Positions 1 to 64,000 of a DNA stretch of 64,000 bases are shown piece by piece. The position numbers and the translations under genes were made by a program. How positions within the stretch are numbered: position 1 is the stretch's first letter; every line of letters begins with the position of its first letter. Origin of the DNA: Camellia lanceoleosa (lineage: Eukaryota > Streptophyta > Magnoliopsida > Ericales > Theaceae); contig CM045767.1 in assembly GCA_025200525.1 (NCBI GenBank), forward strand, positions 10,275,273 to 10,339,272, written 5' to 3'. Under the pieces are notes generated by a model that searched no databases, was not told where the DNA came from, and worked only from the letters and a program-made list of their open reading frames with translations.

Positions 1-245
1 AAGTTTAATCAAAGTGTGATCTTGTTTAATCACACTTTTTAAGTATGATTAAAAATATTTAAATCACACCTTTTAAGAGTGATCTTTGGAAGTGTGATTA
101 AAAATGGTCATTTTTAATCACACTTTTTAAGTGTGATTAATAACATTTAGATTACATCTTTTAAGTGATTAAAAATATTTACATCACATCTTTTAAGTGT
201 GATTAATAATATTTAGATCACATCTTTTAAGTGTGATTAATAACT
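1..245. repeat. Left subterminal repeats of the CACTA element
   Basis: Tandem and inverted copies of a motif around AATCACACTTTTTAAGTGTGATTA, with variants CACATCTTTTAAG and CACACCTTTTAAG. Each is a short palindrome-like pair separated by AT-rich spacer. The motif is the same as that at 8440-9102. Confidence 0.7.
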
Positions 246-1181
246 AATAAAATATGTGATAAAAAAAAGATTCGACATATTTGAAAAATAATCAATATTA
301 TTTTTGTATGCACATTTGAATAATGTAATACACACTATATATTATATTTCGAATCATAACCACATATTGAATAGAATAACGTCATATATTTCATAAGTAA
401 AAATTAAATATTCAAAAGTATATACAAAAGATTTAAATAAAAAAAATTAACTGTGTTTACATCTATTAAAAAATGAAAAAACTTAAAAAACTAAGTTCTT
501 TAATTCTTGGACCATATTTTGCATCTCTCCAAAAATTTTCTGAACTGAAAAATAAAAACACAAATTAATCCAGAAACCACTGATGCATATGAATAAACTA
601 AAAAGTTAATTCAGCAAACCAAAATAGGAACATTAATCATTTCTGTTTGATCTTAATTCTTTTGAAAGTAACTTCCCTGTTAACAATTACATGCCATAGC
701 AGCTCAGTGTCAATGACATTGTAATTAGGAAGTCACTAATGAGCACAGTATTTAAAAATGATAAATCTCAATACAGCTTGTGTACGATCTTTTTGTGAAT
801 GTATATTATTATTACTGTTGAACCATAATTTTAAGTACCCGTAAATAAATAAATAAAAACTCAAGAAAACACTATTCCTCCATCCCCCCTCCAGCCACTC
901 CCTCACCCCCTTTAGCCACCCCTTCCCTTCCCGGCGACTACTTCACCCTTCCCGCAACTCACCAAACATGTTTTCTTATTTTTGTTAGTATTTGTTTGGA
1001 AAACATGTGTATATTTAACATGTTTTTAGTTTTTTTTTTTTTTTTTGGAACAATATGTTTCCTGCTTCTTGTTTACAAAGAAGAAACAGAAAATTAGTTT
1101 GAGAGTAAAATATAATGTTATATACTAATTACCAATGGATGTAATGAGAAAACAAAGATGGAGCAGAGTCACATAAAATAC
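246..1181. other. AT-rich interior of CACTA element, no gene seen
   Basis: AT-rich sequence with homopolymer runs. A C-rich patch near 883-950 has no open frame I can support. Nothing recognisable. Confidence 0.5.
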
Positions 1182-1365
1182 CATGGTCATCAAAGTCTCC
1201 TGCAGTCATGGTGGCTAACAAACTGTTGTTGACAAACTCAGAATCCTCAAGCTTGGAAGGAGATGTTCTTGCTGAGTTACTATTTGATCCATCTTTCTTC
1301 CTCTGATGCTGAGCAGCTGCCCCTATTAGCTTCATCCTCAATTTACTTGGAGATATTATACCACC
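1182..1365 (-). pseudogene. Captured exon of a conserved plant gene of unknown function
   Basis: A 184-bp open stretch on the minus strand is bounded by a TAG acceptor (1368-1366) and a GT donor (1181-1180). It reads as a basic start with SPSKLRMKLIGAA, then KKDGSNSNSARTSPSKLED, then SEFVNNSLLA. Low-complexity Ser/Asn composition followed by an acidic helix-like stretch resembles conserved N-terminal exons of plant proteins, but I cannot name the family. No neighbouring exon of the same gene was found, so it is probably a fragment carried by the surrounding CACTA element. Confidence 0.5.
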
Positions 1366-2719
1366 CTACATTACCCATTTATTTATACCACCAAAAAAAA
1401 TTTAAAAATCAAATACCATGATCAGGAAAAATACCCAAAAAAGATTAAAAAAAAAAAAGAAATTCAACATTGTAATAGAATCATTTGAACACTAAAGCCC
1501 TCCATTCAAGAATTTCGTTCAAACACCATAATGAGTTCTCTTATCTTACTAATTCAAAATTTGAAAGATTTGTTTAAACAAAAATCAAATATTTGGGAAA
1601 CCCATCAAGAATTTCTTTAAATTTCTTCTCTGCTGTTATTTAGGTCAAGAATTTCTTCTTCTTCTTTATCTAATAATGGATTGGATCACCTAATGACTAA
1701 AACTATATATTATTTTCTCTGCTGTTATTTTTCATATCTAATTTACTCTCTGTTAATTTCCCTAGCCTTAAAGCATTGTCACCTAGAGGTCAAGTTTGTG
1801 TGTTCTTTCTTGTGTGTTTGTTCTTCTTGTGTTTTGAGTCTTACCGATTATAGTTAGGCATTATGGATTGCTAACACCTTTGACATGTATGAACAAATTA
1901 AGTGGCTTTACTAAATGTGTCGATCCCCATCTCTTTCATTGATCATAGTAAACCTCATTCTTCTAGACTTGAGATGAAAGAGCTCAGCAACACTCAACAA
2001 TCTCCAAAAATCATAGAATTAATAACATATCATCTCTTATATCACACCTCTAAGTAGGATTAATCATTGATTGGATTCACCACAGAACTGTTATGGTTCT
2101 TGAATAAATGCAATTAAGAACACAATCCCAATCCTACTGCACTCAAGGAAGTGCAAGTGTGTTTCCTTTTCAGATATCTTTCAAATTACAATGATTTACT
2201 TTATGAAGTATAAACAAGTATGTTCTTTCTATAAGAAAAAACACAAATAAATGAGTCAAAATGAAGAGAAAACCTCAAAAAATAAATAAACAAATAAAAG
2301 GGAAGGAAGAGAGCAGTTACAGAACTAGATGGTCTGGTCAGAAATATCTCAAGAAGCTTTACTCATCCCGTTGAGAATTACTCATCCCTGTTGAGAATAA
2401 CAATTGTTACAACAACGATAAAAAGAAACTTTGAAGTAGTCAAATGAAATGAATCTAGAACAACATTCGGAACAAGCAAAGGTAGAAATCTATGCATTAG
2501 AAAATAATGAACACTTAACTGATTCATACAATTGGAGTGTGATCTATTCAGTTTTACACCTGTATATATGTTCTCCCCTAACAAATTGAAACAAATGCTA
2601 GTTATGAAAACTATATCAGTGTTGCAGCCTTCAGGTGCTTTCCAATCCTCAATTAGTGCTACGTAATGTGAAGTTAAAATTGTAATTCAAACCATCAAAT
2701 CCAAATAAACTTGGTGAAG

Positions 2720-2766
<47 letters not shown>

Positions 2767-4159
2767 TATTGGTTTCTCCCAAATAATTTGTTGTGCTGTG
2801 CTCTACGTAGCATTGACACGTGACAAGGGCACAGCTTTGACACAAAGCCACGTTGATTTTCAAAAAATGCACGACACGATATGTCTGGAACATTTTTAAA
2901 AATTATACTTTTATAAATTTATTATATGTCAACTATGTGAATAGCTTATTCAGAGGTAATGAAAAAAAACAAAATAACACTTATTAAAATTAAAAGGTTA
3001 TAAATTTCATAACCTAAAAACATCAATATATCAATCACATGACAATTAATTGCAATATAATGAATGCAAAATAATTGTAGAATATAGAAATACAAATGAT
3101 GAATTCATTTTATTAATGTTTGAAAATATATTCAGGTTCCACACATAGAGCCCACATTTAGGTTCCACACACATGTTGTCAAAGTAATCGGGACACCATC
3201 CAGTATACCAATTACACTAAAATAATATCCACGAACTGAAATTACAAGCGCACAACCACCAATCAAACATTTCGCAAATGCACTATAATTTAAACTATTC
3301 CTTGGCACTTTTAACTCAATATTTTAATTTAAAAATCAAAAAATCATTAAAAAATCAAAAAAATCAACAACTTATAACAACTTAAACAAAAAAAAAAAAA
3401 AAAAAGTTAAATATTGTTTTTTCTCTATATTTTTTGTACATTTTTCTGTAAAAAGTCAACAAGTGATCCCAAATATAATTTTTTTTACCTTATATTTTTG
3501 TCAAAAAATAAAAAAAAAATTACTAAAATAACATGTTAGGCAGAAAGTTACATATAACTCTAAAATAGGGAAAATTACTCCCTCCAGTGTTTCTGAAATT
3601 TTAAAAATTAGAGTTCTAAAAAGAACGAAATGCTCAAGGATTGCTTGCGCATATTTATATTATCTCCATATAGAAGAAACTGAAAAATAAAATAAAATAA
3701 ATTGATGCATAAATAAATGTAATTTGGTGACACCTATAACAGAAAATTGTCGATCATATGTTGTATCACATCAGCTCCGGCGAAATTCACACAGTAAGTT
3801 TTTACTTGCACGAGCAGAACAAAAGAAAAAGGTCACTCATTAGAAATGTTGATGCTACTATCTTTCCCAAACAAGAAGAGATGATAAACTACTTTCTTTC
3901 TCTTTTATCTCACTCTTATACTATCCAAACAAGAAGAAGATAAACTAGTACTACTATCATTTCTTTGTTTACTTCTCTCCTATTTTGCCAAATGGACTGA
4001 AATCTGATTGTGCTGACCCTCTTTTATCCGGAGGGGAATTCAAACTAGAGAGTTCCAATCCATTTCAAGAGGTTGACCTCCAAACCGCATTTTACTCATT
4101 GAGGTTATTATGTTTTTCCTTGATTCTGTAGTTAAATTAAAGAGAAAGAAGAAACTTGC
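1366..4159. other. Non-coding interior of CACTA element
   Basis: AT-rich. It contains a CA microsatellite at 2722-2762, a dispersed-repeat stretch at 3300-3560 (ATCAAAAAATCATTAAAAA followed by AAAAGTCAA and ACTAAAATA motifs, also seen elsewhere in the window) and several short open frames with no family resemblance. The last exon of the DUF676 esterase fragment could lie just below 4160, but I could not identify it. Confidence 0.45.
2722..2762. repeat. (CA)n microsatellite
   Basis: About 20 uninterrupted AC dinucleotides. Short open frames across it on both strands are artefacts of the repeat. Confidence 0.95.
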
Positions 4160-5786
4160 CTGAATAGTACTGTGCGCCAAAAGTCTTTGTTTAGTTCCAC
4201 TGAAGTCAATATCAACCCTTTCCCAGCTCATTTTTATGAGACCCCTGATCATTGCCCCTACAATTGGACGCAATGAGGAAAGAGTGTGAAAATTAGGGAA
4301 TAATCAATAATAAATATTTTACTTACATATAGAGCTCAGAATAATTGGACAATCTGAAATGATGGTAATGAAATCATATTGAACTTCAAATCCTCAAGAG
4401 CATAATGAAAATTTCATTGACTTGTATAAAGTTCTTCACCAAATAACTGTTCTAGAACTTCTAGTATTACCTCTTCAATTTCTCTTTTCCATTTTCTTTC
4501 CACTTGCTATAACAAATCAGGTTGTGTGTGTTGTGTGTGTGTGTGTGTGTGTGTTTTTTTCTTCCAGTTTTGACTAAACCAAGACATGCTAGTTCGAAGC
4601 CCAACCTTGTTTCACATTGAAATTCATTTTCAGTTCTTTCATTCTTTTCACTAACTGGTATATGCTAGAACAGTCTGTATGCCGGGAAATTGAGCTAGCC
4701 CGATACACCTAAAATAATCCGGTACAAACCAGAAAATTAACTGGAACTGTGTTGAGTCTCCATTATTCCAGTTTCCTGTTAAAATGGTATGTACCAGCTG
4801 GTACAACATGGTGTTGAGCGGGATTCACAATATTGCCAGTAACTTTTTACTCTCTTTCACAATTCCAGAAAAACTAAATATACGAGTGAAATCTACATTT
4901 AAAATGAAGGAAAAACCTTCTTTATTTTAATTTTTAACTTGGTTTTTTAATGGGAAGTAATGGTTCTTGAATCTTGTAAGATTAGTGCTGTAGAACATGA
5001 ATAACATTGACAAAAATTTGGTAACTAACCTTCCATATCAATGGTCTTGCATACATTGACTTGGCCCTCTAAAGACATTTCTTCTTGAGTATTCACAGGT
5101 TTTTCTAACTCCACATTTACGACATGCGGGTACTTGTCAATTCTTGACAGATTTTGACGCTAAAAAAAAAGAAAGAAAAAAAAGTAAGAAAATTTGGAAA
5201 CACAATTCTAAAGCTCCATAAAGATTAAGAATTATCTTTGGGAGCTCACTTCGACGCTGCAGTGATGATGTACTCCATCCAACAAGATCTAAGAGGAAGT
5301 GTTAAGTTCTTCACATAAATTAGAGGATTTCAAAAAGAAGAAAATTGGAACAGCCTAACTAGTTTTTCATGTATTGCTTGAGCATATGTTTAAATGTCCT
5401 GACATTTTATCTCCAAATATTTTCCTACATAAACAAGTAAAAAATAATAAACAAATGTATATAGTATGGTAGGATACGATCATATCGTGCATTAGCGTAG
5501 GCAACCCGACGCCTAAAGGACCATAGAGCAGATCTGCAGAGACAAGACAAGGAGTCAAGATAGGTTCTATATCATTTGCAGTCACAAAGAAATATTTGTT
5601 TGACTTTTGATCAGAATCTATTAAATTCACGAGGGCTCACATAAATGGAAGATCATCAGTATCATTGGCCATCTGAAGTAAAATAGGAGGTTTTTCATTA
5701 TCACCATCTCTCAAGAATAAATGTTTCCTTATTCTTTCAAGCAATGATGATGTATGAGCAGCTGCTTTCTCCAGGGAATAAAAGCC
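4160..5786 (-). pseudogene. Fragment of a DUF676 putative serine esterase/lipase (ROG1-like), C-terminal half
   Basis: Five consecutive exons can be read on the minus strand: about 5786-5641, 5533-5478, 5288-5236, 5159-5030 and 4257-4160. Joined phases agree and give the order seen in plant DUF676 alpha/beta-hydrolases: RKHLFLRDGDNEKPPILLQM, SALWSFRRRVAYANARYD, HLVGWSTSSLQRRSELPK, YPHVVNVE, then MIRGLIKMSWERVDIDFSG and AHSTIQ. The N-terminal half with the nucleophile-serine motif is missing upstream, and the exon at 5786 begins with a damaged acceptor (GCG for CAG). The donor after SELPK is AT instead of GT. The last donor is GC (CAG then GCAAGT), a known minor class. Family members are predicted membrane-lipid hydrolases. 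The 5' truncation and lost sites mean it is not functional. It most likely arrived inside the CACTA element. Confidence 0.8.
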
Positions 5787-6621
5787 GCAAAATGAAAATA
5801 TATCCTAAAAGAAGAATGATATATATACATCCTAAAAAAATAAAAATAAAAATAGAAACTCGCGGTTCTCAGCATTTAACAAAATCCAAATGAATTACCA
5901 ACACCAAATGAAGATTTATAAAAATAAAAACTAATGAAAAGAAAAATAGTGTTCTGCAATAAGGATTCAAAAACCAAATTCATAAATCTATTAGATGTCA
6001 TGACTGCCACATTCAAATGCTCAGATCAAAACTGTCCACATTTATTTGTTTTTGTGAGAATCCAAATATTCAACATCATCAAATCTTGATAAGAAATAGA
6101 GAGAAAAATAATAAAGAGGAATTCAGGACTAATACAAAGCCCAATACAGTAATCATCTTCCGATATCAAGATCAAAACGTATGAACATCATAATCACCAG
6201 TTACAAACCTTCAAAAACAAAAACAAAAATAGAAAATAAATTTATAAAAATGATATTTTATAATTTGAGAGTGAAACAAATAAGACCATTAAGCAACTGA
6301 CAGACTGACCATCCAATCTCTTACAATACAAAGAAGAAGAAACAGAAAACCCACTTGAGATTATTACCCAAATCTGATGAATCTTTAGGTCCAAAGAAGA
6401 GAGAGAAGAGTCAAAATCAAAAACAAACCACTCCAAAAGTTGATACTATTCAAATGAAAAAACAAAGACAACCCACAAAGAAAAAAAAGCCCCCAAAACA
6501 TCCCAGGAATTTATAGACAGTTGATCTAGTGACTTGTGAGTCCACAAGATCCTCAATAGTAATTTCATTTTCCAAAACAGTAAACAAGATCCTCAATAGA
6601 AAAGTGAAGAAACTGAACCTT
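5787..6621. other. AT-rich spacer between captured gene fragments
   Basis: No exon recognised. A 14-base phrase AAGATCCTCAATAG occurs twice (about 6547 and 6586), a small local duplication just downstream of the NSA2 fragment. Confidence 0.4.
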
Positions 6622-6738
6622 CTAAGCAATCTGAGATTGCTTGTGGACTTCACGAGCCTCTTTCTTTCGTTTGCACTCGAAATGATCATGGCGATAGCCA
6701 TTTCTCTTCATGTGAAGCTCTATGTAATCTCCTTGAGG
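6622..6738 (-). pseudogene. NSA2: Captured first exon of ribosome-biogenesis factor NSA2
   Basis: On the minus strand from 6738 the frame reads PQGDYIELHMKRNGYRHDHF, then ECKRKKEAREVHKQSQIA and a TAG stop at 6624-6622. This is the highly conserved N terminus of eukaryotic NSA2 (TINP1), a nucleolar protein required for 60S pre-ribosome maturation, which normally starts MPQ. Here the initiator is AAG instead of ATG. The stop falls where NSA2 proteins have Gln (CAG to TAG), and the sequence after it is unrelated. Only about 39 of roughly 260 residues are present. The fragment lies inside the CACTA element and cannot make a functional protein. Confidence 0.8.
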
Positions 6739-6769
6739 CTTAACAAATCTTAAGAGATTAGGGATTTTT

Positions 6770-7240
6770 GGTTTTGGGCCCCCGCCCGGGGGGGGGCGCC
6801 AGAATGGAAAAAAAAAAAAAAGCGGGAATGAAAAAAAAAAAAAAAAAAGGGAGACGGGGGGTAGATAAAAAAAAAAAAATTAAAATCTTTTTTTTTTTTT
6901 TTGGGTCACAAATAAAATTTAAACAACAAAACAATGTCGTTTAACTCTTTTTTTTTTTTTTTGTGTCGAGGGTTACTGTCACTAAAAAAATTTATTTTTT
7001 GTTAAAATAACTTTTTTTTATAGTTAATGAAAAAAATTTAATTTTTTTTTAGTTACTAAGATTGAAAATTTATTTGTTTCATTTTTATTTTAATTAAAAA
7101 AATATTATTATTATTTTTATTTGGTAAAAGTAAGGGTAATATTTTAATGAAAATATTTTTCACTAAAATAAAAGTTAATTTTCGTGGTCAATGAAAAATA
7201 TTTTTCTACTGATTTTTTTTTTTTTTTACTAAAAATCATG
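6770..7240. repeat. Homopolymer-rich low-complexity tract
   Basis: A run of G and C around 6778-6800 is followed by alternating long A or T runs with short G-rich interruptions (6808-6900), then T-rich and A-rich sequence to 7240. The composition is abrupt and unlike both flanks. It could be true low-complexity DNA or sequencing/assembly noise at a hard-to-read spot. Confidence 0.6.
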
Positions 7241-7249
7241 AACTATTTT

Positions 7250-8345
7250 TTTTGTGATAGAGGAAAGGGAGCGACATTAGTGGTGGAGGTGGTGGATAAG
7301 AAATGATGGTGGTGGTGATAGTGATGGCGAAAGATATTAGTGGTGAAGTTGTGGTAGTGGTAGTGTAGATGGAGTTGCAGGGGTGAAGGAGAGGTAATGG
7401 TAGCGAGTAGCGGTAGTGGTAATGGTGGTAGTGGAGTGGTGGCGATAGTTGTAGTAATGGTAGTCGTAGAGATGAAGTGGTGACAGTGGAAGTAGTGGTG
7501 GTGGTGGAATGATGTTTGCAGTAGTGGTGAATGTGGTAAAGGAGATGGGTGGTGAGAGAGAGATGAGTGAGAGACGAATAGAAGATAGAGAGAGAGAAAG
7601 AGAGAAAGCAGAGACAGAGTGATGAGCCAGAGAGAGACAAAGTGGTTGCTAAAAGTGCATTTTCTTGTAGTGGATCGATAAATTGAGAGGGAGCTCAATA
7701 AATAGAGAAGACGGGAGGGAGAGAGTGAGCAACGCAAACACAGTAGGAGAGAGAGAGAGAGAGACAAAAAAAAGAGAGATAGAGAGTGAGAGATAGAAAA
7801 AAGACAGAGAGAGAAGAGAGATGGACGAGAGAGATAGAGAAAGACAGAGAGAGAAGAGAGATGAGCGAGGGAGACAGAGAGAGATAGAGAGAAGAGAGAT
7901 GAGCGAAAGAGACAGAGAGAGAAAAGAGATGAGAGAAGAGATAGATGAGTGAGAGACACAGAGAGAGAGAGATAGACAGAAAGAAAAAAGTGATGAGTGA
8001 GAGAGAGAAAGAAAAGAGAGAGAGGAAGATGAAAAAATAGGTGAAAAGATATAGACAAAGAGAGAGAAAGAGAGAAAAATAGCGAAAAGATATAAACGAG
8101 AGAGAGAGAGAGATGATGAGAGAGAGATAAAGAGAAGAGAGCAGAAGAAGCAGAGAGATGAGAGAGATGACAGGAAGAAAGATAGACGAGAGACACAGAA
8201 AGAGAGACAAAGACAGAGAAGAGTATGAGTAAGAGAGAGAAAAATAAGAGAAAGAGAGAGACAGACAGACAGAGAAGAGTGAGTGAGAGAGAGACAGAGA
8301 GAAGAGAGACAGAGAGATAGAAAGATGAAAAAATTGATGAAAAAG
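7250..8345. repeat. Degenerate GTGGTAG and GAGA-rich repeat tract
   Basis: About 7270-7540 is built of GTGGTRGTGG-like trinucleotide variation. About 7550-8340 is built of AGAGAGAGACAGAGAG and AGAGATGAGCGAGAGAGA units with imperfect longer periods. Minus-strand reading gives long Ser/Leu-rich open frames, which are repeat artefacts and not genes. Confidence 0.85.
7640..7672. mobile_element. Nested CACTA right terminus
   Basis: The sequence ends TGCATTTTCTTGTAGTG at 7672. Its complement begins CACTACAAGAAAATGCA, the classic CACTA terminal inverted repeat, followed by CTTTTAGCAACCAC. No matching left end was found, so this is a relic end within the larger element. Confidence 0.65.
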
Positions 8346-8377
8346 TTCCGTGTCTAAAGCCTCATTTTCTAGTAGTG
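8345..8377. mobile_element. Second nested CACTA right terminus
   Basis: The complement from 8377 begins CACTACTAGAAAATGAGGC and continues TTTAGACACGG, a typical CACTA-family terminus different from those at 7672 and 9102. No partner left end was recognised. Confidence 0.65.
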
Positions 8378-8439
8378 AGTCGTCTCTATCATTCATGGGT
8401 AGAATAGAGGTGCGGATTTGGGAATTGTAGATTTTATAT

Positions 8440-9102
8440 AAAAATCAAATTGAAATATTTTATACAATCACACTTATTTAGAGAGTGTGATTAAATATAT
8501 ATATATATATATATATATAATTACACTTATTTAAAAAGTGTGATTAAAAAGTAGTAATGTATATATAATCACACTTATTTAAAAAGTGTGATTAAAAAGT
8601 AGTAGTGTATATATAATCACACTTTAATTAGAAGGTGTGATTAAAAAATATATAAATAATCACACTTTAATTAGAATATGTGGTTAAAAAATATATATAT
8701 AATCACACCTATTTAAAAAGTGTGATTAAAAAGTAGTAGTATATATATAATCACACTTTAATTAGAAGGTGTGATTAAAAAATATATAAATAATCACACT
8801 TTAATTAGAATGTGTGATTAAAAAATATATATATAATCACACTTGTTTAAAAAGTGTGATTAAAAAGTAGTAGTGTATATATAATCACACTTTAATTAGA
8901 AGGTGTGATTAAAATATATATATATATATATATATATATAATCACACTTAATTGAAAAGTGACATAAAAAGTAAATATTATCACACTCAATCAAATTAAG
9001 TGTGATTAAAATATCAATATAATTTTTTTTTATCACACTTCTAATAAAAGTAAGATTTTTTTTTTTGTCAAAGTGTGATCTTTAACTATTTTTGTAGTAG
9101 TG
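8440..9102. repeat. Right subterminal repeat block and terminus of the CACTA element
   Basis: Ten or more alternating units of AATCACACTTATTTAAAAAG, GTGTGATTAAAAAGTAGTAG or ATATATATA occur, in both orientations, with AT microsatellites at about 8492-8519 and 8913-8940. The block ends in TTTTTGTAGTAGTG. Units of about 60-125 bp recur almost identically (8560-8640, 8720-8800, 8830-8910), showing recent local amplification. Confidence 0.8.
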
Positions 9103-9504
9103 TTGGTTTTCTAACTATACATTGTTATATTATAATTATGCAAATATAAATTTTTTTATATTTATAATAAATGTTCTACTGATTGACTAAAAAAATCACT
9201 TCAATCTACCAATTAATGTACTAACTAGTGTACCAACACTAATTATGATATTATTATTAACCCTACTCATTATACAAATTACAAATATCAAAAATCTCTT
9301 AAATTATGCCACATCATTAATTGATACACTAATTAGTACATATAGAATTATTCTTTCAAATTTAAAAAGAAAAACACTATTCATCACAAAATTTATTTCA
9401 CCACTTTATTTTTCACCATTGATTCATTAAAATTAATGCGTAGCACTCATATTATTCAATAAATGGTAGTAAGACTTGCCATACTAAGGCCTTGTTTGTT
9501 TTTT
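9103..9504. other. AT-rich intergenic sequence
   Basis: No gene or repeat boundary recognised. This is the spacer between the CACTA end and the long-TIR Mutator-like element. Confidence 0.4.
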
Positions 9505-9816
9505 GGGAAAATTATACAAATAATCCTTATAGTTTACACGTTGTGTCATTTTGGTCCCTTTAATTTCATTTGATTGATTTTGATCTTAAATTTTGAATTC
9601 TATATCATTTTGGTCCAATTGAAAATGGAAGTTAAGAAATTGAACGGAAAATTTGCACGTAGACAATATGTGTAGAGTTTTTATGGGCAAAAAAGTCAAT
9701 TTACTTTCACCCTCAATTAACTCAATGATTAATCCATCTAACTCAAAGTGAGTTAACTCACTCCCATTTAACTCAATGATATATATATATGTATATATAT
9801 AAATATATTTGTACAC

Positions 9817-9857
<41 letters not shown>

Positions 9858-10985
9858 GAGGGAATAATATTGATGGAGTCAACCTAATTCAGGACTAAGC
9901 ACTGAACCCAAACCAGCACACCATCGGTGCAAAACGTAACCTCACAACACCAGGAAAACCAGTAAGGCAGCCATAAATTTGAACCAAAACATAGCTCGAG
10001 CCAGAGTAGAACCAAACCAGTATTAGAGAAGAGGCAAGGTTATGCTGGAGAAGACAAACTTGCATCGGTCAGCCACCGGCAAAGCCAAACCCATCCACAC
10101 TGTAAATCAATTCCAGCTACATGGCCAAACCAGTTCAATCGGCGATTCCACTCAGAGTCAGACGAATGCACCTCTCAGCATAGAAACAAAGGGTGCACTC
10201 CATACTCAAACACAACCACAAGACCAGCGTAGACCTATCATGAATGGCGATTCACGCAACTCATTGCCAAACCCAAGTTTCAGTATACTTACATTGCTGT
10301 ATACTTCCACCATGACATCCAGACTTGACATCATTTGCAATTAACCACCTTTACGCTGACAGAACCGAACCAGGCAGTACATTTCCATCGGTTATGACAA
10401 CGGATGAACCAAAACATAACACATATTCATTCACTCAAACAGATGAAAGGAAGTGGAAGACAATGGAACGGCGGATGACAGTGGTCGGTGGCTCTTTCAA
10501 AAGTGAAACCGTCGACGAACGAAGGGTAAGATGGCTCCGGAAGTGTTAACGGAAGCCGGCGTTAGTGACCAAGAATAGAGAGATGATCGAAGAAGGTGTG
10601 AGAGAAGAAGGAAGAGGAATGGCGGAGGTGGTGATAGTGGACACTACGAGGTTCCTTTGCTCGCCGTTGTTACCATGGAAAAAAGCTTTGGTGCTCGGTC
10701 TCGACTTCTTCAAGGCAATGGCGATATTAAGGTTTTGAGTGAGAGAGAGAGAAGCGTAAGAAGAAGGTGAAAGGGAAAAGAAAAGTAAAATGTCTATTGT
10801 GCCCTTGGAAACCAATCACATGTCATTCACGTGTCAATTTTCCGTTCAATTTCTTAACTTCCATTTTCAATTGGACCAAAATGATACAGAATTCAAAATT
10901 TAAGATCAAAATCGAACAAATTGAAATTAAAGGGACTAAAATGGCACAACATGAAAATTACAAGGAATATTTACATAATTTGTCC
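9505..10985. mobile_element. Non-autonomous Mutator-like element with long TIRs (possible Pack-MULE)
   Basis: The left arm (9505 to about 9660) and the inverted right arm (about 10829-10985) share long stretches, for example CCAATTGAAAATGGAAGTTA and AAGAAATTGAACGGAAAAT. The ends are GGGAAAATTAT and, inverted, GGACAAATTAT. Flanks TTGTTTTTT (9496-9504) and TTTTTTTTT (10986-10994) match at 8 of 9 bases, as expected for a 9-bp Mutator duplication, although T-rich sequence weakens this. The interior (about 9900-10815) is noticeably GC-richer with several short open frames and may be captured host DNA. I recognise no protein family in it and saw no transposase. Confidence 0.7.
9818..9854. repeat. 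(GA)n microsatellite
   Basis: About 17 GA repeats inside the Mutator-like element, preceded by a TATATG-rich stretch. Confidence 0.9.
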
Positions 10986-11555
10986 TTTTTTTTTATGGAT
11001 AGTAAAACCTATTTGGTATAACATTTTTTTAAGTTAGAAGTTAATAATCTGGAAAACAAAAATTATCATCCATCTCCCATCTTTCAATTTTTTAAACAAT
11101 CAACTTTTTAAAATTTATTTAGACCTTTAGTTGATTTTTTAATTTTTTTTAACTATTTTAATTGGACTAAAAAATTGTGTTTGAAAATTTAATTGACTTT
11201 TTTTGTAATTTATTTGAAGATTATGAAAAAAAAAAAAAATGATTATGATTTTGATACAACATTTTATCTTATTGATTATTTTAACTTATTTTAATAGACT
11301 ATTTTAACTCAATCCATTTCCTAAACAAAATCTTAAACTATTTTTACTTAATAAATTATACAAAGAAATTACTACACCAAATATTCTGGCATATACTCAT
11401 AAATTATGATAAGGCATAATCATCTTATAAAAGTTGTACCTTCATTGAAAAATTAACTACTTGAAATCGATTAGGCTTAGGAGTCGTGCAACACAGAGGG
11501 GTTGACATTTTTTCAGCGTCAATCTATGCAACCAGGCAACCTTTTCTCTGCCACT
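10986..11555. other. AT-rich intergenic sequence
   Basis: T- and A-rich with no recognisable gene or element. Confidence 0.4.
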
Positions 11556-12397
11556 TAGAGATGACAATTTAAACCCGGCCCGATGGGGATCCGACCCCCC
11601 GACCCTGATTAACACGGGGTTTTCCTGAAAAATACCCCCGACGGGCCGATGACGGTATTAAAAAAAAAATCCCCAATCATTTTCGGGCCGGGGACGGTGA
11701 TAAGTGGTTTGGCCTCGGCCCCGGCCCCGACCCAGTTCCCCGTCCCGTTTCTCCCTGCCTCCCTCTCATTCTTTCATTTCAGATCTAATATAATATACTC
11801 ATCTAATATAATATAATATTATATCTATACTCATCTCTTGCGTTGACTAAAACGGACAGGAACAATTACTTTATATACTCAACATAAATAATAATAAACC
11901 TAATATAATATAATATTATATCTATACTCATATAATATTTACTCATCTCCCTCTCTCTTATCTCAAAACTCATCTAACAATCCCAAAGCCAAAACACACC
12001 TCTCATCTCTCTCATTTCAGATCTCTCTCTCTTCCATCTCAGATCCTCTCTTCCTCCGCCGCCATGGTCGCACTTCGCCGCTTGCTCTCAAGCTCGTTGC
12101 ACCAGAGCTCTCAAGCTTGTGTGTGTGTGTGTGTGAGATAATGATGATGATAATGACGACATAGATCTCATATGTGTGTGTCTGTGTGATGAAGACGACT
12201 CAATTAGCTCTGTAACTCCGTCACCGTCGGAGATTTTTCGGGGTCGGGAAAATTCGATCCCCGTTAGAGAACGTGGGTAGGGGGAGTGAGAGGTTTCTCG
12301 TCGGGGATCGAGGTCGGAAACGGAGAGTTCCATACTTTCAGGGATCGAGGACAGGAAGGACAATCCCCGGTCCCGCCTCGCCCCGTTACCATTCCTA
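11556..12397. mobile_element. Non-autonomous hAT-type element
   Basis: The 842-bp insert is flanked by a perfect 8-bp direct repeat CTGCCACT (11548-11555 and 12398-12405), the hallmark length for hAT. The ends are TAGAGATGACAAT and, inverted, TAGGAATGGTAAC. The subterminal parts are strikingly GC-rich (CCCGGCCCGATGGGGATCC on the left, CCCGGTCCCGCCTCGCCCCG on the right), a pattern common in hAT MITEs. The middle has a TAATATAATATAATATT direct repeat, CT-rich tracts and a TG microsatellite near 12118-12135. No transposase was seen. Confidence 0.75.
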
Positions 12398-13500
12398 CTG
12401 CCACTGAGGTGTTTTTGAATAGATAGTTAAAAATTAACTTTCAAAAAGATAGTTAAAAATTAACTTTTGAATTTTAACTAAGTTTTTGACTTTTATAAAA
12501 AAGTGATTTGAAAAGTTAATAAAAAAATTACTTTTAATTTTTTTATTAATATTTATTTATAATATCATATCATTAAATTATTATTATTTAATGTAAAAAA
12601 TTTATATTTTTACCCATGTAAATATAAAAACACAAAAGATATAATTATAATTTTATATGTAATTTTTTTAGATTTGCCAAATAACTCTGTCAAACTAATT
12701 TTTTTAAAAAACAAACTACATAAGTCTCGTTTGGGAAGTGACTAAAATAGTCAAAAAGTCAATTAAAACACATCACATCACCTCTCTACTTTTCTGCACA
12801 CATTTTCATAAAAAGTCAAAAAGTTACTAAAATAGCCTGTTCCCAAATCAAGCTATAGTCCTCAAAAAAAGAAACAAACTACAAACCTAACTTTTTAGTA
12901 ACAAAAAAAAATTGCGTTTTTGCATCCCAAGGCTTGCTTTGGCAATGTAGCAAAAAATTCGTTTTTAATTTTTTTAGTCAAAAAAAATTAACTTTTTTAC
13001 TCAAATTACTATCCAAAAAGTTAACTTTCTTAACTAAAAATATTAAAAGTCAAATTTTTACCAATTTTCTAAAACATCACCAAAATGCATCCATATAAAA
13101 GCTGCAAAAGGTTGAACACATTTGGAAAATTTGTAAAACGTAAAGTGAAAAATTATATGAGTACCCTCTCTGATCCAATAAGCGGATAAATGAGTCACAT
13201 CAGTTAAAAAGTAAATTTTCTAAGTTAGATGAGATATCTTGATCATTTTATTATGATGTAATATCATAAATAAATATTAATCTAAAAAACAAAAATAACT
13301 TTTTACTAACTTCACAAATTATTTTTTAAAAAAATCAAAAAAATCGAATTAAAATTCAAAAGTAAACTTTTTAATCATTTTTCCAAAACGTATAATAATA
13401 AAAAAAAGGCTGGATTAAAAACCCTCCTTAAAGATATATATACATATATATATATATATATAAGACTGTATTTAAATCCTTAAGAAAAGGGATAAAAATT
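12398..13500. repeat. Dispersed AT-rich repeats (AAAAGTCAAAAAGT family)
   Basis: At about 12722-12850 a MITE-like unit starts TCTCGTTTGGGAAGTGACT and ends AGCCTGTTCCCAAATCAAGC inverted-style, with AAAAGTCAAAAAGTTACTAA inside. Related units occur at 3300-3560, 16830-17050 and 62575-62745. The rest of this interval is AT-rich with an AT microsatellite at about 13432-13463 and no gene. Confidence 0.5.
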
Positions 13501-13539
13501 GAAATCCGCTCAATTAAATTTTAGAGATAATGTAAAATC

Positions 13540-14185
13540 AAGTCAAGGTAAATTCATACGCAAATTCAATACAATTGAAAAACAAAATCTCAAGAACATC
13601 AAGAAAAAGAAAATGTAAAATTGTACCAGGAGACAGGTAGCACGATGCAAAAACACACAATCGTGTGATGCAGCGAGCTGTTTAATTCTGGCAAGAGCAA
13701 ATCGATCTATGCTTCGGAAACATGAACATCTCTCACTTTTGTTTGTTAAAAAACACAGAGAGTTCACCAGTAAGAAGCAACACCCAAATTCATTGTCATC
13801 AAAACCCTAATCACATAATAAAATTTAGCAAATACATACATAGATCTATGAAGATTTATCAAGCCGAGCATGAAACAAACTACGATACCATTAACAAATC
13901 GCAGATGTATAAAGAAAGAATTGTGTCGGCATTGAGATTAAATTTACGCATTCGTTGACACGTCCATCGGCGATCGAAGAACGCAACGCCTTTCGAAAGC
14001 GATTGATGAACCAGAAAAAGTGCTAATCAACAATAATAATTAGACTGAAAGTTTCAGTAAGAAAGGCAAAGATTATGGAATTCTAAAGGACTTGCAAGCG
14101 ACAACTCCACTTACGCACAGCGGCGCTAGGGTTTCTTCTAACAATTCGTCGGCCCCAACGTTTAGCATTTTATAGAGTGAGAGGA
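13540..14185 (-). other. Orphan promoter and 5' leader of a possible translation-related gene
   Basis: On the minus strand a TATA-like CTATAAAATGC (about 14176-14166) is followed by GGGGCC and then GAAACCCTAGCGCC (about 14135-14120). The AAACCCTA telo-box is common in leaders of ribosomal and translation genes. A GT donor follows (GTAAGTGG), then open stretches near 13980-13930 and 13740-13620 with possible donors. I could not assemble a coding sequence or name a product. It may be a truncated gene 5' end left by rearrangement. Confidence 0.35.
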
Positions 14186-14258
14186 TTGAGATGAGGGCAA
14201 TCCCTCAATTTTTTATTTTTTTTAATTCATTTGCAAAATTAATTTTTTATTTTTATTT

Positions 14259-14588
14259 GGATAAATTACAAATATATCCCTTAACGTTTGATTAAGATAC
14301 GAATTAGCTCTATTGTTCTGAAAATTACATTTCATCTCGCAAGGTTTCTAATTTCATAATAAATAGTCTCTTTTATTAAAAAATTATAAAGTCAATTAAC
14401 AGTTTTTAATGATATTAAAAATGTATTTTAATTAATAATTTAAGTAATTTTATTATTGTATAGAAGAGCAATATGAATTTCATTTTTTCAGTTAATTTTG
14501 TTAAATAAAAGGTTATTTATAATTTTTCAAATCATAGAAAACAACCTATATTTTAAACAAACCTTAGGAGGTATATTTGTAATTTACT
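14259..14588. mobile_element. Fold-back MITE, family shared with 22104-22447
   Basis: Begins GGATAAATTACAAATATATCC and ends with the inverse GGAGGTATATTTGTAATTTAC. Internal sequence (CTTTTATTAAAAAATTATAAAG, GTCAATTAACAG) matches the 22104-22447 copy in reverse orientation. No coding capacity. Confidence 0.65.
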
Positions 14589-15763
14589 TTTTTATTTTTA
14601 TTTTTAAAGGCATTTGTAAGGGAAAAATTATGTATATACCTCTCAAAAGATATATATATATATATATCATATCCATTTTATAACTTAAAAAAATTAACAT
14701 AAATCTATACTTTTTGAATCATAACATTAAAAAAAAGAAAAAAAAAAATCATAACCAAACACTACATGAGACATAACTAAACATATCAAAATAATATCAT
14801 AATTAAAGAAGAAAATTGATCATAACTAAAAAAGGAAATTAATCATAAATAAAGATATATATGGTAAGAGATGTGTATTGTAGAATTCTCCTATTTATAA
14901 AAGGGAAAATCAAATGTCAGTGGAGAGTGGAATTTTTTTTTGGGCACTCAATCAAAAAGTTCAAATTTGAATTTCTTTAGTTAAAACCAAACTATCTTCA
15001 TACATTTATTACCATGCTTCTCTCGTTTCTATCTTCAAACTCGTCCAGTCATCTCTCTCTAAATCACATTTCTCTCTCTCTCTCTCTCTCTTTGTTTAAA
15101 CCCAACCAAATCCAAACCTCTTTCTCTCTCTTATCTTCCACTCTTACTTCGTCGACCCTTCTTTCTTAAATAAGAAATTTCAATAGATAGATATTCTAAC
15201 ATATAGATAAGTTAAAATGAGAATTTTAACAGATAGAGAGAAAAAATATAGATATGAAAAAATTCAATAGATCAAATGGTAAATTGCAACATATAGTAAA
15301 ATTTTAAATAGATAAAGGGAAAAAATTAAACAGATAGATATAAATTTGAACAAATATAAGAAAATTTAGTCAAAAAATTTTAACAGATAGAAAATAAATT
15401 TAAACACATAGATATAAATTTGAATAGATAGTCAACGCAAAATCAACAGATAAATTAAGGAGCAAAATTAGAAACAAAATATCCTCTAAAACCAACGAAA
15501 AGACTTCTCACCAAATTATTTCATAAAGAGTGTATCTTTGACCAATAAAAAAAAATATCTATTGAATTTAATGCCTTATATCCTCTTTAGCTTGAATCAA
15601 TAAGAGTAATTTGAGAGCTCTAATTTGAGAACTCTAATGCGATTGTAATGACATGGAAAGTACTTATATGAAGGTGGGACCCACACTCCTCTATCTATCT
15701 CTCCCTACTCTCTCTCTCTCTCTTCCATCTCACTAGAGCTTCATTTAGAGCCTTTAAATTAAA
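14589..15763. repeat. AT-rich spacer with degenerate AATTTTAACAGATAG repeats
   Basis: At 15170-15440 short units such as AATTTTAACAGATAGA, AAATTTGAATAGATAG and TTTAACAGATAGA recur with drift. A TC microsatellite lies at 15069-15092. At about 15610-15750 there is a degenerate GAGAGCTCTAATTTGAGAAC to CACTAGAGCTTCATTTAGAG unit related to the MITE at 19474-19626. No gene. Confidence 0.5.
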
Positions 15764-16027
15764 GGGCAAATTACAAACACCCCCCCTGAGGTTTGATAAA
15801 AATACAAATTTCCCCCTGAGGTTTGAGAAATTACAAATTGCCCCATGAGAGTCAAATTTTCGTAACAAATTAGGAGAAATTAGGGGGGAATCTGTATGAA
15901 AATAAAAACCTCAGGGGGCAATTTGTTATGGAAATATAAACCTCAGGGGGCGGGATGTAATTTCTCAAACCTCAGGGGGGAATCTGTATTTTCACCAAAC
16001 CTCGAGAGGGGTGTTTGTAATTTGCCC
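15764..16027. mobile_element. Mutator-type MITE with GGGCAAATTACAAACACC termini
   Basis: This 264-bp fold-back has ends GGGCAAATTACAAACACC and, inverted, GGGCAAATTACAAACACC. It is packed with CCCCCTGAGGTTTG motifs in both orientations. Flanking TAAATTAAA and TAAATTGAA match at 8 of 9 bases, consistent with a 9-bp duplication. This is a widespread plant MITE type with no coding capacity. Confidence 0.8.
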
Positions 16028-17490
16028 TAAATTGAAGTTATGTATCATTACTCTAGCTTGATTTTATTACCAATTTACTTTTTTTTTTGGGATCAAATTA
16101 ATGAAGGTACAAAATTTCTTTCCATAATTGATTTTATAAATCACTTGTACCTTCATCATTTTGTAATTATTTTTTTTTTACTCTTTATTTTTTTTAATAT
16201 TCTCCCTTTATAAAATTACCTTAAATAACTAAAAATATTTATAAAAGCATTGCAATTCAAGGCAAAAAAATCGATACAATTTTCAAGCCCAATGAAGTAG
16301 GAATCAATTATGATAACAAAAAAAATATTAATTATATTTAGTGCCCTTATTGTTTCATTGAAATATTCGTTCCTTCATTTTTAATTTTTGATTGTAACAG
16401 ACAACCTCCTATATTTTAAGTCAATAATCAATGTGTAATCCTTATGTCAATTTGTTGAAATTTGTCATGTGAGTTAAACATGACTTCTTTCTTTATTTTT
16501 TTTTAGTCCATCTCATTAGCATTCTACACTTTCATCAAAATATTATTTTAGTTTTTATATTTTCACTAACATTTTATTTTTATTCAATTTTAAATTTCAT
16601 CAATCTCGTAAATGATAGATGTAAAAAGGGTGAGATAACAAACTGATTTAAAGTATAAAAATGAATAAATTGATAAAAATATTAGAGTAACAAATATAAC
16701 TAACCCCCAATCCTTCACCAACTATTATCAACCACAACCACTCCTTCTCCTCCTCTATCAATTACAACTGTCCTCTCCTCTTGCTTAAAGAACCCCGAAG
16801 AAAAATTTCTCCCACAAAGAGCCAACTTAGGCCTGGTTTGGGATGATTGAATTTTAGATTAAAAATCAAAAAATCATTAAAAATGTCAAAAAGTCAATAA
16901 ATTATATAAAAAATTTATTTTCTCTCTACTTTTTATACGTTTTTCGTAAAAAATAAAAAAGTTATCATAAACATACTAATTTTTTTTATCTCATATTTTA
17001 ACTAAAAAATTAAAAAATTACTAAAATATCATATTCTCAAATGAGATCTAAAACAAAAAAATCTTGAACTAAAGGTGCCAACTCAATAGCAAAAAGTTGT
17101 AGACAAACTACAAAATTTTATTTATAAAATAGAAAACTGAATTTTACATAAAAATAAAATATCAAAAGTTAATAAATACTGTATTATTTAAATATAAAAG
17201 AGCCTTTTTTCCTTTTTCTTTGTGGTTAGAAAAGAGTCTATGAGAACGCATTAGCTAAAGTTTGGATTCTTCCCATAAACACAAATATAGATCAACAGCA
17301 ACAGAAATGGAACACAAAAACACAAATATTATCATTTTATTTATTGATAATATCACATCCTTGACAACACAGCTCATATGAAGTACAGAGAAAAAATACA
17401 ATGTAGGAAAGGGTAGTAATAGTACTAGCACTAGTAGATAGTAATCGCCTCTTCAAATCAAAGGATATATGACGAGCTTATTGCTTAATA
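16028..17490. other. AT-rich 3' flank of the SEO locus
   Basis: No gene. At about 16830-17050 there is a MITE-like unit (GCCTGGTTTGGGATGATTGA to ATATTCTCAAATGAGATC) of the AAAAGTCAA family. On the minus strand AATAAATAAAATG near 17346-17334 could serve as a polyadenylation signal for the SEO gene just upstream. Confidence 0.45.
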
Positions 17491-17500
17491 GCTCTAGTCA

Positions 17501-18114
17501 TTAATTACAACATCGATACATGATGAACTTCTCCATAGGGCCGCCACATTCAACACAGACAACCCTTTCAAGGATGTTCTCAGCGGTGCAAGACAAAATC
17601 ATATGGTTGCAATGTTCTGGGGTGTGAAGCTCATAAAGCTCATCATTGAGTGCATTCACAAAACCAACCTCTTTAGCATGATCCTTCCATTCTTCAAACT
17701 TGACTAAGCTTTGCAACATGGTGTCACCCTTGGCTTCAGCCATCTCAGCTGTGCCTCGGCTAATCACTGCCCATGGTTGATCATTTCCATCAAAGCTCAG
17801 AAGTGTCATGATCTCTTGCATTATGGAATCGTTCTCTACAGACTTACTGAGTTGTCTCTTGGAATGCCACATGCTTTCTAGCCTCACCCAAAAGAACCAT
17901 ACGTGAGTAGGGTCCGACAATACGTGGCTGAGTTTTTCGAGCAAAATGGTGTTGCTAATCTTCTGAACTGTTCCCCTTGCTTTGCTTTTTCCTACTTACA
18001 GAATCTCCAAGTGGATGTGGCAGTTGCTGCAACAGCTTGTGCTGTTTTGGTAAATCTTCGGATCCATTCCAAGTCATCTCCTCCATACAAGCAAATATAT
18101 TTGTCATCTACAAT
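17501..18114 (-). pseudogene. SEO exon 7, frameshifted, Cys-rich C terminus
   Basis: Starts IVDDKYICLYGGDDLEWIRR after a good TTACTTAG acceptor. The starting frame runs into TAG at 17994-17992. Similarity resumes one frame over with VGKSKARGTVQKISN, which carries its own TAA at 17998-17996 where Tyr is usual, and continues through EKLSHVLSDPTHVWFFWVRL to CVECGGPMEKFIMYRCC and a natural stop at 17501. Confidence 0.85.
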
Positions 18115-18409
18115 CTAAGTAACCAAAAAAAAAAACACATTTTTATAACAAAAATGCTATCTACTACCCGAATTTGAAATCTAGTATATAGATTTAAAGT
18201 AATTGATGTGGAATGATCCTTAGATTGTAAATTTTGAACATTTCTAGGTAAATTTTCTAGATAATACCTAGATGGTGTCAGTTTTTCCAAATTCCTAATG
18301 TTGGCATGTCAAAACTTTCATAATAACAAATGGTTGATAATACTTAGTGGTTGAGGGGAATAAAATGCCTACACTTTCAAGTCTAATACTTATTGTTATG
18401 AATACCTGA

Positions 18410-18690
18410 TAGTTAGGATAAATTTCACTCTTAACTTTTATACTTCGATTAAAATTTCACTTTGGTTCCTATTATTTTAAATTGAACAACAAAATGGTTA
18501 CACTTTAAGTCTAATTAAATTTGGTTCTTCCGTCCATGTTAGAGGTTAAAATTAATGATTTTGGGACACTTGTAAATTTTCTAATATAGAAAAATTAATA
18601 AAAATTTAGACGGAACGATCAAATTAAAACTGGACTTGAAGTGCGGAGACTAAAATTGTTTGAGTTGAGATAATAGGGATATGAAAAATA
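18410..18690. mobile_element. Fold-back MITE in SEO intron 6
   Basis: Left arm AAATTTCACTCTTAACTTTTA, CACTTTGGTTCCTATTATTT, and a degenerate inverse near 18635-18690 (GGAGACTAAAATTGTTTGAG). No coding capacity; the boundaries are approximate and it partly overlaps the non-exonic ORF tail after exon 6. Confidence 0.45.
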
Positions 18691-18714
18691 CAATTTAACT
18701 GAATAGTTAAATAC

Positions 18715-19206
18715 CCAATCAAGGATGGATAGATCAATGGAATCTGCCAATAACTCCATCGTCCAGCGAGTTTCCTTCCAGAGTTCTTTCTCCTTCAAGC
18801 TAGTAAATGGGAAAGCCATGTTTCCCCAAATCCAACACATATGAATTGCATTAGGATGCACAACTTTGCCTTGTGGGTCTAACACCACCAACAGAGCCTT
18901 TTTGTTGAAGTGCCAGACCTCCTTGATGTACTTGATGACTACTGGATCAAACATCAAAGGTTGGTACACCGAGTACCATGATATTGAAGCTTGTCTGGCC
19001 TCAAACTTCTGTTGTTTCTCATCGTTCCAAGGGGTTGTTCTGTCCACGACAGGGAACCAAACAACCTCGTACTGACTCTCTAATGTTGTCGGTTGCTCTT
19101 TTAACATAATGTGTATCTGACAGAGAATGAAATGCTCTTCATTGGAGAGGTCCAAGTCTGAAATGAGTAGCAACACATTCTTGTTCCTTAGAACATCAAT
19201 GCTTAC
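18715..19206 (-). pseudogene. SEO exon 6 (thioredoxin-like region)
   Basis: 164 codons, open, starting VSIDVLRNKNVLLLISDLDL after a CAG acceptor and ending with SILDW before GTATTT. It includes YEVVWFPVVDRTTPW, ARQASISWYSV and NAIHMCWIWGNMAFPF, all conserved SEO motifs. Confidence 0.9.
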
Positions 19207-19473
19207 CTGCATTTTGTCATTCAGAAAGATCAACCACTCTTTTTTATGACCATGAAACCATGTGAATCATAGATTATGGTAAAATTACAACTTACAGTAG
19301 GGAAATGTTCAATTTGGGCCCGTGGACTTACCATGAGCTTTACTTTAACAATTTGATTCGTTAATTTTTTAGAATTTTATGTTTAGATCATTCATTAAAA
19401 AAAATTAAATTGATTTGATAATTGTAACTATATAATTTAATTACAGATGCCTATTCAAAAAAGAATAAAGATT

Positions 19474-19626
19474 GAGAGTTCTAATATTGAATTTCTAAAG
19501 AGAGCTCTAGTGATGTGGCAAGAAGTGAAGCCTATATGTAATGTGATGTGTGTGCCTATGTTTTTGTTTTTTTTTCTATTGCTACATCACTAGAGCTCTC
19601 TTTAGAGCTTTAAAATTAGAGCTCTC
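19474..19626. mobile_element. Fold-back MITE with GAGAGCTCTAA termini in SEO intron 5
   Basis: Terminal arms of about 47 bp: GAGAGTTCTAATATTGAATT on the left and GAGAGCTCTAATTTTAAAGC from the right end inverted, both continuing into AAAGAGAGCTCTAGTGATGT. No clear target duplication was identified. A degenerate relative lies near 15610-15750. Confidence 0.65.
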
Positions 19627-19805
19627 TATATTTGTTGTTCAAAAAATTGAATAGACTATTTTTATAATCATATTTATTGTCCATTTTTTTGGATTTTTTA
19701 TTATAAAATTTTTGTGAAACTAATCATAATATATTTTTTTTAAACTCTACACCAAACATATACTGAGCCAAAGATTTATAATTACGCAAATGAAAATGAG
19801 CAAAC

Positions 19806-19945
19806 CTTTCTCTTAGTAGAACCATCAAAGAGTGGCAACTGATCTTCCTTGGCGGAAACCAGGGCCTTGAGGACGTTCATGTTATCGATGTGTGTTGCCT
19901 CGAAGAGGAGCACAAGCTTCTGAAATGCTTCATTATACTTTTTCT
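19806..19945 (-). pseudogene. SEO exon 5
   Basis: 140 bp reading EKKYNEAFQKLVLLFEATHI, then NMNVLKALVSAKEDQLPLFD and GSTKRK. The acceptor is ATAAAAG with almost no pyrimidine tract, so splicing may be weak. Donor GTTTGC. Confidence 0.85.
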
Positions 19946-20371
19946 CTTTTATATCACACCAATATATATCAGTAATTAACTACTCTACTCTGTATCTGTA
20001 TATGTCAATTCCATTTCATTTACTAATGTCTGTTTATTTGGTATAACTTTTGAGTTGTGTTTGTATATAAGAATTGAATTGGGTAGGGAGTAATAGAGAA
20101 AAAGGAAAAAATATTGGAGAAATGGAAAGTGAGAAAAAATTAACTTATATTTTATTTACATTCCTTTTTTTTTTTTTTTTCACCACAAATATCTACATAA
20201 ATCTTAAATTCAAACCCAGTCTTAAAATTAATAATTAGAAAACAGAAGTTAAAAACACTCCATTTTCAGCTTTAAGATGATTAAGTTTTTTTTGTTCAAC
20301 TTATTTAAGTAAATTTCGCATATATATATTTATAAAGAACACCAAACAAGAATTGTATATTATGATGGGTA

Positions 20372-20900
20372 AATTAAACTTTACCCTCTTGAACTATTAA
20401 TCAGTATCACATTAACCCCCTTAATAACTACAAAAATATTATATTTTGTTACCTAAAACTATTAATTTATATTAATGTGAATCTTCTGTTAAGGATCTAT
20501 TACGTAAATGGATGAAAATTTTATATGTAACTTGCATGTTACATCGCAAATATTGTGTAATGTTTAAAATAACATTATTTTCTGGTTCATCTTCTTCTCT
20601 CTTTTTTTCTTTTTCTTTTTCTTTTTTTAAATATAGCCATGACAATCATAGTGTAGGCACAAAAAAAAAAAAAATCAATTCATTTTAAACATTTTACAAT
20701 ATTTAGGATATTATGTGCCAATGTTTAAACATTTTAAACATATGTGTCATATTTTCATTTATTTATATAACAGATCCTTAACGAAAAGTTCATATTGATA
20801 TAAATTAATAGTTTAATGTCACAAAATATAAAAAAATTTAATTAAAAGAGTAAAGTGGTACTAAGTAATACTTTAAAAAATTAAAGTATAATTTATCTAA
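20372..20900. mobile_element. Long fold-back element in SEO intron 4
   Basis: Inverted arms share TAACAGATCCTTAACGAAAA with TTCTGTTAAGGATCTATTAC, plus GATATAAATTAATAGTTTAA with AAACTATTAATTTATATTAA. The ends are GGTAAATTAAACTTTACCC and, inverted, AGATAAATTATACTTTAATT. Non-coding. Confidence 0.6.
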
Positions 20901-20935
20901 ATACAAATGAAGGGAGTTGAGTTGGGTTCACTAAC

Positions 20936-21045
20936 CAATGTGTTGATAACAAAGAGTCAATTGCTTTTGCAGCTGGCTGTGTATGTTGCTGACCTTATGA
21001 GCCAAGCTGGAAAGCTCTTTCGCCTCTTTAGTCGATGCTATATAC
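20936..21045 (-). pseudogene. SEO exon 4
   Basis: 110 bp reading YIASTKEAKELSSLAHKVSN then IHSQLQKQLTLCYQHI. Acceptor GTGTCAG, donor GTTAGTG, phase 2 in and phase 1 out. No disabling change. Confidence 0.85.
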
Positions 21046-22103
21046 CTGACACCAATGGTAAAATTTAGGAATAATTACACTCACTTCCTATACGATTTAA
21101 AAATAATAAAAAAAGTGAATTTTTATATTTTTAATAAAGTTAAAGGTGTTGAAACTAACATAATAGTAGATAGATAATGAAATAAATAACGATAAATACA
21201 TATTTTAGTAAAAAATATATGAGATAGATAATGAAATAAATAACGATAAATACATATTTTAGTGAAAAATATATGAGAACATCTATTTTTTTATTTATAC
21301 GAATTGCTGATGAAAAATATTCTAAATATTATATGAATTAAAATTTCATTGCAAATTAATATAATTGTATAAAAAAATGTAAGATTACCACTATTTCTCT
21401 CAAATATCAGGCGAAGTGAGTGTAATTTATTTTAAAATTTATTAACACAATTTGTAGTCTTTTTCTATTTAACAATTAAAAATAAAATAAAATAGAACAA
21501 AACTAAATTTTTAGGGGGAAAATCTAGACAAATAAAAATAAACTAAACTATAGGTTAAATTACTGCTGTCCAAAATTTTAGTCGGGACAAATCAAACACA
21601 TTTAAAAAACATTTTACTGCCAATTTTGAGAAAAAAAAAATTAAAAACCAAATATGAAAATACATTTTCCAGAACAGGGCTCTTCACTGGATCTCTCCAA
21701 TATGCTGACATGGGCTTTCCATCTGCTCAGTTTTTAAGTTCTTTATTTGTTAGGTTTATTTTTGTTTTTAATAATTTTTTTTTTTAAAACTTTGAGTAAC
21801 AAAGTTTATTTTTTAAGTTCATAAAAATTAGAAAATGTCAAAATTAAAAAGAAAAAAAGAAAGCACACTAAAAATGTAAAAAAAAAAAAAAAAAAAAAAA
21901 CCATATTTCGTTGAAAAATACCTATAAAAGTTGGGTTATTTTGTCTTCAATGAATTTTTTTTCCAAAATTTAGATTTTTTAATTTTGGAGATTGTCTACT
22001 TTAGATGGAGCTAAAAAGTTTAAAAAATTGACCTGAAAAACAAGAATCAGTCTAAACAAGAAGCCAATTTATAAGCAATAGAGTTTTTTTTATTTAAAAA
22101 GAA

Positions 22104-22447
22104 GGATAAATTACAAATACACCCCCTAAGGTTTGCTTAAAATACGAATTGTCCCTTATGGTTTGAAAAATTACAAATATCTCCCTGTCAAAATTTTTTA
22201 TTTAACAGAATTAATTGAAAAAGTGAAATTTCTAACTGTTCACCTATATAATAATAAAATTATTTGAATTATTAATTGAAATAAAATTTTAACATTCTTA
22301 AAAACTGTTAATTAACTCGATGATTTATTAATAAAAGGACCTATTTGTTATAAAATTAAAAACTTTAGGGCCATAATGTAATTTTTGAAACTATAGGAAT
22401 AATTTGTAATTTAAATAAATCTTAAAAGATGTTTTTATAATTTATCC
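22104..22447. mobile_element. Fold-back MITE in SEO intron 3
   Basis: Ends GGATAAATTACAAATACACC and, inverted, GGATAAATTATAAAAACATC. Interior TTAATTAACTCGATGATTTA and AAAAGGACCTATTTGTTATA match the 14259-14588 copy in the opposite orientation. No coding capacity. Confidence 0.7.
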
Positions 22448-22598
22448 AAAAAAAAAAGAGCCATTTTGATAGGCTAGTTGACAAACAAAGCCGGCCCAAT
22501 CATTTTCTTTTGAGCATGCGGTTCATCAAAACCACATAATATTTCGAGACAATTCAATAATTTTTCGACAATTCAATAAATTTTTGAGTAGAACATAC

Positions 22599-23047
22599 TT
22601 GTGTCTCATGCTAGTAATGTTCATGATTTGCGAAGCACATGTAACAATAATCCGAATCGTCCAGTAAACGGCAGAGGGGGTATGCGCAATGGCGGCTACC
22701 ATCTCCGGCATGGTGGAGGTGATGTACTGAGGTGGAAGCTCCTTGAACTCGACAATGCACTTGGACACATCCATAATGGCCTTGATGAGGTTAGTCAGTG
22801 CCTCAAACGTGGGTTTTAGAGAGTTGGCTTCCTTGAGCAAGTCTGGTGGTTGTTTAAACAGTGTCAAGTACTCGGCAAGCGGGTTGAATTGGTAATGCTG
22901 GTGAACCAGCCACAACTCGCCCCAGTTAATGGAAAATGCTGCTAAGGCTATCACAACCTTGACATCGCATGAGTAGCTAGAGAGTATGTTGAAGAGTGCT
23001 AGAGTAGTTGTGTGAGCATCTGAACCCCTTGAACACTTGCTAGAGAT
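22599..23047 (-). pseudogene. SEO exon 3
   Basis: 449 bp, open throughout, acceptor AACAG, donor GTATGT, ending in phase 2. It contains AHTTTLALFNILSSYS, ALAAFSINWGELWL, LKPTFEALTNLIKAIMDVSK and CIVEFKELPPQYI, the most diagnostic central SEO block. Confidence 0.9.
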
Positions 23048-23732
23048 CTGTTACGATTAAGCTTCAGATTACTTTGGGCAACAAATTAGAAGTTAGTGAG
23101 CGTTTGGGGTTGGTTCTGTTAATTATTTTTTTGTTTTTTTTTTCATTTTTAATGAACTTTTTATGAAAAATTTCAAAATACTCAACACTTTTGGATTTTA
23201 CTCAACTAAACGGACTGAAAATATAAAAAAAAAAAAATAGAAAAAAAAGTCTGGAAAGGACCACCAAAAAAAAAAAAAACCCAAAGAAATTTAACCTCCA
23301 TGGCTTTTTTATTTTAGTAATTTTTTTTTTTCATTTTTTTTTTTTTACTTTTTAAATTTGTCTACATAAGATAGATCTGAAACTGAAGATAAAAAATTTA
23401 AACAGTCACATTTTTAATTGTATTCCAAACTTCGCTTAGTATGAAAAAAAAACGTGGTGGTCCCTAAATTTCTCCACTCGAGAGACATGTATGGAATTTT
23501 TTAATTTTACTGTAATGCTTCTATTCATGGTTGAAGTATGACAAACAATACTATATAGATTGACCTTAAATAATAGTTGATCAAAAAATTTATAAATATA
23601 TGGATGTGTAACTTTTTTTTTTTTTTTTTTTGGGTAAAAAAATCCAGTAAAAATTGAACTTCACAAAAATTCTGATCTTTTGATAAATATTTATTACACT
23701 TCCTACTAATTGGTATTTTCTTAATAAAATAC

Positions 23733-23837
23733 CTCGAAAGAAATTGTATCAATGGGGTTTGTCAAAAGTTCAACAACGTCATGGATGCAATTTTGGAGGG
23801 TGTTGTCTTCCAGGGCGTGGCTCTATGACTGAGTTGC
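23733..23837 (-). pseudogene. SEO exon 2 with premature TAG
   Basis: 35 codons from a TAG acceptor to the donor after TISFE (GTATTT). The TAG at 23825-23823 occupies the position that the second SEO copy in this window and other family members fill with Gln, so a single C-to-T change explains it. The remaining frame (SHALEDNTLQN, then VVELLTNPIDTISFE) is well kept. Confidence 0.85.
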
Positions 23838-24006
23838 CTACACAAGCAATCATAATTAGCCAGACACAATTATTGAGAAAGTTACGATTTTATGGAATCA
23901 AAATGATACATGATACATATTTTGAGAACCATTTGTGTAATTAATTAATCATTTCCAAAACAAAAACAATACCAAATAGCACAGATAAAGGAGAGTAAAT
24001 TCATAC

Positions 24007-24195
24007 TTTGGCAAGGCCAAGTCCAAGAATATCGGAAGGGGTGTAATGGTGAAAGATGTCCTCAATGAGATAGAGGAGTAGTTTGACATCGAATTCACGG
24101 GCATCAGGGGAATGGGTGTTCTGGATTTGCTTCATCATTGCTTTGTCATCGGACCTCGAGAACATCTGAATGTTGCTCCTTGTCTGCTGCATCAT
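24007..24195 (-). pseudogene. SEO exon 1 (start codon, SEO_N begins)
   Basis: Starts with two tandem ATG codons at 24195 and 24192. No in-frame ATG lies upstream, and the reading frame encodes the usual N-terminal FSRSDD, HSPDAREFDVK and LIEDI motifs. It ends at a phase-0 donor GTATGA. Confidence 0.9.
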
Positions 24196-24330
24196 AGAAT
24201 CAGCTGGTATTGTTGCAGAATCCGTGGAGGAGGAAAAATATAAACTCTTTCAATGGCAGATGAAATAAGAGAATTGATAGCTTCTTGTGATGGTGGTGGT
24301 GGTGGTGGTCTTTGTTTGGCTTCCTTTCAA

Positions 24331-24342
24331 GTCTTTTTATAG
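24331..24342 (-). promoter_or_regulatory. TATA box of the SEO gene
   Basis: The minus strand reads CTATAAAAAGAC about 140 bp upstream of the start codon, leaving a leader of roughly 100 bases that contains a CCACCA repeat and no upstream ATG. The position suits a plant core promoter. Confidence 0.6.
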
Positions 24343-24439
24343 TTAGTTAAAAGGATAATCTATATATTAAGGAAAATGGTCTTTTAAAACTCAAAGCTTG
24401 TGGAAGCTCCAACATGTCAATCCTAATTTCTTGATTTTT

Positions 24440-24905
24440 TAATATTTTTTTTTAAAAAAATTGACTTGGTGATTGGTGATTGGTTCAAAGATTGTAATAA
24501 TTACACTATTGATTACAATAAACACTTAATTTATAATAATTACACTTATTAAATGAATAACGCAATAAATGAAATCTTAATTTCCTTACTTTTTGCATTC
24601 CCAAGAGACCCATGTAATTATTTTGTAAATGCCTCTTAAATAAATAAATAAACACTTATTAAATTCTTTCAAACTCCTCGATCAAACCCCATATATTTAA
24701 TTTATATATTATGTAATTATTGTGTAAATGCCTCTTAAATAAATAAATAAACACTTATTAAATTCTTTCAAACTTCTCGATCAAACCTCATGTATTTAAT
24801 TTATATATTAAAAAAAATAAAAACAAATATAAATATGATTGGTGATTGGTTCAAAGATTGTAATAATTACACTATTGATTACAATAAACACTTAATTTAT
24901 AATAA
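24440..24905. repeat. Direct duplications upstream of the SEO promoter
   Basis: A stretch starting GATTGGTGATTGGTTCAAAG and running to CACTTAATTTATAATAA appears at about 24472-24537 and again at about 24838-24904. Between them GTAAATGCCTCTTAAATAAA with CACTTATTAAATTCTTTCAA appears twice (about 24625 and 24723). Such duplications look recent. Confidence 0.75.
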
Positions 24906-25829
24906 GGACTTTTCTTAAGTGTGCCTCGCATATGGTATGCAAGGCACTTACACCCTTATATGTTGCATTTACACATTTGTATGTATTGGGTTATATCAAA
25001 TTATTTGAAAATTTACACATTGGTGACCTGCTAGGTAGGTCACTTTGCAGATAAATTAATAAAATAATATATTACACTTTCCAGGTTAATTAATAAAATA
25101 ATAAAAAATGTATAAGTTTTCACAAAAGCCGTATAGTTTCAAGAAAGGCGTAATGAATTTCAGAAAAAAGACGAATCGATTTACGAAAACTTACGCTTTT
25201 GTAAAAACTTACACATTTATATGAGTAGTTACGCCTTCTGTGAAATAATATACACCTTTTATGAACAGTTACTCCTTTTCCGAGTTGACTTACCAAAGGC
25301 GTAAACAAACGAAAACTTACACCTTTTGCTTAAGCTTATACCTTTTCGTGGAAGTGCTTAAATTTTATTTGAAAAGTTACTCTTTTGGTGTAAGAGTTTT
25401 TGGCATAACATTTATACTTTTGCTGAGAACTTACACCTTTTCTGGAAGCCCCCTTTAAAGCTATTTCGGAAGTCAATGGTGTAAGTATTTTCACGAGAAG
25501 GTGTAAGCCTAAACAAAAGGTGTAAAGTGGATGAATTTTTTTTGTCACAAAAGGTATAAGTGACTTCCGAAATAGCTTTAAGTTGGGCCTTCACAAATGG
25601 TGTAAGTTCGAGGAAAAAGTGTAAATCTTATGCCAAAAATTCTTACACAAAAGGAGTAACTTTTCAAAAATGGTGTAAATATTTTGACGGAAAGTATGAA
25701 GGATGTTCATAATCACAAAAGGAGTAACAAAGCGTTCATTTCAAAATGTTCGTAAACACAGAAGAAGTAACATATGTTCATTTCAAAGTAGTAAACACAA
25801 AAGGAGTAACATTTCGAAGTGTTCGTAAA

Positions 25830-26160
25830 CAAATTGAGACAACCACTGAACAAATCAAAGGGTTCGTGACCCGCGCTGACCACCCAAGCGTCGGTGGGCT
25901 CCGGTGGTGACAGGCTTCTGAGATCGGCACCTCCACGGCACCGCCGCCGCAAATGAAAGGTTTTTTGAAAGATTGGCTATCGATCTTGGTCTCTCTGTGT
26001 CGATGTCGGCCTATTCTCCGTCGATGTCGGTCTCTCTCTGTCGATCCCTGTTTATCTCATTTGGTCTCCATCGATCTTGGTCTGTCCGTGTCCATGTGGG
26101 TTCTTCTCTGTCGATCTCTGTCGATTTTGGTCCTTCTGTCGATCATTGTCCATGTAATTT
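25830..26160. repeat. Array core copy 1
   Basis: GC-richer block starting CAAATTGAGACAACCACTG, containing AAGCGTCGGTGGGCTCCGG and CCGCCGCCGCAAATGAAAGG. It ends in TCGAT-based units (TCTCTGTGTCGATGTCGG) that themselves repeat about every 20-30 bases. Confidence 0.8.
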
Positions 26161-26967
26161 AACTTTAGGAAGGAGTTATACCTTTTGTGAAAAAAAAAAT
26201 TCATCAAATTTACAATATTTGCCTAAGGTTACATGTTTTCGTGGAAGTGCTTAGACTATTTCTGAAAAGTTACTCCTTTTGTGTAGGAATTTTTGGCATA
26301 ACATTTATAGCTTATGTTCGAACTTACACCTTTTGTGGAAGCCCAACTTAAAGCTTTTTCGGAAGTCACTTATACCTTTTGTGAAAAAATAAATTCATCA
26401 AATTTACACCTTCTGCTTAAGCTTATACATTTTCGTGGAAGTGTTTATATTTTTTTGGAAAGTTACTCTTTTGTGAAATAATTTTTGTCTTAAGATTTAA
26501 AGTTTTTCTTCAAACTTACACATTTTGTGAAAGAGTATATAAGCACAAAAGTACAAATGTTATGCCCAAAATTCTTACACAGGAGGAGTAACTTTTTTAA
26601 AGATGGTGTAAGTATTTTCACGAGAAGGTGTAAACCTAACCAAAAGGTGTAAATTGGATGGAATTTTTTTTACAAAAGGTATAAGTGACTTACGAAATAG
26701 GTTTTAAGTTGGTCCTTCACAAATGGTGTAAATTCGAGGAAAAAGTGTAAATCTTATGCCAAAATTTGTTACACAAAAGGAGTAACTTTTGAAAAATAGT
26801 GTAAATATTTTGACGCAAAGTATGAAGGAGAAACATTTCAAAGTGTTCATAACCACAAAAGGAGTAACAAAGCGTCATTTAAAAAATGTTCGTAAACACA
26901 AGAGTAACATATGTTCATTTCTAAGTAGGAAACACAAAAGGAGTAACATTTGGAAGTGTTCATAAAC

Positions 26968-27295
26968 AAATTGGGACAACCACTGAACAAATCAAAGTGT
27001 TCGTGACCCCCGCTGACGACCCAAGCGTCGGTGGGCTCCGGTGCTCACAGGGTTCTGAGATCGGCAGCTCCACGGAACCGCCGCCGCAAATGAAAGGTTT
27101 TTTGAAAGATTGGCTATCGATCTTGGTCTCTCTGTGTCGATGTCGGCCTATTCTCCGTCGATGTCGGTCTCTCTCTGTCGATCCCTGTTTCTGTCGGTCT
27201 GTCTCCAGCGATCTTGGTCTGTCTCTCTCCATGTGGGTTCTTCTCTGTCGATCTCTGTCGATTTGGGTCCTTCTGTCGATCATTGTCCATCTAAT
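26968..27295. repeat. Array core copy 2
   Basis: Same block as copy 1 with scattered substitutions, starting CAAATTGGGACAACCACTG. It lies 1138 bases downstream of copy 1. Confidence 0.8.
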
Positions 27296-28487
27296 TTAAC
27301 TTTTCGGAAGTCAGTTATAGCTTTTGTGAAAAAAAAATTCATCAAATTTACAAAATTTGCTTAAGGTTAGACCTTTTCGTGGAAGTGCTTATACTATTTC
27401 TGAAAAGTTACTCCTTTTGTGTAGGAATTTGTGGCATAACATTTATAGCTTCTGTTCGAACTTACACCTTTTGTGGAAGCCCAACTTAAAGCTTTTCGGA
27501 AGTCAGTTATACCTTTTGTGCAAAAATAATTTCATCAAATTTATACCTTTTGCTTAAGCTTATACCTTTTCGTGGAAGTGCTTATATTTTTTTTGAAAAG
27601 TTACTCCTTTTCTGTAAGATTTTTTGGCATAACATTTATACATTTTCTTCGAAGTTACACTTTTGTGGAAGCCAAGTTAAAGCTTTTTCGGAAGTGACTT
27701 ATACCTTTTGTGGAAAAATAAATTCATCAAATTTACACCTTCTGTTTAAGCTTATACTTTTTCGTGGAAGTGCCTATATTTTTTTTTTGAAAAGTTATTC
27801 CTTTTGTGTAAGGTTTTTTGGCATAACATTTATACCTTTTCTTCGAACTTACACCTTTTCTGGAAACCCAACTTAAAGCTTTTTCGGAAGTCACTTATAC
27901 ACTTTGTGAAAAGTCCAAAAAGGAATTCATCAAATTTACACCTTCTGCTTAAGCTTATACCTTTTCGTCGAAGTGCTTAAATTTTTTTTTAAAAGTTACT
28001 CCATTTGTGAAATAATTTCTGTCATAAGATTTATACTTTTTCTTCAAACTTACACATTTTGTGAAAGAGTAATATAAGCCATAGTATAAATGTGATGCCA
28101 AAAATCTTACAGAAAAGGAGTAACTTATCAAAAATGGTGTAAGTATTTTCACGAGAAGGTGTAAGGCTAAACAAAAGGTGTAAATTGGATGAATTTTTTT
28201 TTTCACAAAAGGTATAAGTGACTTCCGAAATAGCTTTAAGTTGGGCCTTCACAAATGGTGTAAGTTCGAGGAAAAAGTGTAAATCTTATGCCAAAAATTC
28301 TTACACAAAAGGAGTAACTTTTCAAAAATGGTGTAAATATTTTGACGGAAAGTATGAAGGAAAAGTCCTAATCCCACAAAAGGAGTAACAAAGGGTTCAT
28401 TTCAAAATGTTCGTAAACACAGAAGGAGTAACATATGTTCATTTCAAAGTAGTAAACACAAAAGGAGTAACATTTCGAAGTGTTCAT

Positions 28488-29080
28488 AAACAAATTGAGA
28501 CAACCACTGAACAAATCAAAGGGTTCGTGACCCCCGCTGACCACCCAGGCGTCGGTGGGCTCCGGTGCTCGCAGGCTTCTGAGATCGGCACCTCCACGGC
28601 ACCGCCGCCGCAAATGAAAGGTTTTTTGAAAGATTGGCTATCGACCTTGGTCTCTCTGTGTCGATGTCGGCCTATTCTCCGTCGATGTCGGTCTCTCTCT
28701 GTCGATCCCTGTTTATCTCGCTGTGTCTCCAGCGAACTTGGTCTGTCCGTGTCCATGTGGGTTCTTCTCTGTCGATTTCGGTCCGTCTGTCGATCATTGT
28801 CCATCTAGGTCTCTATGTCCGTTGATCTCAGTCTATCTCTCTCTCTCTCTGTCCGTTGCTCTATATTAAAAACGGTTCTCTTTTACATTGACATACTTGG
28901 TTGGATTTGGACTCGGAGTCGCTATTCCAAGCCCTCCCAGAGTGGTCTTCTCTGAAACGGAGTTGTACTGGGAGAAAGGCGAAGCCCTCCGAAACGCCCT
29001 TCTCTCTGACATTGCCACAAGACAAAAACAGTGTGATTGGATTTTAGGAACTTACAGGTTTTTCGGGGAAGAAACGGACC
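28488..29080. repeat. Array core copy 3 with extension
   Basis: Core to about 28810, followed by an extra segment (CTCTATATTAAAAACGGTTC, GGACTCGGAGTCGCTATTCC, GGCGAAGCCCTCCGAAACGC) shared only with copy 5. It lies 1520 bases downstream of copy 2. Confidence 0.8.
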
Positions 29081-30370
29081 TTAGACGTTTTGCGAAGTTA
29101 CTTACATCTGTTTGTCGCATAAGATTTGTACTTTTTCTTCGAACTTACACCGTTTGTGAAAGCCCAACTTGAAAGGTTTTTCGGAAGTCACTTATACCTT
29201 TTGTGGAAAAAAAAATTTCTTCAAATTAACACAATTTGCTTAAGGTTACACCTTTTCGTGGAAATGCTTATACTATTTCTGAAAGGTTACACATTTTTTT
29301 GTACGAATTTATGGCATAACATTTATAGCTTATTTGCGAATTTACAGCTTTTGTGGAAGCCCAACTTAAAGCTTTTTCGGAAGTCTTTTATACCTTTTGT
29401 GAAAAAATAATTTCATCAAATGTTCACCTTTTGCTTAAGCTTATACCTTTTCGTGGAACTACTTATATTTTTTTTGAAAAGTTACTCTTTTTCTGTAAGA
29501 ATTTTTGGCATAAAATTTATACCTTTTCTTCGAACTTACACCTTTTGTGGAAGCTGACGTTAAAGCTTTTCGGAAGTAACTTATACGTTTTGTGGAAAAA
29601 TAAATTCGTCAAATTTACACCTTTTGGTGAAGCTTATACCTTTTTGTGGAAGTGCCTATATTTTTTTGGAAAAGTTACTCCTTTTGTGTAGGAATTTTTG
29701 GCATAACATTTATAGCTTATGTTCAAACTTACACCTTTTGTGGAAGCCCAACTTAAAGCTTTTTCGAAAGTCACTTATACCTTTTGTGAAAAAATAAATT
29801 CATCAAATTTACACCTTCTGCTTAAGCTTATACCTTTTCGTGGAAGTGCTTATATTTTTTTGGAAAGTTACTCCTTTTGTGAAATAATTTTTGTCATAAG
29901 ATTTACAGTTTTTCTTCAAACTTACACCTTTTGTGAAAGAGTATATAAGCACAAAAGTACAAATGTTATGCCCAAAATTCTTACACAGAACGAGTAACTT
30001 TTTTAAAAATGGTGTAAGTATTTTCACGAGAAGGTGTAAGCCTTACCAAAAGGTGTAAATTGGATGAAATTTTTTTCACAAAAGGTATAACTGACTTTCG
30101 AAATAGCTTTAAGTTGGGCCTTCAGAAATGGTGTAAGTTCGAGGAAAAAGTGTAAATCTTATGCCAAAAATTCTTACAGAAAAGGAGTAACTTTTCAAAA
30201 ATCGTAAAAATTGACGACAAGTCTGAAGGAGTAACACTTGAAAGTGTTCATAACCACAAAAGGAGTAACAAAGGGTCCATTTCAAAATGTTTGTAAACAC
30301 AGAAGGAGTAACATATGTTCATTTCTAAGTAGTACAAACACAAAAGGAGTAACATTTCGAAGTGTTCATA

Positions 30371-30690
30371 AACAAATTGAGACAACCCGAACAAATCAAA
30401 GGGTTCGTGACCGATTGACCCAAGCGTCGGTGGGCTCGGGTGCTCGTGCTCGCAGTTTCAGATCGGCACCTCCACGGCACCGCCGCAAATGAAAGGTTTT
30501 TGAAAGATTGTCTATCGATCTTGGTCTCTCTGTGTCGATGTCGGCCTATTCTCCGTCGATGTCGGTCTGTCTGAGTCCATGTGGGTTCTTCTCTGTCGAT
30601 TTCGGTCCTTCTGTCGATCATTGTCCATCTAGGTCTCTATGTCCGTTGATCTCAGTCTATCTCTCTCTCTCTCTCTCTGTCGATTTCAGT
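30371..30690. repeat. Array core copy 4, internally deleted
   Basis: Same core, shortened: the CCGCCGCCGC run is cut to CCGCCGC and one TCGATCCCTG unit is missing. It lies 1883 bases downstream of copy 3 and has no CTCTATATTA extension. Confidence 0.75.
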
Positions 30691-32464
30691 TCTTCAAGTT
30701 CACGCACTTACGCCTGCTTTCTAAAGCGAACTTTAAAGGTTTTTCTAAGTCACTTATACCTGTTGTGGAAAAAAAAATTCATGAAATTAACACAATTTGC
30801 TTAAGGTTACACCTTTTCGTGGAAATGGTTATACTATCTCTGAAAAGTTACCTCTATTGTGTTGGAATTTATGGCATAACATTTATAGCTTATTTTCGAA
30901 CTTACACCTTTTGTGGAAGCCCAACTTAAAGCGTTGTCGGAAGTGACTTATACCTTTTGTGAAAAATTTCATCAAATGTACACCTTTTGCTTAAGGTTAT
31001 ACCTTTTCGTGGAACTGTTTATATTTTTTTGGAAAAGTTACTCCTTTTCTGTACGAATGTTTGGCATAAGATTTATACCTTTTCTTCCAACTTACACCTT
31101 TTGTGGAGGCTCAAGTTAAAGCTTTTCCGAAAGTAACTTATACCTTTTGTGGAAAAATAAATGGATCAAATTTACACCTTTTGGTGAAGCTTATACCATT
31201 TCTTGGAAGTGCCTATATTTTGTTTGAAAAGTTACTCCTTTTGTGTAAGAATTTTTGGCATAACATTTATAGCTTTTCTTCGAACTTACACCTTTTGTGG
31301 AAGCTGAAGTTAAAAGTTTTTTGGAAGTCACTTATACCTTTTGTGAAAAAATAATTTCATTAAATGTACACCTTTTGCTTAAGCTTATACCTTTTCGTGG
31401 AACTGCTTATATTTTTTTTGAAAAGTTACTCATTTTCTGTACGAATTTTTGGCATAACATTTATACCTTTTCTTCGAACTTACACCTTTTGTGGAAGCTC
31501 AAGTTAAAGCTTATTCGGAAGTAACTTATACCTTTTGTGGAAAAATAAATTCATCAAATTTACACCTTTAGGTGAAGCTTATACCTTTTCGTGGAAGTGC
31601 CTATATTTTGTTTGAACAGTTACTCCTTTTGTGTAAGAATTTTTGGCATAACATTTATAGCTTTTCTTGAACTTACACCTTTTGTGAAAATTTGAAGTTA
31701 AAGGTTTTTCGAAGTCACTTATACCTTTTGTGAAAAAATAATTTCATTAAATGCACACCTTTTGCTTAAGCTTATACCCTTTCGTGGAACTGCTTATATT
31801 TTTTTGAAAAGTTACTCATTTTCTGTACGAATTTTTGGCATAACATTTATACCTTTTCTTCGAACTTACACCTTTTGTGGAAGCTCAAGTTAAAGCTTAT
31901 TCGGAAGTAACTTATACCTTTTGTGGAAAAATAAATTCATCAAATTTACACCTTTAGGTGAAGCTTATACCTTTTCGTGGAAGTGCCTATATTTTTTTTG
32001 AAAAGTTACTCCTTCTGTGTAATAATTTTTGTCATAAGCTGTATACTTTTTCTTCAAACTTACACCTTTTGTGAAAGAGTGTATAAGCACAATAGTATAA
32101 ATGTTATGCCAAAAATTCTTACATAAGAGGAGTAACTTTTCAAAAATGGTGTAAGTATTTTCATGAAAAGGTGTAAGCTTAAGCTGAAGGTGTAAAGGAA
32201 TGAAATTTATTTTTCAGAATAGGTATAAGTGACTTCCGAAATAGCTTTAAGTTGGGCCTTCACAAATAGTGTAAGTTCAAGGAAAAAGTGTAAATCTTAT
32301 GCCAGAAATTGTTACACAAAAGGAGAAACATTTCCAAGTGTTCCTAACCACAAAAGGAGTAACAAAGGGTTCATTTCAAAATGTTCGTAAACACAGAAGG
32401 AGTAACATATGTTCGTTTCTAAGTAGTAAACACAAAAGGAGTAACATTTCGAAGTGTTCGTAAA

Positions 32465-33030
32465 CAAATTGAGACAACCAGTGAACAAATCAAAGGGTTC
32501 GTGACCCCCGCTGACCACCCAAGCGTCGGTGGGCTCCGGTGCTCATGAGCCCGAGATCGGCACCTCCACCGCCGCCAAGAAATGAAAGTTTTTTTGAAAG
32601 TTTGGCTATCGATCTTGGTCTCTCTGTGTCGATGTCGGTCTCTCTCTGTCGATCCCTGTTTATCGCGCTGTGTCTCCAGCGATCTTGGTCTGTCCGTGTC
32701 CATGTGGGTTCTTCTCTGTCGATTTCGGTCCTCCTGTCGATCAGTGTCCATCTAGGTCTCTATGTCCGTTGATCTCAGTCTATCTCTCTCTCTCTCTCTC
32801 TGTCCGTTGCTCTATATTAGAAACGGTTCTCTTTTACATTGACATACTTGGTTGGATTTGGACTCGGAGTCGCTATTCCAAGCCCTCCCAGACTCGTCGT
32901 CTCTGAAAAGGAGTTGTACTGGTAGAAAGGCGAAGCCCTCCGAAACGCCCTTCTCTCTCACATTGCCACAAGACAAAAAACAGTGTGATTGGATTTTAGG
33001 AACTTAACAGGTTTTCGGGGGGGAAAAACG
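32465..33030. repeat. Array core copy 5 with extension
   Basis: Core followed by the same extension as copy 3 (ACGGTTCTCTTTTACATTGA to CAGTGTGATTGGATTTTAGG). It lies 2094 bases downstream of copy 4 and is the last core before the array decays. Confidence 0.8.
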
Positions 33031-33300
33031 GAACTTAGACGTTTTATGGAAAATAACCTTTTCATAAAGTTTGTTAAAAGAAAGAAATTATTTGAGAAAA
33101 TGTATAAACTTTGCAAATATGGTGTATGTTTGTCCGAAGATGGTGTAAATTACCATAGAAAAGATGTAAGTTTTGTTTTTCACTAAAGGTGTAACTTGAA
33201 ATAAGAAGTGTAAATTTTATGAAAAAGGTATTTCCAAAAAATGTGTAATTTTTCAAGAAGTTGTAAATATTTCAGAGAGATGGTGTAAATTTTAAGGAAA

Positions 33301-33600
33301 GCTGTAAAATTGATTTAATGGTTGTAAACTTTGTGAGTTTTTGCAAAAGCTATATGTTCCCAAAGAAGACCAATTATCGGTTTGAATGTTTCCTTTTTAC
33401 GAAAGATATAAGTTCCCAAAGTTAGACCAATCCGAATAAATGTGAATGCTTCGTTTTTAGAAAAGATATAAGTTCCAAGGTGTAACTTTTTTATTAAGAA
33501 AATTAATTTAAAGATATAAGTTCCAAGGTGTAACTTTTATGAACAAAAATAATTTATAAATGATGTCAGTTTTCATTAAAAGGTGTAAGTTGTCAGAACA
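33301..33600. other. Degenerate tail of the repeat array
   Basis: Loose GGTGTAAGT, AAGATATAAGTTCC and GTGTAACTTTT units, including a local duplication of AAGATATAAGTTCCAAGGTG at about 33462 and 33512. No gene. Confidence 0.5.
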
Positions 33601-34990
33601 AGTATAAAAAATGCCGAAGTGTTTAGAAGAGGTGTAAGTTCGTCGGCTCCGTCTGTCTCTCTTCCATCTCGGACCTCTCTCTTTGTTTGTCTTTCTCCGC
33701 CTGCCTCTCCGTTGTTCCATTTCAGAGTCAGAGGGTTTTACAGAGAAAAAATTTTAGGCCGAGCTTAAGTTGTTGGGAAGGCTAGCCATGGAAGTGGATG
33801 CATAAATACTTTTTGAAGTTGATTTTTGTCGGTGGAGGACAACCGCAAGGGTTAATCGAGCACCACCGTCGGTTCGTCTGATCCGGTTGGTATTTCCTTT
33901 ATTTCGTGCTGCTACATTATCTGCCTCCTTGTTTGTCTTGTATCATTCGCATAAACCTTCACAACCAACCCGAAATCGACACCATCGGAATCGTTTCAGA
34001 CTCCATTTTCAGATTTTGTGCTATTCGAATAGGAACTCTTCCTCTCGCTAACGAAATGGACCCAATAGGAACTGCTTCAGTTTTTGTATTTTCTCCTTTC
34101 GAATAGGAAGTCTTCCTCTGCTATCCATCTTGCAAGTTGAACATAGGTATCATAGTAGTTAGCAACAAGCATAAAAGGTGTTCTCCATTTACATGGCGAA
34201 CTTCTTACGTAGGGTTATATATAACGAAAGAAGACTTGAACAAAAATTTGTGTAACGTTGGGACGGGAAAAACGATTTTTTTTTTTTTTCGAGTAGCCAA
34301 AATAGGGAAAATAAGAAACTCGATAAACAAACAATGACTAATCTTGTTTCCGCAACGGGTAGCACACTCGGTTGAATTCTGCTTTCAATTTTGTACTACT
34401 CGCGGATTTTATATTGCTGGAACTTATGTTTAGAAACAATCTGTGTTACACGGACTCTTGAAAATAGATCAAATACCTGTGTCGGACACGTGAGAGTCGG
34501 ACAAGTGTATGGGATATGTGTCGGATACTTTTCAACCGACAGTTTTTATATAATTCATATAGGACTTTTCTTAAGTGTGCAAATTATTGTGAAATTACTA
34601 TAAATGTGATTTCGACACTCTGAGTTACATGTAGTACCATTTTATGTCACATATTAGACTAAAAATATGATATTTTTTCCCCACACCGCGTACCATTGAA
34701 TGTAGGGTTAAGATTTAATTAGTCCGACACACATACATACATACACCTGCAGTACTCGAGTCCGTGTAACACAAGAACAACTCTTTCTTTCAAGGTCTTG
34801 AATTTCATGCATAGTTGACGGTATTCAACTTAAAACATAGGACAGCGAATTGAGAGAGTTGAAATGAGGATGACGCTTTCGAAATTTTGTAGAGAGCTAT
34901 TCGTTTCCACACCCAGTTCTGAATCAATACTTGAAGCGTTCACTTTTATGGCTAGCCTTTCCAACAACTTAAGCGGCCAGAGACGATGGC
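33600..34990. repeat. Segment bounded by an imperfect inverted coding-like repeat
   Basis: CTTAAGTTGTTGGGAAGGCT at about 33768 and its inverse near 34950-34976 (AGCCTTTCCAACAACTTAAG) are the best parts of arms about 70 bp long. In frame both arms read LKLL-x-RLA. The right arm lies in a minus-strand open frame of about 65 codons (35027-34830) starting MSDSGGEKVLVFRHRLWPLK, which I cannot assign. The interior has a leader-like CT-rich stretch (33640-33720) and no convincing gene. It may be a small transposon or inverted duplication between the array and the retrotransposon. Confidence 0.4.
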
Positions 34991-35129
34991 GGAAAACCAA
35001 TACCTTCTCCCCACCTGAGTCGGACAACCGTAAGCTTTTAAAAACCCTTTTGTTTCATGTTTTGAAATCACTTGCCCTTTTACCACACAAACCCTACCGA
35101 TCTTCTATTAACCCTCTCTTTCTCGCTAC

Positions 35130-38100
35130 TTGCTATCAATGGATCCTTCCTCGCTAAAAGTGCTCGCTGGCGACCATATCAGCCCTACCATGGCTTTGAA
35201 GAAATGTATTGATGAAGAAATCGCCAAGCTAACAACTGGTGGGTCAAGCGCCATAGATGGACGTCTCTTCGTCCCTCGCTACAGCAACCGACAAGAGTAC
35301 GTCCTAGGTCCCATCTTTCGAGAGGCCCCTGACCAACTTCCAGCTTTATACCCCCGTTTGGAGGATCACTTTCTTCTCTACGAAGGAGGGCTTGACTGGA
35401 GCAATTGGAGAATGACCCGGCCTCATCGTTGCTGGCCGACATTGAGAACCGAATGGGAGGAATGGTATGACAGGGTTGTGCCTGCGAGGGAAGATGACCT
35501 ACAGGAGCTCTGCATCCTCGACGCTCTTCATCTCTCCAGGTTCATCATTCCTAAGGACCCCTTTTTAATTCCTACTGCTTTATGTTTTTGGAATATGGCT
35601 TTCAATTTCTTCCAATTTCGATGCGGCATGATGGCCCCTACCGTTCTTGATATTTGCCATCTTTTAGGGCTTTCACCCCATGGCTCTCCTTTTACTCCCA
35701 ACTACCCAGACCTCCCTGTCAAATTTTCCTTTCTAGCCTTAAACTCTTCTTACAGTGATTTCGTAAAGGCTGAAAATAAAAGGAAAGGCCCTGTGAGAGA
35801 CAGAGAACTGTTTTCCTTTATTTTATACTGGTTGTGCAAGTTTTTTTTTTGCACTTCATCTCAGAGGATTATGCCTGAGTTCGCTCCACTTGCGAAGGCA
35901 CTTATCTTGAAAAAACACCTAACTCTTGCCCCTTATCTATTAGGTCATGTCTATAGAGCTTGCTCCCAATTTTGCGAATAATCTCTTGACGTTAACCAAG
36001 GAGGTCCCCTCTGGGTGCTCCAACTCTGGCTCTTCGCCTATTTCACTAACCTACATCCCAAATGTCTAAGATTCCTTGTTCAGGATCCTAGTACTTATGG
36101 GGAAAAGTATGCTAGGATTGCTTTCTATCCCGCCTGCTGCTTATTACCTTACTTTCTTTCACAAACTCCCTATTTCTCTATCTGCCTCCTTTTTTTGTCC
36201 TTTCGAAGCTAATAAAGGACCAACCTGGCTGCAGACTTTTCTGGCTGATAAAGAGTGCTCCACCTCACCTTATAAAGATATGTGGGCCTCTGTACTGCTA
36301 CCAAGGGAATTATTCATTGGCACTTTGAACCCTCGAGCCTATAAATGCATATCTGAGGTGTATTGCCCTTCTCAGTTCGCCAGACAATTTGGATTCACTC
36401 AAGGGATACATGTTCCTCTTTGTAGTCTCTCGAATGTCCATCTTACTGCTAGAGACTTGAGAATATCCAAATCCAAGCTAGAAACGGCAATACTCAAACT
36501 GCTGAAGGAATTGAATGAGTTCTAATTTGTCCCATTTCTTCCATCTGGCTTAGTTTTGAAAAGATTCCAAAATTTGTGGACAGCCAATATGGAAGTGCGC
36601 CTAGCTGTACACCCTCATGACTTGCTAATAGGGTTGGGAGTGCCTTCGAAGGCCAAGTCAGCAACAGCTGAGAACATTCCCCCTCTTCCTGAAGCTGCCA
36701 CAACTGCTCCTGCAACTTCGCCCCCTCCAGCTAGAGTTACTAGAGTTGCTTCGAAGAAGGATAAGCATTTTCAGATTCCCTTTTTTTTTTTCTTTTGGAT
36801 CTTTTGTTTGTTTCCTTTATACTCATGTTCTTTGGTGCATGGTCCTCGCAAGAAGAATCCCCTAAGAGAGCTGAAACATTAGCTACCCTCAAAAAGAAAC
36901 AACAACAGAAACAGAAAAGGAAGCTAATCCTCCCTCCTGAGGAATCTGAATCTTTGGCAGAAGAAAGAGAGGTTGAGCAAGAGCCAGAAGTGCCTTTGCA
37001 AAGAACAAAGAGACAAAAGATGGCTGTCTTCACTTCTGATATAGTCGAACATCCTACTCTCGAGGCAACAACCACAATAATGGGGAAAGAACTTACTCAA
37101 GAATCAACCCCAAGTTGAAGAAGGGAGGTTGAAAAGGAGCCGAGTATCTGTGCCAAGAAGGAAGAGAAAAATGACTGCTTCACATCGACTTGGTTGAAGA
37201 CCCTATTCATGAAGCAGCTACCAAGGCAGTAGAGCAGGAACATTCCAAAGCTATGATTGTCTTTGAGAGAGCTGAAAAGAGACGGCAGCAACAATTTCTA
37301 AGAGATGAAGCTCACGATGTATTACAAAGGAAAGCGCAAGAAGGCAATAGACTGCTGAACATTATTCCCTTTGCAGCTCTCCCACTATTGCCAACATCTC
37401 TGAAACAAGTAATATCTTTCATGCTTCTACTATTTTGCCTTATTAAATTCTGACACTAGAGCTTGACCTTACGCTTCTTCTTTTTTGCAGCAACAACCAT
37501 TGAAGCTATACTTCCAATGAGAACTCCCTCAATTTCAATTGAAGTTGATCGAATCAGAATGTGAAAGCCATTCAAATAATACTTCCACTTCCTAGGCCCA
37601 CATTTCATATACCACCTTTGAGTCCTAGCATCCCTTTAACTCTTTCTTTTGGTTTGACTTCATATCTTCCTCACTTGACCCTTGACACTTCTCTTTCGAG
37701 CTTTGCTCCTCCTCCTTCTTCCAAGGAAATTCCAACTGCTACTCTATCTATGATGGCAGTTGATTCCTCTATTGAGGGTGCTGGTAACTTTCCAACCCGT
37801 GGTTCATCACCTTTACCTAGCTCCAGCCCTTCTTCACTTGATTCTTTGGTAGCTAAGACCATAGAGACTGCCAAAGATGCTCCATCCATTTCTTCTATCC
37901 CCATGCAGTCCTCTGTGCCTTCCACCACAACTCTCTCCGCGCCTCTCATGTCTATGGATGAGGTTGATGTCTTCGAAGCCAGACTAGCTAGTCTCTTCGA
38001 CATACCCTCTACCTCTCCAACATTGAATGTTGAAGCTGAGCCATTAGTTTTGGTTGACTCCTTGCTGGAAATTTTTGAGAGCTCTTCTTCTTCCAGTAGC

Positions 38101-38571
38101 AAGCCTTCCGTACCTTCGATAGACCTAGACACATGCCTGGAACTGTTGATTTCTTTTTCGAGGATTCCCTTCGAGGCTCTACAAAGGCCTATAATCAGAA
38201 ATGGGTTCTTCCAATGCTGCAAAATTGCTGAGCAGTCTAGCATGAATATTTCAAGTCATCTATCTCAGGCAGCAGCTACTGTCGACTTCTACATCAACAT
38301 TTGCCATGCTACCAAAGCTGCGGAGGAGAAATTGGCTAGAGACCAGAGTTTTGTTTTCCAAGTGCACACCGAAATGTCAAATCTGAAAGAACAACACTCC
38401 TCTACCTCCCACTTTCGAGTCCAGTTGCTGGAGAAGAAAGCTCAACTTGAAGAGGAGCTGGCTGCAGTGAATCAAGCCTTAGTCCGAACTGATACCAAAT
38501 TGCAAATCACCAACCAAGGACTGGCTGATCGAAAGGAAGAGATGGCTGTGGCTATTCAATTGGTTTCATGA
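35130..38571 (+). pseudogene. Extra ORF of the retrotransposon: plant mobile domain (PMD) protein, antisense to gag-pol
   Basis: It starts MDPSSLKVLAGDHISP and carries the PMD signature: FCxWNMAFNFF-type core, MMAPTVLDICHLLGLSPHG, then after one in-frame TAA (35979-35981) GPLWVLQLWLFAYFTNLHP. After a frameshift near 36.17 kb come GPTWLQTFLADKECS and EVYCPSQFARQFGFTQGI. Another stop lies at 36523. The 3' part is charged and coiled-coil-like (EKKAQLEEELAAVNQALV near the end, stop at 38571). An intron is visible at 37409-37490. PMDs are shared by transposon-derived plant proteins and retroelement extra ORFs and are implicated in silencing. At least two stops and two frame changes make it non-coding now. 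The 37561-38571 stretch is the longest intact piece. Confidence 0.8.
37409..37490 (+). other. Intron in the antisense PMD ORF
   Basis: GTAATATCTTTC donor after the codon CAA, and a pyrimidine-rich acceptor CTTCTTCTTTTTTGCAG. It is 82 bp, a normal plant intron length. The presence of a plus-strand intron implies this ORF was transcribed from its own promoter, opposite to the genomic retroelement RNA, in which it could not be spliced. Confidence 0.6.
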
Positions 38572-38739
38572 CTTAGCAATAGGAAATCTATTGTACAAAA
38601 ACAATTAAGACACTGTAATGATTTTTAGGCCAATTTGTGGCAAAATGTACTTAATTCTTTGTGAAAGCACAAATTTTTATCTATCATCTGAGTAGTCTTG
38701 TGTTCTTATACTTGGTGTTTATTTTATTCCTTGTGTTTC

Positions 38740-39063
38740 CTAAATGGTTGGAAAATAAGGCTTCAAATACCTGCCATTAATCTTTTTGGGGTGTATATAT
38801 CCATTCAAATTTCTCAAATGGTATGCTCCAAAAGGCAGAACTCTATGAATTTGATATGGTCCTTCCCAGTTAGGTGACCATTTGCCAAACTTATGGCTTT
38901 TAATTCCTATTGGGAGTATTGTTTTCCATACCAAATCACCTTCATCAAAGCCAATGTGTTTAACTTTCTTATTGTAATTTTTGGCTGCTTTCTTCTTTTG
39001 CAAGATAATGCTATTTAATGCCAAAATTCTGGCTTCATCTATGCCTTCTAACTCCAAGCACAT
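38740..39063 (-). pseudogene. Integrase C-terminal part (GPY/F module)
   Basis: 107 codons ending the pol polyprotein. It contains KKVKHIGFDEGDLVWKTILP and then GKWSPNWEGPYQIHRVLPFG, the GPY/F-type chromatin/DNA-contact module seen in many Ty3/Gypsy integrases. It ends KPYFPTI with a natural stop, 168 bases from the convergent end of the plus-strand PMD ORF. It is out of frame with the catalytic core upstream, so pol is frameshifted near 39.07 kb. Confidence 0.85.
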
Positions 39064-39084
39064 ACTTTGATGGTCTTGCCAGAT

Positions 39085-39594
39085 CTAACGATTTTGGCAT
39101 CTTACCCTTAAAGATTTAACATTAATCTCCACAGGTAACACTGCATCATGCCCATATACTAAGGCATAAGGAGTGACTCCTGTGCTTGACCTTGGGGAAG
39201 TTCTATAAGCCCATAAAACATCCAATAACAGGTTATGCCAATCCCTAGGATTATCTTCCATAACCTTTTGTATTCTCTTTTTCAAGGACTTATTGGATGA
39301 TTCAGCTTGACCATTGGCTTGTGCATAATAGGGTGTGGAATTGACAAGGCTAATTCCAAATTCTACCACAAAGGACTTTACCATCTTCCCATCGAACACA
39401 GTCCCATTATCCACAGTTACGGTCTGTGGGATACCAAATCTATGAATTAGATTCTTAATAAATCCAATAACCTCAGTCTGGCCTACAGCCTTGTATGGCT
39501 TAGCTTCAACCCACTTAGTGAAGTAATCAGTGGCTACTAGAATGAAACAATGATGTTTCGAAGAAGGTGAGTGTATTTTTCCCATTATATCCAT
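39085..39594 (-). pseudogene. Integrase catalytic core (DD35E)
   Basis: 169 codons starting at the MDIMG segment. The catalytic acids are Asp23 in VATDYFTKWVEA, Asp62 in VDNGTVF and Glu98 in ANGQAESSNK, with exactly 35 residues between the last two, the retroviral-type spacing. This enzyme inserts the cDNA into the host genome. All three residues are intact although flanking frames are broken. Confidence 0.9.
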
Positions 39595-39597
39595 GGC

Positions 39598-39897
39598 CTA
39601 TCCTCTGAATGGCCAATGTTTCACTACTGCATGTAGGTCAGTTATGGGCACATGCCTTATCGTGCCATGCTTTTGACATGCCTGGCAACCCTTTGCATAC
39701 TCTATGCAGTCTTTAAGGATAATTGACCAATAGTAGGAATGCCTTCGAAGTAACCATCTCATTTTCACCCCAAGCTGATGAGCACCACAGATGCCTTCAT
39801 GAACCTCAGCCATAGCTGTTAATTCTTCTTTTGGACCTAAACATTCCAGCAACAAACCATCTCCTCCCCTTTTGTAGAGAGCATTACCATATATCAT
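39598..39897 (-). pseudogene. Integrase zinc-binding (HHCC) domain
   Basis: The zinc-binding pattern is seen as VHEGICGAHQLG followed by CIEYAKGCQACQKHG. It runs to HWPFRG and a TAG stop at 39600-39598. Related pol proteins have Trp here just before the core, so a TGG to TAG change is the simplest explanation and the core continues in the same frame after it. Confidence 0.85.
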
Positions 39898-40050
39898 GTA
39901 TTACATAGACTGCAACTTGATTTTCCTGCTGGCTTTCGAAGATGGACTAGCCAAGTACTGCATTATTGGATGCCTCCAATCTTGCTCTTGTAAGTCATTA
40001 TGATTAACTTCCAAAACCACATTCCTTTTATTCAAAGGTGGTATCAATTT

Positions 40051-40950
40051 CTAATATGTTGTTTGGCTTATGTCCCTTTGGGCATTATCCCTTCTCTTGA
40101 AGTTCGAAGCTTTCTGAGCCACATCATTAGCTCTATGATTCAAGAATTTGGAAACATGAGTTACATTTGCTATTTGAAATTGAGAAAGCAGATGTAATGC
40201 AATAACATAGTATGGTAAAATGTTTATGCTTTGACACTTGAAAATCCCTTTCACTTGGTTAACCACCAATTGAGAATCTCCAAATACGTCAACTGCATGA
40301 ACTTGTAATCCAATAAGAATTTCTAGTCTCACTATTAAGGCTTCATATTCAGCCTGGTTATTGGAACAGGTAGCTTTATCCACTCTGAAACCATGTGTGG
40401 TTTCTACCCCTTGTGGAGATTTAATTACAATACCAATTCCAATTAAGCCATTGGCTTTCGATCCATCGAACCACATCTGCCATGGCTCAACACTAGCCAT
40501 GCCAAGTTCCATTATCTCTTGGTTCTCTGTTTGAGATGGATGGTTTGCCAAAAAATTGGCCAGAACTTGCCCTTTTACTGCCCTTTGAGGGACATATTCT
40601 AGATGAAATTCTGATAGGGCTAGTATCTGCTTGCCAATTCTTTCCCTCAACATAGGTCTAGATAACATGTACTTAACCAAATCTGTGGTTGCAATTACCA
40701 AGACAGTTGTAGGTAAAAGATAATATCTTAATTTCATTGCAGCGAAATACAAAGCAAGACACAGCTTTTCTACAGCTGAATATTTACATTCACAAGAATT
40801 TAAAAACCTACTAAGGTAATAAACAGCTTGCTCCTTGCCTTCTTCATTGTCTTGGGCCAAGAAAGCTCCCAATGAATCTTCTGCTGCAGCTATGTACAAC
40901 TTCAAGGGCTTATTACCCTTTGGTGGCATCAGCACTGGAGGGTTGGCCAA
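40051..40950 (-). pseudogene. RNase H plus second RNase H-like domain of pol
   Basis: 299 codons. The first part (KLYIAAAEDSLGAFLAQD, SAVEKLCLALYFA) is the usual RT-linked RNase H. The second part from about residue 158 has MWFDGSKANGLIGIGIVI, NNQAEYEALI, VFGDSQLVVNQVKG and HRANDVA, a complete D-E-D-type archaeal-like RNase H. Two tandem RNase H domains are diagnostic of the Tat clade. Confidence 0.9.
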
Positions 40951-41432
40951 GTAGGCTTTGATACCTTCGAAAGTAATTTGATGCTTTGCTGTCCATACAA
41001 TTCCTCTTCATCTTTCAGCCTTAACAAGGAAGAAAATACTTTAGTTTTCCCTGCAGTGTTAGAAATGAACCTTCGAAGAAAGTTAACCTGTCCAAGGAAC
41101 CTTTGTAATTCTTTCTTACTTGATGGAGGCCTGGCTTCAATGATGGCTTTGGGTTTATTCTGATCAATCTGTATTCCTTTCTTGTGCACTACATAACCCA
41201 AGAAGTTTCCAGATGATACACCAAAAGCACATTTAAGAGGATTGAGTTTAAACTTGAACTTCCTCATTCTTTCAAAAGCTACTTCTAAATGAAACAGATA
41301 CTCCTCCATGGACTGGGATTTCACTACAATGTCATCAATATAACACTCTAAATACCCTCCAATGAGGTCATGAAAGATAGTGTTCATAGCTCTCTGATAT
41401 GTAGCTCTAGCATTCTTCAGGCCAAATGACAT
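40929..41432 (-). pseudogene. Reverse transcriptase, C-terminal half (catalytic YIDD)
   Basis: Begins just after a TAG stop at 41441-41439 and is in the same frame as the upstream RT half. It has MSFGLKNARATYQRAMN (usually MPFGLKNA), then the catalytic YIDD at about residues 31-34, the HLEVAFERMRKFKFKLNPLK block, and FLGYVVHKKGIQ. It is frameshifted near 40940 into the RNase H frame. Confidence 0.9.
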
Positions 41433-41438
41433 TTTAAC

Positions 41439-42209
41439 CTATTCGAAGGTGCCAATATTTCCAGGACATCTGAATGCTGTCTTGTGGATGTCTTCCTCTG
41501 CAATGCAAATTTGGTTATAACCAAAGTGTCCATCCATCATTGATAAAACTTGATACCCTGTTGAACTGTCTACCAACAGATCCACTATAGGCATAGGGTA
41601 CTCATCTTTTGGAGTTGCTAGATTTAAGTTTCTGAAGTCAATGCATATCCTTATTTTACCATTCTTCTTGACTACAAGCACAATATTAGATAGCCATTCA
41701 ACATACCTGGCTGTCCTAATAAAGCCTGCCTTGAGTAGTCTAAGAATCTCTTCCTTAACTTTCTGAATTACTTCTGGACTCATTCTTCTTGGTTTCTGCT
41801 TGTATGGCTTGAAATTAGGCTTCACAGGGAGCCTATGTTCCACTAATGACCTATCCAATCTTGGTAGTTTATTATAAGACCATGCAAAGCAATCTTTATA
41901 TTTCTTTAGAACAACCAATAACTGGTCCCTGTCCAGATCATTCAAACAAGCACTTATATGGGTGGGTTGTTGCATAGAACCTTCCCCTAAATTTACTTCT
42001 TCTAAGGGGTCTTGTGTTTGAGAACTTATTGAAGCTTCTTCCTTGGTTTCTTCTGGCTTCGAAGTAACCTTCTCGCTCTGTTCTGCTCCTAGGTCCTTTA
42101 GTTCAACAAACTTTGCCCTCCTTCTCATAGACAAAATGTGTCCATAGGGCATCCTCTTCCTGTATCTCCTGGACTTTTGTTTCAATGACCAATGCACAGT
42201 ATTTACCAA
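41439..42209 (-). pseudogene. Reverse transcriptase, N-terminal half
   Basis: 256 codons ending GNIGTFE then TAG. It contains KYKDCFAWSYNKLPRLDRSL, the HRLPVKPNFKPYKQKPRRMS block, VKKNGKIRICIDFRNLN (fingers) and DLLVDSSTGYQVLSMMDGHF (first catalytic Asp region). The stop sits where TFEW is usual, a TGG to TAG change. Confidence 0.9.
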
Positions 42210-42254
42210 GGGTCAAAACTCTGACCTGTTGCTGCTCCTGTTTGCAGCTAATTA

Positions 42255-42732
42255 TCATGGCTTTTCTCTCTTGCTCGCATGCTTCTGGACTATTGATTTT
42301 ACATCCAATGTTGAAAACTTAATTAGAGCCAAAGACTTGGCTTCTTGTTCTTCATCACTTTGCCTATAACCAGCATCACCGTCATCCTTAATGATAATCT
42401 CTTCATCAAGACTTTCTTGGACCAAGTGCTTTAGGTGTGTCACTTTCTCAACAAATTACTTCGCCGAGCCATCACTTTCCTCAAGATAATCGAGTGGTGT
42501 CATTCCTCAATATACAACTTGGCTTCGCAAAGTGCGCACAAAGGCTATGAAGGGTTGAGGATCCGTGATCAATTTCCTCTGTCTCTTTTTTGCCTAAGGC
42601 CATCATAATTTTCTGATGCAAAGAGGAAGGCACACATTTGTTAGTGTGGATCCAATCTCTTCCAAGTAAAGCATTGTATTTAGCATTCGCGACATTTGAA
42701 GAATCTTTGTCATGCATCCCCGGTTCCAACAC
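42255..42732 (-). pseudogene. Protease-RT linker, frameshifted
   Basis: Two short frames (42732-42481 and 42443-42255). The first contains YNALLGRDWIHTNKCVPSSL then HQKIMM, the conserved segment following the protease in Tat elements. The second is acidic linker. The frames are displaced relative to each other and to the protease frame. Confidence 0.7.
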
Positions 42733-43522
42733 TCAAGTTAATAGGTAGAATCCTCGAGCCATCTGTTTGTCTCCAAAGAAAGCCAGCGATGGTTGTGTTG
42801 GTTGGGATCAACCTGGGATTCTTTTTCCCTAGTTTCTTCAAAGAAGATTTCGGTAGTAAATTCACTGCTGCCCCATTGTCTATCAGGACTCGGTTCAATT
42901 GTATCCCATCGAAGAAAGCCTTGATGTACAAAGGCTTGACATGTTGTGTCATAGAATTCGAGGGATATTCAAAAGGATATGAGAGGTTAATGCTCACCTC
43001 CTCTTCGCTCTCATACTCAGTTTCCATTGGGGTAGCCATCCTGGAATTATCTTGTACCATACTCACTTGTGAGTCTTCACTAGAGACAGGAATAAGATCC
43101 ATGTCTTGGTCACCTTGGTCCTCATCTCCAGCCTGGAACTCATGAGGCAGTATGTGTACCATATTGACTGATACTGGAGGAAATGAGCCAAACTGGATGG
43201 CTGGCTGTGCCTGTTTCCCCTCTTGACTACCTTGATCAGTTACCTCAGAAGCATCCTCCATACTGTATTTTGGTACTTCATTGCTAACAGGTTCTTTCGA
43301 ATGGTTTTTCTCGACTGGTTTTTCAACCAGAAATGTTTGCTCAGCCATGAAGGCTTCGAACATTTCTTCTTCCACAATTTCTTTCTTTTGGCTTATGTCA
43401 ATTTCTTTTTCTGTCTCGCTATTACTCTTCATCAGAGCTTTCTCCAATCCTACTAAGTTAGACTTCTCTCTGGCTTTTAGTTCAGAATGAACCTTGGCCA
43501 ACTGTTCTCTGCTGCAACCCAC
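42710..43522 (-). pseudogene. Aspartic protease region of pol
   Basis: 270 codons: a charged linker, then PLYIKAFFDGIQLNRVLIDN followed by GAAVNLLPKS and IAGFLW. The active-site triplet reads D-N-G rather than the common D-T-G or D-S-G; small-residue variation at this place occurs in Tat proteases, so I do not call it a clear knock-out. It would process the gag-pol polyprotein. Confidence 0.8.
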
Positions 43523-43843
43523 TTTGCTTTGTAGAGTTGGCTTTGGAGTATGGTCTGACTTTGGAGCCTTCTTTCCTTCTGTCTAGACCAACGAAGAGCT
43601 CTCTTCATTTTCTTTCATATCTCTCTGGTACTGAGTGTACCTGCACTGAATCTTTCTACTCCGTGATCTCGAAATGACTGGGACCATATCTGGTTCTTTT
43701 GTCTTTGGGTGTTTAAGCAATACCCAATTGTTTGGAGCCACTAAAGGAGGCTTGACCATTCTACCTTAGTTCCCAACATCTCTTTGGGCAGGCACTTCTC
43801 TAGGTTTGTTTTGCATTACAAACCAGTCTGGGACTCCAGGTAC

Positions 43844-44320
43844 TCACGAACTTACTGACTCAGATGTTGAACTGCTTTTTTCTACCTTCGAAGCCATCTT
43901 TGAAGCTGGCTGTGAAGGTAAGTGCTTGGCTCTGACCTCATGTTTTAAGCCTGATTCAGACCTTCGATGAAGGTAGTCCCTTTCTGTCCTGCGTGAGACT
44001 GGTCTAGGGGGCCAATCTTTGGCTTTGATCCCATGAACTGAGCCTTTCTCCAGTCTTCTTTTAGAATGATTGCTCTCCATTCTGTAATAGTTAGGTGGCC
44101 TGGATTCGTATAAGAGCCTCTTGCCTTTAGCATGCATTCTGTCTATTGTAGGCTCAACCACTAATGGTCGCTGCCTATCACTAGCCGGATACGGCCTTTT
44201 GTTGTAAGCATTGGTTGATTTAGGACGTCTCTGTACATCCCTGTAATATTGCTTCCCATTAACTGGAAGCCCTTTCAACCACTTATAACTCAGTCTGCAC
44301 CTGGGACACATCCTTTGCAT
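43844..44320 (-). pseudogene. gag C-terminal basic region
   Basis: 158 codons rich in Arg, Lys and Ser starting MQRMCPRCRLSYKWLKGLPV and containing NGKQYYRDVQRRP. It lies between the gag zinc knuckle and the protease, in a broken frame. Low-complexity basic composition suits nucleic-acid binding. Sequence 43523-43843 continues in degraded frames. Confidence 0.65.
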
Positions 44321-44434
44321 TACTGCTGCTTCTAAGGAATCATCATCCAGTGCTTCTTCATCAGAGTGTTCCCTCTGGTATGAGAAACCTTGTCCAATAA
44401 CTGGCAGATTTCTAGTGTCCTTTTTGATGGTTGT

Positions 44435-45199
44435 CTAGTTAGCAACATGCATCTGCACATTGATTTCTTCCAATTCTGTCAAGGACAAGTTCTGGAAGTC
44501 TGACGTAATGACATTGGCTACCGGCTCTCCAACCTCTAGAAATGGATTACTGTCGATCCCCATGGCCTTTTTTGTTTTGGTTGGGAACTTCAAAGTTCCT
44601 TTCCGAATTTGTTCTTGGATCCTGTCTCGAAAAACAATGCAGTTTTTAGTCGAGTGAAACCAAGAGTTATGCCATTTACAATAAACTTTTCCTTTAAGTT
44701 CATCTGGAGATGGAAATTTTACTCCTTTAGGTAACTTAAGGAAGTTGGCAGCAAGCAAATGATCAAAAATGTCATCTGCTTTGGTTAAATCGAAAGAATA
44801 CTTTCTGTGAAAGTCTTTCTTTTTAAACTGCTGGTCAATCGTTGTATCCTTATGAATTAATGCTTCACAGATTACTGGTTCTTTGCCCACAATCTTTGCT
44901 GCATCGATCTCATAATTAGGATCTCTATAATATGTCTTGTACGACGCATTATTTCGATGTTGTTCCTCTTCTAATAATGCTTCATATCGAGACACCTTAT
45001 AGGTTAGTTCTACCAAATCTCTGAATTCAGTTGAGTCAAACTTCTTTCGAAGCCTGAATTCTAAGCCATTTTGAGCTAATCTTACGAATTCTGGCTCTGG
45101 CAGGATGACTCTACATTTATTTCGAGCCCTTTTAAATCTGGCAATAAACTGAGTGGCCTTTTCTTCAAGCCTTTGACTCAATCTTGCCAAGTCTGCCAT
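44435..45199 (-). pseudogene. gag, capsid C-terminal part and zinc knuckle
   Basis: 254 codons starting MADLARLSQRLEEKATQFIA then RFKRARNKC, the typical retrotransposon gag capsid core. Further on KGVKFPSPDELKGKVYCKWH leads into the CKWH-x-H-x-NC knuckle. It ends EEINVQMHVAN. Gag packages element RNA into virus-like particles in the cytoplasm. Confidence 0.85.
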
Positions 45200-45256
45200 G
45201 GAAACCTCTGGCTCCGATTAGAAGAATTGGGCATGAAATGCCTCTTCCATTTGTTG

Positions 45257-45541
45257 TCAATTTTGAATGGAGCCGGGTGTAAGGTTGATGTACCATACAA
45301 ATGCTCCCCCAATTAGAGAATTTGGGAATAATCTTCGTTTCATATAGTCATGATTAGTAAATTCACCGCATTGAGCAGCAAACCTAGCAATATGCTCTAT
45401 TGTTGATTGGTTTCCACTCCCATAGAAAAGGGTAAAATCTGGTATCCTGAACCCCCTTGGGTATTCATATACCCTATCTATCCATTCTGTGTATGGTTTT
45501 TTGTATGTGGAGTCTGGACCCCTCAAGCCATCGGTCCACAT
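45257..45541 (-). pseudogene. gag, capsid N-terminal part
   Basis: 94 codons with RVYEYPRGFRIPDFTLFYGS and then HIARFAAQCGEFTNHDYMKR-RLFPNSL, GGAFVWYINL, the hallmark of Tat gag. It ends at TGA (45259-45257) where Trp is expected, another G-to-A type change, and the following stretch to 45200 is frame-broken. Confidence 0.85.
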
Positions 45542-46040
45542 ATCTCCCTAACAATATCCACAATTTGGTCCCTAGGGACCATATTTTGTGCTTGCCGAAC
45601 CATTACTGGAGGGACAAACACAGGATTTGGTGGACAAACTTGTGCATGTGGTCCTCTTAGTCCATAAGGTGGTGCATTTGGGACTGGTTGCCCCTGTGGT
45701 GCGAGTTCTTTATTAGGGGTATGGGTAACCCTTTGAGCCCGACCCGAAGGGACTGCGAAGTCTGCCGAACAGTATTGTGTCTCTGCCATTTGCAGGAAAA
45801 CCCTCCAACCCCCCGGGTATAAATTCGAATAAGGGATTATTATATCCCCTAGTGCCAAGTATGGCTTCGAACATGGGATTTGTAACCATTCTCACGCCAG
45901 TTTCTTGTACTTGACCAGATCCACCAACTTGTGTGGCTTCATTGTTGAGTACTGAGGCATTTTGGCCTACTATAGGCCTCGAAATGGGTTCATACCAAGA
46001 CTGAGGTGATGGTCTTTCAAAATTCTGATTACTAGTTTGA
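45523..46040 (-). pseudogene. gag N-terminal region, downstream of the solo-LTR insertion
   Basis: Frames 46040-45790 (QTSNQNFERPSPQSWYEPIS) and 45858-45523 (LYPGGWRVFLQMAETQYCSA) cover a Gln/Pro/Gly-rich gag linker. They are separated by a frameshift near 45800. The upstream frame is the direct continuation of the gag piece above 48438 once the inserted LTR and one target repeat are discounted. Confidence 0.7.
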
Positions 46041-46045
46041 CCATT

Positions 46046-48433
46046 TGTAATGACCCTCACACTGATTACCGATTAATTATCGATCATGGCTAAACTGAGA
46101 CTGATTGTGACTGATAATTAAAGTAATTGAATTGACTAACTGAATCTGAATTGAATCGATTGGATATATGAATATGTGTTTGAATTGCAACCTATCTGTT
46201 TGATTGTATGATTATCTGTTCATGTTTATATGTTTAAATTGTAAATTGAAGGCCTTATCGGCGGCCGAACCAGAAATTGATTGGTGTTTTAGGACCATCA
46301 TAATTTATGTGATTTTATAGTGTATTTAATTAAAATGTGATTTGGTATGATTAAATTAGATTAAAATAAGCTAGTCAAAGAGTTAGACTTATTTACTAAC
46401 TTGCCACCCTAGTGGTCCACTACATGATCAACATTGGAGCCTTAGTATACACTTAGGCACATATTTGCTCAGCTCATTCCTTGCCTTTGCCGACTAGAGA
46501 GAGAAAGATAAGGGAGAGAGTTGAATTCATCTTGCTTTGGCTTGAGAACTTGAAGGAAATTGAAGTGTAGTTGCTAATTGAGCTCATAAACCTTGAATAC
46601 AAGACTTAAGGTAGATTCATTGTCCTCTTGTTTATGTTTTGAGTTTAGTCTTGCATGGTTTAGAGCAAGGTTGAAGTCTAGAGCCAATTTATGGCTTGTA
46701 ATGTTGTATTGAAGCTCAATTGTTGCATGCATGTGCATATTGCTAAGTTTTGAGGTTACAATCCTCCATTTCTCACATGCATGTTCATGTTAGTGTTAAG
46801 GACCATGTTTTCACCTTGAATTTGGAGGAATGAGCTCATTAGAGCATGTTTTGAAGTTTTGAAATGGTTTGAATTCATGCATGTCATGTTTGTAGCATGT
46901 TCATGAAAATAGATTTGAAATTGAGTTTGAATTAAACACCCTTGGGCTTTGATTTTATGAATTGAGCTTCAAATCATGTTATCCTATGTGTTTAGAAGTG
47001 TTTTCCAGGTTTTTGGCCCAAAAGGATCGAAATTTTAGCATTTAAACTTGATTTTGAGCTTGAGACTCGAATCTGAAATTTTCAGATTTTAGTCGTCTGC
47101 TCGAGTGGGGGAAGTGCCGCTCGAGCGGGAAAATCGAGCTCCCAGCATCTTGCACTGTGCATCAGTCCGCTCGAGCGGAGGAAGTTGCGCTCGAGCGAAG
47201 GACTGGGTGACACGCTCGAGCGGGCATCGAGCGGAGATTTCACCTATCCAGTACTTTTTGGTCCGCTCGAGCAGGGATGTTGCCGCTCGAGCGGGGACCC
47301 TTGTTTGCTTGTACGCCGAAAGGGAAACTCAAGCGCCGGCGGGACCCTGTTTCACTGAAATTCTGAAAATGTTTTCTTAGTACATCTTTGCATCCTCATT
47401 TCATCCTAGGCATTCTTAGGCCTAGTTTAAGACATCTTAATGAGGATATAGATGTAGAACACACCAAGGCAGATTAGGGGTTTGATTACTATCTTTCCCA
47501 ATTGTGTAGCTTAGCGTGTGTTCATTCTGTACTGTATAGGGTTGGCATTTCGAGGAGACGCTCTAGCCTACTGTAGCCCAAAACTCTGTGAGTAACAATT
47601 GTGTAAAGATATGTTCAAAATGATTACCTTCTGAATACTGAACTGAACTGTTTACTGAACTGATATTGTTTATTGAATGAATGTATGCCCAATATTCTGA
47701 ACTGTACTGTGGCATCCTTAGCACATACTGTTTACTGTTACTGTTACAGAGATCTCTGTCGGTTCCCTCGTGGAACCACTACTGTTTACTCATTGATGGC
47801 CATCATTACTGTTCGGTCTTTCAGACCTACTGTTACTGTTATGCTAATGGATGTACCACATATGACTGCTTACTATACCGAACAACTGAAATATTGATTG
47901 AAATGAACTGTTTTCATTACTGTAAGGACATTCATTCTAAACCTTTTTACGCATTATGTTATTCACTGGGCTTTAGCTCATTGCTCATATATATATGTAG
48001 GTGTACCGGCACCAGACCGCAGCTAGGAGCGTCGGGGTAACTCCAGTTTTGTCAAGCCAACCACTGTGCCTCACTGCGAGGTTCCGAGCCTGCCAAGTTT
48101 TGGCTTAGGGGTGTTTTATTTTTTTCCCCTGTCTGTCTTAGCACCGTTTTTGTAATCAGTAGATCGTTATTTGTCTTGCTTGATAAGGATTAAGTCCCTG
48201 TACTGAATGATTTTATATGATGTATATACTGGTTTGTCTCTGACTGTATATATGTATGAAAAATCTTTTGGCATGCAGACTGTCACAGCTCATTGGACAT
48301 TGTTTATTTACTGTATTGGCTTCCGCCATGCCCCTGTACTGCTATATCTTGTCTTCTTTGTTAGCGGGCCTTGGTAATCGGATTCTTGGCGATTCTGATA
48401 CTAAACCCATAGGGGCGGGTTTGGGTCGTGACA
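46046..48433 (+). mobile_element. Solo LTR (Tekay/Del-like chromovirus type) inserted in gag
   Basis: The 2388-bp insert begins TGTAATGACCC and ends GGGTCGTGACA (TG...CA with inverted termini). It is flanked by a perfect 5-bp duplication CCATT (46041-46045 and 48434-48438). It has no gag, pol or second LTR, so it is a solo LTR left by recombination. Terminal TGTCACGACCC-like sequence and LTR length above 2 kb are typical of plant Tekay/Del elements. Orientation is inferred from CATATATATATG (about 47985) being followed by leader-like sequence on the plus strand. The interior has clustered CTCGAG palindromes (47095-47305) and ACTGTTTACTG repeats (47640-47830). Confidence 0.8.
47095..47305. repeat. 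Clustered CGCTCGAGCGG palindromes in the solo LTR
   Basis: About nine copies of CCGCTCGAGCGG or close variants occur within about 210 bases, alternating with short spacers. Each is self-complementary around CTCGAG. The open frame across it is incidental. Confidence 0.8.
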
Positions 48434-48438
48434 CCATT

Positions 48439-48861
48439 AGAATGTCCATTAACTTGTATAGGCTGTTTATCTCTAGCCAATCTTTGCTGAGGGACATTTA
48501 AAACTTCCTCTATGTGTCTTGTATTCGTTGGTTGGTGGTTATTCATTCGATCTAAAAAGGATGTTGCCCACCTTTCTATTGTGTTCATTAATTGTTGTCC
48601 CATGGTATCTACTAGGCCATCCTATGGATTTGTTGGCTGAGTAGATGGAACAGTGGATGGTCCAATTCCTTGGTTTCATCCAATATTATGAACATATGGT
48701 TCTTGTCCAGAAGTACTGGTCTGTTCGACCATAGGTTTTGATAACATGGGAGTTTCCACAGGATGTGTTACCACATTATCCTCTGGATTAGGTATTTCTA
48801 CCTCTCCTTCTACGCCTTCTTCCAAGCGTTCATCTTCTCCTTGTTGTCTTCGTCTAGCCAT
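48439..48861 (-). pseudogene. gag N terminus, upstream of the solo-LTR insertion
   Basis: Begins at ATG 48861-48859, only 9 bases beyond the primer site, with MARRRQQGEDERLEEGVEGE. After in-frame TGA (48678-48676) and TAG stops the same frame continues MGQQLMNTIERWATSFLDRM and QQRLARDKQPIQVNGHSNG up to the inserted LTR. The charged N terminus is typical of Tat gag. Confidence 0.75.
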
Positions 48862-48869
48862 TTTAATTA

Positions 48870-48888
48870 GTCCCACCGGGCGTGCCAA
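48870..48888 (-). other. Primer-binding-like site of the retrotransposon
   Basis: The minus strand reads TTGGCACGCCCGGTGGGAC between the LTR and the gag start. Its form and position suit a tRNA 3'-end complement. I cannot verify which tRNA without a tRNA set. Confidence 0.6.
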
Positions 48889-48899
48889 AAAATATATAT

Positions 48900-49685
48900 T
48901 GGCTTTTTGGCTTTCGAAGGGTAATTTTGTAAATGCGAGCGTGCCAGCAAGGATCAATCAGTCCTTACAGAAATTATAATTGCCAACCAATTATTAGACG
49001 ATTGTGTTGTAGTTCTTTCAGCCTCAATGAAGAGGACTTTTACTGGTGGCTTGACTTAGGAGAAATTATGCAAAATAACAGTTAAATGACGAACAATTGA
49101 AGTATTTCATTAAAATGAAAACTTACAATGATCCAAACTCAGCCTTGAAGAGGTTTACAGCAACAATCTACTTGAAACTACTCCTATGAACGAAGTGCAG
49201 TGCAAGAATTTAAAGTGCAGGAATGTAAAGAACATGTATTTAAAGTGCAGGAAATGTAAAGACTGGAAATGTAAAACTGGAAAAGAAAATATGAAGTAAA
49301 TGACTGGTTTCTTGGATTTGAGTCTGGGGCTTTTTTCTGGGGGCTTTCCTGCTATTTATACTTGTCAAGGATGACCTTCGAACTGCACTTCAAACCGTCG
49401 AACTGCTCCTCCATGATCGCTGATCATGTTGCCTCATAAGTAGTTCCACTACACCATCACTTGCAGTTAGGCTTCCCTCCTATATTTGAATTTGAATGTG
49501 AGTAACCGTTGAAGCCACGTCACCTTGCATCTCTTTACTGATCCAATGCTACTCGGATCACATGAGAACCAATATTAACGGCCACGTGTACGATCATGAC
49601 CGAAGACTCGACTAGTCTTCCTACATTACCCTTACTCTGCCACGTGTTGAACTGTGATTAAATTTTACAAAATATGTAGCCAACA
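48900..49685 (-). repeat. 5' LTR of the Tat-lineage element
   Basis: In element orientation it starts TGTTGGCTAC (49685) and ends GCCAAAAAGCCA (48900), giving TG...CA with short inverted ends, 786 bp, 11 bases from the primer site. A TATAAATAG box lies inside (49360-49352). The exact ends are inferred because no second LTR copy is available for comparison. Confidence 0.6.
49352..49360 (-). promoter_or_regulatory. TATA box in the 5' LTR
   Basis: TATAAATAG on the minus strand, a near-perfect plant TATA box, placed in the middle of the LTR as expected for the U3/R boundary. Transcription would run toward gag. Confidence 0.7.
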
Positions 49686-49863
49686 ATATCACTCATATAC
49701 TTGGATATCCGATAAGTATTATTGTGTAAGGGTTTTGTCACAAGTCATAGCACTGTCGTGCATTAACACATGAATGTTTTCACTCTCTGAGGTACAAACA
49801 AAAGTGAATGGCAAAATTAAAAAAATTTCAACGAGTTAAAATAAATAAATAAGTAAATAAATA

Positions 49864-50325
49864 AATAAAATATCATTTTCCTTTTTAAACTATTATTTAA
49901 AAATCAATTCAATTTAGGTTCTTTTAATAATATCAATTTTACACTTAAATTATTTGATTTTGAATTAATTTTATCCCTGTCGTTAGCTACTGTTTGTAAT
50001 CAAACAAAAGTTGCTGACGTAACGCTAAAATTTTATTTAAAATTTCATTTATCTCCAAAATCTCTAAAATATCAATTAGACTCTCAAATTTCATTTTATT
50101 CGGGAGTCTAATTGATATTTAAGGAATAGTTTGAGGGTAAAATGAAATTCTAAATGAAGTTTAGATGCTACATCAATAAATTTTGTTTGATTATAGACAA
50201 CAATTGACGGTGAAGGTAAAATTGATACAAAATTAAATATTTTAAGTATAAAATTGATATTATTAAAATTATAGAGGTTAAATTAATTTGTAGGTGATAC
50301 TTTCGAGGGTAAAATTATATTTTCT
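49864..50325. mobile_element. Fold-back MITE, family shared with 57199-57530
   Basis: Inverted arms: AATATCAATTTTACACTTAA with TTAAGTATAAAATTGATATT, and AAATTTCATTTTATTCGGGA with AATAGTTTGAGGGTAAAATG. Interior GTTTGTAATCAAACAAAAGTTG and TTTGATTATAGACAACAAT are likewise inverted. Same family as the copy at 57199-57530. No coding capacity. Confidence 0.65.
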
Positions 50326-50479
50326 CCAAAAAAAAAAAATTATACCTTATTATTATGGTTTTTTATTAGATTGACTCCACAAAATTTGCATTCTACTTAC
50401 AGTTGGATGAAGTTGTACAAGGAGTACAAGGAAATCAGAAATCTCGAGGCACCTCTTATTGGAAATAACATTAAAATGG

Positions 50480-51311
50480 GGCAAATTATATTGGTGATCC
50501 AGTCATGCTACGTAGCTCGAAAGCTACGTAGCTCGAATCTCCCTAATCAAAAACGTTGCTGTTTTTGTATTTTTTTTTTTTCAGAAGCAGAAATCAGGAG
50601 GAAGAAGAAATCATGAGGAAGAAGGAGAGGAGAGGAGGAGTAGGAGGAGGAGGAGTACTGGAGGGGGCCCTAATAACAGGGCAGAATGAGGCGGGAGGTG
50701 GAGGCAGCTGGCTGAGGCTGGAGTCGAGTCGCTCGATGACGAGACGGCCAATGCTCTTCTTCCCCTCTTCTTCTCTCTCTCTCTCTCTCTCTCTCCCTCT
50801 CCCTCTTCCCCTCTTCTTCTCAGATCTGTTTCAGATCGAAAATGGAAGAAAAAAAAGGAAAAAAAAAACCTAATGCCCAAAACGACATCGTTTTGGGCAT
50901 TAGGGGGATTCGGGGGAAAGAATCCTCGAGCTACCAAACATTATTCTTGGTGATCTTTGCATTTTGTCTCTTATGTCATTTTAGTTCCTAAACTTTTAAC
51001 TGACACAATTTTGACTATTAATTTTAACTTTTTTGTTAATTTGGTCCAATTGATAATACCATTAGTGTTTTTGATTAAAAATAATCGTTGAATTGATTGA
51101 GGTTAACTCATTGAGGTTAGTAAATTTATAATTTTACTCTAAAAAATATGACACATGCCACTTATATGCATATTTTTCATTAAAAATGCAGTTGTAATCA
51201 ATTGAATCAAATTGAAACAAAATCATAAATTTAGGATTAAAATTAAGCCCATTAAAATTGTAAGGATCAAAATGATATATGAATTAAAATACTACTGTCA
51301 TAATTTACCCT
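50480..51311. mobile_element. Mutator-type MITE, itself interrupted by another element
   Basis: Left end GGGCAAATTATATTGGTGATC (50480-50499 region) resumes at 50956 with TTTGCATTTTGTCTCTTATG. The right end inverted reads AAGGGTAAATTATGACAGTA, and GTCATTTTAGTTCCTAAAC pairs with an inverse copy near 51230-51300. The 50500-50946 element sits inside the left arm. Confidence 0.55.
50500..50946. mobile_element. Mutator-like element nested in a MITE, 9-bp target duplication
   Basis: Flanked by a perfect 9-bp repeat TTGGTGATC (50491-50499 and 50947-50955). The ends carry related inverted segments: GCTACGTAGCTCGAATCTCC on the left, GGTAGCTCGAGGATTC inverted on the right. The interior is GGA- and CT-rich (50588-50870), with a CCAAAACGACATCGTTTTGG palindrome at about 50877. 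The Arg/Glu- and Leu/Ser-rich frames are low-complexity artefacts. Confidence 0.7.
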
Positions 51312-52079
51312 TAAAAATGTGTAACAAATTTTTTATTAAACAAATTTTTTGTGTTAACTTCGTGTTAAGTTATATCCTATTACTATGCGAGTTCGACATT
51401 AATCTAATCCATTTAAGGTTTGTGTCAAAAAATAATTCAACCTTCACCCGCTAATTTTACATATGATTTGAGTCATTTTCTTTGTCCTATCAAAAATTCC
51501 CGCCTTCTAATTATTATTCAGGTAGTGCTTCATTAATTTATTTACTAGTGCTTAACAGTTGAAAACTATCTCTTGAGGATTATAGTGACATCCCTATCGT
51601 ACACAACAAACTAACGTTTTTTTTTTTTTTTTGTAAACAAAAATATTATTATTAACAATGCTTTTTTCAATTTTTATTGTAGGTAGCTAGAGGCGTAATC
51701 ATGTGTGTTTACAGACCTGAGTTTGTTGGTGCATTAATTCTAAGTTGTGCTTATACGTGGAGTTTTTGAGATACTTTGCATCGGACAAATATGACACACA
51801 TTTGAAATCTTTGATGGTTTTGTAAAATATTATTTGATGTGGTGAATTTGTTGTAAGGATGGATGGTTATTTTAGACGTGTAATGTGTTCATATTGACAG
51901 GTGGTTGTAATTACATATACATTAACTACTATTTTGACTTTATAATTGATGGTTTTTTGTTTTTAGTTTGGATTGTTGATGGATTGGTATATTGAAATTG
52001 ATTGGATGGACATGAATTATGTATTAATTGCAAATGTGTCATAGGTATTAAAAAAATAGCATTTTATTTAAAAAATTCA
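51312..52079. other. AT-rich intergenic sequence
   Basis: No gene. A T run lies at about 51617-51632. This could be the body of the CACTA relic that ends at 52511, but no coding sequence is seen. Confidence 0.4.
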
Positions 52080-52511
52080 TTTTTGAAATTAAAAGCTTTT
52101 TGCGACCAATAAGATTTTAGTCGCAGTAAGGTTCTAGGAATAACTATTGGCGACCACTGATGTAGTCGCTAAAACATAAACTTTCCGCAACCAACTTAAT
52201 TCTTGGTCGCCAAAAACCTTCATTTCCATAGCCAGTATTTTGTCACAAATGAACATTCTTAACAAATTTAAATCCTTTTAGCGACGAAACTATATGGTCG
52301 CTAATGGTAACTTTCTGCGACCAACTTCATTCTTGGTCGCCAAAAACCTTCGTTTCCACGACCAATTTTTTCATCACAAATGCTCAATCTTCAACAATTT
52401 TTGCGACTACATGGCGACCAAATTTTGTTGGTTGCTAAATACTATTAGCGACCATATATTATCTTTCGACGACCAAAAAATTGGTCGCTAAAAGTGTTAT
52501 TTCTTGTAGTG
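52080..52511. mobile_element. Right end of a CACTA element with GCGACCAA subterminal repeats
   Basis: It ends TTATTTCTTGTAGTG; the complement starts CACTACAAGAAATAACAC and continues TTTTAGCGACCAA. The preceding 430 bases contain many TTGGTCGC, GCGACCAA and TTAGCGACC units in both orientations. The left end was not found, so the element is truncated or the left end is unrecognised. Confidence 0.7.
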
Positions 52512-52664
52512 GAAGGTAGACTTAAAAAATTTGTTCATTTGGGTTACTTAAAACCATACACCAACTGTTTTCCTAGTAGAAAATAAAATAAATAATTTTA
52601 AAATGGGAAAAAACTAAAATCTTAGATGAAAAAATTGAAGAAATTTTTTTGGGGTAAATTACAC

Positions 52665-53190
52665 TGTAGCTCCCTTTACTTTGAGTGAAATTTCACTTTA
52701 ATTCTCATAATTTCAATTTGTATCCTTTTCTTTCAGTTTTGTTGCAATGTAATCTTTTCATCACTTATAGTTAGAATTTTTAATATAAAAGATCACATGC
52801 AAAATTACTGGAACCAAAGTATAATTTAAAAAAAAAAAAAAACTATGAGAACCGCCGGTGGTCTTTATAGTTTCTTCTCAATTCCACCTTTTTTTTTTTG
52901 GAACAACTTCTCAATTCCACTTTGATTGCACATGGTCTTTCTCTTTTTAAAATGTTAACGGCGCATAACAGAGGGACCATATTGCAAAAAAATTGGAAAT
53001 ATGGGGTTCAAATTGTCTTCTATAGTTTATTCTGAATTTCACTTTGGTCCCTCTAATTTTTGCACGAACTTTTTCAGTTCAAAATTCCAAAGGTAAGTGA
53101 CAAAGGGACCACATTACAACAAAACTGAAAATGTAAAATTCAAATTGTTCGAATTGAGGCAATAAGAATCAAAATGAAACTTCACTAAGA
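52665..53190. mobile_element. Fold-back repeat with TTTCACTTTGGTCCC motifs
   Basis: Left arm GAAATTTCACTTTAATTCTC, right arm AAGAATCAAAATGAAACTTC, with nested inverse pairs (TTTTGTTGCAATGTAAT with ACATTACAACAAAAC). Related to the MITE at 18410-18690. Non-coding; boundaries approximate. Confidence 0.5.
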
Positions 53191-53298
53191 TAAGTCAATT
53201 CATCTCTTTTGGTGCTCCTTTGTTGGTCAGGAGCACCTTTGTTAGTTCGAGACTACTGAATAAATTTCCAAGGAGTTTGATTTAAAAAGAGAACATAC

Positions 53299-53738
53299 TT
53301 GTGTCCCATGCCAATAGGTTCATGATTTCAGAAGCACATGCCACAGTACTCCGAATAGTCCAGCAAACGGCAGTAGGGGTATAAGCGATGGTGATCACCA
53401 TTTCCGACATATCAGGCATGATGTACTGAGATGGGAGCTCCCTAAACTTGACAATACACTTGGTCACATCCAACATTGCCTTGATGAGGTTGATCAATGC
53501 CTCAAACTTAGGTTTTAGAGAGTTGGTACGCTTAAGCATGTCGGGTAGATGCTTGAGAAAGGCTACACACTTGGCAAGTGGGTTAGATGGGTAAAGTTGG
53601 GCAACAAACCCAAACTCACCGTAGTTCACAGCAAATGCTGCCAAGGCTTTCACAACCTTGGCTTCCTATGAGTAGCTTGACAATATGTCGAAGATTGCTA
53701 GAGTTATTGTGTATGCATCTGAACAACTGCATGAGATC
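53299..53738 (-). pseudogene. SEO-copy exon 3 with TAG and frameshift
   Basis: Bounded by CAG acceptor (53741-53739) and GTATGT donor (53298-53293), the same splice positions as exon 3 of the first copy. It is 440 bp against 449, so small indels have accumulated. The central SEO motifs CIVKFRELPSQYIMPDMSEM and ACASEIMNLL are intact. Confidence 0.88.
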
Positions 53739-54112
53739 TGTCACAAGCATCATAAATTTGTAATTATTTTCTTTATTTTTCACATAAATTTGAAGAGAAA
53801 CAAACACAAATTACTACCGCGCCGAACTTTGGTTTCTCACATATTAAAATATAGATTCTAAATAACAATCCCACTATATCCACACAAATAATAGCGCCCT
53901 CGAACAAAAAATAATCATATTATATAAAATTTTCTATTTTAAAGTGTCAAACATCACAAAATAGATTGATTGTCAAGTATATTAGGGACTTATTGTCCAA
54001 GCATTTGCTTGCTTTCTTTATATCACGTGTCTTTCATTTCTTTATTTAAAACAAAAAAAAGTTATATAGATAAGTGCACAAGACTTGAAACATTAATTTT
54101 GAATTTAAAAAA

Positions 54113-55951
54113 GAGAAAAATTTCATCTTTACCCCTATCTTTTGCCTTGATTTTCAATGATACCTCTAGACTTTCAATAATTTCAATTTTATCCCCAAAG
54201 TTTTTGAAATTGTATCAATTTTACCACTACCGTCACATTTGAAACAAAAAATGTTAAAAAATTACATTTTGGCCCCAAATTTCAAAAGAAAGATACAAAA
54301 CCACCCTCTCCTACCCAAACTCATCTTCTCTTATCTTTCTCTAATTCTTCCCTCCTCTACTTATCAACATCTCCACACATTGATTCCTCCTTCATCCGAG
54401 TGGCTTTATCTACTGTCAAACCACACAACCCCGTGTCCTCATTGATTTTGCAATTCCCATTTGAAGAAAAAGGGTGTAAATCATCTAGCAGAGAGTGAGA
54501 ACTTTCCTATTACTACAAATTTTCTTGGAAAATGACTCGAATTATACTTGATGCATACTCTCCAATGCTGAAAGATTTTCTGTGGCTTCACATAATGTAC
54601 CTAGTAAGGAATTGTCTTGAATAGAAATGCTATAGAGCATTGAATAGATTGAAAAATCTGCCAAAAGGATCATCACACATATCATTAGAGACGGTATACA
54701 CGAAAAAACTTGTTTAAACAACCACATGAAAGAAGGTGTACATTTCTTTGGGCACTCGAGTTTTGATGTTCTCTAAATCCTCATAAGATATGAATTTTCT
54801 CATCTTCAATGCATGAGTTTGAAGCTATAGAATGATGAACACCATTGAAGAGAATGTTTTCTCTACAGAACAACAAGTTGATTCTCCCAAACCTTCAAGA
54901 CTCTCTTGCCATTGTTGCTTCTTCTTTATTATCCTAAAGCAGAAAATCAATGATGTTCACTCTTCTTTTGATGGTTGCCTAGATAAGCTTTTGCCTCTCC
55001 GGCCATTGTGGTAGCTCTGGCTCTATCCCAAGCATAAAAGGCTCTAATGATATGAGCTATGATGGAAACAATAAAGCCCCGAATGACAGATTAGTTCTAT
55101 GTTCTTCAGTCCATACAACAAACTTTCACCAAGTGGTGGTGTTTTCATCCTCTGATAACACAAAATTTTGGACAAATTCAGATAATGGGAAAGGTCATCG
55201 AAGTTGGGACTATAAACTCGTTTCATGGTGGGAGCTCTTCAGATGGGTTTGTTAAATGATCTAGATTTTAAGAGTTTCGTAGATGACCATGTGGTTGAAA
55301 TGGACCACCCATGGTGACTTGCCCGAGCAATCTCCAAATTGTTTTCTCAATCCCAAATGGGACAAGTCAATAGACCAGTAGGCGAACTTCGAGTCTGCCC
55401 CGAGCTGAATGGTCTTATCTTCGGCGGCTTCCAATTCGGTTGTGTCCAATGACAACTTCGTAATCCCTAAACAGATCGAAAAAATGGCCAAAATTTGTAA
55501 CTTCGGCGAGATCTCCCCGCAGGCTCACTCTTTGTTGGCAGCCACGGCGGCATACATTGGGGGTGGAAACAATAGGACTTTGAATTCACAGTCACATTTG
55601 CTAATTATGGGTCATTTCATGAAAGAAAACTTGCCCAATTAGGGGTTTCAATGGAGGAGGGGTTGCAGTAGAGAAGGGCTAGCCGCCGCCGGTGGTGGAT
55701 AGCGGAGTTGTAAAGGTGCAGAGAAGAGAGATATGGTGAGTTTGGATATGAGAGGGTGGGTTTGCATCTATCATTTGAAATTTGGGGCTAAAACGTAATA
55801 TTTTTTTTCAACTTTTTTCGTTTCAAATGTGACTGTAAGGGTAAAATTGATACGATTTCAAAAATTTTAGAGGTAAAATTGAAATTATTGAAAGTTTACG
55901 GGTGTCATTGAAAATCGAGGCAAAATATAAGAGTAAAAATTAAATTTTCTC
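54113..55951. mobile_element. Mutator-like element with ~180-bp TIRs in the SEO-copy intron 2
   Basis: The left arm from 54113 (TTTGCCTTGATTTTCAATGA, TCAATTTTACCACTACCGTC, CATTTTGGCCCCAAATTTC) is repeated inverted at about 55780-55951. Flanks TTTAAAAAA (54104-54112) and TTCAAAAAA (55952-55960) match at 8 of 9 bases. The interior (54820-55650) has GC-richer, gene-like segments, including a minus-strand frame at 55491-55261, but no family I can name and no transposase. Possibly a Pack-MULE with captured sequence. Confidence 0.75.
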
Positions 55952-56102
55952 TTCAAAAAACTCTTATCACTTGAATGACACACATATTCTGATATTAATT
56001 TTTTTTATCACTTATTTTTATTTTCTTAAATTATACTTTTGTTGTATGTGTCAACCGTTAATATATTTATATATATATAGTGGTCTTAAATAAATAAAAT
56101 AC

Positions 56103-56384
56103 CTCGCAAGAAATCCTATTGATAGGGTATGCCACAAGTTCAAGCATGTCACTGAAGCCATTTTGGAGGGGAGTAATGTTAGGGATCATGAAAAATATAT
56201 CATAAAATACATTATGAAAATTTTTCATCTCTTGATTAGTCTTGATTATTAGTGTGTGGTATTTTATTGTATGGGTAATCCAAAGGTTGAGAATCTTTCA
56301 TGATAATATTCATGATATATTTTTCATGATCCCTAACATTACTGTTTGGAGGGTCCTGTTGTCCTCCAATGCGTCTAGCTGTGC
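56103..56384 (-). pseudogene. SEO-copy exon 2 interrupted by a MITE
   Basis: Acceptor TACTCAG before 56384 and donor GTATTT after 56103 match exon 2 of the first copy. Removing the MITE and one target repeat leaves 33 uninterrupted codons with Gln at the place where the first copy has its TAG. Confidence 0.88.
56171..56344. mobile_element. 174-bp Mutator-type MITE inside SEO exon 2
   Basis: Termini GAGTAATGTTAGGGATCATG and, inverted, CAGTAATGTTAGGGATCATG, with about 31 bp of near-perfect inverted repeat through AAAAATATATCAT. A perfect 9-bp duplication TTTGGAGGG flanks it (56162-56170 and 56345-56353). No coding capacity. Confidence 0.9.
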
Positions 56385-57198
56385 CTGAGTAGTTTACAAA
56401 AATAGCCTTAATTAGTACACCACACGGCACAACAAATATTACTTTCATGCAATAAAAAAAAATGTTAGTTATATTTAAAAACGTTTGTACTTTTATTAAA
56501 TATTTATATTAATTTCTTTACTTTCAAATTGTAATGTTATATTGCCATCTATTTATAATTAATGACTGATGGAAATTAAAAGTGATGAAATCAAAGTGAA
56601 ATTTTAATAAAAAAATATGAAGACTTAATTCAAATATTTGATGAAAGTATAAGTGTGATAATTGTAAACTTTTTTATGTTAGTTGGATAGAAATGTTACA
56701 TTGTAATTAACTTGACTTAAAGTGTAATGAGTTGATTCTCATGATTGAAAATAAAGAGGTCAAAGTGAGATTTTAGTGAATATGAAGGAGTTACACTTAT
56801 CACCCTTGTACTTTTTTCAAAATTTCACTTTAGTATTTTTATTTTTAATTATAACAATCGATAATTTATATTTTAAGTAAAATGTCACACTTCTATCCAT
56901 TTGTCATAAATAAGGCTGATGAAACTTGTCACGCAAATCATAGCATTATTTTACCTATCTCATTAAAAAATTTATTCTCTTACCAAAATCTCACTCCAAT
57001 CCTTCTACTTTCATCAAAATTTTACTTTGATCACTCCTCTAATATTTGTCAGTCTAATTAAACATAACTGGACATAACAATAGTATTGTTGCTTGACCTA
57101 AAGTATAAAAATTGACTGTTACAATTAAAAGTTGAGAGACTAAAATAATGTTTTGTTGAAAGTTTAATTGGAACACCAAAAATAAAATAAAATGTGGA
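56385..57198. other. AT-rich sequence upstream of the SEO fragment
   Basis: No SEO exon 1 or promoter recognised. Loose TTTCACTTT and AAAGTGAAATTTT phrases suggest remnants of the same MITE type as 52665-53190. Confidence 0.45.
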
Positions 57199-57530
57199 GA
57201 AAATTTTATTTTATCCCAAACTATCACTTAAAAATCAATTCAAACCATGTTCTTTTAGTAATATCAATTTTACACCTAAACTATTCGATTTTGTATTAAT
57301 TTTATTTAAGAATCTAATTGATATTTTAGATATAGTTTGGGAGATAAAACGAAGGTGCAAACGAAACTTTTTTACCACATCAACAACTTTTACTTGATTA
57401 TAAACGGTAGCTAATGTCATGGGTAAATCGATCAAAAATCACATAGCTTGTATAAAATTAATATTATTAAAAGAATATGAATTGAATTGATTTTTGAATA
57501 ATAATTTGGCGGATAAAATGAAATTTCTTC
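57199..57530. mobile_element. Fold-back MITE, second copy of the 49864-50325 family
   Basis: Arms AAAATTTTATTTTATCC and, inverted, AAGAAATTTCATTTTATCC. AGTAATATCAATTTTACACC pairs with an inverse near 57455. Interior TTGATTATAAACGGTAGC resembles that family's interior. Confidence 0.65.
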
Positions 57531-57954
57531 TAAAATGCGCAACCAAATGCTTGGAAGTTACATTCTCTCTCCATTGATGTGGTGAATAAAGTACAAAAAG
57601 TTTACACTATGTTAAGATCGTGAGGTGATAGAAAAATAAAAAAAATCATTATAATTTTTGATTGTCTTATTTAGATGAGTAACAAAAGAAAATATGTGCA
57701 ATAAAGATATAGGCGGAATTTTTTCTTTCTTTCTTTGTATTTTGATAAGTAATCTTGATATTATAAGAAATATTCAATCAATCAATTAAGTAATTTCCTT
57801 TCAAATTTCACAAATTTGGATAAGAAATAAAAGTTTCATAATAATAAATTTCTCTCTCTCCCTCTCTTGTTATCATTTTTCATCAAAACACTCTATCTAG
57901 ACTCTCACACAAGTAAAGCATTAAGATCTTGTTGCAATAGCCTAAGTTGTGTTA

Positions 57955-58285
57955 GAGAAATTCTTGGGTACAGATAGGATAGGTGTCATGTGGTACCTTT
58001 CTCTTCTCTCATTAGTTGATAGAGTGGGGACTATATTTATGTGTTAGGTGATGGAGAGACAACAAGGGAGACCATGGTGTTTGTGATTGGTTGAAAGCAC
58101 CTAGGTGTAGATAGGGTAGGTGCGATGTGGTACATTTCTCCTCTCTCATTAGTTAAGAGAGTGGGGATTACATTTATGTGTTGGGTGATGGAGAGACAAC
58201 ATGAGAGGCTATGGTGTTTGTGATTGGTTGAAGGCACCATGTGGCATGCCACATGGTGCCCTATCTGCACCCAAGAATTTTTCCG
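57955..58285. mobile_element. MITE with an internal tandem duplication
   Basis: Ends AAATTCTTGGGTACAGATAG and, inverted, AAAATTCTTGGGTGCAGATA. The inside contains a unit of about 135 bp twice (57968-58102 and 58103-58237), for example GGTGATGGAGAGACAACA and GTGTTTGTGATTGGTTGAA in both. Confidence 0.65.
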
Positions 58286-58379
58286 TTGGGTTATGTTTAT
58301 GTGATTGTTTATACCTAACAATAAAACACAGGAATCTATGGAAAAAGTAAGCATTTAAAAAAATTATTTGAAAATAAAA

Positions 58380-58766
58380 GAATCAAGATCCTCTCCTTCA
58401 TATCTCTTCTTAACTCCCTCATTGCTAGGCCATTGGGCCCACTTTAAATCCAATTTTGATGATCCGAACTGTTCACATTTTAAGATTTGTTGAGTATATC
58501 ATACCTGTAAAAAATTAAGTTGATCGGATATCAGAAATTACTTGTTCGGATCATCGAACTACAAACCATTTTTAAAAAAAATTTAATAAACAATTTTCCA
58601 AACACATGCTTTCTGATATCCGATCAACTATTTTTTACAACTATGATATACTCAATAAATCTTAAAATGTGAACGGTTCGGATCATCAAAATCGGATCCA
58701 AAAGTGGGCCCAATGGCCTAGCAAGGAAGGAGTTAAGGAGAGAGATGAAAGAGAGGATCTTGATTC
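58380..58766. mobile_element. 387-bp fold-back MITE
   Basis: Arms of over 150 bp: GAATCAAGATCCTCTCCTTC on the left and, inverted from the right, GAATCAAGATCCTCTCTTTC. GCTAGGCCATTGGGCCCACT pairs with AGTGGGCCCAATGGCCTAGC perfectly, and TTGATCGGATATCAGAAA pairs with TTTCTGATATCCGATCAA. No target duplication recognised. No coding capacity; its transcript would form a long hairpin. Confidence 0.8.
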
Positions 58767-61620
58767 GGAGGCATACGTCCCTCGTCAAGTTTACAAAATT
58801 TATATTTTTACCTATAATTTTAATAAAATTATTCATTTTGCTCACTTTAAAATTATATATATCCCTTAAATCTTTAATAACTCTTTTTTTTTTTTTTCGA
58901 AAATAATCAGCAATTTACTCTTTAAATATTTATTTTCATTTAGTTGTTGAAAAATTCCCAACCTATCTTTTTATTTGGATTATTCTTTCATTTTTTTCAT
59001 TTATATAATTACAAGTTATTGATAAAAATAGAATTAAGTGTTATATATACATATATATACATTAATGTAAGACCGACTGGACACCCTAGAACTTTGGTCG
59101 CATTGGCTACACCCAAGCAGCCGACTGATCCCTGCAAGTCAGTCAACTTTGCTAAACCACTGGGCCGATCTAACCATCCTATTTGGGCCTAGAACAACTC
59201 GAACAATGCTGCTCCTTCAACAACATTTGGGCTTGTCCCTTCCACTTAGAGCTATAATTAAATACAGTATAAAAAGATAATAACTATAACAATATTGTAA
59301 ATTATTAGATGGATTTTAATTATTTTTTCATCTTCTATGCATGAGACTCACTATATTCAATAAGTAATGAGGAGTCTTATTATTTTCTGGTTGTAATAGG
59401 TTTTATATTTGTCTTATTGTGTGTATGTATATTCACATATCATTTTCAAAAGAAAATGAATGTTTTGATCACTTCGCCGGATTTCAAGTCCCAATCTCAG
59501 TCATGAAGTAAGATCCAATTGACATGTTGACAACAAAGTTATATTCCTATTAGATGCGGGTTCATTGTTATGACTTGATCTCTGTTGTTCCCTATTGTAC
59601 CTTAAAACAACGTCGTTTTATATTAATTTTTTGAAAACTAGATTTTCATGACCTTTGTCTCTCTTCCTATCTCATCTCCACGGCTTCCATCCCACAACAA
59701 CGATCAACCTTGAACATCATCCACCACCAAACCACTCCAACGGTAGCCCACCACTAACAAGCCACATGGCCAACGCCAAACAAGGTGTCTGCTTAGAGGA
59801 TTTGGATTTCATCCCTCTTCTACTCTTTTTCTCCATCTTGGCTAAAGCCACATATTAATCCCTTCTATTCCTTTTTTTCTTCTCTCCCCCTCTCTCTAAA
59901 ATATTAGATCAACTCCATTACCAATCACTTTCACAAGAGTCCACAAATCTGGCGAGCATCCCACCAATAAACCCACCACACCAAATTAATTTGCTAGAAT
60001 GGTTGAACCCTGTCATAAACAAGCTTTTAGTTGTGCAATTTTGAGTTTTTATATTGTTATTATTTTTAAATCAAGTCACTGCGGTAATCCCACATCCTTC
60101 CTGCAGCAGGGAACATCATGGAATTTTTTTTTTTTAATTATTGATGAATTTTTAGTATATAAGACAAGAATTCTTAGTTTGCATATGATTTGCAAGGTAG
60201 CCAACTGACCAAGGGAAAAGCACAAACAAAAGAGTCCTAGGCCTGCAAATTCAGATCCTGATTTTTGGCTCTAGAAAGTCTTCAATTATTTATTTATTTA
60301 TTTATTTACTTTTTTTTTTTTTTCAAGACATATAAAAACATTAGGTGGTGGGGCCACAGCCATTGGATAGTTCACACCTTCATTGAATTGTTTGTGTAGT
60401 TGGAAAAATTATTGAGCACTACATGAAATTATTTGCATGATACTCTTGACCAATAAGAAATCGTAATATGTATTAGTCATTATTTGTTTTCTAACTATCT
60501 AATAAATGTTAGTTAGTATGTCTTACTTGTAAAGTTTTTGACTCCTTGATTGGTTTGGAGTACTGAATAATTTCCCTTGCATAAATAATGTCACATGATA
60601 TTCCGAGATTAATGAATAATTACTCATTTGAATGAGTCTTTGGGATCCATTACAGGTCTACTTTGATGATTTGACTCGTTTATTTTGTAAGTACTCGTGT
60701 TTATATAGTCAATTAAAAAACTAGATTGATATAATAATTATAACTACATTATTTCAACTTTTTTTTCTTTCTTCAAAAGGTAGAGACGGTAATTATAAAT
60801 TTGAAAAGGTTGTTTTTTTTTTTTTTGCAGACAAATATGATGTAACAATGTTGGTACAATTAGCATATTAATTTATTTTTTTTATGAATAATCTTTGCAC
60901 AAAGACTTACAAAATTAACAAATCAAATCATTAGACTAGAACTTGGGGTGGCACTTGTTTGTAGATCGTCAATAACAAAAAAAAAAGAAAAAAGAAAAAA
61001 AGATTAAGTTGATAACTGTTACTAAAATAATATTAAAAATTATATACACTAGATTAGTGTTGAAGAAATCCTTAGACGACCTTGAGATAACATAACATAA
61101 ATACAACAACCATCACAGGATGCCCACTCCTACCACCAAGCATTCCACAAATCATTTCCTCCTGCATACTTAAAAATAAAATGTTGTATCAAAAGATGAT
61201 AAGTGCAATTTTATTATTAGAAAAAATTACAAGAAAATTTTCAAGGTTTGACTCTTATAATAAAATAAATCTCAATTTTTTTATTTTGTTAATTTAAATC
61301 TTAAAATTTTTATTTATTTTCAATCTAAATTATTTGCCTATTTTCGTTAAGTAAACTTGATAGAAAAAATGTATTTTAGTAATTAAACTCAACGAAAAAA
61401 GTATTTTAGACATTTTATGTATACATATATTGAGTTTAATAACTAAAATATTATTCCCTTCAATTTGACTTAATGGAAATAGGCTATTGGTTTATATTGA
61501 AAACAAATCAAAAATTTAAGATTTATATTGATAAAAAAAAAAAAAAAACATGATTTGTTTTGTTATAAGCGTCAAATTATGAGTTTTTTTTTTTTTTTTT
61601 TTTAAATTTTTCCTATTATT
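58767..61620. other. AT-rich intergenic sequence
   Basis: No gene supported. Short open frames at 59655-59858 (His/Pro-rich) and 59999-60208 have no family resemblance. AAAACAACGTCGTTTTATA lies at about 59605. A GC-richer patch at 59060-59230 is unassigned. Confidence 0.45.
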
Positions 61621-61624
61621 TATT

Positions 61625-62130
61625 AGGGATACTTACGTGTGGGTCCTAATAAGTGGACTTATTGTCTAATAGGTCCTATCGGAAAAATTTGTCAAAAAAA
61701 ATGTCACTAATTGTAAGTTTTAGTGACAATTATTAAAATCATGACAAAAAAAGTCACTAATTGTCAATTTTTAGCGACATATATAAAAAATTGTCAAAAA
61801 AAAAAATATTTTTAGCGACAATTTTACCAAGACTTATTTTTAATGGGACTTGATGAGAATTAAGTCCAACTATTAGGACCTGTTACGTGTAAGTCCTAAT
61901 CAGTGGACTTATTGTCTAATAAGCTCTATAAAAAATTTGTCATAAAAAAAGTTACTAATTGTAAGTTTTAGCGAAAATTTATAAAAATCATGACAAAAAA
62001 AAAAAGTTACTTATTGTCAATTTTTAGCAACATATATAAAAAATTGTCACAAAAAAATTATTTTTAACGACAATTTTACCAAAACTTATTTTCAATAGGA
62101 CTTGATGGGAATTAAGTCTAACTATTAGGA
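61625..62130. repeat. Tandem duplication of ~245-bp unit with GTCACTAATTGT motifs
   Basis: Two consecutive copies each run from TACGTGTRRGTCCTAATMAGT through TTTTAGCGACAATTTTACCA-type sequence to AGTCCAACTATTAGGACCT. Differences are scattered substitutions and A-run lengths. The motifs resemble CACTA subterminal GCGAC repeats but no terminus was seen. Confidence 0.75.
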
Positions 62131-64000
62131 CCTATTGATAATTTATCCTTATTGGATGAATTTTCATTTTTTTTTATCAACTATTTTCTACCTTTAACAT
62201 GTCATTTATTATGTGGATCTACGTAATAAATAAATCAATAGATTGGGTCGAGAAATGTCATTTTCCAAAAGAAATGAAAGATGCAATTGACATGAAAGAC
62301 AACAAAGTTTAGTTTCCCACTTATCTAATGCTCCCTTCTATGTTTCAACATCTTTTTATTGTTGGTTAAACTATGATAAAAAAATTTAGTATAAGACAAG
62401 AATTCTTAGTTCATTTTCATAGTATATGATTTGCAAGGTAGCCAAATGGACAAAGGAAAGCACAAACAAGAGCTTGTGCCAACACCTTTGTTGTTATGCA
62501 AACAAACGTTGTGACATGCCCAAAAGCCGGCCAATTCACTATCTGACTTTTGGATGGTGAAAGTATATGGCATCTTTAAAATAATCTAAAAAGTCAAAAA
62601 ATCACTATCTTATTTAAGTCACATCATCTTATTTAAGTCACATCACCTCTCTAACACTTCACTTCAAACCCAACCCAAATCCAACCCATATTTCATAAAA
62701 AGTCAAAAAGTACACTTATTTAGTCTTCCCAAACTTGGCTTTAATATAATATATGCATACAAGAAAGAGAGAAAAAATCTATTAATCCAGAATTATGACT
62801 CATGGATTGAATTAGAAATTGTATGATTAGGATCTAATTTTTGTATAATAGGATTTATATATATAATTAATTTGTTTTTTGGATTTTTTTTTTTTTTTTT
62901 GAAATACTGCAAGAAAAAACCACAAAAAAAAATTACATATAATCGACACATTGGTGGGTATGGCCCCACGCCAAGTGGTGGGTTTCACATTTTTATGTCT
63001 ATTCTTTGATTTATTATTATTATTATTGTTATTGAGATAGGATTCTCTTTAGTTTATATATTAATTATGTGGATGTGAGAGTCTTGTTGGAGCGTGTGAG
63101 GTTTGTTATAGGTTCGTTATGATAATTTAAATAATTCCTTTTCTAGGATTTCTGTAAGTAGATCATCTATAAATAAAAAAAATTGATCTACTATTATAGC
63201 TACGTAATTTCTTCATATTGTTATCTTTAAAAAAAATGGAAAATAAGTTAATTTTTGTTCATTTTTTATAAACAAATATGATAAAATTATATGGTTGTAA
63301 TGTCAGATCAATCGTTATTTATTTATTTATTTATTTATTTTTAAATGTGAAGTCTTGGAGCATCATTATTAAGCTCATTAGAACTTTCTCTTGGTTATTT
63401 TATAGTACAAAATTGTAGAAATACACTCCATTAAACTCAATTAGGGCATGTTTGATTGATAGGATTAGGGCATGAGATTGAAATTATTAATTTATAGGCC
63501 AAATAATCCTGTGTTTGTTTTGAAATTTTGTTTCAGGATTATTAATCCAATGGATAATTAATTCAATAAATTTGTAAGATTATTATTAATGGGTTAGGGG
63601 TGGGATTATATATTATGAGCTGGGACATAAAATAAAAAGATTCTTTTACCTTCAACTAAAAATTAAAACACTTATTATTTTTATATAATTTTATATTTTA
63701 GAAGGCTAAAAATAATTTTTAAAAATTTTAAAATATTTTTTGATATTTTTTTTATCAAATTAGTTTATATTTAAAAAAAAAAAAAAACAAATATGGCCTT
63801 TGTATTTTTATTTTTCTTTTATTTATTTATTTATAATTTTTTTCAAAACTACACTTCTGAAGAAATTTTGATAAAGTAAAGATTGTGAAAAAACATTGAT
63901 GGGGGGTAAGATTAGAAAAGAAGATAAATATATGTACGAGGAGCAAATATTCCGGCAAGCCCGTACTCCTTTCCTCCAAGCTCCGTTTCTGTCCGATCAC
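62131..64000. other. AT-rich sequence to the window end
   Basis: Includes an AAAAGTCAAAAAGT-family unit at 62575-62745 (ends ATCTAAAAAGTCAAAAAATC and TCTTCCCAAACTTGGC), a TTA microsatellite near 63010-63030 and ATTT repeats near 63315-63340. The last 60 bases become GC-richer (CCGGCAAGCCCGTACTCC) and may be the start of a gene outside the window. Nothing can be called. Confidence 0.45.

What the first reader, a model, noticed from the sequence alone, without database searches (positions are those of the whole stretch)
25080..33300. Higher-order palindromic satellite-like array of unknown class
Nested order is visible at three scales: ~15-base TTACACCTTTTGTG motifs, ~200-bp units, and blocks of 1.1-2.1 kb. 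In each block one orientation runs to a short centre (about 26530, 28060, 29935, 32070) and then continues inverted to the next GC-rich core. Ordinary satellites are head-to-tail. Regularly alternating inversion with dedicated cores is unusual and would give strong cruciforms or long hairpin RNAs.
Basis: seen in the sequence. Interest (0 to 1): 0.75.

Follow-up and report, generated by a model that had tools for sequence, protein, structure and literature searches.

The report
Palindromic repeat array in plant retrotransposon
A plant chromosome carries five head-to-tail copies of a 1-2 kb repeat block, each with a built-in mirror-image stretch, next to a decayed retrotransposon and most likely part of its repeat-prone non-coding tail; it is an unusually elaborate case of something already known.

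Summary
The structure is real. Between 25.2 and 33.05 kb lie five blocks: a run of ~193-bp units in one direction (about 1.3, 2, 4, 4.6, 7 units), a short centre, ~1.4 units inverted, a 43-bp-repeat zone, and a GC/CT-rich core. The shortest module resembles TTAYWCCTTTTGTG (197 matrix hits, commonest spacing 19 bp). It is not regularly alternating inversion. In a monomer tree the forward and inverted units used fall on two sides of one branch, and position-specific subtypes recur across blocks. So the inversion is old, probably single, and the composite block was duplicated head-to-tail.

Beside the array is a decayed minus-strand Ty3/gypsy element with a second RNase H between RNase H and integrase (the Ogre/Retand mark). 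An antisense plant-mobile-domain (PMD) gene converges on the end of pol, about 170 bp away. The array lies upstream of that gene, where such elements are known to carry tandem arrays. No 3' LTR was found, so membership is inferred. Zone-core sequence recurs in seven other public contigs.

Best reading: the hypervariable pol-3'LTR region of an Ogre/Retand-type element, probably without essential function. Motif-binding and hairpin-RNA roles remain open, testable rivals. New variant of a known kind.

The parts
25080..25311 (.). degenerate left margin of the array; motifs in both orientations
   Evidence: 7 motif hits against a mean of 0.25, max 1, in 20 shuffles; weak unit match 25205-25282, E 9e-4
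25205..26166 (+). block 0 (truncated): F 25205-25475, R 25476-25694, 43-bp zone to 25830, short core 25831-26166
   Evidence: nhmmer units; module table
26167..27300 (+). block 1: F x2, centre ~26540, R 26541-26820, zone to 26975, short core 26976-27300
27301..29059 (+). block 2: F x4, centre ~28075, R 28076-28352, zone to 28490, long core 28491-29059
29060..30737 (+). block 3: F x4.6, centre ~29946, R 29947-30206, zone to 30375, short core 30376-30737
30738..33045 (+). block 4: F x7 (388-bp dimer period), centre ~32082, R 32083-32376, zone to 32465, long core 32466-33045
33060..33650 (-). degenerate R-orientation motif array between the blocks and the gene leader
   Evidence: 12 motif hits against a mean of 1.0, max 3, in 20 shuffles; unit match 33177-33362, E 7e-12
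33643..35138 (+). CT-rich stretch and presumed leader/intron of the antisense PMD gene (inferred)
   Evidence: read; homology of the CT stretch to the cores tested and not supported
35139..38571 (+). decayed PMD gene, antisense to pol; the 340-aa ORF 37549-38571 is presumed to be its C-terminal part
   Evidence: PF10536 E 2.3e-16; P0001 (68%) and P0008 (85%) align from their residue 1 at 35139, P0012 has pieces at 35139, 36840 and 37321; frame change near 36134; ORF 35112-35981 ends in a stop inside the conserved stretch
38740..42212 (-). gypsy pol remains: RT 42.2-40.9 kb, RNase H then second RNase H (RVT_3) 41.0-40.05 kb, integrase 39.6-39.09 kb, C-terminal ORF ending at 38740
   Evidence: Pfam; ORF list; translation
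44438..45217 (-). gag-like ORF (weak)
   Evidence: PF03732 E 0.015, below the curated cut-off
48890..49685 (-). presumed 5' LTR (starts TGTTGGCTAC on the minus strand) next to a primer-site-like TGGCACGCCCGGTGGGAC and a gag-like start; ends assigned by eye
   Evidence: sequence reading; no second copy in the window

Best explanation
The array is the repeat-expanded non-coding region between the antisense PMD gene and the lost 3' end of a decayed Ty3/gypsy retrotransposon of the Tat clade (Ogre/Retand type), in minus orientation. Steps: (1) a ~19-22-bp motif was multiplied and fixed into a ~193-bp, seven-motif unit (inferred from spacing); (2) an inversion, probably one, made a palindromic junction, and the inverted part came to be followed by the 43-bp zone and a GC/CT-rich core (supported as a shared arrangement of the five blocks); (3) the composite block was duplicated head-to-tail to five copies, two of them with a ~200-250-bp longer core (supported); (4) the forward run expanded locally, latterly as a 388-bp dimer in block 4 (supported). 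Steps 1-2 probably came from template switching or snap-back during reverse transcription, and steps 3-4 from unequal recombination (inferred). I think it most likely has no essential function. At most it is a motif-dense upstream region of the antisense gene.
For: Element: RT, RNase H, second RNase H and integrase in that order on the minus strand. A second RNase H between RNase H and integrase marks Ogre and Retand, and PMD occurs in 57% of Ogre elements (PMC6317226 passages). The PMD-side + strand ORF ends at 38571 and the last pol ORF at 38740, so the genes converge about 170 bp apart, which suggests one element. In the Retand survey the pol-3'LTR region has antisense ORFs in all cases and tandem arrays in about half (PMC11963269, parts 1-3 of 5 read). 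Interlaced short arrays inside Ogre are described (PMC7004042 passages). Array continuity towards the PMD gene: R-orientation motifs run to 33.64 kb and one unit match there has E 7e-12. History: F and R monomers fall on two sides of a branch (support 95/96; 94% of 200 bootstraps); first-F (4 blocks), last-F (3 of 4 full blocks) and outer-R (5 blocks) monomers cluster by position across blocks.
Against: No 3' LTR or target-site duplication was found; I looked for no polypurine tract with a tool. The presumed LTR has no second copy anywhere in the window. The pol-3'LTR stretch would be about 13.7 kb or more, against 2.9-6.6 kb in the Retand survey, whose units are 8-100 bp. The paper on interlaced arrays in Ogre reports them in the same orientation, not inverted. 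PMD gene and array are not shown together on any second copy of the element, because the host genome could not be searched. An exact 18-bp direct repeat at 24906 and 34562 could mean that the array and leader are a separate insertion. Homogenisation within each orientation could also contribute to the F/R split, and 14 of 27 inner branches of the tree are weak.
Confidence: 0.55

Rival explanations
1. The array is an independent repeat (a satellite fragment or a non-autonomous DNA transposon with subterminal repeats) that only happens to lie beside the PMD/gypsy element.
For: No LTR on the left. Exact 18-bp direct repeats at 24906 and 34562; a mean of 0.08 matches in 100 shuffles even with 3 mismatches allowed, none with two. 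Seven other contigs carry zone-core sequence with no visible link to a polyprotein (contigs of 628-926 bp, too short to tell). PMD also occurs in MULEs (PMC9289625 passages; PMC5418596 passages).
Against: The R-type motifs run to within about 10 bp of the CT-rich leader, in the same orientation as the block R arms. No matching inverted termini were seen when 24.4-39.0 kb was compared with the window. The 34-bp inverted repeat 33763/34941 lies outside the blocks.
Confidence: 0.25
2. The array is a binding platform: an element-encoded DNA-binding protein (perhaps the PMD product) binds the TTAYWCC motif clusters and regulates the antisense gene or counters silencing, as VANC proteins do on VANDAL transposons.
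For: 197 motif hits, locally in one orientation, 19 bp apart in the commonest case. In 17 forward monomers motif columns vary less than spacer columns (0.072 against 0.100; 8 of 191 circular shifts as extreme). Motifs persist in the degenerate flanks. VANC21 binds short motifs arrayed in one orientation at high density in non-coding tandem repeats (PMC5735166 passages).
Against: The conservation signal is weak and may reflect the age of the 19-bp module. No binding by a gypsy PMD protein was tested here, and the gene in this window is broken.
Confidence: 0.12
3. The palindromes are transcribed into imperfect hairpin RNAs that feed small-RNA silencing of the element or of PMD genes.
For: Each of the four junctions folded forms a strong hairpin (MFE about twice the shuffle mean). 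In tea, the only named source among the PMD relatives (3 of 12 hits named, all Camellia sinensis), 175 PHAS loci lie at PMD genes, in a study with 476 21-nt and 43 24-nt PHAS loci (PMC10673657 passages).
Against: The passages seen place those loci in genes and suggest miRNA triggers for several; they do not invoke hairpins. The arms are 69-80% identical with exact runs of at most 21 bp. No transcript or small-RNA data were at hand.
Confidence: 0.08

Closest known systems
Hypervariable pol-3'LTR (3' UTR) tandem arrays of Tat-clade (Ogre/Retand) Ty3/gypsy retrotransposons
   Same: position downstream of pol and beyond an antisense extra ORF; family-specific repeats with variable copy number; known source of satellites
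   Different: composite units of 1-2.3 kb with a built-in inversion and core; stretch of about 13.7 kb or more; no 3' LTR found
FabTR-58 complex arrays in Lathyrus sativus Ogre elements
   Same: short arrays interlaced at fixed intervals with other sequence inside an Ogre element
   Different: FabTR-58 arrays are in one orientation with 86-bp units; here each block holds both orientations of a 193-bp unit
VANC-binding motif arrays of VANDAL transposons
   Same: high-density, same-orientation short motifs in non-coding tandem repeats near a TE-encoded gene
   Different: no VANC gene or MULE transposase identified here; different motif; binding untested
Chio1/2 centromeric satellites of Chionographis japonica
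   Same: mixture of forward and reverse arrays with hairpin-forming symmetry
   Different: 23-28-bp monomers in megabase centromere units; here an 8-kb array with cores between the arms
MULEs with multiple (tandem) terminal inverted repeats
   Same: tandem duplication of a module containing inverted-repeat sequence (abstract)
   Different: no MULE transposase, terminal inverted repeats or target duplication found here

Membership tests
Tat-clade Ty3/gypsy (Ogre/Retand) | gypsy order RT-RNaseH-integrase | tested here: met
   Pfam order on the minus strand, pieces in several ORFs
Tat-clade Ty3/gypsy (Ogre/Retand) | second RNase H between RNase H and integrase | tested here: met
   RVT_3 E 2e-14 after RT_RNaseH within one ORF, before rve; criterion
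Tat-clade Ty3/gypsy (Ogre/Retand) | RT phylogeny placing it in Ogre or Retand | not tested
   no reference RT set at hand
Tat-clade Ty3/gypsy (Ogre/Retand) | extra ORF beyond pol (PMD in 57% of Ogre; antisense ORFs in Retand) | tested here: met
   antisense PMD, PF10536 E 2.3e-16, + strand ORF converging with pol about 170 bp apart
Tat-clade Ty3/gypsy (Ogre/Retand) | two LTRs and a 4-5-bp target-site duplication | tested here: not met
   no second copy of the presumed LTR in 64 kb; the element is decayed or truncated
pol-3'LTR hypervariable array | tandem array of three or more units on the far side of pol | tested here: met
pol-3'LTR hypervariable array | array enclosed between pol and the 3' LTR of the same element | tested here: inconclusive
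   3' LTR not found; array adjoins only the antisense gene
satellite DNA | long homogenised arrays at many loci | not testable with these tools
   host genome search unanswered (7 calls); one 8-kb array in the window
MULE / DNA transposon | terminal inverted repeats, target duplication, own transposase | tested here: not met
   no MULE transposase family among 20 of the 36 listed ORFs; no matching inverted termini in the comparisons made
VANC-type binding array | a protein that binds the motif | not testable with these tools
   no binding data

The most novel reading that the evidence does not exclude
A plant LTR retrotransposon has built, upstream of its antisense PMD gene, a modular cis-element: about 200 copies of a 14-bp motif arranged as mirror-image clusters around repeated cores, serving as an element-specific recognition platform (anti-silencing or autoregulatory) that grows by whole-block duplication. 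This would be a retrotransposon counterpart of the VANDAL-VANC system.
Probability: 0.08. Interest if true: 0.8.

Novelty: new variant of a known kind. Interest (0 to 1): 0.4.

Why it matters
It is a readable record of how a complex repeat arises inside or beside a retrotransposon: motif, monomer, inversion, composite block, local expansion, several steps ordered by the monomer tree. If other copies confirm membership, it extends the known 3'-region arrays of Tat elements to inverted higher-order units and shows how palindromic satellites could be seeded. The motif clusters beside a PMD gene also offer a direct test of what PMD proteins of retrotransposons do.

Tried and rejected
Regularly alternating inversion: not supported by the monomer tree. 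Block cores as duplicates of the PMD gene's CT-rich leader: a first alignment looked good (1 of 200 two-base-block shuffles as high). With dinucleotide shuffles 15 to 197 of 300 reached the observed score, depending on the core, and for four of five cores at least five of seven other CT-rich stretches of the window scored higher. Dropped. Core as coding or captured gene: a 48-aa and an 83-aa frame of the long core and a 108-aa core frame gave no Pfam family at a meaningful E-value (best 0.23); the 48-aa frame gave only weak PDB matches (best E 0.061) and no protein homologue (where length limits exclude long proteins). Not supported. The seven ENA relatives align to the cores in shifting frames, which fits non-coding DNA. 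MULE or Helitron identity: no ends recognised. Relatives in other collections: none in plasmids for 27301-29100; no match for one 22-base core pattern in viral or genome contigs; a 15-base motif pattern hits 45 viral stretches once each, which I take as chance. 3' LTR: negative. Motif selection: weak only. Rfam (gathering threshold) and tRNA scans gave nothing in the array. The sigma-70 scan of the leader was at background and is not meaningful for a plant.

Papers: PMC11963269 parts 1-3 of 5; passages of PMC6317226, PMC7004042, PMC9289625, PMC5735166, PMC10264360, PMC5418596, PMC10673657; outline and abstract of PMC3310237; all others only as search listings. I saw no description of an inverted higher-order array in a Tat element in those listings and passages; most subscription papers are not held, and the 2009 paper on hypervariable 3' UTRs and the 2011 paper on extra ORFs are known to me only as citations.

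Full report
What is there. The 64-kb window is plant DNA: sieve-element-occlusion gene pieces lie on both sides of the region (SEO_N/SEO_C), and a snoR137 match lies at 13.6 kb. Self-comparison confirms a dense repeat region at 25.1-33.3 kb. Against 20 dinucleotide shuffles the best direct and inverted self-matches are 2170 and 447 bits versus maxima of 34.6 and 39.2.

Anatomy. A profile built from six block-4 units finds 34 matches in the window at E up to 0.1 (20 forward, 14 reverse), all between 25.2 and 33.62 kb. They resolve into five blocks: forward units (about 1.3, 2, 4, 4.6 and 7), a centre, about 1.4 units in reverse, a zone of ~43-bp repeats, and a core. R arms are 82.3-98.6% identical between blocks and cores 81.5-94.8%. 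Cores of blocks 2 and 4 share a ~200-250-bp extension that is absent from 0, 1 and 3. The forward-unit consensus holds seven copies of a TTAYWCCTTTT-like motif. Across the region 197 motif hits are found, spaced most often by 19 bp (59 of 182 same-strand neighbour pairs), then 22 and 35 bp (21 each).

History. The tree holds 30 monomers: 19 F (of 20 forward matches) and 11 R (10 from the blocks and one degenerate copy at 33.18 kb; three weak reverse matches were left out, and one reverse match, 28045-28230, was trimmed to start at 28084). F and R are separated by one branch (95/96; 94% of 200 bootstrap trees); 14 of 27 inner branches are weak. First-F units of blocks 1-4 group (99/96), last-F units of blocks 1-3 group (99/98; block 4's last unit does not join them), outer-R units of all five blocks group (97/97), and inner-R units of blocks 1 and 3 group (98/98). 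In block 4, units 4 and 6 group (96/89); unit 2 joins them, and 5 joins 7, below the starring threshold. This fits the 388-bp dimer period. The simplest account is one inversion before the block duplications, then head-to-tail duplication, then local F expansion; homogenisation within each orientation may have sharpened the split. So 'alternating inversion' is a consequence of a palindromic unit. Arms at the junctions are 69-80% identical with longest exact runs of 15-21 bp. A perfect cruciform is not expected, though RNA of the four junctions tested would fold strongly.

Surroundings. On the minus strand at 38.7-45.2 kb lie decayed gypsy genes: gag (weak, E 0.015), RT, RNase H, a second RNase H, integrase, and a C-terminal ORF ending at 38740. 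A presumed 5' LTR lies at about 48.9-49.7 kb (by eye). On the plus strand a broken PMD gene starts at 35139; a + strand ORF ending at 38571 is presumed to be its end. Its relatives include Camellia sinensis proteins: P0003 76% in the search's own alignment and 68-74% by tblastn, P0008 85% over the first 72 residues (12 of 516 candidates passed, 10 of them with PF10536). Twenty of 36 listed ORFs were scanned against Pfam. The blocks lie upstream of this gene. A degenerate R-orientation motif array bridges them to the CT-rich stretch at 33.64 kb (12 hits against a shuffle mean of 1.0; one unit match at E 7e-12).

Identity. A second RNase H between RNase H and integrase is the mark of Ogre and Retand; PMD is found in 57% of Ogre and Transposase_28 in 23% of Retand elements (PMC6317226 passages). 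In the Retand survey the pol-3'LTR region holds antisense ORFs in all cases and tandem arrays in about half (PMC11963269). Ogre elements can hold interlaced arrays and seed satellites (PMC7004042 passages). The window fits this plan up to the left edge, where no 3' LTR is found. I therefore claim membership as likely, not shown. Whether Ogre or Retand is open.

Recurrence. A 139-aa reading frame over zone and core, used as a probe, finds seven ORFs on short ENA contigs (7 of 24 candidates; 50-87% identity). All seven align from the zone into the core, and two run well into the long-core extension (P0017, P0019). So the module is a recurrent family, but those contigs are too short to show a retrotransposon link, and their species is not given.

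Function. Three possibilities remain. By-product of replication and recombination is the default and is what the Ogre literature proposes in general terms. A binding platform is suggested by motif density and by the weakly lower variability of motif columns (8 of 191 shifts), with VANDAL-VANC as the working model. Hairpin-derived small RNA is suggested by the fold and by 175 PHAS loci at PMD genes in tea, though that paper suggests miRNA triggers for several of them. None of these functions was tested here.

Limits. The host genome search did not complete, so copy number, element ends and the array's presence in sister copies are unknown. Block boundaries are mine and good to perhaps 10-20 bp. 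LTR limits were set by eye. The nearness to Camellia rests on transposon proteins only.

Noticed in passing
window 24906-24923 and 34562-34579: Exact 18-bp direct repeat GGACTTTTCTTAAGTGTG on either side of the array and part of the PMD leader; mean 0.08 matches in 100 shuffles with 3 mismatches allowed. Unexplained (target duplication, filler DNA or chance).
   Followed up: partly
window 33763-33796 and 34941-34974: 34-bp inverted repeat, 91% identical, about 1.1 kb apart, inside the presumed leader of the PMD gene.
   Followed up: partly
window ~46045-48430: Apparent nested insertion inside the gypsy gag region, by eye, with possible short target repeats.
   Followed up: no
window 24924-24950: Near-perfect 12-bp-arm hairpin GTGCCTCGCATA/TATGCAAGGCAC just left of the array, read by eye.
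   Followed up: no
window 58380-58766, 49922-50268, 61247-61576, 8484-8948: Self-palindromic stretches (75-84% identical to their own reverse complement), possibly MITE-like.
   Followed up: no
window 17504-23050 and 53285-53665: Sieve element occlusion gene pieces (SEO_N, SEO_C) on both sides of the transposon region, minus strand.
   Followed up: no
window ~28860-29059 and ~32810-33045: Long-core extension whose reverse strand in block 2 starts with an ATG and reads 48 codons without a stop; no homologue found.
   Followed up: partly
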